NCBI GenBank assembly: GCA_021773355.1
Contig: JAJFKE010000038.1
Location: 186,001-250,000 of the forward strand
Length of the DNA: 64,000 nucleotides
Reading direction: 5' to 3'
Origin: Gammaproteobacteria bacterium
GTDB taxonomy: Bacteria > Pseudomonadota > Gammaproteobacteria > Pseudomonadales > Pseudohongiellaceae
In this document: one piece after another, positions 1 to 64,000 of the stretch
How the letters are laid out: every line of letters starts with the position of its first letter
Position numbering within the stretch: position 1 is the first letter of the stretch
Made by a program: the position numbers and the translations under genes
Notes under the pieces: model-generated
What the model saw: the letters and a program-made list of their open reading frames with translations, nothing else
Databases searched by the model: none
Told to the model about the DNA's origin: nothing

Positions 1-177
1 GTGTTGACCATAGCCTTCAGCATAGCTCTTTCATCCTTGTTTGAAATGCCCACAATGGGCTGGTATTACACTCCGGCGGGCATGTTGATACTGATCGGCA
101 TCGGCCAACTCGCGGTATTGGGGCCATCGACCAAGGCATCGAGAATCGAGCCAGCTATTGCCACTCGCTCCATTTAG
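1..177 (+). CDS. C-terminal end of a membrane protein (partial)
   Basis: An open frame enters from the left edge and stops with TAG at 175-177, giving 58 residues. The fragment is hydrophobic (a segment around residues 20-40 rich in Leu, Ile and Gly) and ends in a short polar tail. This looks like the last transmembrane helix and cytoplasmic tail of an inner-membrane protein. The start lies outside the window and the family cannot be named from this piece. Confidence 0.55.
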   Translation: MLTIAFSIALSSLFEMPTMGWYYTPAGMLILIGIGQLAVLGPSTKASRIEPAIATRSI

Positions 178-241
178 ACCCAACTTCAGAATAAATAATT
201 ATCTGCTAAACTAGGCACACTTGTTAAAGGAGTGCCTGGTG

Positions 242-769
242 ATGCTTAACTCTCTACGAATTTCGAGTTTCCCTGCCGCGTCTCTGTTCCTCATCTCCTT
301 GCTATTCATGCCGATCGCTTCAGCCGATGAGCTCAGGGATTTGGCGAACAAGATGGCTATCAGTGAGGCACTGGCTCAATACTCCTATCGATGGGACTCG
401 AAAAACGCACTGGGCTTTACTGATTTATTTACTGCAGATGCAGTAATGGAACGCTGGCGCAAGGGCAAACTGGTTGCGGGCTCTCGTATTGAAGGAAGTC
501 AGGCAATCCTTGAGTATGCCAGGAATTCACATCAGGGCCGCCTCGCTGATCGACAAACCCGACACCATTTCTCGGGATTGGTATTTGTGGAACTTTCTGA
601 CAGCAATGCCGTCACGGAGAATATGGCACTCATTACGCAGCAGACAGAATCCGACCGGGCGGCGAGAATTTCCAGCTCGGGCATATATAGAATTAGCTGG
701 ATTAACGCCGATCATGGATGGAAGATAAGCAAGCGCGTCCTGTTCGCCGATAGTTTCCCCGCCGAATAG
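242..769 (+). CDS. Secreted SnoaL-like (NTF2-fold) protein
   Basis: A 175-residue protein with an N-terminal signal peptide (hydrophobic residues about 10-27, cleavage near ASA-DE). The mature part has the pattern of a SnoaL-like/nuclear-transport-factor-2 fold: an N-terminal helix (residues about 30-50), then LFTADAVME, and a His-rich centre (TRHHFSG) typical of SnoaL_4-like domains, which in relatives bind or turn over small hydrophobic ligands. I chose ATG 242 because AAGGAG lies nine bases upstream; a TTG at 221 in the same frame has no such site. The substrate is unknown. It stands alone between the membrane-protein end and the MORN gene. Confidence 0.7.
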   Translation: MLNSLRISSFPAASLFLISLLFMPIASADELRDLANKMAISEALAQYSYRWDSKNALGFTDLFTADAVMERWRKGKLVAGSRIEGSQAILEYARNSHQGRLADRQTRHHFSGLVFVELSDSNAVTENMALITQQTESDRAARISSSGIYRISWINADHGWKISKRVLFADSFPAE

Positions 770-911
770 GTGCCATAGTAGGACGGTCACGGCAAAAAAT
801 GCGACGCAGTCCATAGACTGAAAAAATGGTAGGGATATGATGAAGGGCTCGATCGGTCACACTACTAATTTCAAAAAGTTTATACTAACCATCTAAATTT
901 AGTTACAAGCA

Positions 912-1856
912 ATGTTTGCCATGAATAACTTAAGCTCAACACTCCTCATACTGATTCCTTTAGCCTTTCTGGCGAGCTTTGCATCTGCAGCAGAAAATGG
1001 CTGGATTAGAGGAAGCTGCGAAAGCGGCAGCAGTGTCTACCGTTGGAACGACGGAGACCGCTACGAGGGTCAGTGTCTGAATAATTCTTTTCAAGGCCAG
1101 GGAATTCTCACTCTAATAAATGGTGACCGTTACGAAGGACAATTCAGTAATGACCAAAAAAACGGTAGGGGCGTATATTTTTTCTCAAACGGCGACCGTT
1201 ATGAGGGCCAGTTTAGAAACGGTAGACAACATGGCCAAGGCACCTTAATTCGCGCTAACGGCGAACGTTATATTGGTCAATATCAGAACGGGCAAAAGAG
1301 CGGTAGGGGTACATTTTACTTTTTAAACACCGATCGTTACGAAGGCAATTGGAGTGAAGATCTGTTTGAAGGCCAGGGCAGCTACTATTTTGCCAATGGT
1401 GATAGCTATGAGGGTCAGTGGCGAGCAGGTGAACAGACTCAGGGGACGTTCCAATGGGAAAACGGCAATCGTTACGAAGGGCAATTTCGCAACAACAACC
1501 GTCATGGTTATGGCACTTTCAACTGGACCAATAACAATAGCTATACCGGCCAATGGCGTGACGGCAGGCAGTTCGGTCAAGGCGAGAAAAAATGGGCCAA
1601 CGGCGATCGCTATGACGGTCAATGGCAGAACGATGAGATGAATGGCCAGGGGACTTTCTACTACGCCAATGGCAATCGCTTTACCGGTGGTTTTCAGAAC
1701 GACCAAATAAGCGGCCAAGGCACTTATTATTTCTCCAACGGCGACCGTTATGTGGGCCCTTGGCTAAGGGGAGAACGAGACGGTCGCGGCACCTATACCG
1801 ATGCGAGAGGCAACTCTGAGGTCATGGAGTTTCGGGGCGGACAGAGAGTAAACTAG
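912..1856 (+). CDS. Secreted MORN-repeat protein with 11 repeats
   Basis: A 314-residue protein with a signal peptide (cleavage near ASA-AEN, about residue 26) and then about eleven MORN repeats of 22-23 residues, each built on NGDRYEGQ followed by a Gly-x-Gly turn. The repeats fill nearly all of the mature protein. MORN repeats form elongated beta-hairpin sheets that bind proteins or lipids, so an envelope or periplasmic scaffold role is likely, but no enzyme domain is attached. ATG codons at 912 and 921 are both possible starts. The gene converges on the ABC transporter pair, with only 13 bases between the stop codons. Confidence 0.85.
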   Translation: MFAMNNLSSTLLILIPLAFLASFASAAENGWIRGSCESGSSVYRWNDGDRYEGQCLNNSFQGQGILTLINGDRYEGQFSNDQKNGRGVYFFSNGDRYEGQFRNGRQHGQGTLIRANGERYIGQYQNGQKSGRGTFYFLNTDRYEGNWSEDLFEGQGSYYFANGDSYEGQWRAGEQTQGTFQWENGNRYEGQFRNNNRHGYGTFNWTNNNSYTGQWRDGRQFGQGEKKWANGDRYDGQWQNDEMNGQGTFYYANGNRFTGGFQNDQISGQGTYYFSNGDRYVGPWLRGERDGRGTYTDARGNSEVMEFRGGQRVN

Positions 1857-1869
1857 AGGCGATTAAGCT

Positions 1870-2631
1870 TTAACCACGTAACTTGTAACCGGTCTTGAAC
1901 AAATAGTACACCACCGCTAGACAGCCAAACATAAATATAAGAATACTCGCCAGGCTTACCAACACACTGACTTCAGATATTTCATAGAAACTCCAGCGCA
2001 AACCGCTCACCAGATACAACACCGGATTAAAATGCGATATAGACTGCCAGGGTTCGGGCAGCATGTCCGTGGAATAGAAGCTGCCTCCAAGAAAAACCAG
2101 AGGGGTTATTAACAGCATGGGCACCACCGAGAGTTTCTCAAAATTATCGGCCCAAATTCCTAAAATGAACCCAAACAGACTAAAGGACAGAGCCGTTAAC
2201 AGAATAAACACCATCATGACGAAAGGATGAGCTATCTGCAGATCGATAAAAAAGCTGGCAGTTATCAGGATAATGATGCCAAGCAATACCGCCTTCGAAG
2301 CCGCCGCACCAACATAGCCCAGCACCACCTCCAAAGTAGAAATAGGTGCCGAAAGCATTTCGTAAACAGTGCCTACAAACTTGGGAAAATAGATACCGAA
2401 GGAAGCATTGGAAATACTGTGGGTTAACAGGTTCAGCATGATTAAGCCGGGTACGATAAACGCTCCATAACTTACTCCGGCAACTTGATCTATGCGTGAA
2501 CCTATAGCGGCACCGAAAACGATAAAGTAAAGAGAAGTAGTTATAACCGGCGCTACAATACTTTGCACCAAGGTACGCTTGGTGCGCGCCATCTCGAATT
2601 TGTAGATCGCCATAATGCCGTAAATATTCAT
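1870..2631 (-). CDS. yadH: ABC-2 type transporter permease (YadH-like)
   Basis: A 253-residue inner-membrane permease with about six hydrophobic segments. The ABC-2 signature is visible as [20 protein letters not shown] before the last helices. It matches the length and pattern of YadH, the permease of a two-component exporter whose substrate is not firmly known. The gene overlaps the ATPase gene upstream by four bases (ATGA), so the two are translationally coupled. Confidence 0.9.
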
Positions 2632-3566
2632 GACGATTCCTCAACAAGATTAACGAATATATCTTCCAGCGAGCTTTGTGTGGTGTTTAAATCGCGGAAT
2701 GCAATTTGTTCTGACTTCAAATCGTCCATTAGGCTGGTAATTCCGGTTCGATCTCCACGCGTATTGAAGGTGTAGATCAACTGTCCGCCATCGGCCGACA
2801 GCTCTAGATTATAATCTGCAAACTTAGCGGGAATTTCGCTCAGAGAATCTCGTAAATCCAGGATTAGTTGTTTCTTGCCGAGCTTCTGCATCAATTTGTC
2901 TTTCTCTTCGATCAGGATCATCTCGCCGTTATTAATCACGCCAACACGGTCAGCAATTTCTTCCGCTTCCTCAATATAGTGGGTAGTCAGAATAATGGTG
3001 ACACCCTCAGCCTTGAGGCCGCGGACTATCTCCCACATATCTTTACGCAGTGAAACATCAACGCCGGCAGTGGGTTCATCAAGAAATAGTACGGTGGGCT
3101 CATGGGACAGTGCTTTGGCAATCAGCACACGGCGTTTCATACCTCCGGAAAGTGTCATGATCATATTGTCTTTCTTGTCCCACAGGGAAAGAGAACGAAG
3201 TACCTTTTCGATATGTGCTGAGTTAGGTGGCTTACCGAATAGACCGCGACTAAAGGCGACCGTATTGAATACTGACTCGAAGGAATCCGTGGTCAGTTCC
3301 TGAGGCACCAAGCCAATCATTGCACGGGTTTTGCGAAAGTCCTTAATAATGTCGTAACCATTCACGCTGACTTCACCAGAACTGAGGTTAACGATGCCGC
3401 AGATAACGGAAATCAGAGTTGTCTTGCCAGCGCCATTGGGTCCCAACAGGGCGACAATTTCCCCTTTTTGTATCTCCAGGTTTATGTTTTTGAGTGCTTG
3501 AAACCCATCTGAATAGGTTTTGTTCAGATCACGAACGCGGAGGATTGCTTGTTGCTGGACTTCCAT
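2628..3566 (-). CDS. yadG: ABC transporter ATP-binding protein (YadG-like)
   Basis: A 312-residue ATPase. Walker A is [11 protein letters not shown] (about residue 41), the ABC signature is TLSGGMKRR, Walker B is [12 protein letters not shown], and the switch histidine is in [11 protein letters not shown]. The C-terminal 80 residues are the usual dimerisation extension of YadG/DrrA-type ATPases. It powers the permease encoded next to it. The two genes are divergent from the relic at 3704-4229. Confidence 0.92.
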
Positions 3567-3703
3567 GGGCGAAAGATTATGAAGACTGTCTCACCCAATT
3601 ACAACCCTGCAATTTCACGCGAAGCCGCACACGAGTTGAGACCATTGAACTATGCCACCTGAACTGCGCTCATGCTTAAAGATTTTCATAATAGATTTTA
3701 TAA

Positions 3704-4229
3704 TGCGGTGCCTGGCTAGGCGCGGCATCGGCAGCGGCGCCTTGCTTCTATCTCAGCTGGGTTTTGCTTAACGTTTGGCACGATTCCATGGCTTGGGACA
3801 AGGGTAACCGGGTTTGTCTGCGAGTGGGCTTGCTTATTTTTGAGTTTGTCCTGCATCATTCAGGCGCCTTCACCGCAGTCATGATGGCGGAACGCAATGA
3901 GCCTAAGCTTAAGGTGAAAATCGTCATTGGGCTCATTTGCTTCTACTCACTGATGCTGTGGTCTTTCGCTGAGGCACTGGAAAGTCCGGCAGAGCTTTGG
4001 ATATTCGCCTCAAGGGTCGTAAGCCGCGGCATCAGTGGGCTAATCAACCGCTGTGAAGCCAAGCATGAGATTATGGCAAGATCGGCACTGGGCGTGGTAC
4101 TTTAGCTGCTTCTGGTGATGGGGAAGAGATCCGGAACGGGCGATCGCTGCGGCGGCGCTGTATTTTTTCCTGTTAGGCCTGGCTGAGCTGTTTATTCTCG
4201 GTCCAGCCAAGAAGCAAACGGCAGAATGA
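3704..4229 (+). pseudogene. Frameshifted relic of a small membrane protein
   Basis: Protein-like sequence continues across two frames. One frame (about 3704-4104) reads FYLSWVLLNVWHDSMAW, then a helix region and GAFTAVMMAERNEPKLKVK, and stops at TAG. Another frame downstream, ending in TGA at 4227-4229, reads AAAALYFFLLGLAELFILGP and a polar tail. Both parts look like pieces of one multi-helix membrane protein, but no frame is open throughout and no good start is seen. I infer a decayed gene with at least one frameshift near 4100 and perhaps another near the start. The family is not recognised. Confidence 0.55.
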
Positions 4230-4255
4230 TTCAATACTAATTCGAGAACCTTGTT

Positions 4256-5590
4256 ATGACAGTACACAGATTGAGATTTTCCCGTCCGCTTTCTCTATTC
4301 GGACTTGAAGACTTACTTACACTCGTTGTTCTTTCACTGCTCATCAGCAGTATGAGTAATGCGCAAGACATAGTAGAACCATTACTTACTTCTGAAGAAT
4401 TGGAATTGACTTCCTGGTTAGACTCGCAAGAAGATAATATGCTAGCCATGCTCGAGCGTATAACCAATATAAATTCTGGCAGCCTTAACAAAGTCGGAGT
4501 TAACGAGCTTGCCACAATATTTAGCAATGAACTCAGACAGCTTGGTTTTCAAATTTCGACTCTGCCCGGCGAAGTTATAGAGATGCCAAGCTGCCCGGGT
4601 AGTGACTACAATGTTGATGTAGCGGATCATATCCTGGCCAGCCAGAATGGCAACGGTTCCAAACTACTATTAATGGGACACCTGGATACCGTGTTTCCTC
4701 TCGATAGCCCATTTCAAGAATTCCGCCGCGATGGAGACAAAATGTACGGCCCGGGTGTATCAGACATGAAAGGCGGCTTGGTGGTTATGTTATATGCGCT
4801 AAAGGCGCTACATGAACAGGGAGACTTGCAAGACAAAGCCATCACTATTGTATTGAACAGCGATGAGGAAATGGGTTCACTGTCCTCGCGCAAATACCTG
4901 GAAGAGCAAGCCTTATTACATGATTGGGGGCTTGTGTACGAGTCATCTGGAAACAACCGCCTAACCCGAGAACGCAAAGGACTGGGCCAGGCCCGCTTCG
5001 TCGTCCATGGCAAGGCGTCGCATGCTGGCGGTGCCCATGAACAAGGCAGGTCCGCCATTAAGGAGCTCGCCTACAAGATAGTACAAATAGAGAATATTAC
5101 AGATTACGAGACCGGCGTCACGGTGAATGTCGGTGTGGTAAGTGGCGGTGAGGCGCGCAATACCATTGCCCCTTGTGCCGAGGCTCTGATTGATTTGCGT
5201 TATCCTCAACCACAACAAGGCTTGGATGCGATTGCGCAATTCGAAGACATATTCAGCAATGTATACAGCTATCCGGTTGACTCGGGGGAGCTTAGCACCG
5301 AAAGCTGGACCAACCTGCACCGCCCAGCGAAGGTAGCGACACCGAAATCAGATCAACTGCTAAATAAAACTATCGCCATTGCTCGTCTACTAGGGCAGGA
5401 CTTGGGCGTTGCTGATTCTGGTGGCGGCACCGATGGCTCCTTAACCCAATCGGTGGGTCTACCTACTCTAGACTCCCTAGGCAGCGCTGGCACAGGCGCC
5501 CACTCCAACAGAGAAGAAGGACGTGTTAGCTCGTTAGTGGAACGTGCGAAACTTAGTGCCGTACTAATTCATAGACTGGCAGCGGAATAA
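4256..5590 (+). CDS. M20-family metallopeptidase (carboxypeptidase G2-like), exported
   Basis: A 444-residue protein with an N-terminal signal peptide (hydrophobic residues 20-37, then NAQD). Zinc-ligand and catalytic motifs of the M20 family are all present in order: MGHLDTVF (first His and catalytic Asp), GVSDMKGG (bridging Asp), NSDEEMGS (catalytic Glu pair), a downstream YESSG Glu, and TGAHSNREE near the C-terminus. The lid/dimerisation domain occupies roughly residues 240-350. Relatives release C-terminal glutamate or cleave acyl-amino acids in the periplasm. The substrate here is not predictable. The MFS transporter follows 84 bases downstream and may take up the product. Confidence 0.88.
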   Translation: MTVHRLRFSRPLSLFGLEDLLTLVVLSLLISSMSNAQDIVEPLLTSEELELTSWLDSQEDNMLAMLERITNINSGSLNKVGVNELATIFSNELRQLGFQISTLPGEVIEMPSCPGSDYNVDVADHILASQNGNGSKLLLMGHLDTVFPLDSPFQEFRRDGDKMYGPGVSDMKGGLVVMLYALKALHEQGDLQDKAITIVLNSDEEMGSLSSRKYLEEQALLHDWGLVYESSGNNRLTRERKGLGQARFVVHGKASHAGGAHEQGRSAIKELAYKIVQIENITDYETGVTVNVGVVSGGEARNTIAPCAEALIDLRYPQPQQGLDAIAQFEDIFSNVYSYPVDSGELSTESWTNLHRPAKVATPKSDQLLNKTIAIARLLGQDLGVADSGGGTDGSLTQSVGLPTLDSLGSAGTGAHSNREEGRVSSLVERAKLSAVLIHRLAAE

Positions 5591-5674
5591 GTGTTTTCAT
5601 GCGAGTGAATTAGATGCCGGGTGAGCTACAAAGCCGCATTAGGCCTGGAATAATAATAACGCTGAGGACAGCGA

Positions 5675-7030
5675 ATGACTGCCAGTATTGAAGAGAGTTC
5701 TGAAATCGGCTCGGCCATTTCCAATGACCAGCCATCCCCCAAAATGGCTGCCGCCGCCAAGGCTTATCAAAATCCTTATTACCGCTATTTAGTACTGGGA
5801 ATTTTGACAGCGGCTTATGTTTCGAATTTTGTCGACCGGCAAGTAATCAACGTATTGGCTCAATATATTATTGATGACCTCGAAATAAGCGACGGCCAAT
5901 TCGGCATGCTCTCCGGTCTAGCCTTTGCCTGCATCTATACTACACTCGGCATTCCTATCGCGCGTCTCGCCGATATTAGCAATCGTCGCAATATTATTGC
6001 TATATCAATCACTATATGGAGTGTGATGACAGCCGCCTGTGGCGCGGCGCAAAATTTCGGCCAACTATTTATGGCGCGATTCGGCGTTGGTATTGGCGAA
6101 GCGGGTGGCTCGCCTCCTGCACACTCCATAGTTTCAGACATATTCCCCGCAAACCAGAGAGCCACTGCACTTTCCATCTACTCGCTGGGCGTGTATGGCG
6201 GCATCTTGGTGGGCACCATAGGTGGCGCCTACCTGGTACGATATTTCGATTGGCGCACGGCGTTTGTAGTAGTCGCCATACCTGGACTGTTCCTGGCTAT
6301 GTTGGTCAGGCTGGTGATAAAGGAACCACCCCGTGGATTGGCGGAGGCTCGTAAAGATGTTGCTCCTCCAGGCTTTCTAAAAGTATTGCAGTTTCTATGG
6401 AATAGAAAATCTTTCCGTCATCTTTCCTTTGCCTGTGCGCTGCACGCCTTTGTCACCTATGGCATTGGAAATTTTATGCCGCTATTTCTTGGGCGCGTGC
6501 ACGGCATGCCAATAATCGATGTGGGTTGGTACTACGGCTTGATTGCAGGTATTGGTGGTCTATCTGGCACCTTCTTCGGCGGTTGGATGTCAGATCGAAT
6601 GGCGAATAAGACAGGCGATAAGACATGGTATGTGTGGGTGCCGTTTATCTCCACCGTACTAGCAATACCTTTTGCCTTAATCACATTTTTAGTTATGCCA
6701 ACTGGTGTGACTGCCGCCTTCTCCTATCTACTGCCAGTTTTTTGTGGCGGTTGGTATCTTGCTCCTTGCATAGCTTCAACACACTTTCTTGTTGGCATTC
6801 GCATGCGTGCAATGGCATCGGCGATTTTGCTATTTGTATTGAATCTAATTGGGCTTGGTCTCGGCCCGATGATTACCGGCTTCGTTAGTGATTTTCTAAC
6901 ACCAAGCTACGGTGACAATGCCTTACGCTATGCGATGTCGATCACGGTGCTGGTAAATTGCTGGTGTGCTGTGCACTATTACTTGGCCACCCGCACTATA
7001 AGGGCAGATTTCGAGAAAGCACCGGGCTAG
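5675..7030 (+). CDS. Major facilitator superfamily transporter (spinster-like)
   Basis: A 451-residue protein with about twelve hydrophobic segments. The first TM region carries NFVDRQVINVLAQYI and the cytoplasmic loop after TM2 has a GIPIARLAD motif; GIGEAGGSPPAHSI in TM4-5 is typical of the spinster/sugar-phosphate-like branch of MFS that is abundant in marine gammaproteobacteria. A polar N-terminal tail of about 35 residues precedes TM1. It is likely a proton-coupled inner-membrane carrier; the substrate is unknown. GAGGA a few bases before ATG 5675 serves as the ribosome-binding site. Confidence 0.88.
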   Translation: MTASIEESSEIGSAISNDQPSPKMAAAAKAYQNPYYRYLVLGILTAAYVSNFVDRQVINVLAQYIIDDLEISDGQFGMLSGLAFACIYTTLGIPIARLADISNRRNIIAISITIWSVMTAACGAAQNFGQLFMARFGVGIGEAGGSPPAHSIVSDIFPANQRATALSIYSLGVYGGILVGTIGGAYLVRYFDWRTAFVVVAIPGLFLAMLVRLVIKEPPRGLAEARKDVAPPGFLKVLQFLWNRKSFRHLSFACALHAFVTYGIGNFMPLFLGRVHGMPIIDVGWYYGLIAGIGGLSGTFFGGWMSDRMANKTGDKTWYVWVPFISTVLAIPFALITFLVMPTGVTAAFSYLLPVFCGGWYLAPCIASTHFLVGIRMRAMASAILLFVLNLIGLGLGPMITGFVSDFLTPSYGDNALRYAMSITVLVNCWCAVHYYLATRTIRADFEKAPG

Positions 7031-7061
7031 GCGTGGATTCGTCGGAGATTTTCTAGGGACC

Positions 7062-8441
7062 CTAGATAGCTTCTAGTGCCTGGTCGATCTTACTGACAGC
7101 AATGACTTCGATGCCCTTAATCTTGTTCTTGGGCATATTCGCCTTCGGCACTATGGCGCGGGTAAAACCGTGCTTGGCTGCTTCCTGTAAACGCTCCTGG
7201 CCACCTGGCACAGGGCGAATCTCGCCAGCCAAACCAACTTCGCCAAACACCACCAGATCCTTAGGTAATGCTTTGTCCTGAAAGCTGGAAACAATGGCTA
7301 ATAACAAGGCGAGGTCAGCACTGGTCTCGGTTACCTTTACCCCACCTACTACGTTAACAAAAACATCCTGATCAGCCATATACAGTCCGCCATGGCGATG
7401 CAGTACTGCCAACAGCATCGCTAGTCGATTCTGTTCCAAGCCAACGGCGACACGGCGCGGGTTGCCGAGCTGGCTGCCATCTACTAGAGCCTGAATTTCA
7501 ACCAACAGCGGCCTCGTGCCCTCCCACAAAGCCATAACAATCGAACCGGGTGACTCTTCTTCGGTACGAGACAGGAAAATTGCCGAAGGATTTTTTACTT
7601 CTTTGAGACCGGTTTCTGTCATTGCAAACACACCGAGCTCATTTACCGCACCGAAGCGATTCTTCTGCCCACGTAGAATTCGATACTTGGTATCGTTTCC
7701 CCCTTCTAACATGATAAAGCAATCGATCATGTGCTCGAGTACTTTGGGCCCAGCTAAATTTCCGTCTTTAGTTACATGACCAACCAAGAATAAAACAGTA
7801 TTTGTTTGCTTGGCGTATTGGATAAGAAAGGCAGCACATTCTCTGACTTGCGAGACACTGCCCGGGGCAGATGCAACATCCGCGCTGTGCATCACTTGTA
7901 TAGAATCAACCACCAATAACTGCGGTTGATGTTCCTGTGCCGCCTTGCAGATTTGTTCAACATTGGTTTCTGCCAACATCTTTAGATTCTGTTCTGGCAG
8001 ATTTAAACGTTTCGCACGCATGCCAACCTGCTGTAAAGACTCCTCGCCGGTTACATACAAGGCTGGTCTGCCGGAATCTGCCAATAGGCACATGATTTGT
8101 AGTAGCAGGGTGCTTTTTCCCGCGCCGGGATTTCCGCCTATTAGTACCACCGAACCTGGTACCAAGCCTCCACCGAGGACGCGATCCATTTCCTCAATCG
8201 AACTACTAAAACGCGGTAGTGCTTCCAAGTCGATATCGGAAAGCTGTAGTACATTAGATTGCTCACCAGAATAGCCCTGTTTACGAAAGTCCGCCTTGGT
8301 AACCGGAGAACTGGAACTACTGTTGCCTAAATTTAATTGCGATAATGTATTCCAGGCTTTACAAGAGGCACACTGACCCTGCCACTGACCGTGCTCGGTT
8401 CCGCAGTCGGTGCATACGAATACTGTTTTATTTTTAGCCAT
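7062..8441 (-). CDS. radA: DNA repair protein RadA/Sms
   Basis: A 459-residue RadA. The N-terminal C4 zinc finger is CTDC...CASC (residues 10-30), Walker A is GGNPGAGKST, the RadA-specific KNRFG motif is at about residue 257, and the C-terminal 160 residues form a Lon-protease-like domain. RadA is a hexameric branch-migration helicase that works with RecA in recombination repair. Length and order are those of the family. It ends the minus-strand cluster and converges with the MFS gene. Confidence 0.96.
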   Translation of the reverse strand: MAKNKTVFVCTDCGTEHGQWQGQCASCKAWNTLSQLNLGNSSSSSPVTKADFRKQGYSGEQSNVLQLSDIDLEALPRFSSSIEEMDRVLGGGLVPGSVVLIGGNPGAGKSTLLLQIMCLLADSGRPALYVTGEESLQQVGMRAKRLNLPEQNLKMLAETNVEQICKAAQEHQPQLLVVDSIQVMHSADVASAPGSVSQVRECAAFLIQYAKQTNTVLFLVGHVTKDGNLAGPKVLEHMIDCFIMLEGGNDTKYRILRGQKNRFGAVNELGVFAMTETGLKEVKNPSAIFLSRTEEESPGSIVMALWEGTRPLLVEIQALVDGSQLGNPRRVAVGLEQNRLAMLLAVLHRHGGLYMADQDVFVNVVGGVKVTETSADLALLLAIVSSFQDKALPKDLVVFGEVGLAGEIRPVPGGQERLQEAAKHGFTRAIVPKANMPKNKIKGIEVIAVSKIDQALEAI

Positions 8442-8528
8442 AGGATCTATTTAATCTTTTCTTGTTAGTTGTCCATTTAGCTGAACAAAGCACAAGGCGT
8501 TTGGAGTGGCTCTATATAAATTTACGCA

Positions 8529-9680
8529 TCAGCTATCAGTATAGATAAAGCTAACCCGTTTGGTGACTTTGCAAAATAATTCGTAGGAGATGGTATTGGC
8601 ATAGCTTGCCACTTCGTCGGCAGGCAGCCCTTTCCCCCAGAGAACTACCTCATCACCCACCTGCACATCATTCAAGCCGGTCAGATCGATCGATATCATG
8701 TCCATGGACACTCTGCCCAACAATCCTGTTCGCCGTGAACCGCTGCCAGACTTCACCAGAACCGGCGTGCCATTTTGTGCCGAGCGTGGATAACCATCGG
8801 CGTAGCCAATTGACACTACTCCAACTCGCGTATCCTGTTGACAGCTATGGGTAGCACCGTAACCGATAGTGGCGCCCGCCCTTACCTCATTAATCGCTAT
8901 TATTCTCGAGCTCAGTGTCATTACCGGTAATAGACCTATCTCCTCGCTGCTGCGATTGGCGAAGGGAGAGCCGCCGTACAACATAAATCCCGGACGTACA
9001 AACTGATGATGGGTCTGTGGCAAAGCGAGAATGCCAGCAGAAGCCGCGAGGCTTGCATTTACCGGCCCCTGGCTTGAGTTCGCCAATTTTTCTCGAAGTG
9101 AATCGAACTCCGCGATCTGGCGCCTGGTTAATTCATTCGCGGATTGATTCTCTGGGTCATCGGCGCTAGCGAGATGCGACATAAGAACGACCTCTGTTTC
9201 CGGGTGTTTATGAAGATCACCGTAAACCTGTAGAGTTTCTTCTGCAGAAAGGCCCAGCCGGTTCATGCCACTATTGAACTTGACCCACACTCTGCCCACA
9301 CCAGAGAGAACTGCCTTTTGTAAGTAGCGATCGAGTTCTTCAAATTGATACAGCGAATGCACGACCGGTTCTATATCGTGATTCAGACAAAAATCCATTT
9401 CTTCACGATTACAAAACCCTGACAGCAACAGAACAGGGTTAGTTATCCCCAGAGTTTTCAGTTGCATGGCCTCTCCCAGGGAGGCAACTGCAAAGGCGGC
9501 GAGTTTGGTGTGACCCGCAGTCAAAACCTGTGCAACCTGTTCGACACCGTGTCCGTAGGCGTTGGCTTTAATTACCGCAACTATTTGTGATTCGGGGCAG
9601 TGAACACTGACCTGCGAGAGGTTTTTCTTGAGCGCGTGCAGATCAATAGTGGCCCACGCCCTATTTGAATAATCAATCAT
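8529..9680 (-). CDS. alr: Alanine racemase
   Basis: A 383-residue, PLP-dependent fold-type III enzyme that makes D-alanine for peptidoglycan. The PLP lysine is in AVIKANAYGHG (near residue 37), the catalytic tyrosine is in TIGYGATH, and GYADGYPR binds the cofactor phosphate region. ATG at 9680 is preferred; a TTG two codons upstream is also open. The location between dnaB and radA is typical for Pseudomonas-type genomes. Confidence 0.95.
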   Translation of the reverse strand: MIDYSNRAWATIDLHALKKNLSQVSVHCPESQIVAVIKANAYGHGVEQVAQVLTAGHTKLAAFAVASLGEAMQLKTLGITNPVLLLSGFCNREEMDFCLNHDIEPVVHSLYQFEELDRYLQKAVLSGVGRVWVKFNSGMNRLGLSAEETLQVYGDLHKHPETEVVLMSHLASADDPENQSANELTRRQIAEFDSLREKLANSSQGPVNASLAASAGILALPQTHHQFVRPGFMLYGGSPFANRSSEEIGLLPVMTLSSRIIAINEVRAGATIGYGATHSCQQDTRVGVVSIGYADGYPRSAQNGTPVLVKSGSGSRRTGLLGRVSMDMISIDLTGLNDVQVGDEVVLWGKGLPADEVASYANTISYELFCKVTKRVSFIYTDS

Positions 9681-9709
9681 GATCAATCCGGATCGGTGGC
9701 AAGGCGGGT

Positions 9710-11107
9710 CTATCCATGGGTATAGCTGTCGTCGTACCTCGGCTGAGCATGATTCTCGAAGCGAGTATACTTGCCAACAAAGCTAAGCCTTACCGTCCCT
9801 ATGGGGCCATTCCGTTGCTTGCCAATAATGACCTCAGCCATGCCTTTGTCGGGCGAGTCCTCGTTGTAGACCTCGTCCCTATAGATGAAAGATATTACGT
9901 CAGCATCCTGCTCGATCGCACCGGACTCTCTCAGGTCTGACATCACCGGCCGCTTATTTACCCTTTGTTCTAGGCCACGATTAAGCTGCGACAGGGCGAT
10001 AACCGGACATTCGAATTCACGTGCCAAGAGTTTAAGCGATCGAGAAATTTCGGAAATCTCACCGACACGGTTGTCGCCGAAACCCTTGATCTGCATTAAC
10101 TGCAGATAATCCACCACAACCATGCCGAGACTGCCGTGCTCGCGCACTGTTCTTCTGGCGCGGGCTCGCATCTCCATGGGACTTAGTGCCGCACTGTCGT
10201 CTATAAACAGGGGACGATCTTTGAGTTTGGCGACGGCGTTGTTAAATCCAGGCCAATCCTCTTCACTTAACTGACCGGTACGCAATTTGGTCTGGTCGAT
10301 CTTGCCGATAGAGGACAACATACGAAAGATGAGACTCTGTGCCGGCATCTCCAGACTGAAAACCAAAACCGGTTTATCGTTGTTAAAGACAGCATGTTCT
10401 ACAAGATTCATGGCAAAGGCGGTCTTGCCCATTGAGGGTCGTCCGGCGACGATGATCAGATCAGATTTCTGCCAGCCGGAGGTCATTGCGTCCAGATCGG
10501 TGTAACCTGAAGATAGCCCTGTCAAACTACCATCCATACCAGCCAATTCATCGATCCTGTCCACCGCCTTACTCAGTAGCGGGTTTATAGGCACGGGACC
10601 CTGATCCTGAGGACGCTCATCGGCGATATTAAAGACTTGTTGCTCGGCCTCATCCAGGACTACCGCCGCCTTCTTGCCACCGGTGTTGTAACCACTATTG
10701 GCAATACTGTTGGCCACGCTAATCAGCCGACGCAGGATTGCTCGCTCACGTATGATTTCTGCGTAGGCATGGATATTAGCCGTGCCGCGGGCATTGCTAG
10801 TGAGCTCGCCAAGATAGTCCAGGCCTCCGGCACTTTCCAACTCATTTAAACTGTTCAGGGATTCCACCAGAGTCACCACATCTATGGGGCTATTGGCCTC
10901 GCTTTGCTGGGACATCACGCGAAAGATGATCTGATGTTCGGGCCTATAGAAATCCTCAGGAAGCAACACGTCGGCGAGGTTATCCCACTCTGTGTTGTCT
11001 AACATCAAGCCGCCTAGCACCGCCTGCTCGGCATCCACCGAATGGGGTGGAACCTTGAGCGCTGCTACATTGCTGACTTCGCGGTTTTGTGGATTATCGA
11101 AAGACAT
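9710..11107 (-). CDS. dnaB: Replicative DNA helicase DnaB
   Basis: A 465-residue helicase. The N-terminal DnaB domain (residues about 15-120, PPHSVDAEQAVLGGLMLD) is followed by the RecA-like domain with Walker A AGRPSMGKTAFA, Walker B MVVVDYLQLM, and SQLNRGLEQR. It is the hexameric fork helicase loaded by DnaC-like or DciA proteins. No intein or insertion is present. A strong terminator lies between rplI and this gene, so dnaB probably has its own promoter. Confidence 0.97.
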   Translation of the reverse strand: MSFDNPQNREVSNVAALKVPPHSVDAEQAVLGGLMLDNTEWDNLADVLLPEDFYRPEHQIIFRVMSQQSEANSPIDVVTLVESLNSLNELESAGGLDYLGELTSNARGTANIHAYAEIIRERAILRRLISVANSIANSGYNTGGKKAAVVLDEAEQQVFNIADERPQDQGPVPINPLLSKAVDRIDELAGMDGSLTGLSSGYTDLDAMTSGWQKSDLIIVAGRPSMGKTAFAMNLVEHAVFNNDKPVLVFSLEMPAQSLIFRMLSSIGKIDQTKLRTGQLSEEDWPGFNNAVAKLKDRPLFIDDSAALSPMEMRARARRTVREHGSLGMVVVDYLQLMQIKGFGDNRVGEISEISRSLKLLAREFECPVIALSQLNRGLEQRVNKRPVMSDLRESGAIEQDADVISFIYRDEVYNEDSPDKGMAEVIIGKQRNGPIGTVRLSFVGKYTRFENHAQPRYDDSYTHG

Positions 11108-11157
11108 GGTCTTATTCTGTTCTTATTTGCTTCGAGTATTTTTTAAAATTACTGGCG

Positions 11158-11189
11158 AAAAAAAACACCATCTGAATGAACAGATGGTG
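11158..11189 (-). terminator. Rho-independent terminator after rplI
   Basis: On the minus strand the hairpin CACCATCTG-ttcatt-CAGATGGTG (9 bp, perfect) is followed by eight T (A-run at 11158-11165). It sits about 120 bases past the rplI stop and about 50 bases before the dnaB start, ending the ribosomal-protein transcript. Confidence 0.9.
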
Positions 11190-11308
11190 CTTCATGAAGG
11201 TAGGCAGGTCAAGGCCTTGAAGGCGATTGCACGGTATTAGCAGCGCAGCTCAGGTTTTGCCCTGTACAAGTTCCGAAAACTACTGGATCGGGCCAGCTAG
11301 TTTCCTGC

Positions 11309-11872
11309 TTAAACTTCTTTAGCTGCGTCTTCTTCCGCAGCTTCACTGCTGGCTGCCTCTGCCGCTTCAGCTTCTTCGATCGCTTCGATAAGACTGCCAT
11401 CTTCACTAACGCCTGCAGCAGAATCCAGCCCAGCCACCACCACATTAATGTTCGCTGTGACTTCGAATCCGAGATTCAGTACCACACCGTAACTTCCCAA
11501 CTCGCGAATCACACCGTTTGGAAGAAGTACCTCACTCTTGCTTATGTCGGACCCAGATTGAGCATTCAGTGCATCGGCGATATCTCTGGTGCCAACGCTG
11601 CCAAATAGTTTTCCTTCGTCGCTGGAATTAACCTGGATATGGATGCTGACGCTGTCCACCACAGCTTGACGCTTCTGAGCAGCGGCGACATTTTTATTGT
11701 GTGCAGCCATTAATTCTGAGCGGCGGCTCTCGAAATCAGCCAAATTGCTTTTCGAAGCCGGAATCGCCTTGCCCTTGGGAAATAAGAAGTTGCGCGCAAA
11801 ACCAGATTTCACATTAGCTGTATCACCGATGTCTCCCAGATTGGCCATTTTTTCAAGCAAGATAACGTTCAT
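11309..11872 (-). CDS. rplI: 50S ribosomal protein L9 with acidic C-terminal tail
   Basis: A 187-residue L9. The N-terminal domain (MNVILLEKMANLGDIGD, then KSGFARNFLFPKGKA) and the connecting helix are canonical, followed by the C-terminal globular domain ending near residue 148. L9 is usually about 149 residues; here an extra tail of roughly 38 residues is almost all Ala and Glu (EAIEEAEAAEAASSEAAEE). The tail is likely disordered and solvent-exposed. The cotranscribed rpsF carries a similar tail. Confidence 0.96.
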   Translation of the reverse strand: MNVILLEKMANLGDIGDTANVKSGFARNFLFPKGKAIPASKSNLADFESRRSELMAAHNKNVAAAQKRQAVVDSVSIHIQVNSSDEGKLFGSVGTRDIADALNAQSGSDISKSEVLLPNGVIRELGSYGVVLNLGFEVTANINVVVAGLDSAAGVSEDGSLIEAIEEAEAAEAASSEAAEEDAAKEV

Positions 11873-11954
11873 TTGTTCATCCTCAATTCAAATTCTGTTC
11901 TTTCACTGAATATCAGCGCTATAACTCTAGCTACTTTCTTTTTACACCGGCTTT

Positions 11955-12782
11955 TTACACCGGCTTCTGCAGACGTGATCTAAAATCGTACCAGCTGTCT
12001 AACAGTGCCACTAGCACCACCAGATTAGCTATCAATGGCAACATGATCAGTGCGTATAGGGCCGCCAACCACATGCTCGATAATTTCTTTGCTGCTACCA
12101 CCGCATGTATCAGGGCTAGCCCGGAAAACAATAGCGGTAAAATCAAATACAACATCCAGCTTGTGGGGATGAGTATTCCAAAATTCCCCATCACCATTAA
12201 GACGACTAGCAATAGTGCAACCTTCTGTTCTACCCGCAACTGATGAAATTCTTTTTGGAATCCACCCGGGTTAAACAGCGCAGCCTGCATCCAGCGAGAC
12301 AGCATCAGCAGGACTATAGAAAGAAACATATAGACTGCGCCAATGAAACTGGTCACTACACTTCTTAAGTCTAGCAACTGCTGTTCCTGAAAATTATTTG
12401 CGTCAAAGTAGGGCTGCATTTGAATGAAGATCAAATCCAGCACTGCCGGCTGTAAACGCAAGTAAATCTCTACACAAACACCAATGGCGATTGCGGCTAA
12501 CAGGGTGAATTCCCAGGACTCTGATACTCTCAATAATCCTGCGAGCCCGCTGATGCCGATAAGCATAATCAGCGGCACGGGATCTCCCGCAATGGCCCAA
12601 CCACCTATCGGTAGAATGGCCCAAGCAAATACATGCATGGCTTCCTGCATACCCTTGCGTAACATAATCAAGCCGACAATTACCGGGCTGAGAAAGTTTA
12701 CAAGCGGTATTAGACCCAGCAGCATGACTGCCATAATGGCCTGTTTGCGTCCCTTCATTACGAATTCAGCAAGGCCGCGCAT
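11955..12782 (-). CDS. DUF2232/YybS-like membrane protein
   Basis: A 275-residue integral membrane protein with about eight hydrophobic segments. In Pseudomonas-type genomes a DUF2232 membrane gene sits at exactly this place, between rpsR and rplI, and this protein fits in length and helix pattern (FAWAILPIGGW early, SRWMQAALFNPGGF in the middle). The function is not known. It is 13 bases downstream of rpsR and so almost certainly shares its transcript. Confidence 0.75.
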   Translation of the reverse strand: MRGLAEFVMKGRKQAIMAVMLLGLIPLVNFLSPVIVGLIMLRKGMQEAMHVFAWAILPIGGWAIAGDPVPLIMLIGISGLAGLLRVSESWEFTLLAAIAIGVCVEIYLRLQPAVLDLIFIQMQPYFDANNFQEQQLLDLRSVVTSFIGAVYMFLSIVLLMLSRWMQAALFNPGGFQKEFHQLRVEQKVALLLVVLMVMGNFGILIPTSWMLYLILPLLFSGLALIHAVVAAKKLSSMWLAALYALIMLPLIANLVVLVALLDSWYDFRSRLQKPV

Positions 12783-12794
12783 GGTTATAACCTT

Positions 12795-13025
12795 TTAAAC
12801 CTGATGACTATCCGTATAAGGAATCAAAGCCAAGTATCTTGCACGTTTAATAGCCGTAGCTAATTGGCGCTGATAACGAGCCTTGGTGCCAGTGATCCTG
12901 CTAGGGACAATTTTGCCCGTCTCAGAAACATAGGCTTTCAAGGTTTCCAGATCTTTGTAATCTATTTCTACTGTACCTTCGGCGGTAAATTTGCAGAACT
13001 TACGCCGACGAAAATAACGAGCCAT
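12795..13025 (-). CDS. rpsR: 30S ribosomal protein S18
   Basis: A 76-residue S18, full length. The start [13 protein letters not shown] and the RNA-binding [15 protein letters not shown] region are diagnostic. It binds the 30S platform together with S6, whose gene lies just upstream. Confidence 0.98.
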
Positions 13026-13091
13026 AATTTTTATCCTATCTGTCAGTCTTTCTCTATTCTGTCCAGGAATGGGTTAAGAAGTTATGAGGAC

Positions 13092-13661
13092 TTAATCCCG
13101 CTTCTCTTCTTCAGCTTCAACTTCTGGCGCTTCTGTTTCCTCAACAGCAGCTACTTCCTCGGCTTCTACCACTTCTTGAACTTCTTCAGCCGCTACTTCT
13201 GCCACGTCGTCGGCCACAGTTTCAGCCGTTTCAGCAGCAGACGCTGCTTCCGCTGCGGCTCTTGCTGCAGCTGTCGCTTCTGCTGCGTCATCTTCCATCT
13301 TACGCTTTTGTTCAGCTCGCTGTTTGCGCTCTTTGCCTTCGCGCTCTCCTTTCAGAATCAAAGACTCCTCGGTAACCGGCGCTTTGGCTTTGATGACCAG
13401 ATTACGTAAAACCGCATCATTAAAACGGAAAAGTGTAGTTAATTCTTCCAGCGCTTCGCCACCACATTCGATGTTCATCATTACGTAGTGGGCTTTGTGA
13501 ATCTTGTTTATTGGGTAGGCGAGTTGGCGTCTGCCCCAGTCTTCCAATCGGTGGATTTGACCACCGCTATCGGCCATCAACTGGGTATAGCGCTCGATCA
13601 TCCCCGGAACCTGTTCGGACTGGTCGGGATGCACCAAGAATACGACTTCATAGTGTCTCAT
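13092..13661 (-). CDS. rpsF: 30S ribosomal protein S6 with long Ala/Glu tail
   Basis: A 189-residue S6. ATG 13661 ([14 protein letters not shown]) is the true start because AAGGAG precedes it; the longer open frame upstream is not family-like. The ferredoxin-like domain takes up residues 1-95. The tail of about 80 residues is dominated by Ala, Glu and Val, much longer than in most relatives (E. coli S6 is about 135 residues, with a glutamate tail added by RimK). Few RimK-type terminal Glu runs are seen here; the protein ends EEEKRD. Confidence 0.96.
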
Positions 13662-13856
13662 AGAGACTCCTTCTGGGTTAATGCCTTCCATCAAACACAG
13701 CTGTTTGTGGTAAGACAAGGAGTTATGTAGCTGCGAAAACTAGTCACGCAGGTAAAAAAGAGGGGGAATTCTAGGGAAACTGCGGTTGGGATGCAAGCTT
13801 TACCGGAGTTCGGGCCGCTTTTCCATCAAATATTCGGTTTTCGACCAGACATGGGC

Positions 13857-14609
13857 TTAACCCTGCTTAATCCTCTGTCTGCGCGCCTCGTACAGGCAAA
13901 CGCCTGTAGCAACAGACACATTCAGACTACTCAACTTGCCGGCCATGGGAATGGACACCAGATAATCACAGCTTTCACGGGTGAGACGGCGTAAACCGCT
14001 CCCTTCGGAGCCCATCACTAAAGCTATGGCAGCGCTTAGATCCTGCTCGTACAGCGAGCTGTCAGCTTGATCTGCAGCGCCGATTAGCCAGATACCGCGC
14101 TGTTTGAGCTTATTCAGACAGCGTGCCAGATTGGTGACCGCGACAAGATTTACTGTTTCTGCCGCTCCGCAGGCAACCTTTCGCACAGAGGCGTTCAAAC
14201 CCACCGACCTGTCTTTAGGAATGATGACAGCATCAGCGCCTGCCGCATCGGCACTGCGAAGACAGGCACCCAAATTATGAGGATCTGTTACTCCGTCCAA
14301 AACCAGTAATAAGGGAGCATGGTCCAGCTGGTCCAATAAATTCACAAGATCTTTTTCGCTGAGTGCCTGTGACTCGCCCTCGGTCAGGGCACCCACGCCC
14401 TGATGCACACCTTCAAACAGTGCTTCGAATTCTTCTTTGTTCAAATCCGTTACACCGATTCCCGCCTTGAGCGCGAGGTCTCGAATCGCCTGCATTCGTT
14501 TATCATGGCGACCAGATTGAATGGCAAGCTTGCGCAGCGAGTTGGGGCGCCGGAGCAGCAATTCAGAAACGGCATGTATGCCAACTATTTTTTCTTGATC
14601 GTATTGCAT
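13857..14609 (-). CDS. rlmB: 23S rRNA (guanosine-2'-O-)-methyltransferase RlmB
   Basis: A 250-residue SpoU-family methyltransferase that modifies G2251 of 23S rRNA. The N-terminal substrate-binding domain starts GIHAVSELL; the SPOUT catalytic domain shows LVLDGVTDPHNLGACLRSADA, ALVMGSEGSGLRRL and SIPMAGKLSSLNVSVATG, the knot motifs that bind AdoMet. It lies between rnr and rpsF as in other gammaproteobacteria. Confidence 0.96.
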   Translation of the reverse strand: MQYDQEKIVGIHAVSELLLRRPNSLRKLAIQSGRHDKRMQAIRDLALKAGIGVTDLNKEEFEALFEGVHQGVGALTEGESQALSEKDLVNLLDQLDHAPLLLVLDGVTDPHNLGACLRSADAAGADAVIIPKDRSVGLNASVRKVACGAAETVNLVAVTNLARCLNKLKQRGIWLIGAADQADSSLYEQDLSAAIALVMGSEGSGLRRLTRESCDYLVSIPMAGKLSSLNVSVATGVCLYEARRQRIKQG

Positions 14610-14646
14610 GACGAACTACTTAAAACATTCTCAACAGTTTGCCTAC

Positions 14647-17184
14647 TCAGGTGCTGGGCTTGGCATTTGGTTTTCTTCTTCTTTTTTTAACGGAGGGCTT
14701 CTTACCGATAACGGCATGAATTTCCTTTCCCTTGCTGTTTGACTTATCCGTACCCGCAGTGCTTCCTTTTTGGGATTTGACGTCAACTACAGATTTTGCT
14801 TGCCGCTTCTTATGCTTGCCCTTTTTCGAATCCTTCGCTTTATTCTTACTGCCTTTATTCTTTTCCTGCTTCGCACCATCATGCTTAGGCTTCGGTTTGG
14901 ATTTCGCATTAACTTTGCTATAGCGCTTTACCGATTGTTTAAGACCAATCATCTGCAGATCGATCTTTTTCTCGTTTAAGTCCACTCTGACAACTTTAAC
15001 CTCAACACTATCACCCAGACGATAGACTTTCTGACTACGCTCACCGCTCAGGCAATGACGCACTGGGTCGAAGTGATAATAGTCATTACTCAGCTCGCTG
15101 ATGTGAACCAATCCCTCTATGTAGATATCATTTAATTCTACGAACAAGCCAAAGCTGGTTACCGAGGTTATGGTACCGGTAAATTCATCTCCTACACGGT
15201 TTTGCATGTACTCGCATTTTAGAGCATCGATCACACTGTAACTTGCAGCATCTGCCCTACGCTCCGCCATGGAGCAGTGTTCGCCAAATTGAATCATGTT
15301 CTTTAAATCGAAAGGGTAGATCGTCTTTTTTGCTAAATCGGCAGCACCATCCTGTTTTCTGACATGTCTGCCTGGCTTATTACGAATAAGGTAGCGAATT
15401 GCGCGATGCACCAATAAATCAGGATAACGTCGAATAGGCGAGGTGAAATGCGCGTAGGCTTCATAGCCTAATCCAAAATGACCGAGGTTTTCAGGTTGAT
15501 ACACAGCCTGCATTAGAGAGCGAATGAGCATTGTCTGCAGTAGGTGCCTATCCGGGCGATTCGCCATCTGCTTTAACACCTGTTGGTAATCCGCAGGCTC
15601 TGGTTTGTCTCCACCAGGTAGATGCAGACCCATCTCTTTCAGAAATTCTCGCAGATTTTCCAGCTTGTCTGGATTTGGACCCTCATGCACTCTATATAGA
15701 GTGGGTAGCTTTGACTCTCCCAGCAACCTTGCTGCGGCGACATTGGCGCTAAGCATGCACTCTTCGATTAGCCTGTGGGCGTCATTCCTGTACACAGGCA
15801 CGATCTCCCGTATCTTCCTGTCCTCACCGAATACGATTCTAGTTTCGGTGGTATCGAAATCCATAGCGCCACCATTGTCTCTAACTTGTCGTAACGCGTG
15901 AAACAGGGAGTACAGGTTTTCGAAATGCTCAAGTAGTGACTCATGGCGCTTTCTAAGCGTATTCTGAATATTTTTTTGAGCGTCATTCTCAGCCGGCTCG
16001 ATAATGTCGGATACTTCGTTGTAAGTCATGCGCGCGTGAGAATGAATGACGGCTTCGTAAAAACTAAAGTCTGTCATCTCTCCACTGGCCGAGATTTCCA
16101 TCTCACAAACCATGGTCAATCTATCCACTTTTGGTTTCAGGGAACAAAGGCCATTGGACAGTTTTTCCGGCAGCATGGGAATAACATGCCCGGGGAAATA
16201 AACCGACGTGGCCCTGGTAATTGCTTCTTCATTCAGGGCGCTTCCAATTGCGACGTAGTGGGATACATCGGCGATAGCTACATAAAGCGTCCAGTTTCCG
16301 CGCTGGTGTCTATGAGCAAAGACCGCGTCATCGAAATCTTTCGCATCCTCACCATCGATTGTAACAAAGGGCATTTCCCGCAGGTCGACTCGGGCCTGCA
16401 AATCCTCCTCAGCAATATCTTCGCTGTAACGATTAGTTTCCTTGTCGACGGATGATGGCCAGATATGCGGAATATCATGACTGCGCACAGCTACTTCGAT
16501 CTCCAAGCCAGGGGTTGTGCTGTCCCCCAGCACTTCCACAATTTTGGCGACCGCCTTGCGGCGCCTGCTCGGATACTCGGTAATCTCCGCAACTACGAAC
16601 TGGCCATCTTCAGCATCGCCTGCCTGTTGGTCGGGAATCAATATTTCATGACTCACCCTTTTACTATCGGGCACCAAAACACCAAACCCCTGGTCGCGAT
16701 AATAACGTCCTACTATCTGTTCATAGCGACGCTTCAGTATCTCGACGATCATGCCTTCTCTGCGGCCACGGCTATCGAAGCCAGATAGCCGAGCAAGCAC
16801 CTGATCGCCATCGAACAACTTCGCCATTTCCCTGGCACCGAGGAACATGTCGCCGGAGCCGTCATCAGGAATAAAGAATCCGAAGCCATCCTTATTGCCC
16901 TGAACCCGGCCTTTGATCAGGTCCATGTGGGCTGCCAGCCCGTACATGCCGCGGCGATTGCTGATGATCTGACCATCGCGACTCATGGCAATAAGCCTGC
17001 GACGCAAGGCTTCGGTCTGTTCTTCATCCACCAGCTTCAACTGCTCACATAGGGCAGGATGGCCCACAGGCTCGCCGATTTTCTCTAGTAGTTGAAGGAT
17101 GAATTCGCGACTGGGTATGGGATTTGCGTAGTTCTCCGCTTCGCGCTGGGCAAAGGGATCTTTTGATTTTCGGGATTTTGACAT
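14647..17184 (-). CDS. rnr: Ribonuclease R
   Basis: An 845-residue 3'-5' exoribonuclease. Order: N-terminal winged helix (FILQLLEKIGEPVGH), cold-shock domains, the RNB catalytic domain with EDAKDFDDAVFA (metal-binding Asp cluster), an S1 domain (TGTITSVTSFGLFVEL) and a Lys-rich tail of about 110 residues. ATG 17184 (MSKSRKSKD) is preferred over an in-frame codon five residues upstream. It degrades structured RNA and takes part in trans-translation and cold adaptation. Confidence 0.96.
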   Translation of the reverse strand: MSKSRKSKDPFAQREAENYANPIPSREFILQLLEKIGEPVGHPALCEQLKLVDEEQTEALRRRLIAMSRDGQIISNRRGMYGLAAHMDLIKGRVQGNKDGFGFFIPDDGSGDMFLGAREMAKLFDGDQVLARLSGFDSRGRREGMIVEILKRRYEQIVGRYYRDQGFGVLVPDSKRVSHEILIPDQQAGDAEDGQFVVAEITEYPSRRRKAVAKIVEVLGDSTTPGLEIEVAVRSHDIPHIWPSSVDKETNRYSEDIAEEDLQARVDLREMPFVTIDGEDAKDFDDAVFAHRHQRGNWTLYVAIADVSHYVAIGSALNEEAITRATSVYFPGHVIPMLPEKLSNGLCSLKPKVDRLTMVCEMEISASGEMTDFSFYEAVIHSHARMTYNEVSDIIEPAENDAQKNIQNTLRKRHESLLEHFENLYSLFHALRQVRDNGGAMDFDTTETRIVFGEDRKIREIVPVYRNDAHRLIEECMLSANVAAARLLGESKLPTLYRVHEGPNPDKLENLREFLKEMGLHLPGGDKPEPADYQQVLKQMANRPDRHLLQTMLIRSLMQAVYQPENLGHFGLGYEAYAHFTSPIRRYPDLLVHRAIRYLIRNKPGRHVRKQDGAADLAKKTIYPFDLKNMIQFGEHCSMAERRADAASYSVIDALKCEYMQNRVGDEFTGTITSVTSFGLFVELNDIYIEGLVHISELSNDYYHFDPVRHCLSGERSQKVYRLGDSVEVKVVRVDLNEKKIDLQMIGLKQSVKRYSKVNAKSKPKPKHDGAKQEKNKGSKNKAKDSKKGKHKKRQAKSVVDVKSQKGSTAGTDKSNSKGKEIHAVIGKKPSVKKRRRKPNAKPST

Positions 17185-17336
17185 TAAGAAAAGGTACAAG
17201 AATTAAGAAAGGGCCAGTATACACCCGGCTATGTCTAAAGTCTGTGACATCCGCTGTTGATAAAGCCCCGTGTCGAGGTATTGACAGCCTATTCAGCTCT
17301 CGTTAGAGTTGCGCTCCGGTCGAGATACTGGATAAA

Positions 17337-17360
17337 CCATCTGTCTATGCCCAGGTCGTG
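17337..17360 (+). repeat. Imperfect copy of the tRNA-Leu 5' flank
   Basis: This 24-base stretch (ends TATGCCCAGGTCGTG) repeats 17423-17446, the start of tRNA-Leu and its upstream flank, with three mismatches. It may be a leftover of a second tRNA copy or of an earlier integration event. Confidence 0.4.
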
Positions 17361-17434
17361 TTGTGGTGGACTGCGGGCGAAAGACCGCCATCGAAATTAG
17401 AATTGAATTGAACAACTAAAATCCATCTATATAT

Positions 17435-17521
17435 GCCCAGGTGGTGAAATTGGTAGACACGCTAGCTTCAGGTGCTAGTGATCGAAAGGTCGTGGAGGTT
17501 CAAGTCCTCTTCTGGGCACCA
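17435..17521 (+). tRNA. tRNA-Leu(CAG)
   Basis: An 87-base class II tRNA. Acceptor GCCCAGG pairs with TCTGGGC (last pair G-T), the anticodon stem CTAGC/GCTAG encloses TTCAGGT with anticodon CAG at 17469-17471, a long variable arm follows, the T-loop is TTCAAGT, and CCA is encoded at 17519-17521. It reads CUG codons. The 3' half overlaps the end of the serine recombinase gene, marking it as the integration target of the island. Confidence 0.95.
17475..17521. other. Probable left attachment site in tRNA-Leu
   Basis: The last 14 or so codons of the minus-strand recombinase (ending RRGLEPPRPFDH) are the antisense reading of the tRNA-Leu 3' half. Such an overlap is common where an element is integrated in a tRNA gene and the recombinase abuts the att site. 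No second copy of this sequence was seen in the window, so the other end should lie beyond 64000. Confidence 0.6.
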
Positions 17522-19046
17522 CTTCATAGTTACCCCTACCTAAATCGTCTAAGAGCGAGAAAGGAAGCGACTTCTGGGGAGTTTGAAAACCCGTATTTAG
17601 GTCATAGGGCAATTTCTCTGCAAACACCAATTGCAGCACTGTTTTCTTTCTATGTATGCACCCTGTAGCCCAGAGTTTATAGGGGTCTGCCAGAAATGCG
17701 AAAGAAGTTTGAAAGTTTGTATCAAAGTCAGGCAAAACGGTGCCACAACTCTGAATTTTCTCCGCAAGTAGCCGCTTTGATTTTTCTAATTCATTGATGC
17801 GATCTTCGTATCTGGCGACTACAGCGCTGTTCTCTGTCACCATGATCCTATTCATCAGCTTTTCGATTTGTACTTCAACATTGCGTTGTTCGGCTTCAAT
17901 CGAAGAAGCATCAGTACTGCTTTGCTGCTTGCGATCATTCCAAAGTGTTTTACAAGTTCGATACCCAAGATTATACAGTTCCGATACGGGGCGTAATTCA
18001 ATTAGAAGTTTCTCGAAAGCCTCTTCCAGCTTTTCTCTTCGCACTGACTTGCCGTGGTTTGGACATGGCTTCCTGTGGCAAAAATAGTAAGGATATTTTT
18101 TGCCTTGTTGCCCCTTCGACCATGTAGATGTTAGTGGCTTATTACATCCGCAACAAAGTACGAATCCCCTCAGCGGGAATTCATCATTCCGGATTTTACG
18201 CGTGGGTTCTTTTGCCTGTTCGGCAAGACGTTCCTGGATGTGCTGAAAAGTTTCATAGCTGATAATCGGCTCGTGTTTCGCTGGCAGCAAATGGACGCCC
18301 CAGCTAGGAAGTGTGATGTATCCCGCATACAAAACGCGCTTTAAAAGGTCAGTTACGCGCTGATACAGCACTTTCCCGTCTTTGTTCTTGGGAAACGGAA
18401 TTTGTGATTCCAGATAGAGCTTAACATCGGTTTGCGTAGGAAATCTTTTTGATGCAAAGCCTTCTAAGGCGGTTTGCACAATAGTAGCGCGTGGCTCATC
18501 ACGCACGAGCATTTTCCCGTGTCCCTCAACCTTCTCAAATCGATAGCCAACCACTGGATTACTAGTCCAATATCCATTGCTAACTCGTGCTTTCATCTTC
18601 TGTATTGTCTGACGGCTGTTTTGTTGGCGTTCTAACTGACCTTGAGCGGCAAAGAGAGTTTCCATGAACTCGCCTTCGGGTGTGTCATCGAATTTAAAGT
18701 TTAGGCACTCGACCTTTGCATTATGAGCAGCTAAGGCATAGCGAAGTTTCCAGTGGAACATTGTATCTCTAGCAAAGCGCTTTAGGTCGTCGAAGATCAC
18801 AACATAGTCTGTGTCTCCTTTACCTGCGAGATAAGCCAATAATGCGACCATTCCAGGACGCTTCATGAAATCGCCACCGCCCGAGGCATCGTCGGGAAAA
18901 CAGGCCTCTACCTCGTAGCCCTTGGCGCGGGCATAATCGCGGCATCGGGATTCTTGCGAATCCAGCCCATGGCCTTCCGTGGCTTGCTTAGCGCTGGATA
19001 CGCGGCAATAAATTACGGCCTTGGTCAGTTTTAATTCGTTAGCCAT
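17475..19046 (-). CDS. Large serine recombinase (integrase of the island)
   Basis: A 523-residue serine recombinase. The resolvase-type N-terminal domain has the nucleophile in YCRVSSAKQ and the family pattern LDSQESRCRDYA; residues about 155-270 form the Recombinase domain (GYWTSNPVVGYRFE), followed by the zinc-ribbon CCGC...CHRKPC and a coiled-coil region before the C-terminus. Such enzymes integrate and excise elements at short att sites. It lies against tRNA-Leu with its stop inside the tRNA, and overlaps the small ORF upstream by eight bases. A short ORF in this place often accompanies recombinases of this type. Confidence 0.93.
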   Translation of the reverse strand: MANELKLTKAVIYCRVSSAKQATEGHGLDSQESRCRDYARAKGYEVEACFPDDASGGGDFMKRPGMVALLAYLAGKGDTDYVVIFDDLKRFARDTMFHWKLRYALAAHNAKVECLNFKFDDTPEGEFMETLFAAQGQLERQQNSRQTIQKMKARVSNGYWTSNPVVGYRFEKVEGHGKMLVRDEPRATIVQTALEGFASKRFPTQTDVKLYLESQIPFPKNKDGKVLYQRVTDLLKRVLYAGYITLPSWGVHLLPAKHEPIISYETFQHIQERLAEQAKEPTRKIRNDEFPLRGFVLCCGCNKPLTSTWSKGQQGKKYPYYFCHRKPCPNHGKSVRREKLEEAFEKLLIELRPVSELYNLGYRTCKTLWNDRKQQSSTDASSIEAEQRNVEVQIEKLMNRIMVTENSAVVARYEDRINELEKSKRLLAEKIQSCGTVLPDFDTNFQTSFAFLADPYKLWATGCIHRKKTVLQLVFAEKLPYDLNTGFQTPQKSLPFSLLDDLGRGNYEVVPRRGLEPPRPFDH

Positions 19047-19317
19047 TAGAGACTCCCTTCACCTCCGCTTCATCATTGGCGGCGCTTTGGTCATTAAAAC
19101 GCTTAGAGGTTAACTTTAAATCTAGAGAAGTTGATGGACTCTGTAAATTATCGTTAACAGCATGTCCACAACATTTTTGCACCGGATGTAGGCCGAAAGC
19201 CCTATCGACCTCGGCCTCCATAAAACTCCACACTACGCGGATAATTTCTTCTTTTTGTTCACGCGTTAAATCAAGAGTATCCAAACAGTCCATATAATCA
19301 TCAACGTCTAGTAACAT
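19039..19317 (-). CDS. Small recombinase-linked protein
   Basis: A 92-residue protein overlapping the serine recombinase by eight bases, so the two are coupled. The N-terminal half is helical (LTREQKEEIIRVVWSFMEAE, then VDRAFGLHPVQ), the C-terminal half is polar and probably disordered. Similar small ORFs precede recombinases in proteobacterial elements; whether it is a directionality factor or regulator is not shown by the sequence. Confidence 0.65.
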   Translation of the reverse strand: MLLDVDDYMDCLDTLDLTREQKEEIIRVVWSFMEAEVDRAFGLHPVQKCCGHAVNDNLQSPSTSLDLKLTSKRFNDQSAANDEAEVKGVSNG

Positions 19318-19360
19318 ACATAACGTCCTTTCGTTTGAAAAGTTAAGTTATGTACGTTAT
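19318..19360. promoter_or_regulatory. Inverted repeat upstream of the recombinase operon
   Basis: ATAACGT (19320-19326) and ACGTTAT (19354-19360) form an inverted repeat just before the small ORF. The placement suits an operator or a recombinase-related site. No further support. Confidence 0.35.
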
Positions 19361-19475
19361 AGCTGCCAGCAACGTCAAATCTGGGAAATAGCTAGAGAAA
19401 CACGTACTTAGCATTACCAAGTGGATAAGGCTATCAATTGAAAAATGGACTGATTGTTGAGATGTTATAAAGAAC

Positions 19476-22400
19476 TTAGCATCCGTGAAGCACAAATGCC
19501 GCCCAGTAATATGGGTCTTCAAATATTTTTTCGTTAGGTTGAAGTCGACTCAACTCGTTATCTTCTAACAAAATGTCTGCTGCCCGGTTGCTGATTGCAC
19601 CGCGATCTAATCGTTCTTGAATGTAATTCCGTAACTCTTGGACGGTAATGTCTCTAAACCACAATTGAGCGGTTTGCAGAGCCTTAGCAGGGAGCAATTT
19701 CTCTTGAATGTGAAGTTCATAAAACCGACTAATAATCAATGATGAGATATCTTCTATTTTCCAAAGAGTAGAAATCACGCCAATAGCACCAAGCTCTAAG
19801 AACACACTAGAAAGGCCTGAAGCTTCATTAATATTGTTTTGCAGATCATGAACACCCGATTCGCACGCGGACAAAACCACCATCCTCAAACTCGTTTTTG
19901 AATCCAATATGAACAAGTGGTCTGCATGAAAGTTTCTATCGAGCTCAATGAATGAATTGCTTGAATCGGACCAATCAAATTGCCCATGCGTTGCGAAATG
20001 CCAATAATTTTTGAATTCTACTGATTCCATAACATTGTCTAGCGTTACTTTCTCCCGAGGGACAAAGCTTGCATTATCGTCATCGAAACACGAGAGGGAT
20101 ATTTCAGTTTCCAAGAAGGCATACTTCAGTTCTTTTTCATCACTTTTAATCGGTGGTGGTATATACGAAATCGAGTTACTATTTGCTGATTGATGTTTTT
20201 TTGCTCTTTCCTGGAGCACTGATAACGCAGAAAGACTTGGTGAATAAGAAATCACATAGTCATCGCACAAATAACGAGCAGTATCCGGATTCTTTGCTAA
20301 CCCGATTGGCAAAAAGTATAAAAATGAGTCAAGAATAATCACCAATTCTGAACTATTTGCACTTTTGTAGTTCTCAATTTCAGCAACTGTCCATGCGCCC
20401 AGAAACTCCCAAAGAAAATTGGAAACTTTATCAGATATGTCGAACCAGTCATCGTGACTGAATGATTTAGTATTCATGCGCTTAATGACTTCAATCCAGC
20501 CTTCTTCTTTTCTTACTACCACGCCTGAAAAATCATTGCGGCCAAGTGGTAGAAGCTCAGAAACAATAGCGCTTTCTAGCCCACAAGATGGTGGAATGAG
20601 CACGAATTTGGAAGTCGAAGTACCAATAACTGGTAACAGAACCCAAGACCTGAAATTCCGGCAATAATCTAACAACTCCGCCTTAGTAATATCTGCAAAC
20701 TTGCTCTCGGCCCTTTCTATAGCTGAAATTAGCGCAAATTTGTTTTCTTCAATACCTGACCCAAGCAACCTCTCTGACAAATTCCTATTTCGAAGGCGAT
20801 CATTAAGACTTTCGTCATTAACTTGTGAATCAACATATTGCTTTAAAGATATTGCGCCGCTGAGTTTGCTTGCTCTAATTCTTTCCTGATAGCTCACTGC
20901 ACGTTCCAAGTCTCCACTAGCTATAGCCGCAAGAGGAGCTAACGATAACCCTTCACTATTGGCGCACGAAAACAAACTGAAATTAAAACCAGGCTCTTGG
21001 CTAAAGTGCTCAATTACACTTTTAAATATCTGATCGGCCTGAGTCATTTTTCCTTGTAGCGCCAACAAACTTGCCATTGACACATTTACTGAAAGGTACG
21101 CTTGCGGAAAAGATTCTAAGCTTAATACTGATTGCGCTCTCTTGAATAATTCAGCGCTCAATTCATGAGCCGTGCTAGAGAGAGGATGTTCTTTAAAATG
21201 GAATTCAGCCAACTCTATATAAGATTGGACTAATAGAAGTGGGTCACCAAATTGGTCGGCAAGATCAATGGCCTGGTTGTAAGACTCAGCAACTGCATCA
21301 ATATCAACGCCTGGTTTACACAGATACTCCTGCCTTTTTATTAGTGCTTTACACTGGCTCACTAATGCATGAATCTCATCGGTAGAGCCTTCGGTAGTTC
21401 GACTTTCAATTTTCTCTAAGAGATGAAGTAAAGTTTCGCAGCTTCCTGCATCTTTAAGATGACTGAGCAAAACAGGACTCAAGTCATCAATGAGTCCTAC
21501 GCCTACAACTGCATCGACAAGAGATTCAGCATCTATACCACAATCGATTAACGACCTTACTAATGCGACATGTGCTTTCACCCAGAGATCAAGGTCCAAT
21601 TCCGGATCTAAATGATCTATAGCTAGATTTAAGGCTGATGTTGTTATAATTCTATTTTGGGATGGACGGCCATATCCTCGTTTAGAGTTTGCCAATCCCA
21701 TCAGATACATTATTTCTCCGTATTCTTGTTTATTATCACTGCCACACATTGAATTAGCATGCTCTAGACAGAGTATTGATTTTTCTATCGCTGTAGGTCC
21801 GAAAAGAAAATCTGAACTTAGCAAGGCTCTTGCAAAGTCGATCTTTGACCGTATGCGTAAATTGGGAATACTGCTGGTTTCAAAGAAATCATGTGTTTCT
21901 TGGAATATCTCTAATGCTTTCCAAATGTTGGCCTTAAATGAGCCCGTTCTACGCTCCAACAAGGCTTTTGCTTTAAGAGTTAACGCAAATCTATACGTCG
22001 GATGAAAAGAGTATTTTGGATTGCTTTTATCTATTAATTTCGTAATAACTTCTTCAGCTATATGCAGTGCTTCTTCTATATGCTCACTATCAGAGGAATG
22101 CCGCGAAAGAAGCAATTCCCCTTTTACAACAAGCACTCCAGCCAAATCATGAGGAACGTTTTCAGTTTGTATGATATGAATAGCTTTATCTATCTCGCTT
22201 AATCCCATTTCGAGATTCGTGGCACTGGTCCCAATCTGTCGTACACGGTAGAAATTTGCCAAATTGACGGAAGCTAGGACGAGATTCTCGAAATCATAAT
22301 TGGTGGTGTAGTAAGGTTTAGCCTTGGTAGTCAGTTCAATCGATCTTTCTAAATTCTCAGCCCGGCTGCCAAATTTGCTTTCTGAATATCTAATTCCAAG

Positions 22401-22751
22401 TTCAATTGCACAATAAGCTTCCAAGGCTTTTGCTTCGGTTCCTTTCAAATCAACCGAACTTTCCAGAGCCTTTTCTAAAGCGAGAGTTCCATCCTCCCAC
22501 TCGTCTTCAGTAAGTTTCTCTTCTCCATCAAGTATGGCTATACCTTCGAAACACCAAAATCTACAGCGCCATAAAATCCATTGATAAGTTAACCGACCTG
22601 AGTCTGACAATCGAAATAGAAGTCTCTGCGCTTCTTTCGCGTTCCCGATGGCTTCTTTGGGAATTGGTCTACGAGAGTTGTAGTCTAAAGCTGTTGAATA
22701 GGCCTCTTTCACACGCTTCATCGTTAGCGCATCAGTAATTTTCGAAAGCAT
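19476..22751 (-). CDS. TPR-CHAT caspase-like protease
   Basis: A 1091-residue protein. Residues 1 to about 650 are helical with degenerate tetratricopeptide-like repeats; residues about 780-1091 are a CHAT domain, the caspase-like peptidase fold also found in separase and in Csx29 of type III-E CRISPR. The catalytic dyad is visible: His in YWHFATHGQFD (about residue 925) and Cys in VVLSACESGVHD (about residue 970). The C-terminus GVISTLWKIED...PYYWAAFVLHGC is typical of the family. TPR-CHAT proteins are proteases activated by a partner in bacterial immunity. The ankyrin protein gene lies 145 bases upstream on the same strand and is the likely sensor or substrate. Confidence 0.9.
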   Translation of the reverse strand: MLSKITDALTMKRVKEAYSTALDYNSRRPIPKEAIGNAKEAQRLLFRLSDSGRLTYQWILWRCRFWCFEGIAILDGEEKLTEDEWEDGTLALEKALESSVDLKGTEAKALEAYCAIELGIRYSESKFGSRAENLERSIELTTKAKPYYTTNYDFENLVLASVNLANFYRVRQIGTSATNLEMGLSEIDKAIHIIQTENVPHDLAGVLVVKGELLLSRHSSDSEHIEEALHIAEEVITKLIDKSNPKYSFHPTYRFALTLKAKALLERRTGSFKANIWKALEIFQETHDFFETSSIPNLRIRSKIDFARALLSSDFLFGPTAIEKSILCLEHANSMCGSDNKQEYGEIMYLMGLANSKRGYGRPSQNRIITTSALNLAIDHLDPELDLDLWVKAHVALVRSLIDCGIDAESLVDAVVGVGLIDDLSPVLLSHLKDAGSCETLLHLLEKIESRTTEGSTDEIHALVSQCKALIKRQEYLCKPGVDIDAVAESYNQAIDLADQFGDPLLLVQSYIELAEFHFKEHPLSSTAHELSAELFKRAQSVLSLESFPQAYLSVNVSMASLLALQGKMTQADQIFKSVIEHFSQEPGFNFSLFSCANSEGLSLAPLAAIASGDLERAVSYQERIRASKLSGAISLKQYVDSQVNDESLNDRLRNRNLSERLLGSGIEENKFALISAIERAESKFADITKAELLDYCRNFRSWVLLPVIGTSTSKFVLIPPSCGLESAIVSELLPLGRNDFSGVVVRKEEGWIEVIKRMNTKSFSHDDWFDISDKVSNFLWEFLGAWTVAEIENYKSANSSELVIILDSFLYFLPIGLAKNPDTARYLCDDYVISYSPSLSALSVLQERAKKHQSANSNSISYIPPPIKSDEKELKYAFLETEISLSCFDDDNASFVPREKVTLDNVMESVEFKNYWHFATHGQFDWSDSSNSFIELDRNFHADHLFILDSKTSLRMVVLSACESGVHDLQNNINEASGLSSVFLELGAIGVISTLWKIEDISSLIISRFYELHIQEKLLPAKALQTAQLWFRDITVQELRNYIQERLDRGAISNRAADILLEDNELSRLQPNEKIFEDPYYWAAFVLHGC

Positions 22752-22896
22752 ACAAATCCATGCCCTATAGATTTAAAAGATACGTGGATTGAGCCTAAGG
22801 CTCAAAGGTAAGTGGCAAACTACGATTAGGCTAGTCTGATTCAATCAAAAAATATTCCTACCTAACCCACGATATTCAATATATCAGGTTTTTGGA

Positions 22897-24372
22897 CTAA
22901 ATCTCAGGATCATGTGGTTTTTCATCTTCTATTGGAAAATCTCCCCCGGGGTATGGCACTAAGTCTTTAGCACGTCCGGCTTCAACTTCATTATTGAGAA
23001 GCACTTTATAAACTTCTTCATTATCCTGATTTAGCGCCCAGTCAGAACAAAGTTTTCCGCGATTATCTCTCATTAAGTGATTAAACTCTTCGTGGGACCG
23101 TCTCACTATGTCACTGTAATAACTCAATGACGCGCCTCTTGAAAGGAAATGCATTGCAGTTGCGCCAGTGCGTCGATCTCGGTAATTTATAGATGCTCCG
23201 GCATCTAATAGTTCAAAAATACGATTAAAGCTAAAGTGATCGTAATCGGTAGCCGCCTTAATTAGCTCCTTACCAAGTTTTTCTTTTTCTTCGTCATCCA
23301 TGACGTACCCCTTTCCATCTTCTTGTACCGCATTCACAGAGGAGCGTGAGCCACTCATATAGGGTAACTTTGAAGCCTTACGCTTTCTATGTATATCATC
23401 AGAAGGTTGAGGAAAGGTTAATAGCTCACCGTATTTTCTAAAAACATCTGTAGACTTCTCAATGCGGGTCTTTATTTGGTCCGATTCAATTGGGTTGGCT
23501 TCGTATACCTCATCGTCGAATGGAAACTTTAGCTTAGTAAGGACTAAACTTTCAGTAATTGGGATATTAGAATCGCTTGTTTCAAGAAACAGATTTATAT
23601 ACTGATGGCCATTAGCATCGTCTACATCCTCCAGAAAAATCAGGAGCATATTATTTCTACTAATCACACTCCAACCATGCCAGGCTTTGCTATTACTTTG
23701 TCCCTCTTTAAGCACATCGCTCTTTGACCACAGCCTCTCTTCTACTATAAAGTGTGTCTCATCTTCGCTCACATCAAAAATAAGTTGTCTTTTCGTAGAT
23801 GTTCCGTCTACATCAAATTCGAATCCATAGATGCTCTCCAATTGCTTTACTGTCAAATTTTCAGGATCACTATCGTTATGACCGATAAATTGATTAAGGT
23901 CTCGTGCAATTCGGTTATTTAATTTTTTAAACTCTATATCTTCGATAGAAAATGAGGAGCGATCATTACAAGCAAGATAGGCGACAAAGAGCCTAATACT
24001 CACATTCCTACCATCAACGCCTGTTTTGTATTTACCATCCTTTTTTTCATGCCCCTCATTTCGTATAAAATGACCTACGGCACGCTTTTCCACAGTTATG
24101 GGAAAGGCCGAAAATAATTCTTGATCGTCTACTTGGTTAAACATTTCACTGATGTCATCAGCAAGTGTTTGCACCTCTCTTAAAAATGTAGCCTCAATGT
24201 CTGCTGTAGGATTTTCTTGCAAAATTGAAGCAGTAGGAACATCGATTAGCTTTCTCATTTCCCGTTGTAGCCGTGTAATAACGGACTTCTCAACTGCTGT
24301 TTTTGGAGGTAGGAGTTCACTCACTCGCTTTAAGATATCTAACTTCTCTTCTATAGCGCTATTTTTATTCAT
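22897..24372 (-). CDS. Ankyrin-repeat partner of the TPR-CHAT protease (unknown family)
   Basis: A 491-residue protein not recognised as a whole. Residues 1-100 are helical; about 105-330 look like an alpha/beta globular domain (KRAVGHFIRNEGHEKKDG, later KAWHGWSVISRNNMLLIFLED); after a polar linker with SGSRSSVNAVQ, residues about 375-460 show ankyrin-like repeats (RIFELLDAGASINYRDRRTGATAMHFL and a second, weaker one). The C-terminal 25 residues are acidic. The gene directly precedes the TPR-CHAT gene in the same direction. I infer a sensor, activator or proteolytic target of that protease. No signal peptide or TM segment is seen. Confidence 0.7.
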   Translation of the reverse strand: MNKNSAIEEKLDILKRVSELLPPKTAVEKSVITRLQREMRKLIDVPTASILQENPTADIEATFLREVQTLADDISEMFNQVDDQELFSAFPITVEKRAVGHFIRNEGHEKKDGKYKTGVDGRNVSIRLFVAYLACNDRSSFSIEDIEFKKLNNRIARDLNQFIGHNDSDPENLTVKQLESIYGFEFDVDGTSTKRQLIFDVSEDETHFIVEERLWSKSDVLKEGQSNSKAWHGWSVISRNNMLLIFLEDVDDANGHQYINLFLETSDSNIPITESLVLTKLKFPFDDEVYEANPIESDQIKTRIEKSTDVFRKYGELLTFPQPSDDIHRKRKASKLPYMSGSRSSVNAVQEDGKGYVMDDEEKEKLGKELIKAATDYDHFSFNRIFELLDAGASINYRDRRTGATAMHFLSRGASLSYYSDIVRRSHEEFNHLMRDNRGKLCSDWALNQDNEEVYKVLLNNEVEAGRAKDLVPYPGGDFPIEDEKPHDPEI

Positions 24373-24517
24373 GTAAACACTCTAATCCTCGTCGGAATAC
24401 GCCATTCACAACAAACTTCCAATGTCAAACTGTGCAAAATGTGCTCAGTTCGTGCCCCTGATTGAAATCGATTAACTTCTACCCCGATGAAAAAAAACCA
24501 GGTAAAGGAGTTAGAAG

Positions 24518-24775
24518 ATGAAGAATTACCTATCTATTGAAAACCAAACCATAGTGCCATTCGCAATGATGGTTTCAATTCTATCCCATCAGTTTCTCTT
24601 TGCAATATCGCTTTTGTTGGCTCTGGTTTACTGCATTATTGAGCGAATAGAACAGCTTGAAATTTCACAGAAGTCACAAAGTAGAGATCACATTGTAACT
24701 AACAGTTTTTGTTTCCCAAAATTCAATCTTAGGTCTATTAGGTTAACCAATATTCAATCAACAGTTTATAGATAA
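24518..24775 (+). CDS. Small protein with one hydrophobic helix
   Basis: An 85-residue ORF with a good ribosome-binding site (AAAGGAG, about nine bases before ATG 24518). Residues about 12-42 are strongly hydrophobic and probably form one long or two short membrane helices; the rest is polar. The family is not recognised. It starts a plus-strand run that ends with the coupling protein. Confidence 0.5.
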   Translation: MKNYLSIENQTIVPFAMMVSILSHQFLFAISLLLALVYCIIERIEQLEISQKSQSRDHIVTNSFCFPKFNLRSIRLTNIQSTVYR

Positions 24776-24785
24776 GGAGAATCGC

Positions 24786-25160
24786 ATGCTGTGCAATAGA
24801 AAAGATGTCGTTGTTGTAGCGACGACCGCCGAACTAAAGAATTACCACTACTACTGCCGTCTTTGGATGGCGGCGCGAAACATATCATTACCTCGCCGAC
24901 AATGGCTTGATGAGCTTGCCGCCTGCTTTCGGGATTATCGAGGTAACGTTATGTATCCATCAGGGGAATTGTTCCCAATTCCGTTTGTGGATGATGTATT
25001 TGGCGATGATCCGGACATGCGCTGGCTAAGCTACTATCTCAGCACGGATGGCTCCGGGAAAAAACCGCGATCCTTGAGTAGAAAACTTCAGCGCGTACAA
25101 CTCATCGATCTGTATTTCCGCATTAGGTACCCATCCATTGCGCGTCACTTCAGTCGCTAA
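24786..25160 (+). CDS. Hypothetical protein of the mobilization module
   Basis: A 124-residue soluble protein; AAGGAG lies seven bases before ATG 24786. It is rich in aromatic and basic residues (WMAARNISLPRRQWLDELA, then PRSLSRKLQRVQLIDLYFRI), compatible with a nucleic-acid-binding or adaptor role. No known domain is recognised. Ten bases separate it from the preceding ORF and it is followed by the membrane and coupling-protein genes, so a role in transfer is inferred from position only. Confidence 0.6.
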   Translation: MLCNRKDVVVVATTAELKNYHYYCRLWMAARNISLPRRQWLDELAACFRDYRGNVMYPSGELFPIPFVDDVFGDDPDMRWLSYYLSTDGSGKKPRSLSRKLQRVQLIDLYFRIRYPSIARHFSR

Positions 25161-25279
25161 TACCCATTTTAGGAAACGCCGGGAGAATTTTCCCGGCGTC
25201 TTCGCTCTGTTTCCCAAACCATTCCATTGCTGCCACTAGACTGGATTGACTTTTATCAGCCAAGTTGAGGTACCTCGTC

Positions 25280-26296
25280 ATGTCAACACCCAAAAAGAAA
25301 CAACCGCTATCCGCGCGGTTAGTGCCGAAAAAAGCACTGACTAAGAGCGGCAAAGGGCAAGTCCAGAAGAATGAGAATTTCGCCTACAACATGAGGCACT
25401 TTACAGATATTCGTGAAGCGTCAGCCATAGTCGGAGAGCATGCAGGACTTAAGTTCGACCATGAGCACGGTGAAGTCGTAGCGCTTAAAGAACAAATTCT
25501 TGAAGAGTTAAATTCTCGCTATGACGTATCCCGCGATGAACTGGCAAAGCTGGAACAACGTAGACGCGATACGAAGCGTTGGGTCAAAAGTGCTCCACTG
25601 CTTAGTGGAACAGATAACGAAGCACCATCTTTTCGAGATTGGAATATTCGCGATAAGGGCATGATCGGCTTAATCCTGCTCATGTTGCCTGCGGCGATGG
25701 TTATGGGTGCTACTAATGTTTATGCCAATCTCATGGCCTCTGGCACGCCTGCTTTCATCGAAAATCCTTGGCTAGCTGTGTCGCTCTCAATGCTAATGCC
25801 TATTGGTAGCACCGCGATTAAATTTGTAACCAACGCCATTCATATCGATTACTGGCGAACCAAGTATTCCCAACTTATCTACTTCCTGACCTTTGTGCTG
25901 TTTATTTTCTGGGGCATCTTGTTCGGCCAGACTTACACCGGAGCGGCAGGCGGTCTTGATATTGATGCGCTAATGGACGGTGGTGGCAGCTCCGGCTCAG
26001 CACTAGTCTGGACACAGCTTCTTCTTGAGTTGCTAGCAGCTAGCTCCCTGTTCTTAGCGCTTGAAGAAATAGTCATGCGCTATTTTCCAGACATGTGGAT
26101 TAGTAACGTTGAATTCTATGTGGCTGATCAAGCCTACAAAACTCATCAAGGCGCTCATGAGAAGCTGAACAAGCTACGTGGCGAAACCCACGGCAGCCTC
26201 GCCTCGCTTCGCGCCCTTCGTGAAGTCCGCGTCAATGAAGCTATGGCCGCCTATCTCGAAATGCGCGCCTCTAACCACCCGAAGTTTGACCTTTAA
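25280..26296 (+). CDS. Four-TM membrane protein of the mobilization module
   Basis: A 338-residue protein. The N-terminal 115 residues are basic and polar (MSTPKKKQPLSARLVPKK), followed by about four membrane helices (IRDKGMIGLILLMLPAAMV; PWLAVSLSMLMPIGSTAI; LIYFLTFVLFIFWGILFG; WTQLLLELLAASSLFLALEE) and a helical C-terminal tail. ATG 25280 is preferred to a TTG five codons upstream. The gene is 17 bases before the next gene and two genes before the VirD4-like ATPase. It may anchor or partner that ATPase; the family name is unknown to me. Confidence 0.7.
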   Translation: MSTPKKKQPLSARLVPKKALTKSGKGQVQKNENFAYNMRHFTDIREASAIVGEHAGLKFDHEHGEVVALKEQILEELNSRYDVSRDELAKLEQRRRDTKRWVKSAPLLSGTDNEAPSFRDWNIRDKGMIGLILLMLPAAMVMGATNVYANLMASGTPAFIENPWLAVSLSMLMPIGSTAIKFVTNAIHIDYWRTKYSQLIYFLTFVLFIFWGILFGQTYTGAAGGLDIDALMDGGGSSGSALVWTQLLLELLAASSLFLALEEIVMRYFPDMWISNVEFYVADQAYKTHQGAHEKLNKLRGETHGSLASLRALREVRVNEAMAAYLEMRASNHPKFDL

Positions 26297-26313
26297 TCCA
26301 CAGGAGACATTCC

Positions 26314-27615
26314 ATGTTACCCATGAGAAATATTGCTACAACCGCAGTCCTTTCACTCTGCTTTGCCACTTCGCCAGTGGCGGCTAAGGATTATGCCTTT
26401 GCTCTCTCGCCCTTTATGGATCAGACAGCAGCGAAGCGTAACACCGCCTCTATGATTGAGTTCCTTTCTACTTTGGAGCTGGGAGATACGGCCTGGCTTC
26501 TGGATGGCTACAACCTCACCACCCTTGGTCACTTCGAAGTGCCGGATAACCCTGCCTACAACAGTCCTCGCGCGAAGGCGAACATCAATAGGGAGGCTAT
26601 AGCTGGTCTTATGCAGTTCACTAAGGCTTCTCGTACTCCGCAGGGTGAGAACGAGCCCTCAGTGCATGGCGCACTGCGCTTACCTCAAATTTTGCGTCAT
26701 ATCGCTGAAAATACGCTGCACGGACAGAATTTAGACGTGATTTTGTTCGGATCACCGCTCTATGATGATCCAGCCGCCTCCGCTTTCTCTATGGCTGGAA
26801 ATGCTTTTCCCTCAGATGGTCACCTTAAAGTCACGCGGAGTAAATCGCCTTTCGGTGCCGCTGAAAATCCAGAGCTACTTTCCGACATCCGCGTTCATAT
26901 TGCCCACGGCGAGTTTAACACCGGAATGAATGAACGCCTTCGATTCTTCATTCAACGCTTCTGGACACTTTATGCAGAGGCTCAATCTGGACAACTGGTT
27001 AGCTATTCCAATGACTTGTCTACAGTCTTCAGCAGGGCACGAAATAACCTGCCCGCACCAGCACATAACTATTCACCAGACGATCTCGACAAACTGGAAA
27101 TCATCCAACTTCGTACAGAGCAAGTTCGCGAGCCTATTGTTGAAAGACCTTTGGGCTCTACACGATTAACAGAAGAACAGTTGCGCCGTGCAAGGGATGT
27201 GGAAGTCAACATTCGCTGGGATTGTAAGTCGTGTGATCTAGACCTTTACGCACGCCCTTCACCATCGGCAGAAGTCCTATCCTTTTACAATGTCAGAACC
27301 GACCAAGGAGAGCATTGGAAAGACTATACGATTTCACCTGTTGTAAAAAATGGCTCCGAGACAATCACTTTCAATGTACCACTTGAGCTTCGAGCCCTGC
27401 AGCTCGCGGTGAACCTCTATCAGGGCACTATACCAGAGGGTGTTGACGGTGAAATCCGTCTTGCCGTTGAAGGGCAAACCTACGCTATGCCGTTTCACAT
27501 TAACGCAACTACAGGCAATAACGGGAAAGGGGCTATTGAAGCAATCGAGCGAGGTCAAGTTCGAAGCCCCCATACGTTGCTAATAGACCCTTTACACATC
27601 ATCGCTGCTCGATAG
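26314..27615 (+). CDS. Exported protein of the mobilization module
   Basis: A 433-residue protein with a signal peptide (hydrophobic residues 5-22, cleavage near VAA-KD). Residues about 25-240 have the alternating pattern of a Rossmann-like fold (FALSPFMDQ..., VILFGSPLYDDP), reminiscent of von Willebrand A-like domains, and residues about 300-420 are beta-rich, with a CKSCDLDLYARP motif that may form a disulfide. It is most likely periplasmic. It sits 15 bases before the coupling-protein gene and is probably cotranscribed. The function is not known. Confidence 0.7.
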   Translation: MLPMRNIATTAVLSLCFATSPVAAKDYAFALSPFMDQTAAKRNTASMIEFLSTLELGDTAWLLDGYNLTTLGHFEVPDNPAYNSPRAKANINREAIAGLMQFTKASRTPQGENEPSVHGALRLPQILRHIAENTLHGQNLDVILFGSPLYDDPAASAFSMAGNAFPSDGHLKVTRSKSPFGAAENPELLSDIRVHIAHGEFNTGMNERLRFFIQRFWTLYAEAQSGQLVSYSNDLSTVFSRARNNLPAPAHNYSPDDLDKLEIIQLRTEQVREPIVERPLGSTRLTEEQLRRARDVEVNIRWDCKSCDLDLYARPSPSAEVLSFYNVRTDQGEHWKDYTISPVVKNGSETITFNVPLELRALQLAVNLYQGTIPEGVDGEIRLAVEGQTYAMPFHINATTGNNGKGAIEAIERGQVRSPHTLLIDPLHIIAAR

Positions 27616-27630
27616 CTGAGGAGTATCGCT

Positions 27631-29250
27631 GTGCAGCATTTCAAATACTTCCTGCGCCTCATTTTCCTTACTTCCCTATTCGCTTGGGGCGCATGGAAGT
27701 CAACTTTCTATACTGGGTTTTGCTACGTAACACTGTTCCTGGGTTTCTTGACCATCATTGGTGCCCTCAAACTACTAGCATTCATCATTGAATTTCTATT
27801 TAAACTAGTCGTTAGGTGTTGGCTTATGCGACCATCCACTCGGTCAGGTAGTGCAGGATGGGCAACCAAAAGAGAAATTCGCAAGGCCAAACTCTATGGG
27901 CGTGATGGTTTCTTTGCGGGAATTCATGAAAAGAAGGGATTATTCATCCCTATTGAATCATCAGGCCTCGTACTTTCACCTGCCGGGGGCGGTAAAACTA
28001 TAGGATTTGTAATTCCTGCATTGTGCCACTATGTAGGCTCTATGTTTGTGCCTGACTTAAAAGGAACCTTAGCATGCATGACCGCCAAGCTACGGGAAAA
28101 GATATTCAAACAAAAGGTCGTCTGTGTAAATCCAGCAGGAATGTATCAAAACATTCTTGGCGTGGGCGCTCGCTATAATCCGTTACAAATCCTTATTGAT
28201 GATTGGAATGACCCAAAGCTTCGTAATCAATTGATGTCGGATGCAAGTAACATCGCAAAACAATTGCACCCTGATCCCAGCTCTCAAGGAGAGAACCAGT
28301 ATTTTAGAAACGGCGCTAGAAAATTTCTTAGTTTCGCCTTCCTGTATCTTGTCATCATTCGAGGCAACGCCACATTATCCAATGCGCTCAGCCTATTAAG
28401 TGATATTGATGAGTTAAAGGACGCATTGGAAGAAGCTCGAAGCAGCAATGATCTGAACGGTGATTTGTCACGCCTTGCCAAAGACTTGCTAACGAAATTT
28501 AAGAGCGCAGATAATAAGCAGTTAGAATCCTTCCGTGAGGGTGCAGTCCAAGCACTAGAAGTGTTCTCCCCGAGCGGAACGCTCGCTGAATGCACGTCTA
28601 CTTGCGATTTCCGATTTGCTGACCTAAAAAAAGAATTGCTTACTATCTACCTCATCGCCGATCCCACCCGTATGGAATACTACACTCCTTGGCTAGGCCT
28701 CCTCTCATGGTGCGCGCTTACAGAGCTCATCCGCTTTCAGAACGGTAAATCTGTGTGCTTCCTATGCGATGAAATCACCAATTTTAAAATAGAAGGCCTC
28801 CCCAAAATGCTAACTTTAGCAAGAGAATTCAGAATTCAAATCTGGCTCATGGTGCAGGAGCTAGAAGAATGGGCTCATACGTATGGTCGAGAAAGTTTAG
28901 AAACTCTGCTATCGCAGACCGAAGCCAAAATTATTATGGGTACCTGCTCCTACAAGACCAGCCAGCTCGTTTCTAACATGTTAGGCGAAGCGACAATCAA
29001 GGCCAAAAATTACAATCTTGGCAAGAGTCTGTTTGATATAGCTTCCGCCTCTCTCCAAGAAATGCCTCGCCGACTTATGACCGCAGACGAAGTTCGTAGA
29101 ACAGACAAACAGATAGTATTTGTTCGCGATCTAAAACCCATCCAAGCAGATTCTGCTGGCTATCACCAAATCAGGCCTTGGTCTAAATGGGTCGGTCTTA
29201 ATCCGCTTTACGTAAAGCCCTTCAAAGGCAAAACGCGCCTCCGACTTTAG
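27631..29250 (+). CDS. VirD4/TraG-type conjugative coupling protein
   Basis: A 539-residue type IV coupling ATPase. Two N-terminal membrane helices (residues about 5-65) are followed by the ATPase: Walker A SPAGGGKTIGFVIPAL (about residue 117), Walker B VCFLCDEITNFKIEG, and the motif QTEAKIIMGTC. The start is GTG 27631 with AGGAG upstream. It would link a relaxase-DNA complex to a secretion channel at the inner membrane. The relaxase genes are 10 kb to the right. No VirB4 or other channel genes are in the window, so the element is at least mobilizable; self-transfer is not shown. Confidence 0.92.
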   Translation: MQHFKYFLRLIFLTSLFAWGAWKSTFYTGFCYVTLFLGFLTIIGALKLLAFIIEFLFKLVVRCWLMRPSTRSGSAGWATKREIRKAKLYGRDGFFAGIHEKKGLFIPIESSGLVLSPAGGGKTIGFVIPALCHYVGSMFVPDLKGTLACMTAKLREKIFKQKVVCVNPAGMYQNILGVGARYNPLQILIDDWNDPKLRNQLMSDASNIAKQLHPDPSSQGENQYFRNGARKFLSFAFLYLVIIRGNATLSNALSLLSDIDELKDALEEARSSNDLNGDLSRLAKDLLTKFKSADNKQLESFREGAVQALEVFSPSGTLAECTSTCDFRFADLKKELLTIYLIADPTRMEYYTPWLGLLSWCALTELIRFQNGKSVCFLCDEITNFKIEGLPKMLTLAREFRIQIWLMVQELEEWAHTYGRESLETLLSQTEAKIIMGTCSYKTSQLVSNMLGEATIKAKNYNLGKSLFDIASASLQEMPRRLMTADEVRRTDKQIVFVRDLKPIQADSAGYHQIRPWSKWVGLNPLYVKPFKGKTRLRL

Positions 29251-29570
29251 TCAGATTTCTCAATAACTAAGTCTAACCCCCTTTGTGAGATCAGCGGTTT
29301 AGCATTGGGTATCCGTATCTGCCATTACTCTTTTCTGACAGGCCAGCAACCTCATCACAACCGTGCCTTCTTAGGGAATATCACCCTGCCAAAGATGCCT
29401 CCGGCGGCGCATCAACAAGTTTTTCCCGCAAGCAATGCTAAGCAGGTCTAAAAGAGACCTAAGCACAGCTAAGCGGTACCAAGAAAACTTGCTGACACGT
29501 CTCTGGCTGGGCGCAACTCCCAAGGCAAGGGTTGCAATGACGCAGCCCTTTAAACAAAAGGAGAAGTCTT
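29251..29570. other. 320-base gene-free region with small hairpins
   Basis: No supported gene. Two short hairpins are visible: AGGTCT-aaaag-AGACCT near 29446, and GCAAC...GTTGC near 29513-29535. The ribosome-binding site AAAGGAG of the next gene closes the region. A leader RNA or promoter is possible. Confidence 0.4.
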
Positions 29571-29813
29571 ATGACGACTGAAACTACACAAAATGAAACC
29601 ACTACCGCAGACAATGTCGAAAGCAACCGACCTGATTATGTTGCGAAGCAATATCGGGTGGTTCGCATCGAAGACGGATGGAGAACCCGCAAAGAACGCA
29701 TTGGCGTTGCGTGGAAGGCAGAGAACAATGCCGTCGTTTTTCGTCCTTCCGGTGCTCAAATCATCGAAGGTGATATCTACTTCTATCCCTTAGAAGGTGA
29801 ACCAGCGACATAG
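29571..29813 (+). CDS. Small hypothetical protein with strong RBS and terminator
   Basis: An 80-residue protein. The first 20 residues are Thr/Glu-rich (disordered); the rest looks like a small beta-barrel (YRVVRIEDGWRTRKERIGVAW, FRPSGAQIIEGDIYFYPLE). AAAGGAG stands seven bases before ATG, and a perfect terminator follows 13 bases after the stop, so it is a monocistronic, well-expressed unit. A nucleic-acid-binding role is a guess from the fold pattern only. Confidence 0.75.
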   Translation: MTTETTQNETTTADNVESNRPDYVAKQYRVVRIEDGWRTRKERIGVAWKAENNAVVFRPSGAQIIEGDIYFYPLEGEPAT

Positions 29814-29826
29814 TAGCCACTTCATG

Positions 29827-29855
29827 CCCGACCCTCTCAGAGGGTCGGGTTTTTT
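29827..29855 (+). terminator. Rho-independent terminator
   Basis: CCCGACCCTC (29827-29836), loop TCA, GAGGGTCGGG (29840-29849): a perfect 10-bp GC-rich stem with a three-base loop and six T. It ends the transcript of the 80-residue ORF. Confidence 0.95.
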
Positions 29856-30257
29856 CATTTGGTTACTATCCCCAAAACTATCCCACAACATCAAATTCAC
29901 AGACACATTCGGACTATGCAAGGCAATCACGGTGGAATATGTAATTGCAGATCGATAGACCAAGCTTGCTGTTAGTCTTTACCCCAATAGAACAGAATTC
30001 ACTAATGAACCGTAAATGAGAGCAGCAATTTAGGGCCATAGTTTTCCACAGGCTCAGGTAAGGGCTATTGCAAGATGTCCCTTGGTATTACGCTACGCTC
30101 CATACCAAGGGCTCTTGGCAAGGGAGCCCGCTGCGCGCTCCCGTTGCATCCCTCCGGCCCCGCCTGTTCAATCGCATCGCTCTCCAATGGGAATTGGTAG
30201 TACCATGCAGTAAGTGGTAGAAATATTCCTTCACGAAACAGAATCTAGATTTAAGAT
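29856..30257. other. 400-base gene-free region with two strong hairpins
   Basis: No supported gene. CCCTTGGTAT (30079-30088) and ATACCAAGGG (30102-30111) form a perfect 10-bp stem; GGGAGC (30122-30127) and GCTCCC (30137-30142) form a second stem 11 bases on. The stretch 30110-30175 is more GC-rich than the AT-rich gene downstream. A structured RNA, transfer origin or recombination site is possible. Confidence 0.5.
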
Positions 30258-33200
30258 ATGGACAATACAGGCGAATTTCAGAATCAAATATTTCGGCTCG
30301 TAGGTCGTCAAAATACTATTGCGAAGAAGCTCGATCTTATTGGGCCTTCAGCTCGATCAATGTACGTTGATGCATGCCGGCTGATAGAAATGGACACCAA
30401 TCTACAAAGCGAGGCATTGCTCGTCGGGCACTTGGTTAGAGAAATTGAGAGCACTATTCGCTCAGTTCTTATGCCAATAACCAATCAGAGAACACGCGAA
30501 GAAAATGCTCAAATAAAAGAGAAGCAACAAAAAACAATAGAATTTCTGAATGAAATTTCATTTCCTGAAGACCACCATGCTGCAAAAAATCTACTAAGGT
30601 CTATCGAAGATCCCGACTCGCATAAGAAAAATATCCGGGCAATAGTCTCTATTTTGGGTTTGGAAGAAGATGATCGAATTTGCGAACTTTGGCTGAATAT
30701 TCCTGCGATATTATATAAAAAAGCGCATAGGAGAGGCTTAGCCAAGCCGGAGAGAATTGATAATGATTTTGAGGAAAAATTCTGGAGTGACTTTGAGTTT
30801 GTACTTTTAGGAGTGCTAAACCAAATGGAGAAAATATATGTGAAATTTCCCGAAAAAGTAGATGAAATTAGAGAAAGCCCCTCCAAGGGCAATGCCTCTT
30901 TTGTAATACAAAACCTGCCGAATAATTTTATTATTCAGCGTCGATTTTTCGAAGGTAATTCTCATAAAGAATGGATACCGCTTTTGAAAACCAGCGCTAT
31001 CTTTACCCAACCACCTAGCGTTGAACCTCTTGATGACGAGGAATATATTAACCCTCCACACTGGCCCGCCATGGATTATTTGAAAGACATGGCTAGCATC
31101 GATGATAAGGACATTGAAGATAATATCGTTTCAGTTATTCAAGCTCTACCAGAGATAAATAATGTGCGGATTAGCGCAGACATTGTTGAAATTGCAATAA
31201 CTCTTCCTTTAGACAAATCATTGCTCTTAGAAGAAAAGGTCAAACAAGCTATATCTGATATGAGCGGAAGCATTTTTATGCGAGATTTCTCAGCATTGAT
31301 TAAGCATTGGATGCCTGCAGGTGAGAAGTCATTGGAGTTTGCAAATTGGTTATTCGATGTTGAGCCAAATGATGACTCGTCTGATACATACGAGAATCGG
31401 TTAAAAACGCGCTTTAGAGATTCAGATTACAAGGCAACAATCGACAAAAGTTCAGAATTCCTATTGGAGGGTGACTGTATTGGGACTTTGCAACTATTCT
31501 GCGAATTGTTGAATAAAGCAATGGACATAGAATGTAAGGGAGATTCAGAAAATGACTATTCTCATCACAGCCGCCCTGACATTAGTGAAAGCAATCGGAA
31601 CAGCACAGAATTAAGCGCATTAATTGACGTCGTAAGGGACTGCAGTGTTCGAATTGTAAGTAAAACACGGAAGCATTACTCAAATGTTTCTCAATTGTTA
31701 GAAGCGCATTCGTGGCGAGTTTTTAGGAGGCTTGAGATGCATCTATTGTCCTCCTATCCCAAGTTAGATTTTAAGAAATTGGAAGCCATACTTGTTAATC
31801 GTAAAAACTTTGATGACTCCATTCTATATTATGAGTATAAAAACTTGGCCAAGGCAGGTTTCGAATATTTGTCTGAAAACAACCAAAAGCAATTGCTTGC
31901 ATGGCTTGAAGAGCCTCCAGACCTAGAAGATGTAACTCAGTGGTATGAAGAGAACAAAGGACGTGCTCCCACAGATGCAGATTTAGAAAGAATAAGCGCA
32001 ATACGTTTTCGCGGCAATGCCTACGGTTGGGAAGACGCTTTACCTGCAGAACTTCAAAAGAAGTACAGTAAGATCGTTGAAAAATACGGGGAAGAAGAAC
32101 CCCCTAATAAAGTATCTTCTCTGAATCGCGGTCCGGATAGCCCCCAATCTACAGAAACTATTGAAGCGTGGACAACAAAGGAACTTATTCAATACCTGGA
32201 AACCTGGGAACCCGAAGAAGGCTTTTTCATGCCATCAATGGGAGGATTAGGTCGTGAGCTAAGGAGTGTCGTTTCAAGCAACGCTAGCAAGTTTTCAGAA
32301 ATAACAGATGAATTTAAGACTATACACCCGACGTATATTTGCAGCATTTTAGGAGGATTTGGAGAGGCACTAAAGCAAGAAATCGAGATCAATTGGCTGA
32401 AGATATTGGATCTTTGCTTGTTTGCAGCCGGACAATCAGATGAATCTCTTCCAAATATGCAGAATAGCTGGGACGCGGATGAGACATGGCGTTGGTGTAA
32501 ACATGAATCCTGCAGGCTTTTAAGTCTAGGATTCAATTCAGATACAAAGAATGCAATTCCAGAAAATTGTCGAGAATTAGCGTGGGAGCTTATAGAAAAA
32601 CTTCTTGAGGATGAAAGCCCATCTCCAGAAGAGGAGCAGCGGTCCTCTCACTCAGATAAAAAAGACTATTACGGACTGGCAATTAATAGCACCAGAGGTC
32701 AGGTTATTGAGATTATCGTACATTATTGTTTGAGACTAAAGGACGAAAATGAAGGGATATCGTTGGAAAGATTGCCAAGAGTTAAGAAAGCGCTTGAGCG
32801 TCATCTTGACCCAATCATCGAGCCATCTAAATCTGTCAAGGCTGTATATGGCCGTTTTTTCCCGTGGCTGAATCTGCTTGATAAAGATTGGGCATCTAAT
32901 AACAGAGATAAAATATTTCTCAGACCTCTTTCTCACGATCCTGCATGGCGCACTCTAATTGGTCGCTGCAAACCGTACTCCGATTGCTATGATGTTCTGA
33001 AAACTCTATACGAAGAGGCGTCTGAAGAACTAAATGATGCAGATGACAGTCTTGAGGACCCGTATTTCAAGTGTTTATGCCAACACATTGTTATGCATGC
33101 ACTCAGAAGTGAAGATGAGGATGGGTGTTTTGATAACCTACTTCAAAACTCTCCCGAAGAATATTTGACTAAGGCCACCAAGTTCATAGGTCAAGTGCTT

Positions 33201-33644
33201 ACCGATAATGTAGAACTCCCTGAAGAATGGAAGCAACGAATACAATCCTATTTTGGAGAAAGGATCGCGATTGCATCGCCGGAGGAGCTCTCATGTTTCG
33301 GCTGGTGGTTCCCTAACGATCATTTGGAGCCTTCGTGGATGCTCGCTAAGTTGCTAGAGATATTGGGGCAAACCAAGAAGATCGCCAATCAAGAGACAAT
33401 TATTGGGTACCTCTTATCTCAGGCAGCAAATCATACAAAAATTGTGCTTCACTGCCTTGAGAATGTGTTATTTGAAAACGATATAGACTACTGGGTCATA
33501 CAATATAAACATGATGATATTGCAGGAATCTTGGCAGTGGCATTGCATTCTGGAGATAACACATTGAAAAACAAGGCAATTGAAATCGTAAATACGTTGG
33601 TATCTAAAGGGCATGAGAACTACGAAGAATTATTACGTATTTAG
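30258..33644 (+). CDS. Large helical protein of unknown function (1128 aa)
   Basis: No enzymatic motif (no Walker A, HUH, PD-ExK or Cys/His cluster that I can defend) is seen. The protein is almost entirely helical with many Trp, Glu and Lys, no signal peptide and no TM helix, and reads as an alpha-solenoid. Residues about 640-900 hold repeated W-rich helices (ELIQYLETWEPEEGF; ADETWRWCKHESCRLLSLGF) and INSTRGQVIEIIVHYCLRL, a pattern also seen in C-terminal helical regions of large bacterial immunity proteins. The gene is low in GC, stands alone, and lies in an island next to mobility and RiPP genes. A single-gene defence role is an inference from context, not shown. Confidence 0.65.
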   Translation: MDNTGEFQNQIFRLVGRQNTIAKKLDLIGPSARSMYVDACRLIEMDTNLQSEALLVGHLVREIESTIRSVLMPITNQRTREENAQIKEKQQKTIEFLNEISFPEDHHAAKNLLRSIEDPDSHKKNIRAIVSILGLEEDDRICELWLNIPAILYKKAHRRGLAKPERIDNDFEEKFWSDFEFVLLGVLNQMEKIYVKFPEKVDEIRESPSKGNASFVIQNLPNNFIIQRRFFEGNSHKEWIPLLKTSAIFTQPPSVEPLDDEEYINPPHWPAMDYLKDMASIDDKDIEDNIVSVIQALPEINNVRISADIVEIAITLPLDKSLLLEEKVKQAISDMSGSIFMRDFSALIKHWMPAGEKSLEFANWLFDVEPNDDSSDTYENRLKTRFRDSDYKATIDKSSEFLLEGDCIGTLQLFCELLNKAMDIECKGDSENDYSHHSRPDISESNRNSTELSALIDVVRDCSVRIVSKTRKHYSNVSQLLEAHSWRVFRRLEMHLLSSYPKLDFKKLEAILVNRKNFDDSILYYEYKNLAKAGFEYLSENNQKQLLAWLEEPPDLEDVTQWYEENKGRAPTDADLERISAIRFRGNAYGWEDALPAELQKKYSKIVEKYGEEEPPNKVSSLNRGPDSPQSTETIEAWTTKELIQYLETWEPEEGFFMPSMGGLGRELRSVVSSNASKFSEITDEFKTIHPTYICSILGGFGEALKQEIEINWLKILDLCLFAAGQSDESLPNMQNSWDADETWRWCKHESCRLLSLGFNSDTKNAIPENCRELAWELIEKLLEDESPSPEEEQRSSHSDKKDYYGLAINSTRGQVIEIIVHYCLRLKDENEGISLERLPRVKKALERHLDPIIEPSKSVKAVYGRFFPWLNLLDKDWASNNRDKIFLRPLSHDPAWRTLIGRCKPYSDCYDVLKTLYEEASEELNDADDSLEDPYFKCLCQHIVMHALRSEDEDGCFDNLLQNSPEEYLTKATKFIGQVLTDNVELPEEWKQRIQSYFGERIAIASPEELSCFGWWFPNDHLEPSWMLAKLLEILGQTKKIANQETIIGYLLSQAANHTKIVLHCLENVLFENDIDYWVIQYKHDDIAGILAVALHSGDNTLKNKAIEIVNTLVSKGHENYEELLRI

Positions 33645-33820
33645 TTGGAGTATCACGAATGTAAGAGAGCATCCCAGTCCCTCAAAACCTCAAACAATCC
33701 GTTCGACCCCAGTGCGTCTAGGTGCGCCTAAGATGACAACATTGTTGAATGGGCGCGTTATCACCATTATTGTGGGGGTATTTGTGGCGGAAACACCAAA
33801 AATCTGGTTATAGTGCATTC

Positions 33821-33849
33821 TGAGTGGAGGGTTTACAACCTCACACTCA
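33821..33849. promoter_or_regulatory. Imperfect inverted repeat before the graspetide operon
   Basis: TGAGTGGAGG (33821-33830) faces CCTCACACTCA (33839-33849) around eight bases. It lies 42 bases before the precursor start. It could be an operator or the end of an upstream transcript; no T-run follows. Confidence 0.4.
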
Positions 33850-33890
33850 CATTAAACAACCCATTACAATGTCTGCAATAAGGATAGCCC

Positions 33891-34196
33891 ATGCGACCAG
33901 TGATTTTTGATTACGCTACAGCACAACATGATGAGAATTGGACAAATGTTGAATACGACCATGATCTCGACTTGTGCAAAGTTAATGGCAAGACAATTCT
34001 CGAAAGCTCTCCCGAAATTATGTCTTGTGCGACCAAAACGGAAGTCAATAGAGAGTCCGATGATGCACAAGAAGTAGACCCTCTCTCTTTTGCGAGCAAA
34101 ACAAATGCTGGTAGAGAGTCTGATGATGTCTGTTACGACACCCACTTCATGTTGTTGACCAAAACCAAGGTTCAATTAGAAAGTGACGATGAATAA
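33891..34196 (+). CDS. Graspetide precursor peptide with three core repeats
   Basis: A 101-residue peptide with a leader (residues 1-47) and three copies of an 11-residue core: residues 48-58 TKTEVNRESDD, 69-79 SKTNAGRESDD, 90-100 TKTKVQLESDD. The repeats are exactly 21 residues apart. Consensus [TS]KTxxxxESDD puts hydroxyl/Lys donors before acidic acceptors, the layout used by graspetides, where an ATP-grasp ligase makes side-chain ester or amide rings. AAGGA lies eight bases before the ATG. The stop overlaps the start of the ligase gene. Between repeats are linkers with possible protease sites. I do not match it to a named graspetide group. Confidence 0.85.
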   Translation: MRPVIFDYATAQHDENWTNVEYDHDLDLCKVNGKTILESSPEIMSCATKTEVNRESDDAQEVDPLSFASKTNAGRESDDVCYDTHFMLLTKTKVQLESDDE

Positions 34197-35169
34197 GAAG
34201 GTATTGGTTATAACAAACAAGGAAGATGTGACAGTTGATTATGTGATTAAGGAACTCCAAAGGGAAGAAACACCCTATTACAGATTCAATACTGAAGATG
34301 TAGGTCATGGGACTGATATTTTTTTTGACGGTAGCGAGTATGGACTCGAAGATAAGATAAAAAATACCCATGTGTCATTTAGAGAGTTTGATTCCGTATA
34401 TTTTAGGAGGCCCAAATCGCCTAGATTGGGCGATGAATTAAGCCTCGGTGAGAGGCAATTTCTTCAGAATGAATTTGAAGTCTATTTTGAAGGTCTTTAT
34501 AGGAATTTGTCAGATAGATACTGGCTAAACTGGGTACTGGATATGCGACTACTTGAAAATAAGTTGTACCAGATTGAGCTTGCTAAAAAAATAGGATTTT
34601 TGGTTCCTCGGCTCTATATATCAAGCACACCTGGTAAGTCGCTGGAGTTCATAAACAGTATAGGCAAGACGATATTCAAACCATTGAAAATGGGATTCAT
34701 CAATGAACCAACCGACACGGGTAAAATCCTTTATACAACCAGAGTTGATGACAATTTTGTAAATTCTATAGAACGAAACGATGGAGTGCCTATATATCTA
34801 CAGCAGGAAATTGAAAAGGAATGTGATATTAGAGTAACCATTGTTGGAGATAATGTGTATACAGCTAAAATTTGGTCCCAAAAGTCCGATGAGAGTAAGA
34901 CCGACTGGAGAAAGTCGGAATCTATGCTTGAACACGAGAGCTGCAATTTACCAACTGATCTAGAAAAAAAGTGCAAAAGTTTGTGTAAAAAATTTAATTT
35001 GGACTTTTCTGCTATAGATTTTATTCTTGATAAAGAAGGACAATATTGGTTTTTGGAGATTAATTGTAATGGTCAATGGGCATGGCTTGAAACTCTTCTG
35101 GGATTTCCGATTAGTAAAGACATAGTAGAGATGTTGTCGAATGGAACTAGTGCCCAATGCGCAAATTAG
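34189..35169 (+). CDS. MvdD-like ATP-grasp ligase (graspetide macrocyclase)
   Basis: A 326-residue ATP-grasp enzyme. The N-terminal domain has VYFRRPKSPRLG, the motif typical of the MvdC/MvdD group; the ATP lysine region is TIFKPLKMGFI; ARG/metal residues include DIRVTIVGDNVYTAKI and FLEINCNGQWAW (Glu and Asn that hold magnesium). In microviridins and other graspetides this enzyme activates Asp/Glu side chains and joins them to Thr, Ser or Lys of the precursor. ATG 34189 overlaps the precursor stop by eight bases (a GTG two codons upstream is also open). The end overlaps the membrane-protein gene by 13 bases, giving a tight three-gene operon. Confidence 0.92.
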   Translation: MNKKVLVITNKEDVTVDYVIKELQREETPYYRFNTEDVGHGTDIFFDGSEYGLEDKIKNTHVSFREFDSVYFRRPKSPRLGDELSLGERQFLQNEFEVYFEGLYRNLSDRYWLNWVLDMRLLENKLYQIELAKKIGFLVPRLYISSTPGKSLEFINSIGKTIFKPLKMGFINEPTDTGKILYTTRVDDNFVNSIERNDGVPIYLQQEIEKECDIRVTIVGDNVYTAKIWSQKSDESKTDWRKSESMLEHESCNLPTDLEKKCKSLCKKFNLDFSAIDFILDKEGQYWFLEINCNGQWAWLETLLGFPISKDIVEMLSNGTSAQCAN

Positions 35170-35870
35170 TTAACTTTTTTTGGCCGCGCCTAGAAGGCGA
35201 ACCTTCCAGATACACCAACTTTTTGGCTAAAAATGCGGCTGTTGATAAGAACAACTTGGATGATACCTTGGAATTTGCAAAGCTAATGTATCAGCAAGAA
35301 AAAGAGAGAGTTTCTACCATCGAATCTAAGTCAATGATTTATGTTGGCTTTTTTGGTGCAGTAATCGCAATTTTTGCATTCATGATGAAAGATCTCCTAA
35401 TGATTGAGAATAAGACAACATTGCATATCGTGGCGTTGTTTTTCGGGGGTATTGTAAGTATTTATATTCTGCAAATAATGAGTTACTCGATCAAAGCTAT
35501 GGAGAGAATGAGTTATGAAAGCCTCGATGCTTCTGATTTCTTAACAAAGAGCAAACAGGCTTCGATTATTAGCATAATCAATATGACAAAGAAAAACTAT
35601 GACACTATAAACTTGAAAGTGGACTACATGGTTATGGCGCATGAATTTACAAAAAGACTAATATGGATACTTCTGTTCTTAAGTGGATCGCTTGTAGCTT
35701 ACTCCGGATTCTATTTTTTAGATGTTGACTACATTTTGGCTCTAACTCAAGGATTGGAAATCGGAAGATATGACATTTTCCTCATTCTGCTATTGATAGG
35801 CCTGATATATAGCTTTTATAAGATTCATAGAATTGAAAAAAGCGTAAAAGACATCCAAAACCAAGACTAG
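35157..35870 (+). CDS. Four-TM membrane protein of the graspetide operon
   Basis: A 237-residue protein with two pairs of membrane helices (residues about 63-83 and 90-112; about 165-187 and 200-220), separated by a cytoplasmic helical region (RMSYESLDASDFLTKSKQASI) and preceded by a 55-residue helical N-terminus. The arrangement recalls SLATT/S-4TM-type proteins, which act as membrane effectors in bacterial conflict systems, but the sequence is not close enough to claim that family. The start ATG overlaps the ligase gene, so it is translated with it. It could be an effector, an immunity protein or an exporter for the modified peptide; no ABC or peptidase domain is present. Confidence 0.75.
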   Translation: MRKLVNFFWPRLEGEPSRYTNFLAKNAAVDKNNLDDTLEFAKLMYQQEKERVSTIESKSMIYVGFFGAVIAIFAFMMKDLLMIENKTTLHIVALFFGGIVSIYILQIMSYSIKAMERMSYESLDASDFLTKSKQASIISIINMTKKNYDTINLKVDYMVMAHEFTKRLIWILLFLSGSLVAYSGFYFLDVDYILALTQGLEIGRYDIFLILLLIGLIYSFYKIHRIEKSVKDIQNQD

Positions 35871-35900
35871 TTACTTGATACTGCATCCGAAGGTTAAAAT

Positions 35901-36010
35901 TGGTAGCGGCGGTAGGACTTGAACCTACAACCCCCTTGCCCATATTATATAGACGCTGATCTTATAATATGTAGGAAACAAGGTGCTCTGTCCGATTGAG
36001 CTACGCCGCA
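35901..36010 (-). tRNA. tRNA-Arg(CCU)-like gene with a hairpin inserted in the anticodon loop
   Basis: On the minus strand: acceptor TGCGGCG/CGCCGCT (first pair T-T, six good pairs), TA, D-stem GCTC/GAGC with loop AATCGGACA (A14, GG18-19, A20, A21), anticodon stem CCTTG(T)/(G)CAAGG, variable GGGTT, T-arm GTAGG-TTCAAGT-CCTAC, A73 and encoded CCA. The anticodon loop holds about 31 extra bases, CATATTATA...TATAATATG, which form a perfect 9-bp stem with a 13-base loop. Without it the loop reads TTCCTAG, anticodon CCU, with A37. A20, C35 and U36 are arginine identity bases. An alternative reading without the T-G pair gives UCC. It lies between the graspetide operon and a minus-strand gene starting nearby. 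Confidence 0.6.
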
Positions 36011-36018
36011 TAAATTGT

Positions 36019-36675
36019 TTAAGCTTCTATCTCGCAATCCTCGGCACCGATGTCAACAGCTCTGGTCGCAATCGAGCGTACCAATTGCTTTGGAATTGCT
36101 GAAGGCGAATCAGACACGATTTTCTTAATCACTGCATAGGGGTTTAAAATAAGAACGTGCTCAAATTCACCAGAATCCCCTTCGGCTGCGTGAATAAACC
36201 CAAACTCAACAAGCGAGCGCATGCGGCCTTTCCATACCGTTGACTTACGTTCACCCGAAAAACCGGATTCTGAAGCAAATGCTTCTTGCGCTTGAATTCT
36301 TAAATAGCTTGAATCAAAAACCCTACACCAAAGCGCTAAGTAAGCAGATGATGCAGGCTTTCCTTTAGTTAGGGCATCTATAATAGCCATTACATGAGGC
36401 ATGGTTCGCGGTATCGTGGTGAAACCATCGTTCGAATTTCTGTTCCATAAATCATCTTCACTAATGTCTGGCCACAACTTTTCTCTAAGCTCGGCTTCCC
36501 GTTCGGCTTTTTTCTTCCTTTTGGGCTTTGCTGCTTTCTTTAAAGCACGTGCAATCTCAGGAGAGAGTTTTGGAGCTACTGTGGATGGCGGTGGCGCCTT
36601 TTTTGTCGCCGGATCAGTTATAGGTTTGTCAGTTACCGCCTTTTTACTCTTAGTTTTCGTCTTCGTTTTGGTCAT
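36019..36675 (-). CDS. Winged-helix protein of plasmid/ICE replication type
   Basis: A 218-residue protein. The first 70 residues are Lys/Pro/Ala-rich and disordered; the rest (DGFTTIPRTMPHVMAIIDAL..., SSAYLALWCRVFDSSY, then ERKSTVWKGRMRSLVEFGFIH) has the pattern of a winged-helix domain like those of plasmid replication-control proteins. Proteins with this core occur in proteobacterial plasmids and integrative elements next to RadC and relaxase genes, as here. An iteron-like array lies upstream. A replication or stability role is inferred. The ribosome-binding site GGAAGA precedes ATG 36675. Confidence 0.65.
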   Translation of the reverse strand: MTKTKTKTKSKKAVTDKPITDPATKKAPPPSTVAPKLSPEIARALKKAAKPKRKKKAEREAELREKLWPDISEDDLWNRNSNDGFTTIPRTMPHVMAIIDALTKGKPASSAYLALWCRVFDSSYLRIQAQEAFASESGFSGERKSTVWKGRMRSLVEFGFIHAAEGDSGEFEHVLILNPYAVIKKIVSDSPSAIPKQLVRSIATRAVDIGAEDCEIEA

Positions 36676-37084
36676 TACCCGTCTTCCTTCACAATACTTG
36701 ATGATGGCTGGCAGTATTACCTATAATCTCTTTAATATCAATGAGTTAAGATATTTTGCGCACATGGCTTACCCTGACTTTAGATTGCATGGTTAAAGCG
36801 GTTGCGGTTCATGCTGACACAACTCAACCTCTCAGTTGTAATGTATAGTACGCACATCTACTGTATCTTTTACTGTATCTTTCTGATTTAAATAGTGAAT
36901 TGATCGAATTGTGGTGCTCACTGTGCTCACTGTGCTCCATGTGCTCCGGTGCTCCTTGTGCTCACGGTGGGGGTGCAGGGGGCATCTCTACAAGTTTCCC
37001 TAAATTGAACTGCAGACACTTTATAAGAATTTTTTAACTCGCATTTTCCACTTTGAGCACAACCAATTTTAAGAAAGTTTCCAC
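36676..37084. other. 410-base gene-free region, possible replication origin
   Basis: No gene. It holds an ACTGTATCTTT direct repeat (two adjacent copies near 36860-36885), an iteron-like array (36914-36963), and a single reversed unit GAGCAC at 37055-37060. The region lies between the divergent winged-helix gene and radC, as expected for an origin or a shared control region. Confidence 0.5.
36914..36963 (+). repeat. Six iteron-like GTGCTC repeats
   Basis: GTGCTC occurs at 36914, 36923, 36932, 36941, 36949 and 36958, spaced 9, 9, 9, 8 and 9 bases. Most copies extend to TGTGCTCNC. Such short, regular, tandem repeats near a replication-type gene resemble iterons or an operator array. Confidence 0.7.
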
Positions 37085-37525
37085 ATGTCAGAACAAGCAA
37101 CTATCGACCAAGCTCTATCCATCCTAGAATCTCGCCTTAATCAACCCCAAGAGTATTTTACCAAGTCCCGAGATACTCAGGCTTATCTAACAATAAAATT
37201 CAATGGGCTGGAACATGAGTCCTTCCGTGTGATGTTTTTAGACAATCAACACGGACTTATCGAACTAAAGGAAATGTTCCGCGGTACAATCGATGGGGCG
37301 GCTGTCTATCCGCGCGAAGTAGTTAAAGCCGCACTACAATTCAACGCCGCAGCTGTCATTTTTGCGCACAACCACCCTTCGGGAGTAAATGAGCCCAGCA
37401 TGGCTGACAAGCACATTACTAAGCGCCTTGTTGATGCATTGCAAACAATCGATATAAGGGTTTTAGATCACATCGTAATTGGTGGGAATAAAGCTTATTC
37501 CTTCGCAGAGCATGGCTTACTTTGA
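37085..37525 (+). CDS. radC: RadC-family JAB-domain protein (short, element type)
   Basis: A 146-residue protein made up almost wholly of the RadC/JAB1 metalloprotease-like domain. The metal motif is FAHNHPSGVNEPSMADKHIT (HxHPSG and Asp). It lacks the N-terminal helix-hairpin-helix of chromosomal RadC (about 225 residues). Short RadC proteins are typical of integrative elements and plasmids; their activity is unsettled. Its stop is 14 bases from the stop of the convergent resolvase gene. Confidence 0.9.
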   Translation: MSEQATIDQALSILESRLNQPQEYFTKSRDTQAYLTIKFNGLEHESFRVMFLDNQHGLIELKEMFRGTIDGAAVYPREVVKAALQFNAAAVIFAHNHPSGVNEPSMADKHITKRLVDALQTIDIRVLDHIVIGGNKAYSFAEHGLL

Positions 37526-37539
37526 ACAGGGGTTTTACC

Positions 37540-38112
37540 CTACTCACCTAAAGCGCGTTTGATTGTATTGGGAGAGACCTCAAAGGCGCGGGCAATGGCT
37601 GACATTGATAAGCAGTTGTCTTGTCGCATACTGCGAGCTGTGGCGATATTGGCGTCACTGAGCTTAGGAGGACGGCCAAAGCGAACACCCACGGCTCTAC
37701 GCGCTGCCATCCCGCCTTTAGTACGTTCTCCACAAATTGCGCTTTCATGTTCAGCCAGGGCAGCAAAGATTGTAAAAGTGAGTTTGCCGCCAGCCGTTGT
37801 TATATCAAGATTCTGGGTCAAGGAGTGGAGCTGGATATTGCGCTCTTCGAATTTCTTGAGAAGCAATAGTAATTCCAGCGTATCGCGCCCCAATCGATCT
37901 AGCTTGTGAACCACCAAAGTATCACCATCGCATAGAACTTTTAGTGCTTGTTTTAGTCCCTTACGCTGGAAGGTTTTACCCGACATTCCGAAGTCGTGAA
38001 AGACCTCTTCACAACCTGCTTTTGCCAGTGCAGTAAGCTGCATATCCAAATGTTGATCAGTCGTTGAAACCCGTGCGTAGCCTAACTTTCGGCTTGCCGA
38101 CTCTTCGGTCAT
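37540..38112 (-). CDS. Resolvase/invertase-type serine recombinase
   Basis: A 190-residue small serine recombinase. Catalytic serine in YARVSTTDQHLDMQ, conserved KLDRLGRDTLELL, and a C-terminal helix-turn-helix (SMSAIARAFEVSPNTIKRAL) for DNA binding. ATG 38112 follows GGAGGA closely; the longer upstream reading is not needed. It likely resolves dimers or inverts DNA within the element. A hairpin CCCTTG-caa-CAAGGG lies at its start region. Confidence 0.92.
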   Translation of the reverse strand: MTEESASRKLGYARVSTTDQHLDMQLTALAKAGCEEVFHDFGMSGKTFQRKGLKQALKVLCDGDTLVVHKLDRLGRDTLELLLLLKKFEERNIQLHSLTQNLDITTAGGKLTFTIFAALAEHESAICGERTKGGMAARRAVGVRFGRPPKLSDANIATARSMRQDNCLSMSAIARAFEVSPNTIKRALGE

Positions 38113-38265
38113 GCTGTCCTCCATCCCTTGCAACAAGGGAACCTTTTTTGCTCCCTCTCATTTTGCACCTCGCACCAGCCTTGGTTTACACCTAAGGCTT
38201 TCTTTAATAACGAATATTTTCTTGCCATATTTTGATACCCTGAAGACTCTCATAATGGTTCCTTT

Positions 38266-38604
38266 TTGAAGCTAGCGCGATGCGTTGCCTTTGGCTTTAC
38301 CTGCTTGATTTCTAGCACGATTTATCCACAGGAGGGTGATAGCGAAGGATTCAAGAATAGGGATTTTCTGTTACTTGAAGACGAACAAGTAAAGTATTGG
38401 CTCACTGGTGCAATTGAGGCTCTGTATCACGTGGCTGCCGCTAAAAGTGAAGAAAAGGGGCAATGTGTATTCGATTGGTACTATACGGATACTCCACAGA
38501 AGAACGGCATTATTCTGGGTAGCATAGAGAAATACCCAAACTCTACCCCTAGTGCTGTTTTATTGGCTCTAACTGAGTTGGAATGCGGTACATATAGGAA
38601 GTAG
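38266..38604 (+). CDS. Small secreted protein (Rap1a/Tai-like pattern)
   Basis: A 112-residue protein with a signal peptide (residues 1-20, cleavage near STIYPQ). The start is TTG 38266. The mature part has two Cys (KGQCVFDW and ELECGTY) that may form a disulfide, and the order of a helix, Cys, helix recalls the Rap1a/Tai immunity fold. That fold assignment is weak. It is alone on the plus strand, between resolvase and relaxase modules, and converges with the coiled-coil gene, with the two stops directly adjacent. Confidence 0.5.
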   Translation: MKLARCVAFGFTCLISSTIYPQEGDSEGFKNRDFLLLEDEQVKYWLTGAIEALYHVAAAKSEEKGQCVFDWYYTDTPQKNGIILGSIEKYPNSTPSAVLLALTELECGTYRK

Positions 38605-39333
38605 CTATAGATTAAGTTCGGGCAATTTTGCGGTAGGCGTCGCGCTCACTTCAAGGCTGGAGTGAACCTCTTGAGAATTTCTAACGCTTGTCTCAATCGC
38701 ATTTACTTCCTCACTAATTTCAAGCATGCGTTCAGAAGAAACCGGATTATCCTCGTCTTCCATTTCATTGCGAAGTTTACTTAGGTGATCTCCATGCGAA
38801 TTCATGCGCTCATGGGACAGTCTAGCTTCTTCTAATTCGGCCAGTTGTCCTTGATAGGTTTCCCAAGAAGGGGAGCCTTCGCGCCACGAAATATCATCTA
38901 ACTCACTATCCTCTACAACGCGCTCATCAAATGTAAAAACGGAGCCATTCTCCGCCTGAAATACTTCTGTACCGTCAGTCAAAGCGCTAGCAGCGTCCAA
39001 TGATCCCCGTACAGCAGATTGCGCCTCGCTTACCCACTCGGCAGATCTGATCTGAGCTGCGTAAACAGCATCCTCAGCATCATTGAGATTTTGCATCAGG
39101 GCTTGATATTGCGCCGCATAGCGAGTGTTTAATCTAAGGGCTTGTGAAAGAGATTGCTTCGTGCGCTTTTGAACACTTTGTTCGTGCTCATCTTTGTCCT
39201 TCAAACCACGATTGATGCGGCGGCCGGTGTCGAAATTCCCAGCGAGGGCATTATTGTGATCCTCGCGCTCTTGTACCAGTCGCCTAGTAGCTTTGGATTT
39301 TTCAACCCTTAGAAATTCCTCATCGATTCCCAC
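38605..39333 (-). CDS. Coiled-coil protein downstream of the relaxase
   Basis: A 242-residue, highly charged helical protein starting at GTG 39333. Long coiled-coil regions (residues about 40-110 and 160-220) with many Glu, Gln and Ala; no TM, no known domain. It follows mobC and mobA on the same strand, 84 bases after the relaxase stop, so it is probably a mobilization accessory protein. Confidence 0.6.
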   Translation of the reverse strand: MGIDEEFLRVEKSKATRRLVQEREDHNNALAGNFDTGRRINRGLKDKDEHEQSVQKRTKQSLSQALRLNTRYAAQYQALMQNLNDAEDAVYAAQIRSAEWVSEAQSAVRGSLDAASALTDGTEVFQAENGSVFTFDERVVEDSELDDISWREGSPSWETYQGQLAELEEARLSHERMNSHGDHLSKLRNEMEDEDNPVSSERMLEISEEVNAIETSVRNSQEVHSSLEVSATPTAKLPELNL

Positions 39334-39417
39334 GGCACACCTTCTTTCTGCACATCATTATACCTGTGTAATTATTAAGAATTGGCTAACAAATATTGGC
39401 TAGCGCTTTTATTGAGC

Positions 39418-40704
39418 CTACATATTCAAGCTGGGAGTGGGTTCTTGCCTTACTGCGGCTTGCTCTTGAAACTGGCTTTTTAGCTGCTGGGTATTCTCAG
39501 CAGCTTTGGGTGAGTAGACTGACTCCTTAATCTGAGTAATGTCTTGTTTTTGTTGTTGCTCGATCTGGCGAATACTTTGTTGCAAAGGCTGGCGCTCATT
39601 TAGTTGTTGTTGAGTGAGTTTGTCTTGTTCGATTTGATCTCGGTTGTAACTTTGGTTTGCCTCAACCTCATTTTGGTGAACAATGGCTTTTTGCTTGCCC
39701 GTAATACGCTGCCATAGGCCACGCATGCCCGTATACAGCCTGTCTTGCCTCTCACGTGTTTCGCTCTGATTGCGCTCTTCTTGCTTCCGATAGAGGGTTT
39801 CTCGCATTGTGCTATGTTGTGCCTGCATGTGTGTCTTGCGCCTTAGAAGAGGCGCAAGCTTGCGCTCATAATATTGATTGGATTTACGAACAAATTCATC
39901 TGTGCGTTGTGAAAGTGAGCGGTCAATATTAGCCTTAGTTTCCTTTGCCGAAGGTAAATTGTCATGATCCCCGAGCCGCTCTTTTAAAGCCTTAGTTTTA
40001 ACACCCATCCACTTGCTAAGAGAATAGACCTCTCCTTGATAATCAACCGCGACATAGCCACGTCTATCTCCCTTGGCGAGCTGGTAGCCACGTTCTTTGA
40101 GAGCATTCTGAAAAGCCGCCTTACTGTCCGATTGCTGCCAACATTGCTGCAACCCTACTTTAATCATGCGCGGATCAGTGCCCTGACGTTTAGCTTGCTG
40201 CCATTCAGCCAGATCAAAATTTAGCGGATTGCGCAGCTCTTTCTCGACAAAGCCTTGTGGCATCTTCCAGCCGTTTTCCAGATAGAGTTCCTTAGCAATG
40301 TCCATGAGGCGGTTTTTATAGTAATCCTGCCTCAGAGCCTTCATTTCCTGTCCGTCAATGCGACTCCAAGTGACATGTGCATGACGACGACCTTCCTTTT
40401 CATGAAATACCATGACACGTGGTTGACCCTCTAGTCCTAGATTTGCCTCAATACGGTTTGCAGCGTCCTCAAAGGTAGGGGTATTAACCTTTTCGCCCTC
40501 AGGCGGGTTCAGACTTACTGAAAATAGATATTTCTGACATTGCGTCCCTTTAGACATTGCATAGGCTTCATTCAAGGCACCGTGCACTGTCTCTGACATA
40601 AAGCCAGATACTTCGTGTACGCTCACATGTTCGTTATCACGTGAATTTAGCAAGTGGTCTGCAAGTTGACGGCCGCCGCCACGCTGACTCGCCTTGATAA
40701 TCAT
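39418..40704 (-). CDS. mobA: Relaxase MobA (MOBP-like)
   Basis: A 428-residue relaxase. The N-terminal 110 residues have the three relaxase motifs: MIIKASQRGGGRQLADHLLNS, a catalytic region around YLFSVSLNPPEGE, and the HUH-type metal triad in RRHAHVTWSRID. The remainder is long helices and coiled coil rich in Gln. It would nick oriT and lead the strand into the host's channel through the VirD4-like protein. The start overlaps the mobC stop (ATGA). Confidence 0.9.
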   Translation of the reverse strand: MIIKASQRGGGRQLADHLLNSRDNEHVSVHEVSGFMSETVHGALNEAYAMSKGTQCQKYLFSVSLNPPEGEKVNTPTFEDAANRIEANLGLEGQPRVMVFHEKEGRRHAHVTWSRIDGQEMKALRQDYYKNRLMDIAKELYLENGWKMPQGFVEKELRNPLNFDLAEWQQAKRQGTDPRMIKVGLQQCWQQSDSKAAFQNALKERGYQLAKGDRRGYVAVDYQGEVYSLSKWMGVKTKALKERLGDHDNLPSAKETKANIDRSLSQRTDEFVRKSNQYYERKLAPLLRRKTHMQAQHSTMRETLYRKQEERNQSETRERQDRLYTGMRGLWQRITGKQKAIVHQNEVEANQSYNRDQIEQDKLTQQQLNERQPLQQSIRQIEQQQKQDITQIKESVYSPKAAENTQQLKSQFQEQAAVRQEPTPSLNM

Positions 40705-41093
40705 GAGCGCTCACAAATCCCCAGCGCTCGCATTAGCAAATCCCGAATTTCCCGAAAATCCGCACAAGCTTCGAGCAGTGCCAGCCGCGCACCTTCATCA
40801 AAAACCAGCGATCCGCTGTTAACTGCCTTGGCCAACTGGTTAAGATTGCTCCCAGCTCGTGTGCTCCCCAAAGCACTTAGCACCTCTCCAAGCGCTTTCT
40901 GATCTACCACCGGATTTCGTCCTCGCGTCCGCCGAAGTGACCGGTCCGCTCCAAATAACTGATGCCGCACATACTCCCCATTCGATAGCCCAGCCGAAAG
41001 CGCCCATTTTGTAAGCAGCGCCCGCTCGTTATCGCTAAGGCGCATACAAAATGGGGAGCGTGGAGTTATTGGTGGATTTCGATCTTGCGACAT
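40701..41093 (-). CDS. mobC: Mobilization protein MobC
   Basis: A 130-residue protein with the MobC pattern: N-terminal ribbon-helix-helix (RLSDNERALLTKWALSAGL) and the conserved LSALGSTRAGSNLNQLAKAVNSG region. It melts and binds oriT for the relaxase. It overlaps mobA by four bases. AAAGGAG before the ATG lies within a small hairpin. Confidence 0.9.
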   Translation of the reverse strand: MSQDRNPPITPRSPFCMRLSDNERALLTKWALSAGLSNGEYVRHQLFGADRSLRRTRGRNPVVDQKALGEVLSALGSTRAGSNLNQLAKAVNSGSLVFDEGARLALLEACADFREIRDLLMRALGICERS

Positions 41094-41160
41094 TGCAGCT
41101 CCTTTACAGGGAGCCTACACTTCTATCCTGAGGATTCTGGGAAACATCGGTAATCTAGGG
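41094..41160. other. Candidate oriT with a nic-like site
   Basis: Directly upstream of mobC, CTATCCTG at 41123-41130 fits the YATCCTG nic core of RP4-type (MOBP) transfer origins. It lies within the inverted repeat ATCCT-G-AGGAT, and a second repeat GCTCC...GGAGC is at about 41098-41114. Position and motif agree with MobA/MobC. Confidence 0.5.
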
Positions 41161-41524
41161 CTGGAGCACGTAATCTGTTTGCTTTTCCAACCTATAGCCC
41201 TTAGTAATAGTAGTTAAACTATTATCACCAATTTCAATCGCAATTCCTCGGCGGCCTCGTATGTTATAGACCTTTCACACTTTAAAAGCGGACATTCACC
41301 GATTTGAGGCTACCGACCGAGATGTGCCAATTGCAGTCATAAGGCTGGTGATGTTTTTGCCTCCCGCAAGCGGACGCTAGAACGATAAACACACTATTCC
41401 AACGAACTCTTAAATTGTCACGCAATTCCAATAATGGCTATATTTGCCTATTTGCAATAGGACATAATGTCCTCTATAATTCAATTGTATGATTTTTGGG
41501 GGCCAGCAGGATCGTGAGGTTGAA

Positions 41525-42301
41525 ATGAATAAAGCTGAATTTAATAATTACTTAAAAGAACTTGGACTAACCCAAGTTGAAGCAGCAATGCTACTTTCAG
41601 TTTCCTCTCGTACTGTGCGACGTTGGGCAGAGAATCCCGAAGAGATACCAGGACCTGTGGAACAAGCTCTGTGTGCATGGTTAAACTTACATCATCTAGG
41701 TTTATCTTGGCGGCCCGACAGTGTGTCTTTTATTACCGAAGATGCTGAACAAATAGCTCTACATCGCCGACATACTATTGATCTAGATAGCTTGTTGCAG
41801 AAAGTTAAAGATAGAGGGGGGCCAGCCGCACCCTGGGAAGTAGATTTAGAGCGTAATTGTGCAACTTTAGGTCCTTTACACGTATCTTTTTATAGTTTGA
41901 AAAGCGGTAGTTTTTCTCCAAGCTTTTATCATCGTTCAGATGATATACCGCACGACATAGATAGAGACTGGCAATTGATTGAAGATGCTTTTGCATGTAT
42001 TGCCAATGCTATTAGCACCTATAAATACCGCATATATCACGCTAATGACAAAGCACTATTCCCTCTAACCAAAGAACAAGTTAAACATGAATACCAAAAT
42101 CTTGACACTGCATTGCATCTTTTCTCAAAAGATAAAAAGTTATCTTATGATACGAAAGTAGTTGACGAAGGCGTAATAATTTCTCTAGGAAAATTTAATT
42201 CTCAGCAAAAAGCAGATGAGTTTGTTGAACAGTTTCAGAAATGGTTAAAGGAGAAGTCGTCTTCTGGATTTTTCCCTGCCGTTCAGAAGGTAGAGGCTTG
42301 A
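41525..42301 (+). CDS. HTH transcriptional regulator-like protein
   Basis: A 258-residue protein. The N-terminal helix-turn-helix is clear (YLKELGLTQVEAAMLLSVSSRTVRRWAEN). The remaining 190 residues are unknown, with a mixed alpha/beta pattern and several aromatic residues. ATG 41525 follows GAGGTTGA; an in-frame ATG at 41489 is less likely. The 365 bases upstream (41161-41524) hold no gene. Its stop abuts the last attC of the cassette array, into which it runs convergently. Confidence 0.75.
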   Translation: MNKAEFNNYLKELGLTQVEAAMLLSVSSRTVRRWAENPEEIPGPVEQALCAWLNLHHLGLSWRPDSVSFITEDAEQIALHRRHTIDLDSLLQKVKDRGGPAAPWEVDLERNCATLGPLHVSFYSLKSGSFSPSFYHRSDDIPHDIDRDWQLIEDAFACIANAISTYKYRIYHANDKALFPLTKEQVKHEYQNLDTALHLFSKDKKLSYDTKVVDEGVIISLGKFNSQQKADEFVEQFQKWLKEKSSSGFFPAVQKVEA

Positions 42302-42350
42302 ATAATGGGCAGGATGATAGCTCTGTCCTTGATTGATTTAATTGTTAGGT
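42292..42350 (-). repeat. attC site 6 (left end of the array, degenerate)
   Basis: Minus strand: R'' ACCTAAC (42344-42350), then AATTAAATCAATCAAGGACAG, and the partner half CCTGCCCATTATTCAAG. The spacer arms match the other attC sites, but the R' core is not GTTRRRY here, so the site is truncated or mutated where the HTH gene ends. Confidence 0.65.
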
Positions 42351-42384
42351 AGCTACTCTCGCACATAAGGGCCCAGTATTATTG

Positions 42385-42551
42385 TCATTTCTGGGAGATC
42401 AAATTTCTGTGAATCCACGCTAAACGATAGTGCTCGATAGCCAAGTCGATATCACCAGCCCTTAAGTATGTATCAGTTAAACACTCGGTTATAAAAGCAG
42501 ATGTTGGGTAATTCTCTTCAGCCCATTCTGATAAGCGGTATTTGTAGCCCT
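42385..42551 (-). pseudogene. C-terminal fragment of a TPR-like cassette gene
   Basis: On the minus strand a frame reads KYRLSEWAEENYPTSAFITE, then LTDTYLRAGDIDLAIEHYRLAW, and stops at TGA (42385-42387). It has the heptad-like pattern of one TPR repeat, but no start: a TAG lies just upstream. It overlaps the end of the 150-residue ORF in another frame. Probably the surviving 3' end of a cassette gene. Confidence 0.5.
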
Positions 42552-42970
42552 AATCCGTCGGCAATGATTACAGTTCCAAGAATAATTGCTGCCAGTGTAA
42601 TACCTGTAGCAGTGCGATAAACCCAATTCTTGAGGTGGTCCCAGGTATTCGCCCAATCAGTCTGTTTGCGATTATTGGATAGGTCGATGTAGCGTCTAAC
42701 AACATCTCGATAATTTACTCTTAAGTTATCTAATCTATTAATGTAGTGATCATTGCTTTTGAGCAAATTGGTGATTCGCTCCGGAATATATTTAGATTGC
42801 TTTAAAGGTTCAAATTCGCCCGACTCAATCTTTTCAGAAACAATGCGCGTAGCAAGGTCAATGAGCTCATGGAGATTTTGATCAAATTTGTCTTCAGTAG
42901 TCGGGGTCCAGTGTCCATGCAGAGTAACTATTTCGGGCCACTTGTCTTTCAGAGATTTCACATCATTCAT
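42518..42970 (-). CDS. Cassette gene: membrane-anchored hypothetical protein
   Basis: A 150-residue protein: a helical N-terminal region (residues 1-110) with DRRYIDLSN-like charged helices and a C-terminal membrane helix (TGITLAAIILGTVIIADGL). It begins 2 bases from attC 5 in the cassette direction. The last residues may be an artefact, since a TPR-like relic in another frame overlaps its end. The family is not recognised. Confidence 0.55.
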   Translation of the reverse strand: MNDVKSLKDKWPEIVTLHGHWTPTTEDKFDQNLHELIDLATRIVSEKIESGEFEPLKQSKYIPERITNLLKSNDHYINRLDNLRVNYRDVVRRYIDLSNNRKQTDWANTWDHLKNWVYRTATGITLAAIILGTVIIADGLGLQIPLIRMG

Positions 42971-42971
42971 T

Positions 42972-43034
42972 GTTTAATACCGTGTTTTATAGGAGGCAGC
43001 GAAGCTGCTTTTCTTTTTGATTTGTTTGTTATGT
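42972..43034 (-). repeat. attC site 5
   Basis: Minus strand: ACATAAC (43028-43034), then AAACAAATCAAAAAGAAAAG, a short CAGC/GCTG stem, and GTATTAAAC at the other end (R' close to GTTAAAC, first bases changed). 63 bases. The stop codon of the 254-residue ORF lies within the R'' core, a common feature of cassettes. Confidence 0.7.
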
Positions 43035-43793
43035 GCCGACCCGACGCCTTGCGTCCTCCAAGAGCCCTTCGTAATCTTCAGGGTGCATATCAAAATTTTG
43101 GTACGCATTAACAATTTCATCGTAGGTAGGCATTGATGGATCAAATTTATCCATTCCTCTAGCAAACGGATAGAGTTTACTAACTAGTGCGTGTAATAGT
43201 GCCAAATCGTAAAGATAATTCAGAGCATTACCCAGAGTGGGAATCGTTTCGCTGTCAGGTGTGAACATTTCTGAGAATCCCGTGATCCTTGCTTTTTGAA
43301 TCTGTAATCTCATAAGTATAAATGCGAGTCTATCCCCAACGTCAGGCTCCGCATATTTGATACAATTTGAAAATATCTCTTTGTAATCTGTTGGTGTATC
43401 AGGAGGTGTATTCTCCAATGGAGTCTTAAGTTGGTTTCCTTCACCTTGCACTCTAGGCCAAGCTTCAACTAGCAGCCTTGAGCAAAATCTAAAATAGAGA
43501 ATCAACTCGCTCAATGCTTCTGGCAAGAATGCCTTAGCAGCAACAAATTCACGGTCACGCTGCTTGTTAGCGCTATATTTTGAAATGTTCAAAGCAATAA
43601 TGCTCGACGTAAATGCCAACATCCCAACATTCAAACCCTGCCAACTATTCCACGTTTTTTGAACATGTATCCAGTCGCCATTAAACCAAGGCGTAACAAA
43701 CATGAATATTACATATGCAAAAATAACTGGAATAGCAATCCAATTTGTGAACCTAATTAGGGTATCAGGTTTTAGTCCTCCGAAATGTGTCAA
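43029..43793 (-). CDS. Cassette gene: two-TM hypothetical protein
   Basis: A 254-residue protein starting at TTG 43793 (AGGAA eight bases upstream). Two N-terminal membrane helices (residues about 12-36 and 50-70) are followed by a helical cytoplasmic domain of 180 residues. No family is recognised. The stop TAA is part of attC 5, and the start lies 63 bases from the remaining half of the attC disrupted by the IS110 element. Confidence 0.65.
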   Translation of the reverse strand: MTHFGGLKPDTLIRFTNWIAIPVIFAYVIFMFVTPWFNGDWIHVQKTWNSWQGLNVGMLAFTSSIIALNISKYSANKQRDREFVAAKAFLPEALSELILYFRFCSRLLVEAWPRVQGEGNQLKTPLENTPPDTPTDYKEIFSNCIKYAEPDVGDRLAFILMRLQIQKARITGFSEMFTPDSETIPTLGNALNYLYDLALLHALVSKLYPFARGMDKFDPSMPTYDEIVNAYQNFDMHPEDYEGLLEDARRRVGT

Positions 43794-43856
43794 TTAAATT
43801 TCCTGTTTTCAGTTGCGGCCGTCTTACATATCAATGGGCTAGAACACTACAGTACA

Positions 43857-43867
43857 CATAACGCCCT
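43857..43867 (-). repeat. attC site 3, left part (split by IS110 element)
   Basis: CATAACGCCCT is the R' end of an attC (GTTATG on the minus strand). The rest of the same site is at 46265-46317. Removing the insertion restores a 62-base attC whose arms match the neighbouring sites. Confidence 0.8.
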
Positions 43868-43924
43868 TGTATGGTTGTTCTAGTGCCTTGTTTGAGTTTT
43901 TCTTTCTTTATCCTAAGCGGGTAA

Positions 43925-44085
43925 ATTGGGGCCCACCTTCAGTAGCAGCCGAAGGCCTATCTGCAGCAGCTTGTTAACGCCCAGGTTCGAAAACCGGTAT
44001 TCAGTGTAAGCGTTGCAGATCTCTATTAGGCACAACTCGAATAGTCATGAGGGCCCCGAGCCCGTATAGCAAGGCAGAGGTAGCT
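43925..44085 (+). ncRNA. Candidate bridge RNA of the IS110 element
   Basis: Three stem-loops are visible in the non-coding left end. (1) CCTTC...GAAGG (43936-43955). (2) Target loop: stem CTGCA/TGCAG plus GCTT/AAGC, apical hairpin GGTT-CGAA-AACC, and in the internal loop TAACGCCC (43975-43982) and TATTCAG (43998-44004). (3) Donor loop: apical GGGC-CCCGA-GCCC, flanked by ATAGTCA (44041-44047) and GTATAGCAAG (44064-44073). The first target guide equals the attC sequence left of the insertion, the second is the complement of the sequence to its right; ATAGTCA equals the right end of the element. This matches the design known from IS621. Confidence 0.82.
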
Positions 44086-44088
44086 TAA

Positions 44089-45123
<1,035 letters not shown>

Positions 45124-45130
<7 letters not shown>

Positions 45131-45933
45131 CAGCTCGGCAGCGACGCCGGGCTGTAGACCATCTCAAGAGTCGTCGTGTTAGTGAGCGCCGGGCTTGTCG
45201 TGTGATTGGGTTCAGCCGATCCGCTGCCTGGTATCAGCCCAAGGGGCGTAATGATGAGCCACTTAGATCAAAGCTGAAACGTTTAGCGGAATGTTACCCA
45301 CGCTATGGGTGTCCGACTCTGCATGTCATGCTCAAGACAGAAGGCAAAGTTATCAACCATAAGCGTACTTACCGGATCTACCGGGAAGAGAGGCTTCAGG
45401 TACGCACCAAGACACGTAAGAAGCTAATCCGTCCCAGAGTGCCTATGTTGGTTCCGGAGAGTATTAATCAACGCTGGTCGATGGATTTTGTGTCTGACCA
45501 GTTGGCCAATGGGAGGAGGTTTCGCGTGTTAAATATCGTGGATGATTTTTCGCGGGAGTCTGTATTGCAGCTGGCTGAGTTTTCGATCTCTGGCCAACGA
45601 GTAGCCCGGGAACTCGATCAGCTCTCCAGAAAATTACCCAAGGTGATTGTTTGTGACAATGGCCCCGAATTTACCAGCAAAGCCATGTTCTTTTGGTCTA
45701 AGCACACTGGAGTGAAGCTACATTTCATTCAACCTGGAAAGCCAACCCAGAATGCGTTCGTAGAAAGTTTCAATGGAAAATTTCGAGACTATTGTTTGAA
45801 TCTAAATTGGTTCGCCAGTTTGGAGGATGCCAAAAAAGTGATTGAGAACTGGAGGTCACACTACAACAATGTACGGCCACATCGATCATTGGGCAGAAAA
45901 CCGCCTGCTGTATTTGCCAGAGAGGCTGCATGA
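45124..45933 (+). CDS. IS3-family transposase OrfB (integrase core)
   Basis: A 269-residue retroviral-type integrase. The N-terminal part is a helical HTH_21-like region ([19 protein letters not shown]); the DDE residues fall in [10 protein letters not shown] (first Asp), [12 protein letters not shown] (second Asp) and [13 protein letters not shown] (Glu). Full length for the IS407 group. The start is GTG 45124 within the end of orfA. Confidence 0.94.
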
Positions 45934-46264
45934 TAAACTTAAATTCCCACATCAGACATGGCTCTGATCATGGGGTACGGTCACTCCTATGAACAAAGAC
46001 AGCGGGAAGTTTCAGGGCAAGCGAATTATTCGAGGGGGTCGTCACAAAGTGCGAACAGTTCTGTTCGTTTCGATCATGTCAGCAATCCAATGTCATCCAA
46101 CGCTGAAACCGATGTATCAGCGCATGGTAGCAGCTGGAAAACCAAAGAAGGTAGCGATGGTGGCTTGTATGCGAAAGCAATTAACGATATTGAATGCGAT
46201 GGTGAAGACAGAGACTCATTGGCAAGAATAAACTGCTTAAAAAACTTGATTTAAACCATAGTCA

Positions 46265-46317
46265 CTGAATAATGGGCTCGGCGCTAGCCGAGTCCTTAAT
46301 TGATTTGTTTGTTATGC
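46265..46317 (-). repeat. attC site 3, right part
   Basis: Minus strand: GCATAAC (46311-46317), AAACAAATCAATTAAGGACT, the CGGC/GCCG stem around CTAG, then CCCATTATTC and the core CAG at the junction. It continues at 43857-43867 on the far side of the IS110 element. The stop TAA of the 178-residue ORF directly precedes it. Confidence 0.85.
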
Positions 46318-46854
46318 TTACTCTTCTCTGATTTCTGAGATTGAGAGTTCGCACGACTTGAGTGTTAATTCCAACCTTTCTTTCTGTAGTAATGAAAGAT
46401 GAGTGTAAAAATTCATATCAATTGCTAGACGTTGTATGACCGCTAAACAATTTAGTATGTGTTCGGGGAAGCCACTAATCTCGATTGCCCATGATCCTGG
46501 ATTATAGTGCTCAAACTTGTTTCTGAACTCGTTTTGAATTACTCGTATAGATTCACTTTCTTCTGCAGATAGTTTTAAGACATCTCTACCGCCAAATGGC
46601 TTTTCGCATCTCTTTAGTGCTTCTCCAAAAGAAATAAGCTTTTTATGACCCTTTTTAGTTTCAACTATGACACTCAGGTCGTCAGTGCCTTTCGCCACCT
46701 GAATCGCATAGCTATAAAGGGCGCTAAAACAACAAATAACTACCCATTTCCATTCTTCTGGGTGATGCTTCGCTCTTTCCAGAAAGTGGCTTAGTTTTTC
46801 CACGTTATCTAGAGCATTGCTTTCTGTATCGAATCGGGCCCATCTTTCAGTCAC
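46318..46854 (-). CDS. Cassette gene: HEPN-like protein
   Basis: A 178-residue, all-helical soluble protein starting at GTG 46854. RNEFRNKFEHY holds an R-x4-H motif (RNKFEH) like that of HEPN domains, which are often ribonucleases in toxin and defence systems. The rest shows EEWKWVVICCFSALYSYAIQ and no other motif. It is one gene-cassette between attC 2 and attC 3. Activity cannot be judged from the motif alone. Confidence 0.6.
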   Translation of the reverse strand: MTERWARFDTESNALDNVEKLSHFLERAKHHPEEWKWVVICCFSALYSYAIQVAKGTDDLSVIVETKKGHKKLISFGEALKRCEKPFGGRDVLKLSAEESESIRVIQNEFRNKFEHYNPGSWAIEISGFPEHILNCLAVIQRLAIDMNFYTHLSLLQKERLELTLKSCELSISEIREE

Positions 46855-46870
46855 GTAGAAATCTCTGGAC

Positions 46871-46931
46871 GCATAACGCCCTTGATAATGGGTGCGCCTT
46901 GGCGCATCCCTAATTGGTTTGATTGTTAGAT
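46871..46931 (-). repeat. attC site 2
   Basis: Minus strand: R'' ATCTAAC (46925-46931), ATCAAACCAATTAGGGATGC, stem GGATGCGCC/GGCGCACCC, and R' GTTATGC (46871-46877). 61 bases; both core sites fit RYYYAAC/GTTRRRY closely. The stop of the protease gene lies inside it. Confidence 0.9.
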
Positions 46932-47689
46932 TGCCGCATCACAGTATTTTCAATTTCTGTTAATAATGACTTTATGGGGCAAGCGGTGATTACTTTTATT
47001 TGCCGAAACCACCCACTTTGCACTCCAATAATATGATAGCGCCAGTCTCCATCCACTTTCTTTAAAGAAAAGATAGGGCCACCACTCATGCCATCTATAT
47101 CACTAATATTGCCCATCTCGGAAATTTTCGCATAAAACTTGTTAACCGATTCAAGCCCCTCAGGTGCATCAGTTTGTTCAAGTGGGAGAACCGCGAATCG
47201 GGCCGTTATTTGTGTAGTCTGATCATATTCTACCGATTCAGAAGGTATCCCTAATAAAGCCCAGTAGTCGTGATCTTGGATATAATCGCCCCAGCTATCT
47301 TCATAGATCGGTTCTGCCCCTCCTTTTTCAAGAAGATTTGTATAGTATTCCGAGAGTGGAACTACAGCATAGTCAAGACCAATACTTTCGTCTTCAAGTA
47401 CTAGCCATTCTTCAATATTGAATTCATACGGTATTGGAATAGCTATCTCAGTTTTTCCTGCTGTTTGATCGTCAAGGCGCCAAACATCAAATGTAGCACC
47501 GGCGTCGGTTGCCATTTTAATGTCGCGGAGAATATGTCCAGCAGTAACTAGGAACCAAGTATCGAGAATGCAAACAACATACCCAGAAAATATATGAGCT
47601 ATTTCTTTACCATCTACAGATTGCACGCAAGACAAGCTTACAAAGTGTTTACCTGCTGATTGTACAAATGCATCGGTCAAATTTTGCAC
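46910..47689 (-). CDS. Cassette gene: trypsin-like serine protease
   Basis: A 259-residue chymotrypsin-fold protease from GTG 47689. Catalytic His in FLVTAGHILRD, Asp in SIGLDYAVVPL, Ser in DIDGMSGGPIFSL. No signal peptide is clear, so it is likely cytoplasmic, as are trypsin-like domains in bacterial conflict systems. The C-terminal residues SNNQTN are read from the attC, showing that the cassette boundary cuts into the ORF. Confidence 0.85.
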   Translation of the reverse strand: MQNLTDAFVQSAGKHFVSLSCVQSVDGKEIAHIFSGYVVCILDTWFLVTAGHILRDIKMATDAGATFDVWRLDDQTAGKTEIAIPIPYEFNIEEWLVLEDESIGLDYAVVPLSEYYTNLLEKGGAEPIYEDSWGDYIQDHDYWALLGIPSESVEYDQTTQITARFAVLPLEQTDAPEGLESVNKFYAKISEMGNISDIDGMSGGPIFSLKKVDGDWRYHIIGVQSGWFRQIKVITACPIKSLLTEIENTVMRQSNNQTN

Positions 47690-47705
47690 AATGGCTAACT
47701 CCCCA

Positions 47706-47766
47706 ATCTAACGCTCTGAATAATGGGTGCCGCTTGCGGCATCCTTAATTGATTTATTGGTTAGTG
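47706..47766 (-). repeat. attC site 1 (right end of the array)
   Basis: Minus strand: CACTAAC (47760-47766), CAATAAATCAATTAAGGATG, stem GATGCCGC-AA-GCGGCACC, CATTATTCAGAGC, and R' GTTAGAT (47706-47712). 61 bases. No gene ends here on the upstream side: the next one (48003) is 237 bases away, so a cassette has been lost or the array begins here. Confidence 0.88.
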
Positions 47767-48002
47767 AGCACTACTCACCACTAGGCTACTTATTCTCGTA
47801 GAAGCTGGGGACAATGATAGTTTAAGCCCAGCATTCGACTTGGGTTTGTTTGCCGTTAAGTAATTAAACTATCAGTGCCCCCTCTGTTTCCTAATGGCTT
47901 TTTTGGATAGCCGCTTTGGGTCGTTTTGAGAACTCCGGTCAAAGTGCTCGAATGTCTGCTTTTCCGTAATTTAAATTATCACACACTTAAGCTGTTAATA
48001 TA

Positions 48003-49235
48003 TCAATAGTTTCTACAATAGAATCTTACTTCCTCATTCGTCTCTTCAAATTCTAATTCGCCCGTAATGTCGTAATTAATCGTGTTAGGAACTTCACATT
48101 GGCAAGTCTCATTTACTGAATCTACTAATAGAAGATTTTCACCAATGCAGCTTTCATTTGCTTCATCTACGTTATTCTCTAACGGGGGATGGGCATCGAG
48201 ATAATTAATCATCGTATGAGAAATACTTAAGTTGTTGCGTGCATCATTGTCTACTAATTGCGTAACTTCTTCTTCGTTATCTTGCCATGGCAATACGGTA
48301 TTTTCATTCAAAGAGAGTCTTCGAATTACACTGGATTGAAGCAAGATTGATCGGAACTCTCCTTGCTGAAAAGTTAAATTTCCGATACCTGAAAATCTAA
48401 CTCTAACACTCTCAATTGTGCAATTAGTAAAATTGATACTATTTAAATGAGTATCAAAAATCGTCAATGAGGAGATTGAACAATCGCTAAATGTCAGTCT
48501 GCCATTGACCAGTCCATCAATATATAATTCGTCTATAGAAACACCTGATAGTTCCAAATCTATGCGGTCCAAGTTGTTGATTTCAACTCTTTCGAACTGA
48601 TCTACGCCCAATTTTTCTAGGCTTAGCAGCGCTGCAGTTGAAATTGAACCCAGCTCATGCGTTAGCAAGGGGCGTAGTGCATTTATCACATATACTTGTA
48701 ACTGTTCAGTGGATCCAAGTTGGTGTACTACTTCTAGTGCATAATTGGCTGGTTCCAGAGAAACCTTCTTACCTGGGAAACCCATTCCAACTTCAACTTC
48801 ATCGTTACCGGTCGTATAAAATACTTGATCATCCAGTGTCAGAGATCCAGTAGAAAGAATAGTTTCTAATTGGGAAGAAAGATTTATCGTACTCAGAAGA
48901 TTTTGTTGCTCCATAATTCCACTTTGGCGATCCATAACTTGGTATTGCACCACCATTAGCCACACTTGTGTGAACGCAAAGACGAGTCCGGCGATGCTGC
49001 CTATGACTAAAAACACTCGCGGGTGAAAATACGCATACGCCAACCCCATTAAAGCGGGTCGCATGTCTTTGTCTTCTCCTCGCTTGGTTGCACTATAATC
49101 GTCAACAAGAGTTTTTATTGCCCTTAGTAAGCTCGTCTCCCTTTCTTTGATGACGTCTGTTTGAGTATCGATTCTTTGTTCTAAATGATCGATTCTTTTA
49201 GATAACTGATCACTGTTAATTTTTGGATCATCCAT
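48003..49235 (-). CDS. Membrane protein with pentapeptide-like beta region
   Basis: A 410-residue protein. N-terminal coiled coil (residues 8-50), two membrane helices near residues 75-95, then an external or cytoplasmic region with repeated NLTF, SINF and LTIF units from about residue 215 to 315 (DCSISSLTIFDTHLNSINF), like a pentapeptide-repeat or beta-solenoid. The C-terminal 70 residues contain three Cys. Function unknown. It is the last of a three-gene minus-strand group with the 139-residue and lipoprotein genes. Confidence 0.65.
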   Translation of the reverse strand: MDDPKINSDQLSKRIDHLEQRIDTQTDVIKERETSLLRAIKTLVDDYSATKRGEDKDMRPALMGLAYAYFHPRVFLVIGSIAGLVFAFTQVWLMVVQYQVMDRQSGIMEQQNLLSTINLSSQLETILSTGSLTLDDQVFYTTGNDEVEVGMGFPGKKVSLEPANYALEVVHQLGSTEQLQVYVINALRPLLTHELGSISTAALLSLEKLGVDQFERVEINNLDRIDLELSGVSIDELYIDGLVNGRLTFSDCSISSLTIFDTHLNSINFTNCTIESVRVRFSGIGNLTFQQGEFRSILLQSSVIRRLSLNENTVLPWQDNEEEVTQLVDNDARNNLSISHTMINYLDAHPPLENNVDEANESCIGENLLLVDSVNETCQCEVPNTINYDITGELEFEETNEEVRFYCRNY

Positions 49236-49536
49236 AGCAGGTTCTCAATGCGATAGCGGCGAATACTATATTGTTTTACTGGAACTGTCGGTTCAAGAAT
49301 GTTCTAGTGTAATTCTTGTATTTTGGAGGCCGAAAGTCCTTTCTATTGATCTTTGTCAGAAATTTTTTCGTAATCTTTATTATCACTCGAAGAACACCAA
49401 CACGAGCTACCGCTATGTGCCAGGAGCGGACATAGGTGTAGTTGATAAGTGCGGGCAGGTAGTCATTAAGATTGTGTTATCCGTAAATTTACAGATCATC
49501 ATACTCTACTGTAAACAGATCAGAGTTGCCTTGTTC

Positions 49537-49953
49537 TCAGGTTTCATCTTTCTTTTTGGCTGAATCGGTTTCATCGTCCGATCTAGTGGTTGAGGTCAAG
49601 TACGCATTCGACTTAAGTAAACCCAAGCCTGCCCAAGCTGTCATAACTACACCCAACACTAGTGTGAAAAACATCAACGTCGCTGGATTAAGAACATTTG
49701 AATGATTTATTGACGGCACATAGTCTTCTGACTTCGCAGCAAGTTCGCCGGTTAATGCGAACAATGTCCAAATCGAAAATCCGATACACAGAACGAGAAC
49801 TATCCATGCAGTTAGTAGAATTTTGGGCAATGGATTGCCAATGTTCAATATCATCTTATTTGCTACGACAGCGCTTACTGAAATGATACCAGAAGAAAAA
49901 ACTATGAATTGCTTAGCGCTATCTGCGGCCAATGTAAACGCTAATTCCTCCAT
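49537..49953 (-). CDS. Small membrane protein
   Basis: A 138-residue protein with about three membrane helices (FIVFSSGIISVSAVVANKM; LLTAWIVLVLCIGFSIWTLF; LMFFTLVLGVVMTAWAGLGLL) and a charged C-terminal tail (DDETDSAKKKDET). ATG 49953 comes two bases after the lipoprotein stop, so the two are coupled. Unknown family. Confidence 0.7.
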   Translation of the reverse strand: MEELAFTLAADSAKQFIVFSSGIISVSAVVANKMILNIGNPLPKILLTAWIVLVLCIGFSIWTLFALTGELAAKSEDYVPSINHSNVLNPATLMFFTLVLGVVMTAWAGLGLLKSNAYLTSTTRSDDETDSAKKKDET

Positions 49954-49955
49954 GC

Positions 49956-50432
49956 TCAATCTCCACTTGGCTCAGTGCAAAAAGGCCAAACAGGGCAAAA
50001 GTCACGTAAAGCCATAGCCCAGGTTTCTTCGCCAATCACTCGATAGTAATTTTCTGTATAATTTGGAATTTCAGCAGTTTTTCCAATCATGGTATCAATA
50101 ACCAATTTTGTATTTCCTTCGAACTGTCTGAGAAGATCAGATCTCCTATTTGGAGGTTCGTTCTCAATTTCTAAAGCCGCTATATCAATCTTTTCCCAAA
50201 ATAATTCAAGCGCGTCGCGCCCAAGTCGAAAGCCTCGCTCGTCTAAATATGCATTTACTAATGAAAGAAGTTCTACTTCTCTAGCTGACAATTTTTGTTC
50301 CGAAGAAAGTTGATCCCATTCAGAAGAGGAAATTTCGGTGGGAATTGCCCTAAAATCTGAAATTGTTGTCGAACAACTCATTAACCAAAGAGGAGCAAAT
50401 ATCGCTATCAACCTAATTTTCTTTCTAGTCAT
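49956..50432 (-). CDS. Lipoprotein
   Basis: A 158-residue protein with a lipoprotein signal peptide (hydrophobic residues 7-18, lipobox LMSC, Cys about residue 20). The mature part is helical and acidic; two Cys near the end (FCPVWPFC) may pair. It is the first gene of the three-gene group. No function can be assigned. Confidence 0.75.
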   Translation of the reverse strand: MTRKKIRLIAIFAPLWLMSCSTTISDFRAIPTEISSSEWDQLSSEQKLSAREVELLSLVNAYLDERGFRLGRDALELFWEKIDIAALEIENEPPNRRSDLLRQFEGNTKLVIDTMIGKTAEIPNYTENYYRVIGEETWAMALRDFCPVWPFCTEPSGD

Positions 50433-50905
50433 GATGAATTACCCACTATAATGACGAGTATGAGAAGATTAAAACACAAATTCAATCGATAGTCTCCGAT
50501 AGGGACCTGCAAGTTTAACTGTAGATATTGACTAATTAGCTCGCCTTAGGAGGGAATGGAGGGAACATTAGCAACATAGCAACTTAGGAGTGGGAAGATG
50601 GGGTTTTGCAATTGGTCTTGACTCGTTAACTATCTTCCATTTAGAACTACCATAACTGTTTCCCAAAATGTGAGGGAGGACAGTAGTAGCCTAGTGACTG
50701 TATAGTTTCGGTTTTTATGGTTCTGGAGTATATAAGGAATCTGCTTGCCTAAGAATGCCCTCCCATTCTACCAACGTACGGAACAATTGTTTCGAATCCA
50801 CTCCCCTCCGGCGCACCATTCCCGAAATTAACTTCTTTATAATCAAGCAGTTAATTTTTCAAAATTTCCCTATTGATGTCTGATCGTTAGATTGGTCATT
50901 AGAAT
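50433..50905. other. 470-base gene-free region before the tyrosine recombinase; tRNA-3'-like sequence
   Basis: No gene. Bases 50789-50818 (TTTCGAATCCACTCCCCTCC, then GGCGCACCA) look like a T-loop, T-stem half and acceptor of a tRNA with CCA, but the 5' partner sequences are missing. This is the form an att site takes when a tRNA end has been carried by an integrating element. It is 87 bases before the recombinase start. Confidence 0.45.
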
Positions 50906-52576
50906 ATGAGTTCCAATAGGGATCTTTTCCTTACACAAACTAAACACGGCATCTGGTATTATCAGCGATGGACGCCTGCAAGATTCCGCGAGCATGACCC
51001 TAAGATCAAGAAGGTCTTCAGAGTATCACTTAGAACGAAAGACAAGAAGAAAGCAGCATGCTTATCTCGGACAATCTCAGTGAAAATTGACAAGCTAGCA
51101 CTTCGCTTTTTCGACGATCCTGAGCAATTCGGAAAAGCTATGAAATTGCTTTCTGAATCGACTAAAGCAGATGAAGAAAGCGGCAGTTTTCAGGACTATG
51201 AGGAAAAGTTTCTTTTCCTGCTCGACGATTACGATGAATGGTTATTATCTAAAGCATACAAATTCGATGAAACCATTGCGAAGAAATTTGAAAAATTGCG
51301 GGACGAAATTGAATTTCTTAAGAATGCACTTCTTAACAATGACTCAAATGGCAACCCTGTCAACTCGCAAGAACTAATATCTCAGTTTAAAGACATCGTT
51401 TCTCCACCTCTTCCTGACAGCCAAAACCCAAAACTCGACGAGCTATTTGATCAGTGGAAAGGCGCTGACACAGGAGCTGTTACAAAGGAACGGGTGCTTA
51501 TCCCTGCTGTAGAATTTTTCATTAGGGTTGTTAATGATTTTGAAGGCGGAAGCATTAGAATCGCTGATCTCGATCTAGACCACATTCATCGCTATCAAAA
51601 TACTTACAAGAAAATCCCACTTGGTACAGAGGTAAAGAAATATTCGATTTCTCAGCTGTTATCCCTTAGCGGAGTTCTCAAAGCACCTAAAACGATTTTA
51701 GACAATTTTACGCACATCAATGGTTTTCTAAATTGGGTACAAATTAAGGGATATCCTCTTCGACCTAATTTGCCTGCTGTTCTTACTAGAGGTTCAGGCG
51801 TTAAAGTAGACGAAAAACTCACAAAAGGTCGAACCGACTACAACGATGACGAGTTGAGACGCATTTTCAATTCTGATGACTATACTGGAACAGGGAAATT
51901 TTATTCTTCCGCTATGTACTGGGCTCCGCTAATAGCACTTTTTACAGGAGCAAGGTTGGCAGAAATCATTCAACTTGAGGCACAAGATATAAAGCTTGTT
52001 GGAGACATCTATGTGTTCGACTTCAATGATTCAAACATCCACTCGAATGACGACCAAAAACGCATAAAGACTAAAAGCTCTCGAAGACAAGTCCCTATCC
52101 ATAAGCAATTGTTAGATTTAGGGTTCTTAGAATATGCCAGCACGCAAAACGATCGGATATTCCCTGATGAGCCACGAAATAGACATGGTAAGTTTGATGC
52201 TTTTCAGAAACGACAGAAAACTTACCGAAATAAGATAGGAGTCACTCCAGATCATAAAATGCAACTCAAGGATTTTCACACGTACCGCCACACAGTAGAA
52301 ACAAGATTAAACGACATAAGAGCTACAGGAAAACCATCTGAACGTTTTGGTTCTGACATCATTGATGAAATCTTAGGCCATGCTTCAAGAGATCGTAGTA
52401 CTGGCCAGCGCGTTTACAACCACTCCCAAATTGTTAAAGCGAAGAACTATGCGCTGAACAGGCTCAAATACGACAGCATTGACTTCGATGCGATTATCCC
52501 ATGGGATAAGTGCAGTTTCTCGAGAGCTAAATATAGAAAGAGAATGGCAGAAAAACTGAAGAATTCTGCCAATTAA
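50906..52576 (+). CDS. Tyrosine recombinase (phage-type integrase)
   Basis: A 556-residue integrase. Residues 1-75 form an N-terminal DNA-binding part (ETKHGIWYYQRWTPARFR-like); residues about 180-310 a core-binding domain; residues about 320-530 the catalytic domain with TGARLAEIIQL (Arg I), HTYRHTVETRL (His-x-x-Arg), EILGHASRDRS (His) and RVYNHS (Tyr). All catalytic residues are present. It is longer than IntI integron integrases (about 330 residues) and lacks their extra domain, so it did not drive the cassette array. It probably marks a second integrated unit. Confidence 0.92.
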   Translation: MSSNRDLFLTQTKHGIWYYQRWTPARFREHDPKIKKVFRVSLRTKDKKKAACLSRTISVKIDKLALRFFDDPEQFGKAMKLLSESTKADEESGSFQDYEEKFLFLLDDYDEWLLSKAYKFDETIAKKFEKLRDEIEFLKNALLNNDSNGNPVNSQELISQFKDIVSPPLPDSQNPKLDELFDQWKGADTGAVTKERVLIPAVEFFIRVVNDFEGGSIRIADLDLDHIHRYQNTYKKIPLGTEVKKYSISQLLSLSGVLKAPKTILDNFTHINGFLNWVQIKGYPLRPNLPAVLTRGSGVKVDEKLTKGRTDYNDDELRRIFNSDDYTGTGKFYSSAMYWAPLIALFTGARLAEIIQLEAQDIKLVGDIYVFDFNDSNIHSNDDQKRIKTKSSRRQVPIHKQLLDLGFLEYASTQNDRIFPDEPRNRHGKFDAFQKRQKTYRNKIGVTPDHKMQLKDFHTYRHTVETRLNDIRATGKPSERFGSDIIDEILGHASRDRSTGQRVYNHSQIVKAKNYALNRLKYDSIDFDAIIPWDKCSFSRAKYRKRMAEKLKNSAN

Positions 52577-52787
52577 CTACTTACCCGCCAACCCAGCGCC
52601 AGCGTCTCAATTCTCCTTAAAATCCTAAATATATAAATACACTTATATCTGAGTTGGACTTGTCAGTCTAGATACGGCGACGCTATAGCTCGGAATAACA
52701 TAAGCGACCACCCAGAATGCTTCTCAATTATCTGATGAGCAGTGATTAGAGTGTGTCTGAATGATTTAGAACAGAAGAGATACCAAT

Positions 52788-53423
52788 ATGAACGAACCAC
52801 TAACCAGAGACGATATAAGACACGAATGGATCAAAGCAATAGCCGATCAAGACAGCAAATACCACCTAACTATCTCGTTCCCTGCTAACACGAGCCAGAG
52901 AGAGACAAGAAAGTTGCTTAACATCCTCCTGCTGCATTTGAACAGAAAGATATATAACCGCCAGTATGCGAAAGGACGCAAGTTCCTGAGCGGATTCGCC
53001 ATAGAAGAGTACACGCACAAAATGTCTGCTCATCACTATCACATACTCATCGCGAATGACGAATGGTTACCCACTTACTGGAGCTTTCACCAGCTCATCC
53101 ATATGCAAATTCAATTCTTCAACGGTCAGCAGCTGCGAATCGACAGATCATCGCCCACCCAGCTGAGAAGAGATTACGTAGCACGACAGATGAAAGAAGG
53201 CGGTCTCAAAGATATGTTCCTTCGACAGACGCGCGATTTGACACCGAGAAAGATGAATAACTGCATCGAGACGTGGAAGCTGCAAGAATACTATAACGAC
53301 GGTGACAACAAACTTGAACAATATATTACTAAAAGCTTTGAGCGCTTGCCCTATCGACACGCAGTGAATGCAGATTTCATCGGCGTCCTAACAGATCAAG
53401 ATGCCCAGTTTGGGAATGGCTAA
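52788..53423 (+). CDS. HUH-like replication initiator candidate
   Basis: A 211-residue protein. HLTISFPANT and, about 60 residues on, KMSAHHYHILIAND fit motifs I and II of rolling-circle initiators (HYH as the metal-binding HUH). A tyrosine that could nick DNA is in RRDYVARQMKEGG. It resembles small Rep proteins of inovirus-like or plasmid type, but no morphogenesis gene (pI/Zot) is in the window. It follows the tyrosine recombinase by 211 bases. Confidence 0.55.
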   Translation: MNEPLTRDDIRHEWIKAIADQDSKYHLTISFPANTSQRETRKLLNILLLHLNRKIYNRQYAKGRKFLSGFAIEEYTHKMSAHHYHILIANDEWLPTYWSFHQLIHMQIQFFNGQQLRIDRSSPTQLRRDYVARQMKEGGLKDMFLRQTRDLTPRKMNNCIETWKLQEYYNDGDNKLEQYITKSFERLPYRHAVNADFIGVLTDQDAQFGNG

Positions 53424-53428
53424 CCTTG

Positions 53429-54127
53429 CTAAAGCCGTGTAGCTTCATCCCAAATCTCGTCGTAATTGACTAATTTCTCAGGCACGATATCCGGCGGTGC
53501 TTGCACCAAGTATGTAGGCTTTGCTTTTGCTGCATCTTTTACAGATTGCCCGATCAGCCAACAAACGTAACCATCAATAAAAATGAGCCGATCGTGGATA
53601 CGCTTGCTCCGCCGTAACTCAAGTATGTCTCCGTGTTGGGCATTGTACTTATCTTTAGCCGGAACCAGGGTTTCAGCATTCTTATCTGTAAGCAGTCGAA
53701 TAGATACCTCATCCTTTCTCGAAACTAAATAGTGATCAAATACAGACTGGTCTAAATAGGGGTCAACTACATAAATTGTGTTTTCAGCAGAAGCTATAAC
53801 CTTATTAAGAGCATTAAAAAAGTCATATACGTCCCCAGCTCCAAAATTCTCTTGAGCATCTGCGGGAATCTGTAATTCAAGATCAGCAATGGCCCGATGA
53901 ATTGCTCCATATATCGAAGAAATATGTCCCTCCCGAGTAAGCCGATTACCTAAAAATGAGGAGCTTGTTCTGACTGCAACCGCTTCAACCCTATCCCACC
54001 TAGATACAAGCGCATGCGCTTGAGCTAGCCATATCTGATGTTCATTTGACGCTGCTGTGTATTGTTCTAGGTCTGGAGCACGCTCCAAAAGCGATCGCAA
54101 TTGTGCCAACAAAATGTGTGGTTCCAT
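53429..54127 (-). CDS. Phospholipase-D-like domain protein
   Basis: A 232-residue protein (ATG 54127; a TTG at 54142 is also open). Residues about 110-220 read like one half of a PLD fold: NTIYVVDPYLDQ, then RIHDRLIFIDGYVCWLIGQS, a HxRx4D motif with Arg instead of the usual Lys. Such single PLD-like domains occur in defence loci. The N-terminal half is helical. It converges with the HUH-like gene, with five bases between the stops. Confidence 0.6.
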   Translation of the reverse strand: MEPHILLAQLRSLLERAPDLEQYTAASNEHQIWLAQAHALVSRWDRVEAVAVRTSSSFLGNRLTREGHISSIYGAIHRAIADLELQIPADAQENFGAGDVYDFFNALNKVIASAENTIYVVDPYLDQSVFDHYLVSRKDEVSIRLLTDKNAETLVPAKDKYNAQHGDILELRRSKRIHDRLIFIDGYVCWLIGQSVKDAAKAKPTYLVQAPPDIVPEKLVNYDEIWDEATRL

Positions 54128-54316
54128 ATCTTCATAGTCCAAGGTATGTGAGCAAATTTAATAACCAGTCTAGCGAGAACACTATACAATTTATACTACG
54201 GGCCGCCTATCAATCAATCAGAAGCCTGCTCTATATAGACTCTGCCACAATTGAAGAACCAGTCTTTATAAATAGAGATACCCCTATTAATCAGACCATG
54301 CGTCTATGGAGACTCT

Positions 54317-54586
54317 ATGACAGACCAAGAAACCAGCTTACTCAATTTCAGAATTCCGAACGAACTGAAGCATGAATTCCATCTACTGTGCGCTGAAAAT
54401 CACACGCGCATGACTACAGAGATGATCAGAATGATTAAGGAATTCGTAAAACGTGAGAGTATCGAGCAAGATGCTTACAAGCTCGCGAAACAAGTGTCAG
54501 AGAAGAAGAGTCGATCTGAAGTTCAAGGTGGCTCTGTCAAATGCCCGTATACAGGCGTTTGGTCAGAGCCAATATTGCGCGGATAG
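54317..54586 (+). CDS. Ribbon-helix-helix regulator
   Basis: An 89-residue protein with a ribbon-helix-helix pattern (LLNFRIPNELKHEFHLLCAE, then MTTEMIRMIKEFVKRE). GGAG lies nine bases before ATG 54317. A DNA-binding regulator or antitoxin is likely; no toxin gene is adjacent on the same strand. The C-terminus is polar. Confidence 0.7.
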   Translation: MTDQETSLLNFRIPNELKHEFHLLCAENHTRMTTEMIRMIKEFVKRESIEQDAYKLAKQVSEKKSRSEVQGGSVKCPYTGVWSEPILRG

Positions 54587-54662
54587 CATGGATTAGGCTG
54601 CTAAAAAGCTAAAGAGTGCCGGGCGAATAGGCGAAGTGACAGCAATTCTAGTGAGGTAACTT

Positions 54663-55190
54663 CTATTCGAGAACTGCACATTCGGGAATCTCTGCACAGC
54701 GTCGCGCACCTAGTGCACGATATTTCTCAATTAGTTGATCGTAGTCGCTTGGAACATTTGGATCATCCAAGAAATCTAGCCAGTCTAAGATCGTTTTGTA
54801 CTCTCCGTAGACTAAAGGCAAATTGTAATCGTTTCCAAGGCCTAGAATTACCCATTCAATCGTATTGACGCTCTTATGAATGAGAGCATAGTGTAATATT
54901 GGAACCCCTTCCGAATTCGTTGTGTGTTCACAACGAATGTTTTGTATTTCGCTATAGAACACTGGAGTATCGATACGAAGACTTTCCGCTATGTTAAGCA
55001 ATTTGGAATCTATCAGTACACTATGCAATCTAAGCTTATCATCACCTTTTGCAAGCTCGCATGCTGTGCTCGCTATATTCTCTGAAATCACCCCTGAAAA
55101 CTTACTATCTTCAGCAGCTAACACACCCACTGAAGCGATCATCAGTAGTCCGACAAATGAATTTCTAATCGATAGATGATTCAGAAACAT
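54663..55190 (-). CDS. Secreted ankyrin-like protein, paralogue 3
   Basis: A 175-residue protein with a signal peptide (MFLNHLSIRNSFVGLLMIAS, cleavage near VLA-AED). The mature part has VPILHYALIHKSVNTIEWVI, an ankyrin-like helix pair, then ILDWLDFLDDP and the invariant end GARRCAEIPEC. ATG 55190 is chosen because the signal peptide starts there; it is one base from the previous stop. Third of three tandem paralogues. Confidence 0.75.
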   Translation of the reverse strand: MFLNHLSIRNSFVGLLMIASVGVLAAEDSKFSGVISENIASTACELAKGDDKLRLHSVLIDSKLLNIAESLRIDTPVFYSEIQNIRCEHTTNSEGVPILHYALIHKSVNTIEWVILGLGNDYNLPLVYGEYKTILDWLDFLDDPNVPSDYDQLIEKYRALGARRCAEIPECAVLE

Positions 55191-55191
55191 A

Positions 55192-55713
55192 TTATTCCAG
55201 TGACGCACATTCAGGAATCTCTGCACAGCGTCGCGCTCCTAGCGCAGAGTATTTCTCAATCATATGATCGTAATCTTGAGGATTGTCTGGATCATCCAGA
55301 AAATACAGCCAATCAAGAATTGCTTTATAATCATTCTTTGGAAACATTATGTTGTAGTCGCCACCCAGACCTCCGAGTATCCATTCAAATGTTTCCGTGC
55401 GCCTATGTAACAATGCCTGTTGAAGTATGTTAATTCCCGTATGACTACTCGGATGAGGACAGAGAATAGTTAGAATCTCATTGTAATATGTCGGCGTTCT
55501 TGCACTGCTGTCAAAACTCTTCATCAATCCGACATCAAGCACTATGGAATGAAACCCAATGTAATTGTCGTTCTTTGCAAGAGCACATGCGATGCTCATA
55601 ACATTCTCGGGAATCTCATCTTCGAACTTATGCTCTTCAGCAGAAAACACACTTGCTGAAACAAGCATCAGCAATGGGAAAATCAAAATCCTAATGGAGT
55701 ATGGTTTTTTCAT
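55192..55713 (-). CDS. Secreted ankyrin-like protein, paralogue 2
   Basis: A 173-residue protein with a signal peptide (MKKPYSIRILIFPLLMLVSA, cleavage near SVFS-AEE). It shares with its neighbours a CALAKND motif, NILQQALLHRRTETFEWIL, ILDWLYFLDDP and GARRCAEIPEC. The DNA of the shared 3' part also matches paralogue 3 closely over about 110 bases, pointing to recent duplication. Confidence 0.75.
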   Translation of the reverse strand: MKKPYSIRILIFPLLMLVSASVFSAEEHKFEDEIPENVMSIACALAKNDNYIGFHSIVLDVGLMKSFDSSARTPTYYNEILTILCPHPSSHTGINILQQALLHRRTETFEWILGGLGGDYNIMFPKNDYKAILDWLYFLDDPDNPQDYDHMIEKYSALGARRCAEIPECASLE

Positions 55714-55751
55714 CACATCAATCAAACTCTGCAACTTGATCTACTATCTCC

Positions 55752-56309
55752 CTAATTAGCGGAGTCCTTCCAGTTACGCATACCGATGCCAGTTCCAGCG
55801 AACGGACTTCCCAAGCACTCAGGAATCTCTGCACACCGCTTCGCACCCATTGATTCATATCTTGCTACAATATCGTTACGCGCATTCGTCCCTGATGTAT
55901 TGTTCAAGTAGTCTAGCCAATCTAAGATAGTTTTATACTCTTCTTTATGCATTACAATACTGTAATTTCCGTTCAACCCAAAGATCAGCCACTCAAAAGT
56001 ATTTAGGCTATTATGCATACTTGCATAATGAAGTAGCGTCAAGCCTTCTGGATTACTGCTGTGATCGCAGCGAATATCAAAAAACCTTGGCGAATAGTTA
56101 AACGACTCTTCTGTATAACTTTCGATTAAGCCAACAGCAGCCATTACCCCTTGAAAACTCATCCTGTCGTCGTTCTTTGCGTAACCACACGCAGCTTTCA
56201 CAAATTTGTCTGGAATTACTCCTTCTAACTTATTCTCTTCAGCAGCGGTAACGGAAGGAGCGACGAATATCGCACCGAGGAAGGAAGCATATAGAAAGTA
56301 GCTTTTCAT
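55752..56309 (-). CDS. Secreted ankyrin-like protein, paralogue 1
   Basis: A 185-residue protein with a signal peptide (MKSYFLYASFLGAIFVAPSV, cleavage near TAA-EEN). GLTLLHYASMHNSLNTFEWLI is the clearest ankyrin-like unit in the family. The common end GAKRCAEIPEC is extended by a tail with AGTGIG, a motif repeated at the C-terminus of the next upstream gene. GGAG lies ten bases before ATG 56309. Confidence 0.75.
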   Translation of the reverse strand: MKSYFLYASFLGAIFVAPSVTAAEENKLEGVIPDKFVKAACGYAKNDDRMSFQGVMAAVGLIESYTEESFNYSPRFFDIRCDHSSNPEGLTLLHYASMHNSLNTFEWLIFGLNGNYSIVMHKEEYKTILDWLDYLNNTSGTNARNDIVARYESMGAKRCAEIPECLGSPFAGTGIGMRNWKDSAN

Positions 56310-56336
56310 AATATCCAATCTCCATTTCGGTACCAA

Positions 56337-56706
56337 GAGCGTAGAAGTCGTGTGTATATGCAGTATAAGCAGGCTTTCAATGCCAATTTACCCCCATTTC
56401 TAGCGTTTTTCCAGTTCAGCAGGAGTGTAACTACTCTTAGTAGAGGAGCCAAATCTTCTGCGCCGAGCTGTTTTTAGCCGAGTTGTTAGAAAATTAACAT
56501 TTTATAACGCAACTCGCCAACCAACTGATTTCCATATAAATTAGTTTGATTCGGTTTTACTGCACAAAAAATTCGATTAGAAAACGTTAGGCCGAGCAAC
56601 AATTCTAACTTTATCCAGTGAAACTCAACCCTCGACTTCTATGGCTCATGTTCATGGTGAGTTCTTGAATGAGCCAAATACAGAAATATGGAACACCAAA
56701 TAGAAA
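56337..56706. other. 370-base gene-free region
   Basis: AT-rich sequence with no supported gene between the secreted-protein genes. I see no convincing terminator, repeat or RNA gene in it. Confidence 0.4.
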
Positions 56707-57528
56707 TCAGAATGCCGTACCTATACCGGTTCCTGCGCAGTACTCCCGATAAAGTAAGCTCAACGCTTCCTTTGCGCGATTAACGTCAATATCTCCTAGT
56801 AAAACTGCCTCTGATGTAAGTTTGAGCCCACTAGAAGACGTGATGGCAACTGGATAACCCGATAGCTTGATATACGTATTGTAGCCTTCCTCCAATGCCT
56901 GAAGTTGTGCCACGTCTTCTGCGACGTATCTTGACTCAAACGCGATTGAATCAGGATCGATGTTGTTAAACCACATTTCAATAGTGTCACTTGTCAGGAC
57001 GTTCTTCATAGCAAATCCCATTACACACTGTTCACGACTTAGAATGAACGCTTCGACTGACCCGAGCCCATAGGGATCAGCTCTTCTTCGAGTTAATGGA
57101 TCACCCATTATCAAATAGTTGATCACTTGCTGCATGGGATCATCCGTATCCGCTCTTCGTTGTTCGGCGACACTTGCACCAACCAGAATGCTTGCATCGA
57201 TAGAACCCATTGGTGTTTCGTCTTGAGTTGAATATATTTCTTCCTCTGTATCAGAGACTACTGAATTTGTATTCTGAGTTGGAATTATCTCTTCCAGTAA
57301 TTTTTCCTCCTCCTCGATAGTAGCTATCTCTTCGTCCAGACTGATATCTGGTAGTAATTCGGTCTGAGTTTTAAGTCTCTGCTCTCTCGTTTCTGCTATT
57401 ACAGCTCTTTCTTCTTCTGTATACGCGAAATCCCATGCTCCATTGGATAGCGCTATCTCAGCAGCATACGACTCTCCACTGAAGGCCAAACTCAAATGGA
57501 TCAATAACACAATCTTAATCAGTTTCAT
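56707..57528 (-). CDS. Secreted acidic protein
   Basis: A 273-residue protein with a signal peptide (MKLIKIVLLIHLSLAFSGES, cleavage near SYA-AEI). Residues about 35-100 are highly acidic (IATIEEEEKLLEEIIP) and likely disordered; residues about 110-273 are globular (QQVINYLIMGDPLTRR; AFILSREQCVMGFAMKN). It ends CAGTGIGTAF. ATG 57528 starts the signal peptide, four bases after the upstream stop. Unknown family. Confidence 0.65.
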   Translation of the reverse strand: MKLIKIVLLIHLSLAFSGESYAAEIALSNGAWDFAYTEEERAVIAETREQRLKTQTELLPDISLDEEIATIEEEEKLLEEIIPTQNTNSVVSDTEEEIYSTQDETPMGSIDASILVGASVAEQRRADTDDPMQQVINYLIMGDPLTRRRADPYGLGSVEAFILSREQCVMGFAMKNVLTSDTIEMWFNNIDPDSIAFESRYVAEDVAQLQALEEGYNTYIKLSGYPVAITSSSGLKLTSEAVLLGDIDVNRAKEALSLLYREYCAGTGIGTAF

Positions 57529-57532
57529 TAGC

Positions 57533-58264
57533 TTAATACCTCTCAATTGATTCCACACGAATTAGGAAGCTGGGATCGATCATCGCGCCTCGCTCCGTAA
57601 TCGCGATTGTTGAGATAAAGTCCCTCTCAGATGAATCCCGAACCAACCTCCCGCTTACTTTGACTACATCATCTTCTTTTAAATTCATCAGACTGTTGAA
57701 TGTCGTACTCCCAATGGGTATTAGTGTCTTTATATCGCTTAGCCCATCACTCAACTCATTATTTGTCGTCATGAATTCGATGCCTGAACTTTGCAATTCA
57801 ATATTGACATGTGCGTTTCCATCGCCTGTCGTGCCAATACTTGAAATAGCTCCAACCCAACCTGTGAAATCGAGTGAGCTAAGTGACGATTGAAGTGCTT
57901 CCTTTCTTAAGAGTCTCTGCTGTGATTTCTGCAGTTCATTGCTTCCCGCATCTCTGTACGGTTGATAAAAGCTCTCAACGATTTGTGTAAATGATTGCTG
58001 CTCTGCAGGAATTGAAATAGCCGGTAATCTAGTTACATTCGAGTTCTGCGTTACAGCGGGGCTATCATCTACCACAGCAACAAGAGCGACAATTATCAAT
58101 ATAAGTACGATAGCGACTGTTAGTAGTGACGTATCCTTCTTGGGTTTGCTCGCTGCAGTTGGTGGCGCTGATCTTTCAAGCTCTGATCCGCAATGCTTAC
58201 ATTTCACGGCTACCGCTAGTACTTTTTCGCCACAGAATGCGCAGCTCTTAGTGTTATCGGTCAT
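57533..58264 (-). CDS. Zinc-ribbon membrane protein
   Basis: A 243-residue protein: N-terminal zinc ribbon CAFCGEKV...CKHCGSEL (residues 8-30), one membrane helix (LLTVAIVLILIIVALVAVVD, about 45-65), then an extracytoplasmic domain (residues about 85-243) with an OB-like beta pattern (VVKVSGRLVRDSSERDFIST). AGGAGG lies six bases before ATG 58264. It begins a minus-strand group with the acidic secreted protein. Function unknown. Confidence 0.75.
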   Translation of the reverse strand: MTDNTKSCAFCGEKVLAVAVKCKHCGSELERSAPPTAASKPKKDTSLLTVAIVLILIIVALVAVVDDSPAVTQNSNVTRLPAISIPAEQQSFTQIVESFYQPYRDAGSNELQKSQQRLLRKEALQSSLSSLDFTGWVGAISSIGTTGDGNAHVNIELQSSGIEFMTTNNELSDGLSDIKTLIPIGSTTFNSLMNLKEDDVVKVSGRLVRDSSERDFISTIAITERGAMIDPSFLIRVESIERY

Positions 58265-58370
58265 GTTCGCCTCCTATATCAAGTCGTAGGCACCTGGTTC
58301 ACTTCAGAATATACAATGATACGCGTTATAACGCGTAGATGCATCAGATGTTCAACGGCACACTGAGCGC

Positions 58371-58616
58371 ATGATCAAAGAGGGATTTGGAGAAACTGTC
58401 AGAGAACTGCGCCTAGCAGCTGAGCTGACGCAGGAAGAACTGGCACTAGAGAGCGATGTTGCTCTACGATTTCTGCAAGATATTGAAGCTGGCAATCTGC
58501 AGCCAACTATAACGACTGTATTCAAGATCGCTGGCGCATTGAGTATCAAACCATCTGACCTTCTAGATCAATCTTTTGCGAACTGGCTGAAAGAAGGTAA
58601 GCCGAACGGAGGCTGA
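58371..58616 (+). CDS. XRE-family HTH regulator
   Basis: An 81-residue Cro/CI-type regulator (FGETVRELRLAAELTQEELA; ALRFLQDIEAGNLQPTITTV; AGALSIKPSDLL). Divergent from the zinc-ribbon operon with about 100 bases between, so it may control both promoters. A typical element regulator. Confidence 0.88.
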   Translation: MIKEGFGETVRELRLAAELTQEELALESDVALRFLQDIEAGNLQPTITTVFKIAGALSIKPSDLLDQSFANWLKEGKPNGG

Positions 58617-59094
58617 TCTCGGTTCTGTCGACCTCCCACAAACCCCACTATAGTTTCCAAGACTTGAAGGCAGAGAAAGTGTCTGGCTTGCTGTTCTTCG
58701 TTTGGATTTATCTATAGCTGCGGCGCTTGAATTTTCAACTAAGCCAAATGAGCTTACACAATTTGTAATTACAAAATTACATCGCAACAATCCCGCTTAA
58801 ATTACATAGTACTGAACCACAGGTTCTCTCTAGCATAGAAGCCATTGCTGAAATCATAACTTGACTTTTTATGTACCTTGTGGTATAAAACATGCTGGTT
58901 GTAGTAAGATACTAATCGCGAATGGATTCGCTAGCACGCATTTAAAGCAGTACCTCCAATCCCCTAGTACAAACCACCTAAGATCATTTGCATCACAATT
59001 CCTGTGCATTTTCCGCGCAACGCTTGCGCTCGCTTTTCAGAAAGTAAACTGCCTGATCGAATTCATAATCACAACACAATGGAGCACTACTTAA
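58617..59094. other. 480-base gene-free region
   Basis: No supported gene. A TTG-start ORF at 58861-59094 has no ribosome-binding site or protein-like pattern and I do not accept it. The stretch probably holds the promoter of the two-gene unit that follows. Confidence 0.4.
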
Positions 59095-59631
59095 ATGGAA
59101 TTAATAGAAAAAAGAACTACAGAAGCTGTTGAAAAGATTCAATCCTCATGGCGAATATCAGTTGAATCGATTCTGGCAACAGCAACATTAATACTGAAGT
59201 ACAGCAACCGGGAAGATTGGAGTGATATTCAGCAGCAACTTAACAAAGATGGAATGCTTAAAGCTTCGGTGATCTCAATGATGATCACCATCGCACAATC
59301 CAAGATACTTACTAATCCTGACAACCTTCACTTACTGCCATCTGCTTACAATACACTCTATCAATTAGCTAAGCTGAGCGATTCCGAATTAGAAAGCCGA
59401 ATCAAAGCCAAAGAGCTGTCCCCTTCGTTGCTCCTAAAAGAAGCACGAGTATGGTACGAAGGCGAAAGGAAACACTCACAAAAATCTAGAGACAATACTG
59501 AGTTACTGAAAATTCTCATTCCCACCAATTTAATCGATGGAAAAAGGGAGGAAGTCGCTGATCTAATCGTGCACTTAGAAGCAAATCATCCGTACCTCAT
59601 ATTGAAAAGAACGGGCAACTCTTTATGCTAA
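59095..59631 (+). CDS. Element-encoded helical protein
   Basis: A 178-residue helical protein. SVISMMITIAQSKILTNPDN and LPSAYNTLYQLAKLSDSELE recall the layout of phage and plasmid regulatory proteins (DUF3102/ParB-adjacent types), where LPxSYxxLYxLxxL is followed by a basic helix. It overlaps the next gene by seven bases. A DNA-binding role is inferred. Confidence 0.6.
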   Translation: MELIEKRTTEAVEKIQSSWRISVESILATATLILKYSNREDWSDIQQQLNKDGMLKASVISMMITIAQSKILTNPDNLHLLPSAYNTLYQLAKLSDSELESRIKAKELSPSLLLKEARVWYEGERKHSQKSRDNTELLKILIPTNLIDGKREEVADLIVHLEANHPYLILKRTGNSLC

Positions 59632-60320
59632 TCCCTAGATATTTCACCTATTCAATGTGCTCGCGAGACAGTCTATTCATCGCTCTGAACAGCTCACGCG
59701 ACCTAACTTATTACTCAAGTTTGAGTAAGACAAAAGTGTTCGCATCTGGAGCTTATGATCAAGAAACAAAAATATTGAATTCCGACAAGCAGCACGAATA
59801 TATTTGTCAAACTGATGCGCCGAAATGCAGGGAAAGCTATTTTGAAGAGTATAAAGAACTAACAAGAACTCCAGCAATAGTACAATTTAATCTATCAACT
59901 AAAGCTGCGAAATACGTCAAGCCCTGCTCTCCCAAGAGATGCAACAATCACATTGTTTTCTATTCAAATGGCCAACAAAGTTTTGCCTGTCACATCAACA
60001 TAATGGTTCTTAAACGCGCACTAAATTATACATTTAGCCCACTTAATTTGCGTTGTGATAACGTAAAGCCTTTTATGTGTGAATTTCCGGATAGGTACTT
60101 CAAAGCACTTTGGAGGGATGACTATCAAGTAAGGGTTGGAAAGAATGGCTGGGTCGCATTTCAATCAATTGGAAACGATACAGCAGTACACATGCTTGGC
60201 TCACAAATGGACTCAAACTTCATTGAGGAATTCGATGCAATGCGGCTACAAGGCACTAATATACCTAAATATCTTGAATCCGTTGACTGTGAAGGCTACA
60301 AGTACTTTGTTAGAAGTTAA
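59625..60320 (+). CDS. Hypothetical protein translated with the gene before it
   Basis: A 231-residue protein with many Cys (about nine) and aromatic residues, no TM, no signal peptide. Pairs such as CQTDAPKC and KPCSPKRC may bind metal. The start ATG overlaps the previous stop (ATGCTAA). No family recognised. Confidence 0.55.
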   Translation: MLIPRYFTYSMCSRDSLFIALNSSRDLTYYSSLSKTKVFASGAYDQETKILNSDKQHEYICQTDAPKCRESYFEEYKELTRTPAIVQFNLSTKAAKYVKPCSPKRCNNHIVFYSNGQQSFACHINIMVLKRALNYTFSPLNLRCDNVKPFMCEFPDRYFKALWRDDYQVRVGKNGWVAFQSIGNDTAVHMLGSQMDSNFIEEFDAMRLQGTNIPKYLESVDCEGYKYFVRS

Positions 60321-60566
60321 CTAACACGAGAGTATTGTCTGAAGCTCTTCATGTCGCTCCAGTACATATTCAATGTCTCAGCGCGCTAGATTAAGACGAT
60401 TGGCAAGTTATATAGAGTATCGAATAATTTTTGGTGGAAGTCGGTGGCGCTAATAAATTATTTCTTTAGCCATGGAGCGGTTTGTTAAAGAATGGCGATT
60501 ACATTGTCAGTATCGACCTGCGCATATAATACACCTGAATTTGGCTAACTTAAACCTACGATTCAT

Positions 60567-63095
60567 CTATACAGTCACTTCCATTTTCTTCAAATAAGAT
60601 TCACTCCAATCAACGCACCAAACGCTAAGCTCACTTCCTTCGGCATCCACAGATTCATTTAGAGATGTTAACTTGTTAAAAGGCTCGCTTACCTTAGCTG
60701 GTGCCCGCTTTTCCCATATTTCACAAGCATATTTGTAATATTTTGCCGACTCTCCAAAACTCTCTTGAGATTCTAGTAGTTCGCCAATCCATAGACCTGC
60801 ATAACCTCGATTGATCATGTTTGAAGCGTCAGCCTCCAATTGCAAGAGCTGAAAAGATTTCGAATACAGTATTAGTGCTTCTTTTGTATGCCCCTTCAAA
60901 GCTAAGCACCTGCCAATATTCCCATAATAACTTGCGTTTCTACCGCTTTGTAAATGTTCATCAATCACCAGCTCATCTACAGTTGCCCCGTTTAAAAATA
61001 TATCCAGTGCCTTATCTACATCTCCTGAATCTCTGAATGCCAATGCCATATTGTTACCACACTCAAATTCTGTGTCGATACCTTCAGAGTCTTTTAGGTT
61101 CCTGCCACGTTCTGACCAAGTAAGTGATGTCTCATGGTCATTCACTACCCAATATACATAACTTGCTAGTTCACACAATCCAACAAAGCGAGCGGTATTC
61201 TTTGGAACAATTTTCTCATATTCATGTAAGATATTTGCCGCAGAATCACCTCCTTCTATTTCCGCTAGTGTCTTGCACAAATGGCGGATTAATCTATCAA
61301 ATTCTCTGGAGTTCATAGACTCCAGTTCTTCCCATCCCGCTCTATCTAATATCAAATTGGCTACTCGAATAAATTCTTCATGTAATCCTCTAGCAATAAT
61401 CGGGTCGAAATCATTGACGAGTGTTTCTATAGCACTATCAATTTTACCATTCTCAATTAGCAGCTCCGAATAGACTATACTTTCTTGCAGTAGCTCTATG
61501 GTTACTATTTCTCCATCAGATTTCAATCTCACCAATATTTTGGAGCAGCTATTTAGAAGCCGAGACACTATTTCGGTTCTATTTGTTGAATGTCTGTACT
61601 CTGTACGTACGAACGCTCTAACAAGTGGATGTAAGTCGAATAGGCCGTTGTTAGATTCATTACTCCCTTTTTCAGTTACCAGACTTATACCGCGAAGCGT
61701 TTTGAATGCTTTATCGAACCTATTATGGTGTTCTATACCTGAATACTCATACAATCGATCGACTGTCATTGGTCTTGGAAGTTCAGCCATAGTTCGAAGT
61801 ATTATTGTTTGTTCCTTTGTTAGAGAGTCCCAAATAGCTCGCAATATTGACGTTGCTTGGTTCTCATCCTTTCCTGCCTCAAGATTATCTACGACTTGCT
61901 GAGCATATGATGGACGACGCTCTAAATGAGAAGCTAGCAAACTTAACCACAATGGATGGCCATCCGTTAGTATGTGACATCTTTTAATTACTGCTGATAA
62001 ATCGGCCGTAATCGGTCTTGATAGTTTTTCCTGGAACAACCTGAATGTTTCTTCGAAACTTAGCCCAGTTAGGTAAACTTCTCTAAATCGAGTACTTGGA
62101 TAACTGATGCGATGCCTACATGTAAATATAATCAACGCCTGTGTATCTATTCTTAGCACTTCCTCCAAAAATATTGAAACATCCGAAATAAACCTACTTC
62201 TGCCGATGTCGACATAGTAGTCAACATTGTCAAAAACTATAATTGCTCTCTTATTTCCTAATTTTCGAAAGAAAAACGTAGTCAGCCACTTTACACTTTC
62301 ATTGCCAATCGCGTATTCCCTTTCAGTATAATGCTCTATTACGGACACCAATTGAGTTCGAAAGCGATTCGCTTGCTCTCTACAGTCCCTCCAGTCCCAA
62401 AACAGAGAAACGCCTTCGTTATTCAGATACTCTTCTCGAATTTTTGCAGCTAAAAGGGATTTGCCTTGGCCTCCAATACCAGTAATCGCAATTACTCCCT
62501 TCCCCATTTCTATCGCAAGCTGAAGTTCTGATTCTCTTCCCACCCAAGTATCAATCAAAGGCGGAAAGTCTGGATCATATGTATCATGTCCTTCGTATGT
62601 ATCGGTAGTACGTGTATGTGGAAGAAGTTGAGAAATATATGAATCAGCGACCCTATTTGAAACTCCTTGCATACGATTACGAATAAGATATGGCGCAATC
62701 ACGCACAATAGGCACCCAATCACAGCAAAAGCTAAATCGGTTTCAGGATTCGCAGTGGTCATCACCTCTACGAGAAAAAAGCTTTGAAAATCAGTTGATG
62801 CGAATACATCACTTGAAAATATTTGAGAGGACAACGCTTTACCAACGAATAGCCATCCAATTATGCTAATAGAGTTTAGTGCTCGTCTCTCAGCATATGT
62901 TTCCCAATTTGTGTAGTATCGGTGCAATACCACACCAACTATAAAAACCCCATAGACACAGTATGCGAAGATTTTTAGGGAGCTTGTTACAGGTAGAAAT
63001 TGAATTGCATACCCAACGGAAAAAGCAACAACAAGTACCAACCCAACTAGTATACTATCTCGCCAATATGACAACTGAGCTCTCCCATGTTCCAA
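60567..63095 (-). CDS. Membrane-anchored STAND NTPase with TPR-like C-terminus
   Basis: An 842-residue protein. Residues about 10-165 hold about four membrane helices (SILVGLVLVVAFSVGYAIQF; FAVIGCLLCVIAPYLI); residues about 180-430 an NB-ARC/NACHT-like NTPase with Walker A GIGGQGKSLLAAK, Walker B AIIVFDNVDYY and a sensor region ALIIFTCRHRISYP; then a winged helix (LTKEQTIILRTMAELPRPM) and TPR-like repeats (residues about 640-810). STAND proteins are signal-activated switches; several bacterial ones sense phage proteins. The membrane domain would be the effector. No partner gene overlaps it. Defence role inferred from architecture and island context. Confidence 0.85.
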   Translation of the reverse strand: MEHGRAQLSYWRDSILVGLVLVVAFSVGYAIQFLPVTSSLKIFAYCVYGVFIVGVVLHRYYTNWETYAERRALNSISIIGWLFVGKALSSQIFSSDVFASTDFQSFFLVEVMTTANPETDLAFAVIGCLLCVIAPYLIRNRMQGVSNRVADSYISQLLPHTRTTDTYEGHDTYDPDFPPLIDTWVGRESELQLAIEMGKGVIAITGIGGQGKSLLAAKIREEYLNNEGVSLFWDWRDCREQANRFRTQLVSVIEHYTEREYAIGNESVKWLTTFFFRKLGNKRAIIVFDNVDYYVDIGRSRFISDVSIFLEEVLRIDTQALIIFTCRHRISYPSTRFREVYLTGLSFEETFRLFQEKLSRPITADLSAVIKRCHILTDGHPLWLSLLASHLERRPSYAQQVVDNLEAGKDENQATSILRAIWDSLTKEQTIILRTMAELPRPMTVDRLYEYSGIEHHNRFDKAFKTLRGISLVTEKGSNESNNGLFDLHPLVRAFVRTEYRHSTNRTEIVSRLLNSCSKILVRLKSDGEIVTIELLQESIVYSELLIENGKIDSAIETLVNDFDPIIARGLHEEFIRVANLILDRAGWEELESMNSREFDRLIRHLCKTLAEIEGGDSAANILHEYEKIVPKNTARFVGLCELASYVYWVVNDHETSLTWSERGRNLKDSEGIDTEFECGNNMALAFRDSGDVDKALDIFLNGATVDELVIDEHLQSGRNASYYGNIGRCLALKGHTKEALILYSKSFQLLQLEADASNMINRGYAGLWIGELLESQESFGESAKYYKYACEIWEKRAPAKVSEPFNKLTSLNESVDAEGSELSVWCVDWSESYLKKMEVTV

Positions 63096-63131
63096 ATATT
63101 ATTCGACGCTTTTGCACTTTCCCAAAAATTA

Positions 63132-63353
63132 TCATTCCCCAAACTTTTGCTGGTTGTAGAGAGTTAAATTATTCACATCTGCAGAAAGGATGTCATCCCG
63201 AACCATAAATACGCCTGTTTCATTTTGGACGATGTTTAATTGCGAGGCTGAATTAGCAATCGTTTCTATATCTGTCCCCGCTTGTTTTACTAATAAGTAA
63301 TTGCCGTATATAAAAGCCAATTGACTAGCCTTCTTTTTCGATATTCCGAACAT
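63132..63353 (-). CDS. Small hypothetical protein
   Basis: A 73-residue soluble protein with AAGGAG eight bases before ATG 63353. The pattern is helical (KKKASQLAFIYGNYLLVKQA) then mixed. It lies 36 bases upstream of the STAND gene on the same strand and may be coexpressed. Family not recognised. Confidence 0.55.
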   Translation of the reverse strand: MFGISKKKASQLAFIYGNYLLVKQAGTDIETIANSASQLNIVQNETGVFMVRDDILSADVNNLTLYNQQKFGE

Positions 63354-63536
63354 AGAGCTGACTCCTTACTTTCTAAAGAGAATACCCCCATTCTCGTGAC
63401 ATCGAAAGAGCGATTTTGACGCCTACTCCTGTTCAGAGGACATGCGGTAGAGGTCAAGATGACAGATCGATTCCAAACGGTTCGCGCGACCTAGCTCAAT
63501 TCCAGCCTTTGCAACTTTGGTTGCCATTCCCTGAGC

Positions 63537-63572
63537 CTCCTGTTTCCATAGATTTTTCTAATGAAACAGGAG
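63537..63572 (+). promoter_or_regulatory. RBS-sequestering hairpin before the last recombinase
   Basis: CTCCTGTTTC (63537-63546) and GAAACAGGAG (63563-63572) form a perfect 10-bp stem around a 16-base loop. The AGGAG in the right arm is the ribosome-binding site of the recombinase start at 63582, so folding of the mRNA would hide it. Confidence 0.6.
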
Positions 63573-63581
63573 AAATCATCT

Positions 63582-64000
63582 ATGAGTTTGGGAAAACAGG
63601 CCAAGATATTATCTGAGCAGCAGCAGAAAGCAGTACTGGCATCTCTCACCACTCGGAGGCACGCGATTCGAAACAAAGTAATGTTCTTACTCTCGGTAGA
63701 TGCAGGACTGCGGGCCAAAGAGGTGGCGAACTTGCAGTGGTCTATGATCATTGATGCAGAGGCCAATTTGACTGACGAAATACGGTTGGAGAATAAAGCA
63801 TCGAAGGGATCATCTGGCGGTGTTGTTTATATGTCTAAACGATTGAAGTCGGCGTTATCTGATCTAGCCGATTCGACTGAGAACAGAGATTTTGTAATTA
63901 CAAATCATCGAGGAAGACCCATGAGCGCGCAAGTTGTCACGAACTGGTTCTTCCATCTCTACCGCGATCTGGGATTTGAGGGGTGTAGTTCTCATAGCGG
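63582..64000 (+). CDS. Tyrosine recombinase (partial, runs off the window)
   Basis: 139 residues are visible. MSLGKQAKILSEQQQKAVLA, VMFLLSVDAGLRAKEVANLQW (Arg I) and FEGCSSHSG (just before the usual RRT) match a family of short tyrosine recombinases, about 190 residues, without an N-terminal core-binding domain, found on plasmids and islands. The upstream ATG at 63561 is in frame but lies inside the hairpin; ATG 63582 has AGGAG nine bases before. Confidence 0.85.
   Translation, partial: MSLGKQAKILSEQQQKAVLASLTTRRHAIRNKVMFLLSVDAGLRAKEVANLQWSMIIDAEANLTDEIRLENKASKGSSGGVVYMSKRLKSALSDLADSTENRDFVITNHRGRPMSAQVVTNWFFHLYRDLGFEGCSSHS

Follow-up and report, generated by a model that had tools for sequence, protein, structure and literature searches.

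Transfer RNA folds are used outside decoding by tRNA-like mimics such as the 3′ tRNA-like structures of viruses and the tRNA-like fold of the yjdF riboswitch, and the RNA family described here would share this use of the fold, but unlike those mimics it is a separate plasmid-borne element with arginine identity bases and a hairpin in its anticodon loop. With the tRNA introns of archaea and eukaryotes the insert of the family has in common its position (37/38), its short length and its structure, but it differs from them in the lack of a bulge-helix-bulge on inspection and of a detectable RtcB in 15 of 18 carrier genomes. Group I introns of bacterial tRNA genes likewise interrupt the anticodon loop, and the sections of PMC4390854 drawn on here describe the tRNA introns of bacteria as self-splicing; in contrast, the present insert of 27-35 nt is not catalytic, being far too small for self-splicing, and Rfam sees a tRNA and no intron family. 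The non-coding RNA of AbiF (RF03085), an antitoxin according to the sections of PMC12373285 drawn on here, resembles the family as a structured RNA in mobile defence settings, and in one locus (L146) a gene related to the winged-helix partner that usually accompanies the family is followed by an Abi_2-like gene; the family RNA differs in having a tRNA fold, and RF03085 was not matched at gathering score in the loci scanned. A search of open-access full-text literature by titles and abstract beginnings, with subscription papers mostly outside its scope, gave no description of such RNAs, nor are they mentioned in the consulted part of a review of non-canonical tRNAs (PMC7609411).

The window, that is, the whole stretch of 64,000 nt analysed here, carries one such RNA on its minus strand, read from 36010 to 35901. 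The original prediction of a tRNA-Arg(CCU)-like gene with a hairpin in the anticodon loop, which named no strand, proved correct: the Rfam tRNA model RF00005 matched positions 35904-36010 of the minus strand with 50.0 bits (cut-off 29), and the family model R2, of which the window RNA is one of 19 training sequences, gave 109.8 bits. The features of the locus are as follows.

35901..36010, minus strand: tRNA-Arg-like RNA from acceptor to encoded CCA (Rfam RF00005, family model R2 and sequence)
35941..35971, minus strand: 31-nt insert between positions 37 and 38, with 35971-35963 pairing with 35949-35941 in a 9-bp stem under a 13-nt top (sequence)
35973..35975, minus strand: positions 34-36, CCU if the insert is placed between 37 and 38 (sequence)
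35991..35991, minus strand: A20, the chief bacterial arginine determinant (A20 in 27/27 readable family rows)
36019..36675, minus strand: gene for a 218-aa protein, on the strand of the RNA and ending 8 nt upstream of it, without a Pfam family, with relatives on small plasmids
37085-37525: RadC gene (context, outside the module)
37540..38136, minus strand: resolvase-like gene, by eye (context, outside the module)
39418-40704: relaxase gene (context, outside the module)
40701-41093: NikA/MobC-like gene (context, outside the module)

Read 5′ to 3′ from 36010, the window RNA is composed of a 7-bp acceptor stem, a D-arm (GCTC/GAGC), A20, an anticodon stem (CCTTGT/GCAAGG) of 6 bp, one above canonical, the anticodon-loop strand TTCCTA followed by the insert and then by G38, a T-arm and the 3′ end A-CCA (A73, with CCA encoded). 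The insert is a perfect stem, CATATTATA/TATAATATG, with its top, and the folding energy of the strand, -38 kcal/mol, was equalled by only one of 200 shuffles. The T-T first acceptor pair, pointed out earlier as a weakness, is real, and a standard first pair is absent from 5 of 28 aligned family members. Because of the extra stem pair the anticodon of the window copy can also be read one base earlier, so that its triplet frame is a matter of choice; ARAGORN missed the RNA at default settings and called it His when introns were allowed.

The homologue check proposed along with the original prediction brought to 30 the number of RNAs that share this anatomy, in which a stem-loop of 27-35 nt interrupts a tRNA cloverleaf after position 37 and before position 38. 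They come from genome contigs, from one viral contig and from plasmids, the family being spread on islands and plasmids in Proteobacteria, and 28 of them were aligned (alignment A8, mean pairwise identity 66%; L293 and L294 are counted in the 30 and absent from the alignment). When plasmids were searched by BLAST with a 161-nt query, three records could be aligned across the insert (query coverage 70-75%, identity 73-77%, E-values from 6e-12 to 2e-5), from Spongiibacter (L051), Methylocaldum (L052) and Methylobacter (L053, with two tandem copies), and the five RNAs of the window, L051, L052 and L053 made up the first covariance model, after which later scans extended the family. A pattern scan of genome contigs yielded 13 members from 59 loci, the other 46, L088 and L090 among them, being rejected; four further plasmids were added by further scans, and pRm1132f (L285) and one Bradyrhizobium plasmid (L286) are also carriers. 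In the class of the window 3 of 369 genomes contain the RNA, its own included, one of these being L108 and L076 thus the new one; 385 sampled alphaproteobacterial genomes gave L152, and L248 is the member on a viral contig. Among 398 genomes sampled across the phylum, L292 was the only carrier besides that of the window, two more pattern matches being ordinary tRNAs, while two more carriers (L293 and L294) were found among 248 genomes of the family of L292. Within the genus of the window the full element was found only in its own genome (BLAST, 84 genomes). Since the exact patterns, and the scoring of nine candidates per genome in the 385-genome sample, miss copies, these frequencies are lower bounds. 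None of 29 matching phage records covers 80% of the RNA, and a protein-based scan of genome contigs found nothing.

Excluded before counting were L075 (identical with L108), a second Bradyrhizobium record (H169), L278 and the weaker relatives L141 (65 bits), L153 (73 bits) and L291 (66 bits), of which L141 and L153 have no Arg triplet; by adding these last three, C35 would be found in at most 31/33 instead of 30/30. Two weak members, L285 (75.2 bits) and L286 (62.9 bits, with an altered D-stem), were retained because they matched over the RNA and lie behind the winged-helix gene. For viral stretches (n=109), inspection of the matches of L180-L259, L136-L140 and L260-L284 gave L248 as a member and L278 as a borderline case; 15 viral pattern loci were not members, being ordinary-length tRNAs or of low score, and 5 others were likewise not members. 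The borderline relative on the viral contig L278 (7341-7463) scored 75.9 bits with R2 and has a longer insert and, by eye, a UCU-like loop. A UCU-like loop was also seen in L291 (G599), which sits behind a gene with a DGQHR motif.

As a test of the common structure, we examined base-pair changes in the 28 aligned RNAs. Two-sided changes were found at all 9 pairs of the insert helix (87.8% of cells paired), at all 6 pairs of the anticodon stem and, G-U pairs included, at 24 of the 31 pairs of all helices, counts which are inflated by relatedness in an alignment fitted to a model of the same structure. Pairing reached 95.3% of cells against 78.7% in shuffles, none of 500 shuffles attaining the observed score, and fell to 38-51% when the 3′ side was slid by 1-3 columns. 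The Levitt pair 15-48, which lies outside the model, is A-U in 13, G-C in 13 and A-C in 2 RNAs, and is thus standard in 26/28 (Fisher p 2.8e-6 for covariation, kinship ignored); G18, U54, U55, C56 and A58 are present in 28/28 and G19 in 27/28. A tRNA match was obtained in Rfam for 29 of the 30 copies, with none for L286. The cloverleaf and these tertiary pairs are those of a predicted tRNA L-fold.

The window copy is not a tRNA wrecked by recombination or by a random insertion, as had been suggested: the existence of 30 such RNAs with one anatomy and covarying helices refutes this. A related proposal, that the element acts at the DNA level as an attachment or replication site, or is a decaying tRNA captured by a mobile element, is in keeping with its location on plasmids and islands and with the presence of related resolvase genes close to 5 of 18 loci, but covariation of RNA type, with G-U pairs and the 15-48 tertiary pair, largely refutes it, and we regard it as very improbable. 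In addition, pRm1132f is a rolling-circle plasmid in the sections of PMC10194956 drawn on here, so that the module it carries is cargo and not its replicon; a role as replication module was rejected for this carrier.

The determinants of bacterial ArgRS listed in the consulted part of PMC9976931 are A20, C35 and U/G36, and also A/G73, U73, G2-C71 and C3-G70. In the family, A20 is present in all 27 readable rows of 28, C35 in 28/28, and position 36 is occupied by U (24 rows) or G (4 rows), in support of the arginine reading of A20, C35 and U36 first made for the window copy. Around these bases position 34 takes all four bases (U22 C3 G2 A1), and positions 16, 17 and 20a are variable; G2 is paired with C or U in 26/28, and C3-G70 is present in 26/28. 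In the host of the window, a comparison of 26 tRNAs, none of them for Leu or Ser, showed A20 in 4/4 tRNA-Arg and in 0/22 others. The triplets at 34-36 are UCU in 20, CCU in 3, UCG in 2, GCG in 1 and ACG in 1, all Arg (27/28), the remaining one being GCU (Ser); L293 and L294 have UCG. For the 14 of 28 rows in which one nucleotide and a 5-bp stem precede the loop, the triplet at 34-36 is for Arg in 14/14. ARAGORN with introns allowed named 13/28 as Arg and 14/28 as other amino acids, with no call for 1/28; the family is easily overlooked, as a standard tRNA finder misses it or gives such mixed names.

The features for decoding are kept less well. The discriminator is free (C15 U7 A4 G2), with C73 (15/28) not among the listed bacterial Arg discriminators; position 33 is U in 23/28 and G in 5/28; CCA is encoded in 17/28; and an extra anticodon-stem pair is present in 14/28. 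An elongator is expected to have a 7-nt loop, a 5-bp stem and U33, whereas the window copy, judged with its hairpin unspliced, has a 31-nt hairpin and a 6-bp stem. Ordinary tRNA-Arg genes for UCU, CCU, UCG and ACG are present in the host of the window, so its copy is not needed for decoding. Taken at the level of sequence, the family keeps the ArgRS determinants A20, C35 and U/G36 and hence an apparent arginine identity, but not the features of decoding, as indicated by G33, the GCU triplet, the free discriminator, the partial CCA and the hairpin; the identity bases may in part be inherited from a tRNA-Arg ancestor. The reading that we favour, to which we give slightly less than an even chance, is a mobile, conserved, tRNA-Arg-derived RNA family that would retain its hairpin and serve as a non-decoding mimic of tRNA-Arg, read by ArgRS or by another protein that binds tRNA-Arg.

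An intron-bearing tRNA, one of the possibilities raised in the original prediction, would instead have a short non-self-splicing intron at 37/38, whose removal would require an unknown nuclease and an unknown ligase and would yield a tRNA-Arg fit for decoding. The insert does align at the canonical 37/38, the exons joined in silico give a normal-looking tRNA of 77-79 nt, and the Arg triplet is found in 27/28. However, no Rfam intron family matched at any of the 30 RNAs (in L053 a fragment of group II type is located some 2 kb from the RNA), and RtcB was found in only 3 of the 18 carrier genomes, a survey in which completeness is known for 6 (all 98-100%; 0/6 with RtcB) and hosts known from plasmid records alone are not included; it was not found in the window's own genome, which is 98% complete. 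The foot of one helix is, by inspection, a 6-nt by 1-nt internal loop and not a bulge-helix-bulge, and G33, the GCU triplet, the free N73 and the extra stem pair do not suit a decoding product. Six loci have the winged-helix gene but lack the RNA (L146-L149, L296 and L297), and none of them showed an uninterrupted sister copy close to that gene. The intron is thus weakened, though possible, and splicing of the insert appears unlikely, with roughly one chance in six for the intron reading as a whole.

Directly upstream of the RNA a gene for a winged-helix protein was identified in 22 of the 30 copies, by an HMM built from 14 of those loci that had been grouped beforehand by all-against-all BLAST. 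Its stop codon lies 3-32 nt before the RNA, except that the two overlap slightly in L076 and, with a broken gene, in L294; L285 has a split gene, and in L053 the second RNA copy stands directly behind the first. HTH_36 and DnaD_N of Pfam were matched above cut-off in 7/7 proteins scanned, the protein resembles N-terminal parts of phage replication proteins, and the best PDB matches of its structure model (pLDDT 67.7) are DnaD N-domains (E 1.3e-4 and 7e-4). By Pfam match and modelled fold, the usual partner is predicted to be a DnaD-N-like winged-helix protein.

In the window this place is occupied by the 218-aa gene, whose protein matched 0 Pfam families and was not retrieved by the winged-helix HMM (hhalign against that family: probability 4.6%, E 0.0087, 63 columns), and whose single-sequence structure model has a pLDDT of 40.5; its relatives are found in 165 small-plasmid records, with the RNA in 0/5 of those fetched. 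Yet another small protein gene stands upstream in L142, the RNA starting 8 nt after it, and only a remnant of the upstream gene is left in L101; the gene upstream in L086 is, by eye, MerR-like. In L083, L292 and L293 the RNA is located, without a winged-helix gene, directly before a gene that we take, from its protein sequence by eye, to be nrdJ, an arrangement that is apparently a fixed chromosomal version; in L292 the RNA is preceded, at a distance of 9 nt, by the end of a 37-codon ORF. An antisense action of the hairpin top on the upstream region was rejected: its longest complement within 1000 nt upstream was on average 6.1, against 6.2 in shuffles (28 RNAs), and the lowest p-values, 0.01 and 0.095, are unremarkable among 28.

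This linkage bears on the proposal that the RNA is a processing or stability element of mRNA, in which a site for RNase P and for RNase Z/CCA processing shapes the 3′ end of the upstream message and the arginine features are leftover. The short distance to the winged-helix gene, the spacing of 8 nt behind other genes in the window and L142, and the terminator-like hairpins that follow the RNA in L051, L052 and L285 (by eye) all suit such an element. It would need neither A20, C35 and U/G36 nor the anticodon hairpin, all of which are conserved, and three copies precede nrdJ without a winged-helix gene; we consider it unlikely, on a par with the intron. The favoured tRNA-Arg mimic has to face the same irregularities, as the differing upstream genes of the window and L142 and the absence of the winged-helix gene before nrdJ also count against it, as do C73 in 15/28 and the missing Arg triplet of the diverged relatives L141 and L153. 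For such a mimic we propose that the RNA would be transcribed as the 3′ portion of the message of a small gene upstream, usually the one for the DnaD-N-like protein, and would probably be released by RNase P and by processing at its 3′ end. With the hairpin retained, it would keep the L-shape and the arginine determinants while being barred from decoding on the ribosome, and it might then be bound and possibly charged by ArgRS, or be recognized by a different reader of tRNA-Arg, and act as decoy, sensor or regulator to the benefit of plasmids and islands.

The RadC, resolvase-like, relaxase and NikA/MobC-like genes upstream of the window copy mark, by their predicted products, a mobilizable element, for which a tRNA-Leu at 17435 could be an attachment site. 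A 556-aa ORF at 50906-52576 is tyrosine-integrase-like by eye, and the element was taken as 37085-52576. Relatives of the upstream proteins are also found on plasmids with RNAI (L058, L146 and L149); on one of these, the E. coli plasmid L058, positions 978-1111 gave an Rfam match to the sRNA sraL with 84.7 bits.

Colicin D is specific for tRNA-Arg, and the RNA might be a decoy or shield against anticodon nucleases of this kind, colicin-D-like toxins or HEPN defence RNases, which it would bind while not being cut productively. This decoy, which was among the original suggestions, comes close to the favoured non-decoding mimic, and is consistent with the Arg anticodon region being kept beside a blocking helix in plasmid settings, with Abi-type genes near some copies (an Abi family gene in L053, AbiTii in L143 and a HEPN motif in L086) and with the many tRNA genes of viral contigs that carry other anticodon-arm inserts. 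Among the winged-helix relatives without the RNA, an Abi_2/PD-T4-5-like gene stands next in L146, again as a decoy would suggest, and a truncated HEPN-like gene is found in L147 (by eye). Against it, no nuclease gene common to the loci was found, a narrow HEPN motif matching in only 1 of 23 fetched loci, and we rate a nuclease decoy as improbable, at about one chance in eight. In L146 (3016-4272) and L147 (3953-4843) the winged-helix gene is followed by a gap of about 95 nt and then by the Abi_2/PD-T4-5-like gene, truncated in L147, an arrangement that resembles AbiF and is possibly an RNA-containing defence cassette.

If the favoured mimic is correct, bacteria and plasmids keep a tRNA-derived RNA family for a non-decoding use, which would offer a testable handle on the non-translational roles of tRNA identity. 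Either an unknown bacterial route splices short tRNA introns or mobile elements exploit the recognition of tRNA-Arg by ArgRS, and within the scope of our literature search each of the two outcomes would be new. The family, a tRNA-like RNA by its predicted fold, may with fair probability represent a regulatory system of a categorically new kind. The specific form of a new mobile regulatory or addiction RNA, an arginylated and ribosome-blocked mimic that derives from the 3′ end of the winged-helix message, taps the host's level of ArgRS or Arg-tRNA and controls a plasmid or defence module, is a doubtful proposal, to which we give somewhat under one chance in three.

Several tRNA genes with other inserts, and further genes near the window copy, were noted in passing. 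Anticodon-arm inserts occur in tRNA genes of the viral contigs L182, L183, L184, L199, L205, L217, L264, L265, L274 and others; L182 and L217 have several insert-bearing copies per contig, those scanned scoring as tRNA in Rfam, and at least one recurrent viral insert family is found in L184, L186, L191, L202, L206, L262, L266 and L272. Genes of tRNA-Arg-like type with unrelated anticodon-arm inserts are present in genomes of Falkowbacteria and Phycisphaerales (L088 and L090). In the window itself, residues 197-1119 of a 1128-aa protein encoded at 30258-33644 match PADLOC Dsr1 (6.9e-46), with no Pfam match, and a possible graspetide (omega-ester peptide) cluster lies at 33891-35169, where an ORF of 101 aa that resembles a precursor and, by eye, has RESDD-type motifs in repeats precedes a gene for an MvdD/RimK ATP-grasp protein.
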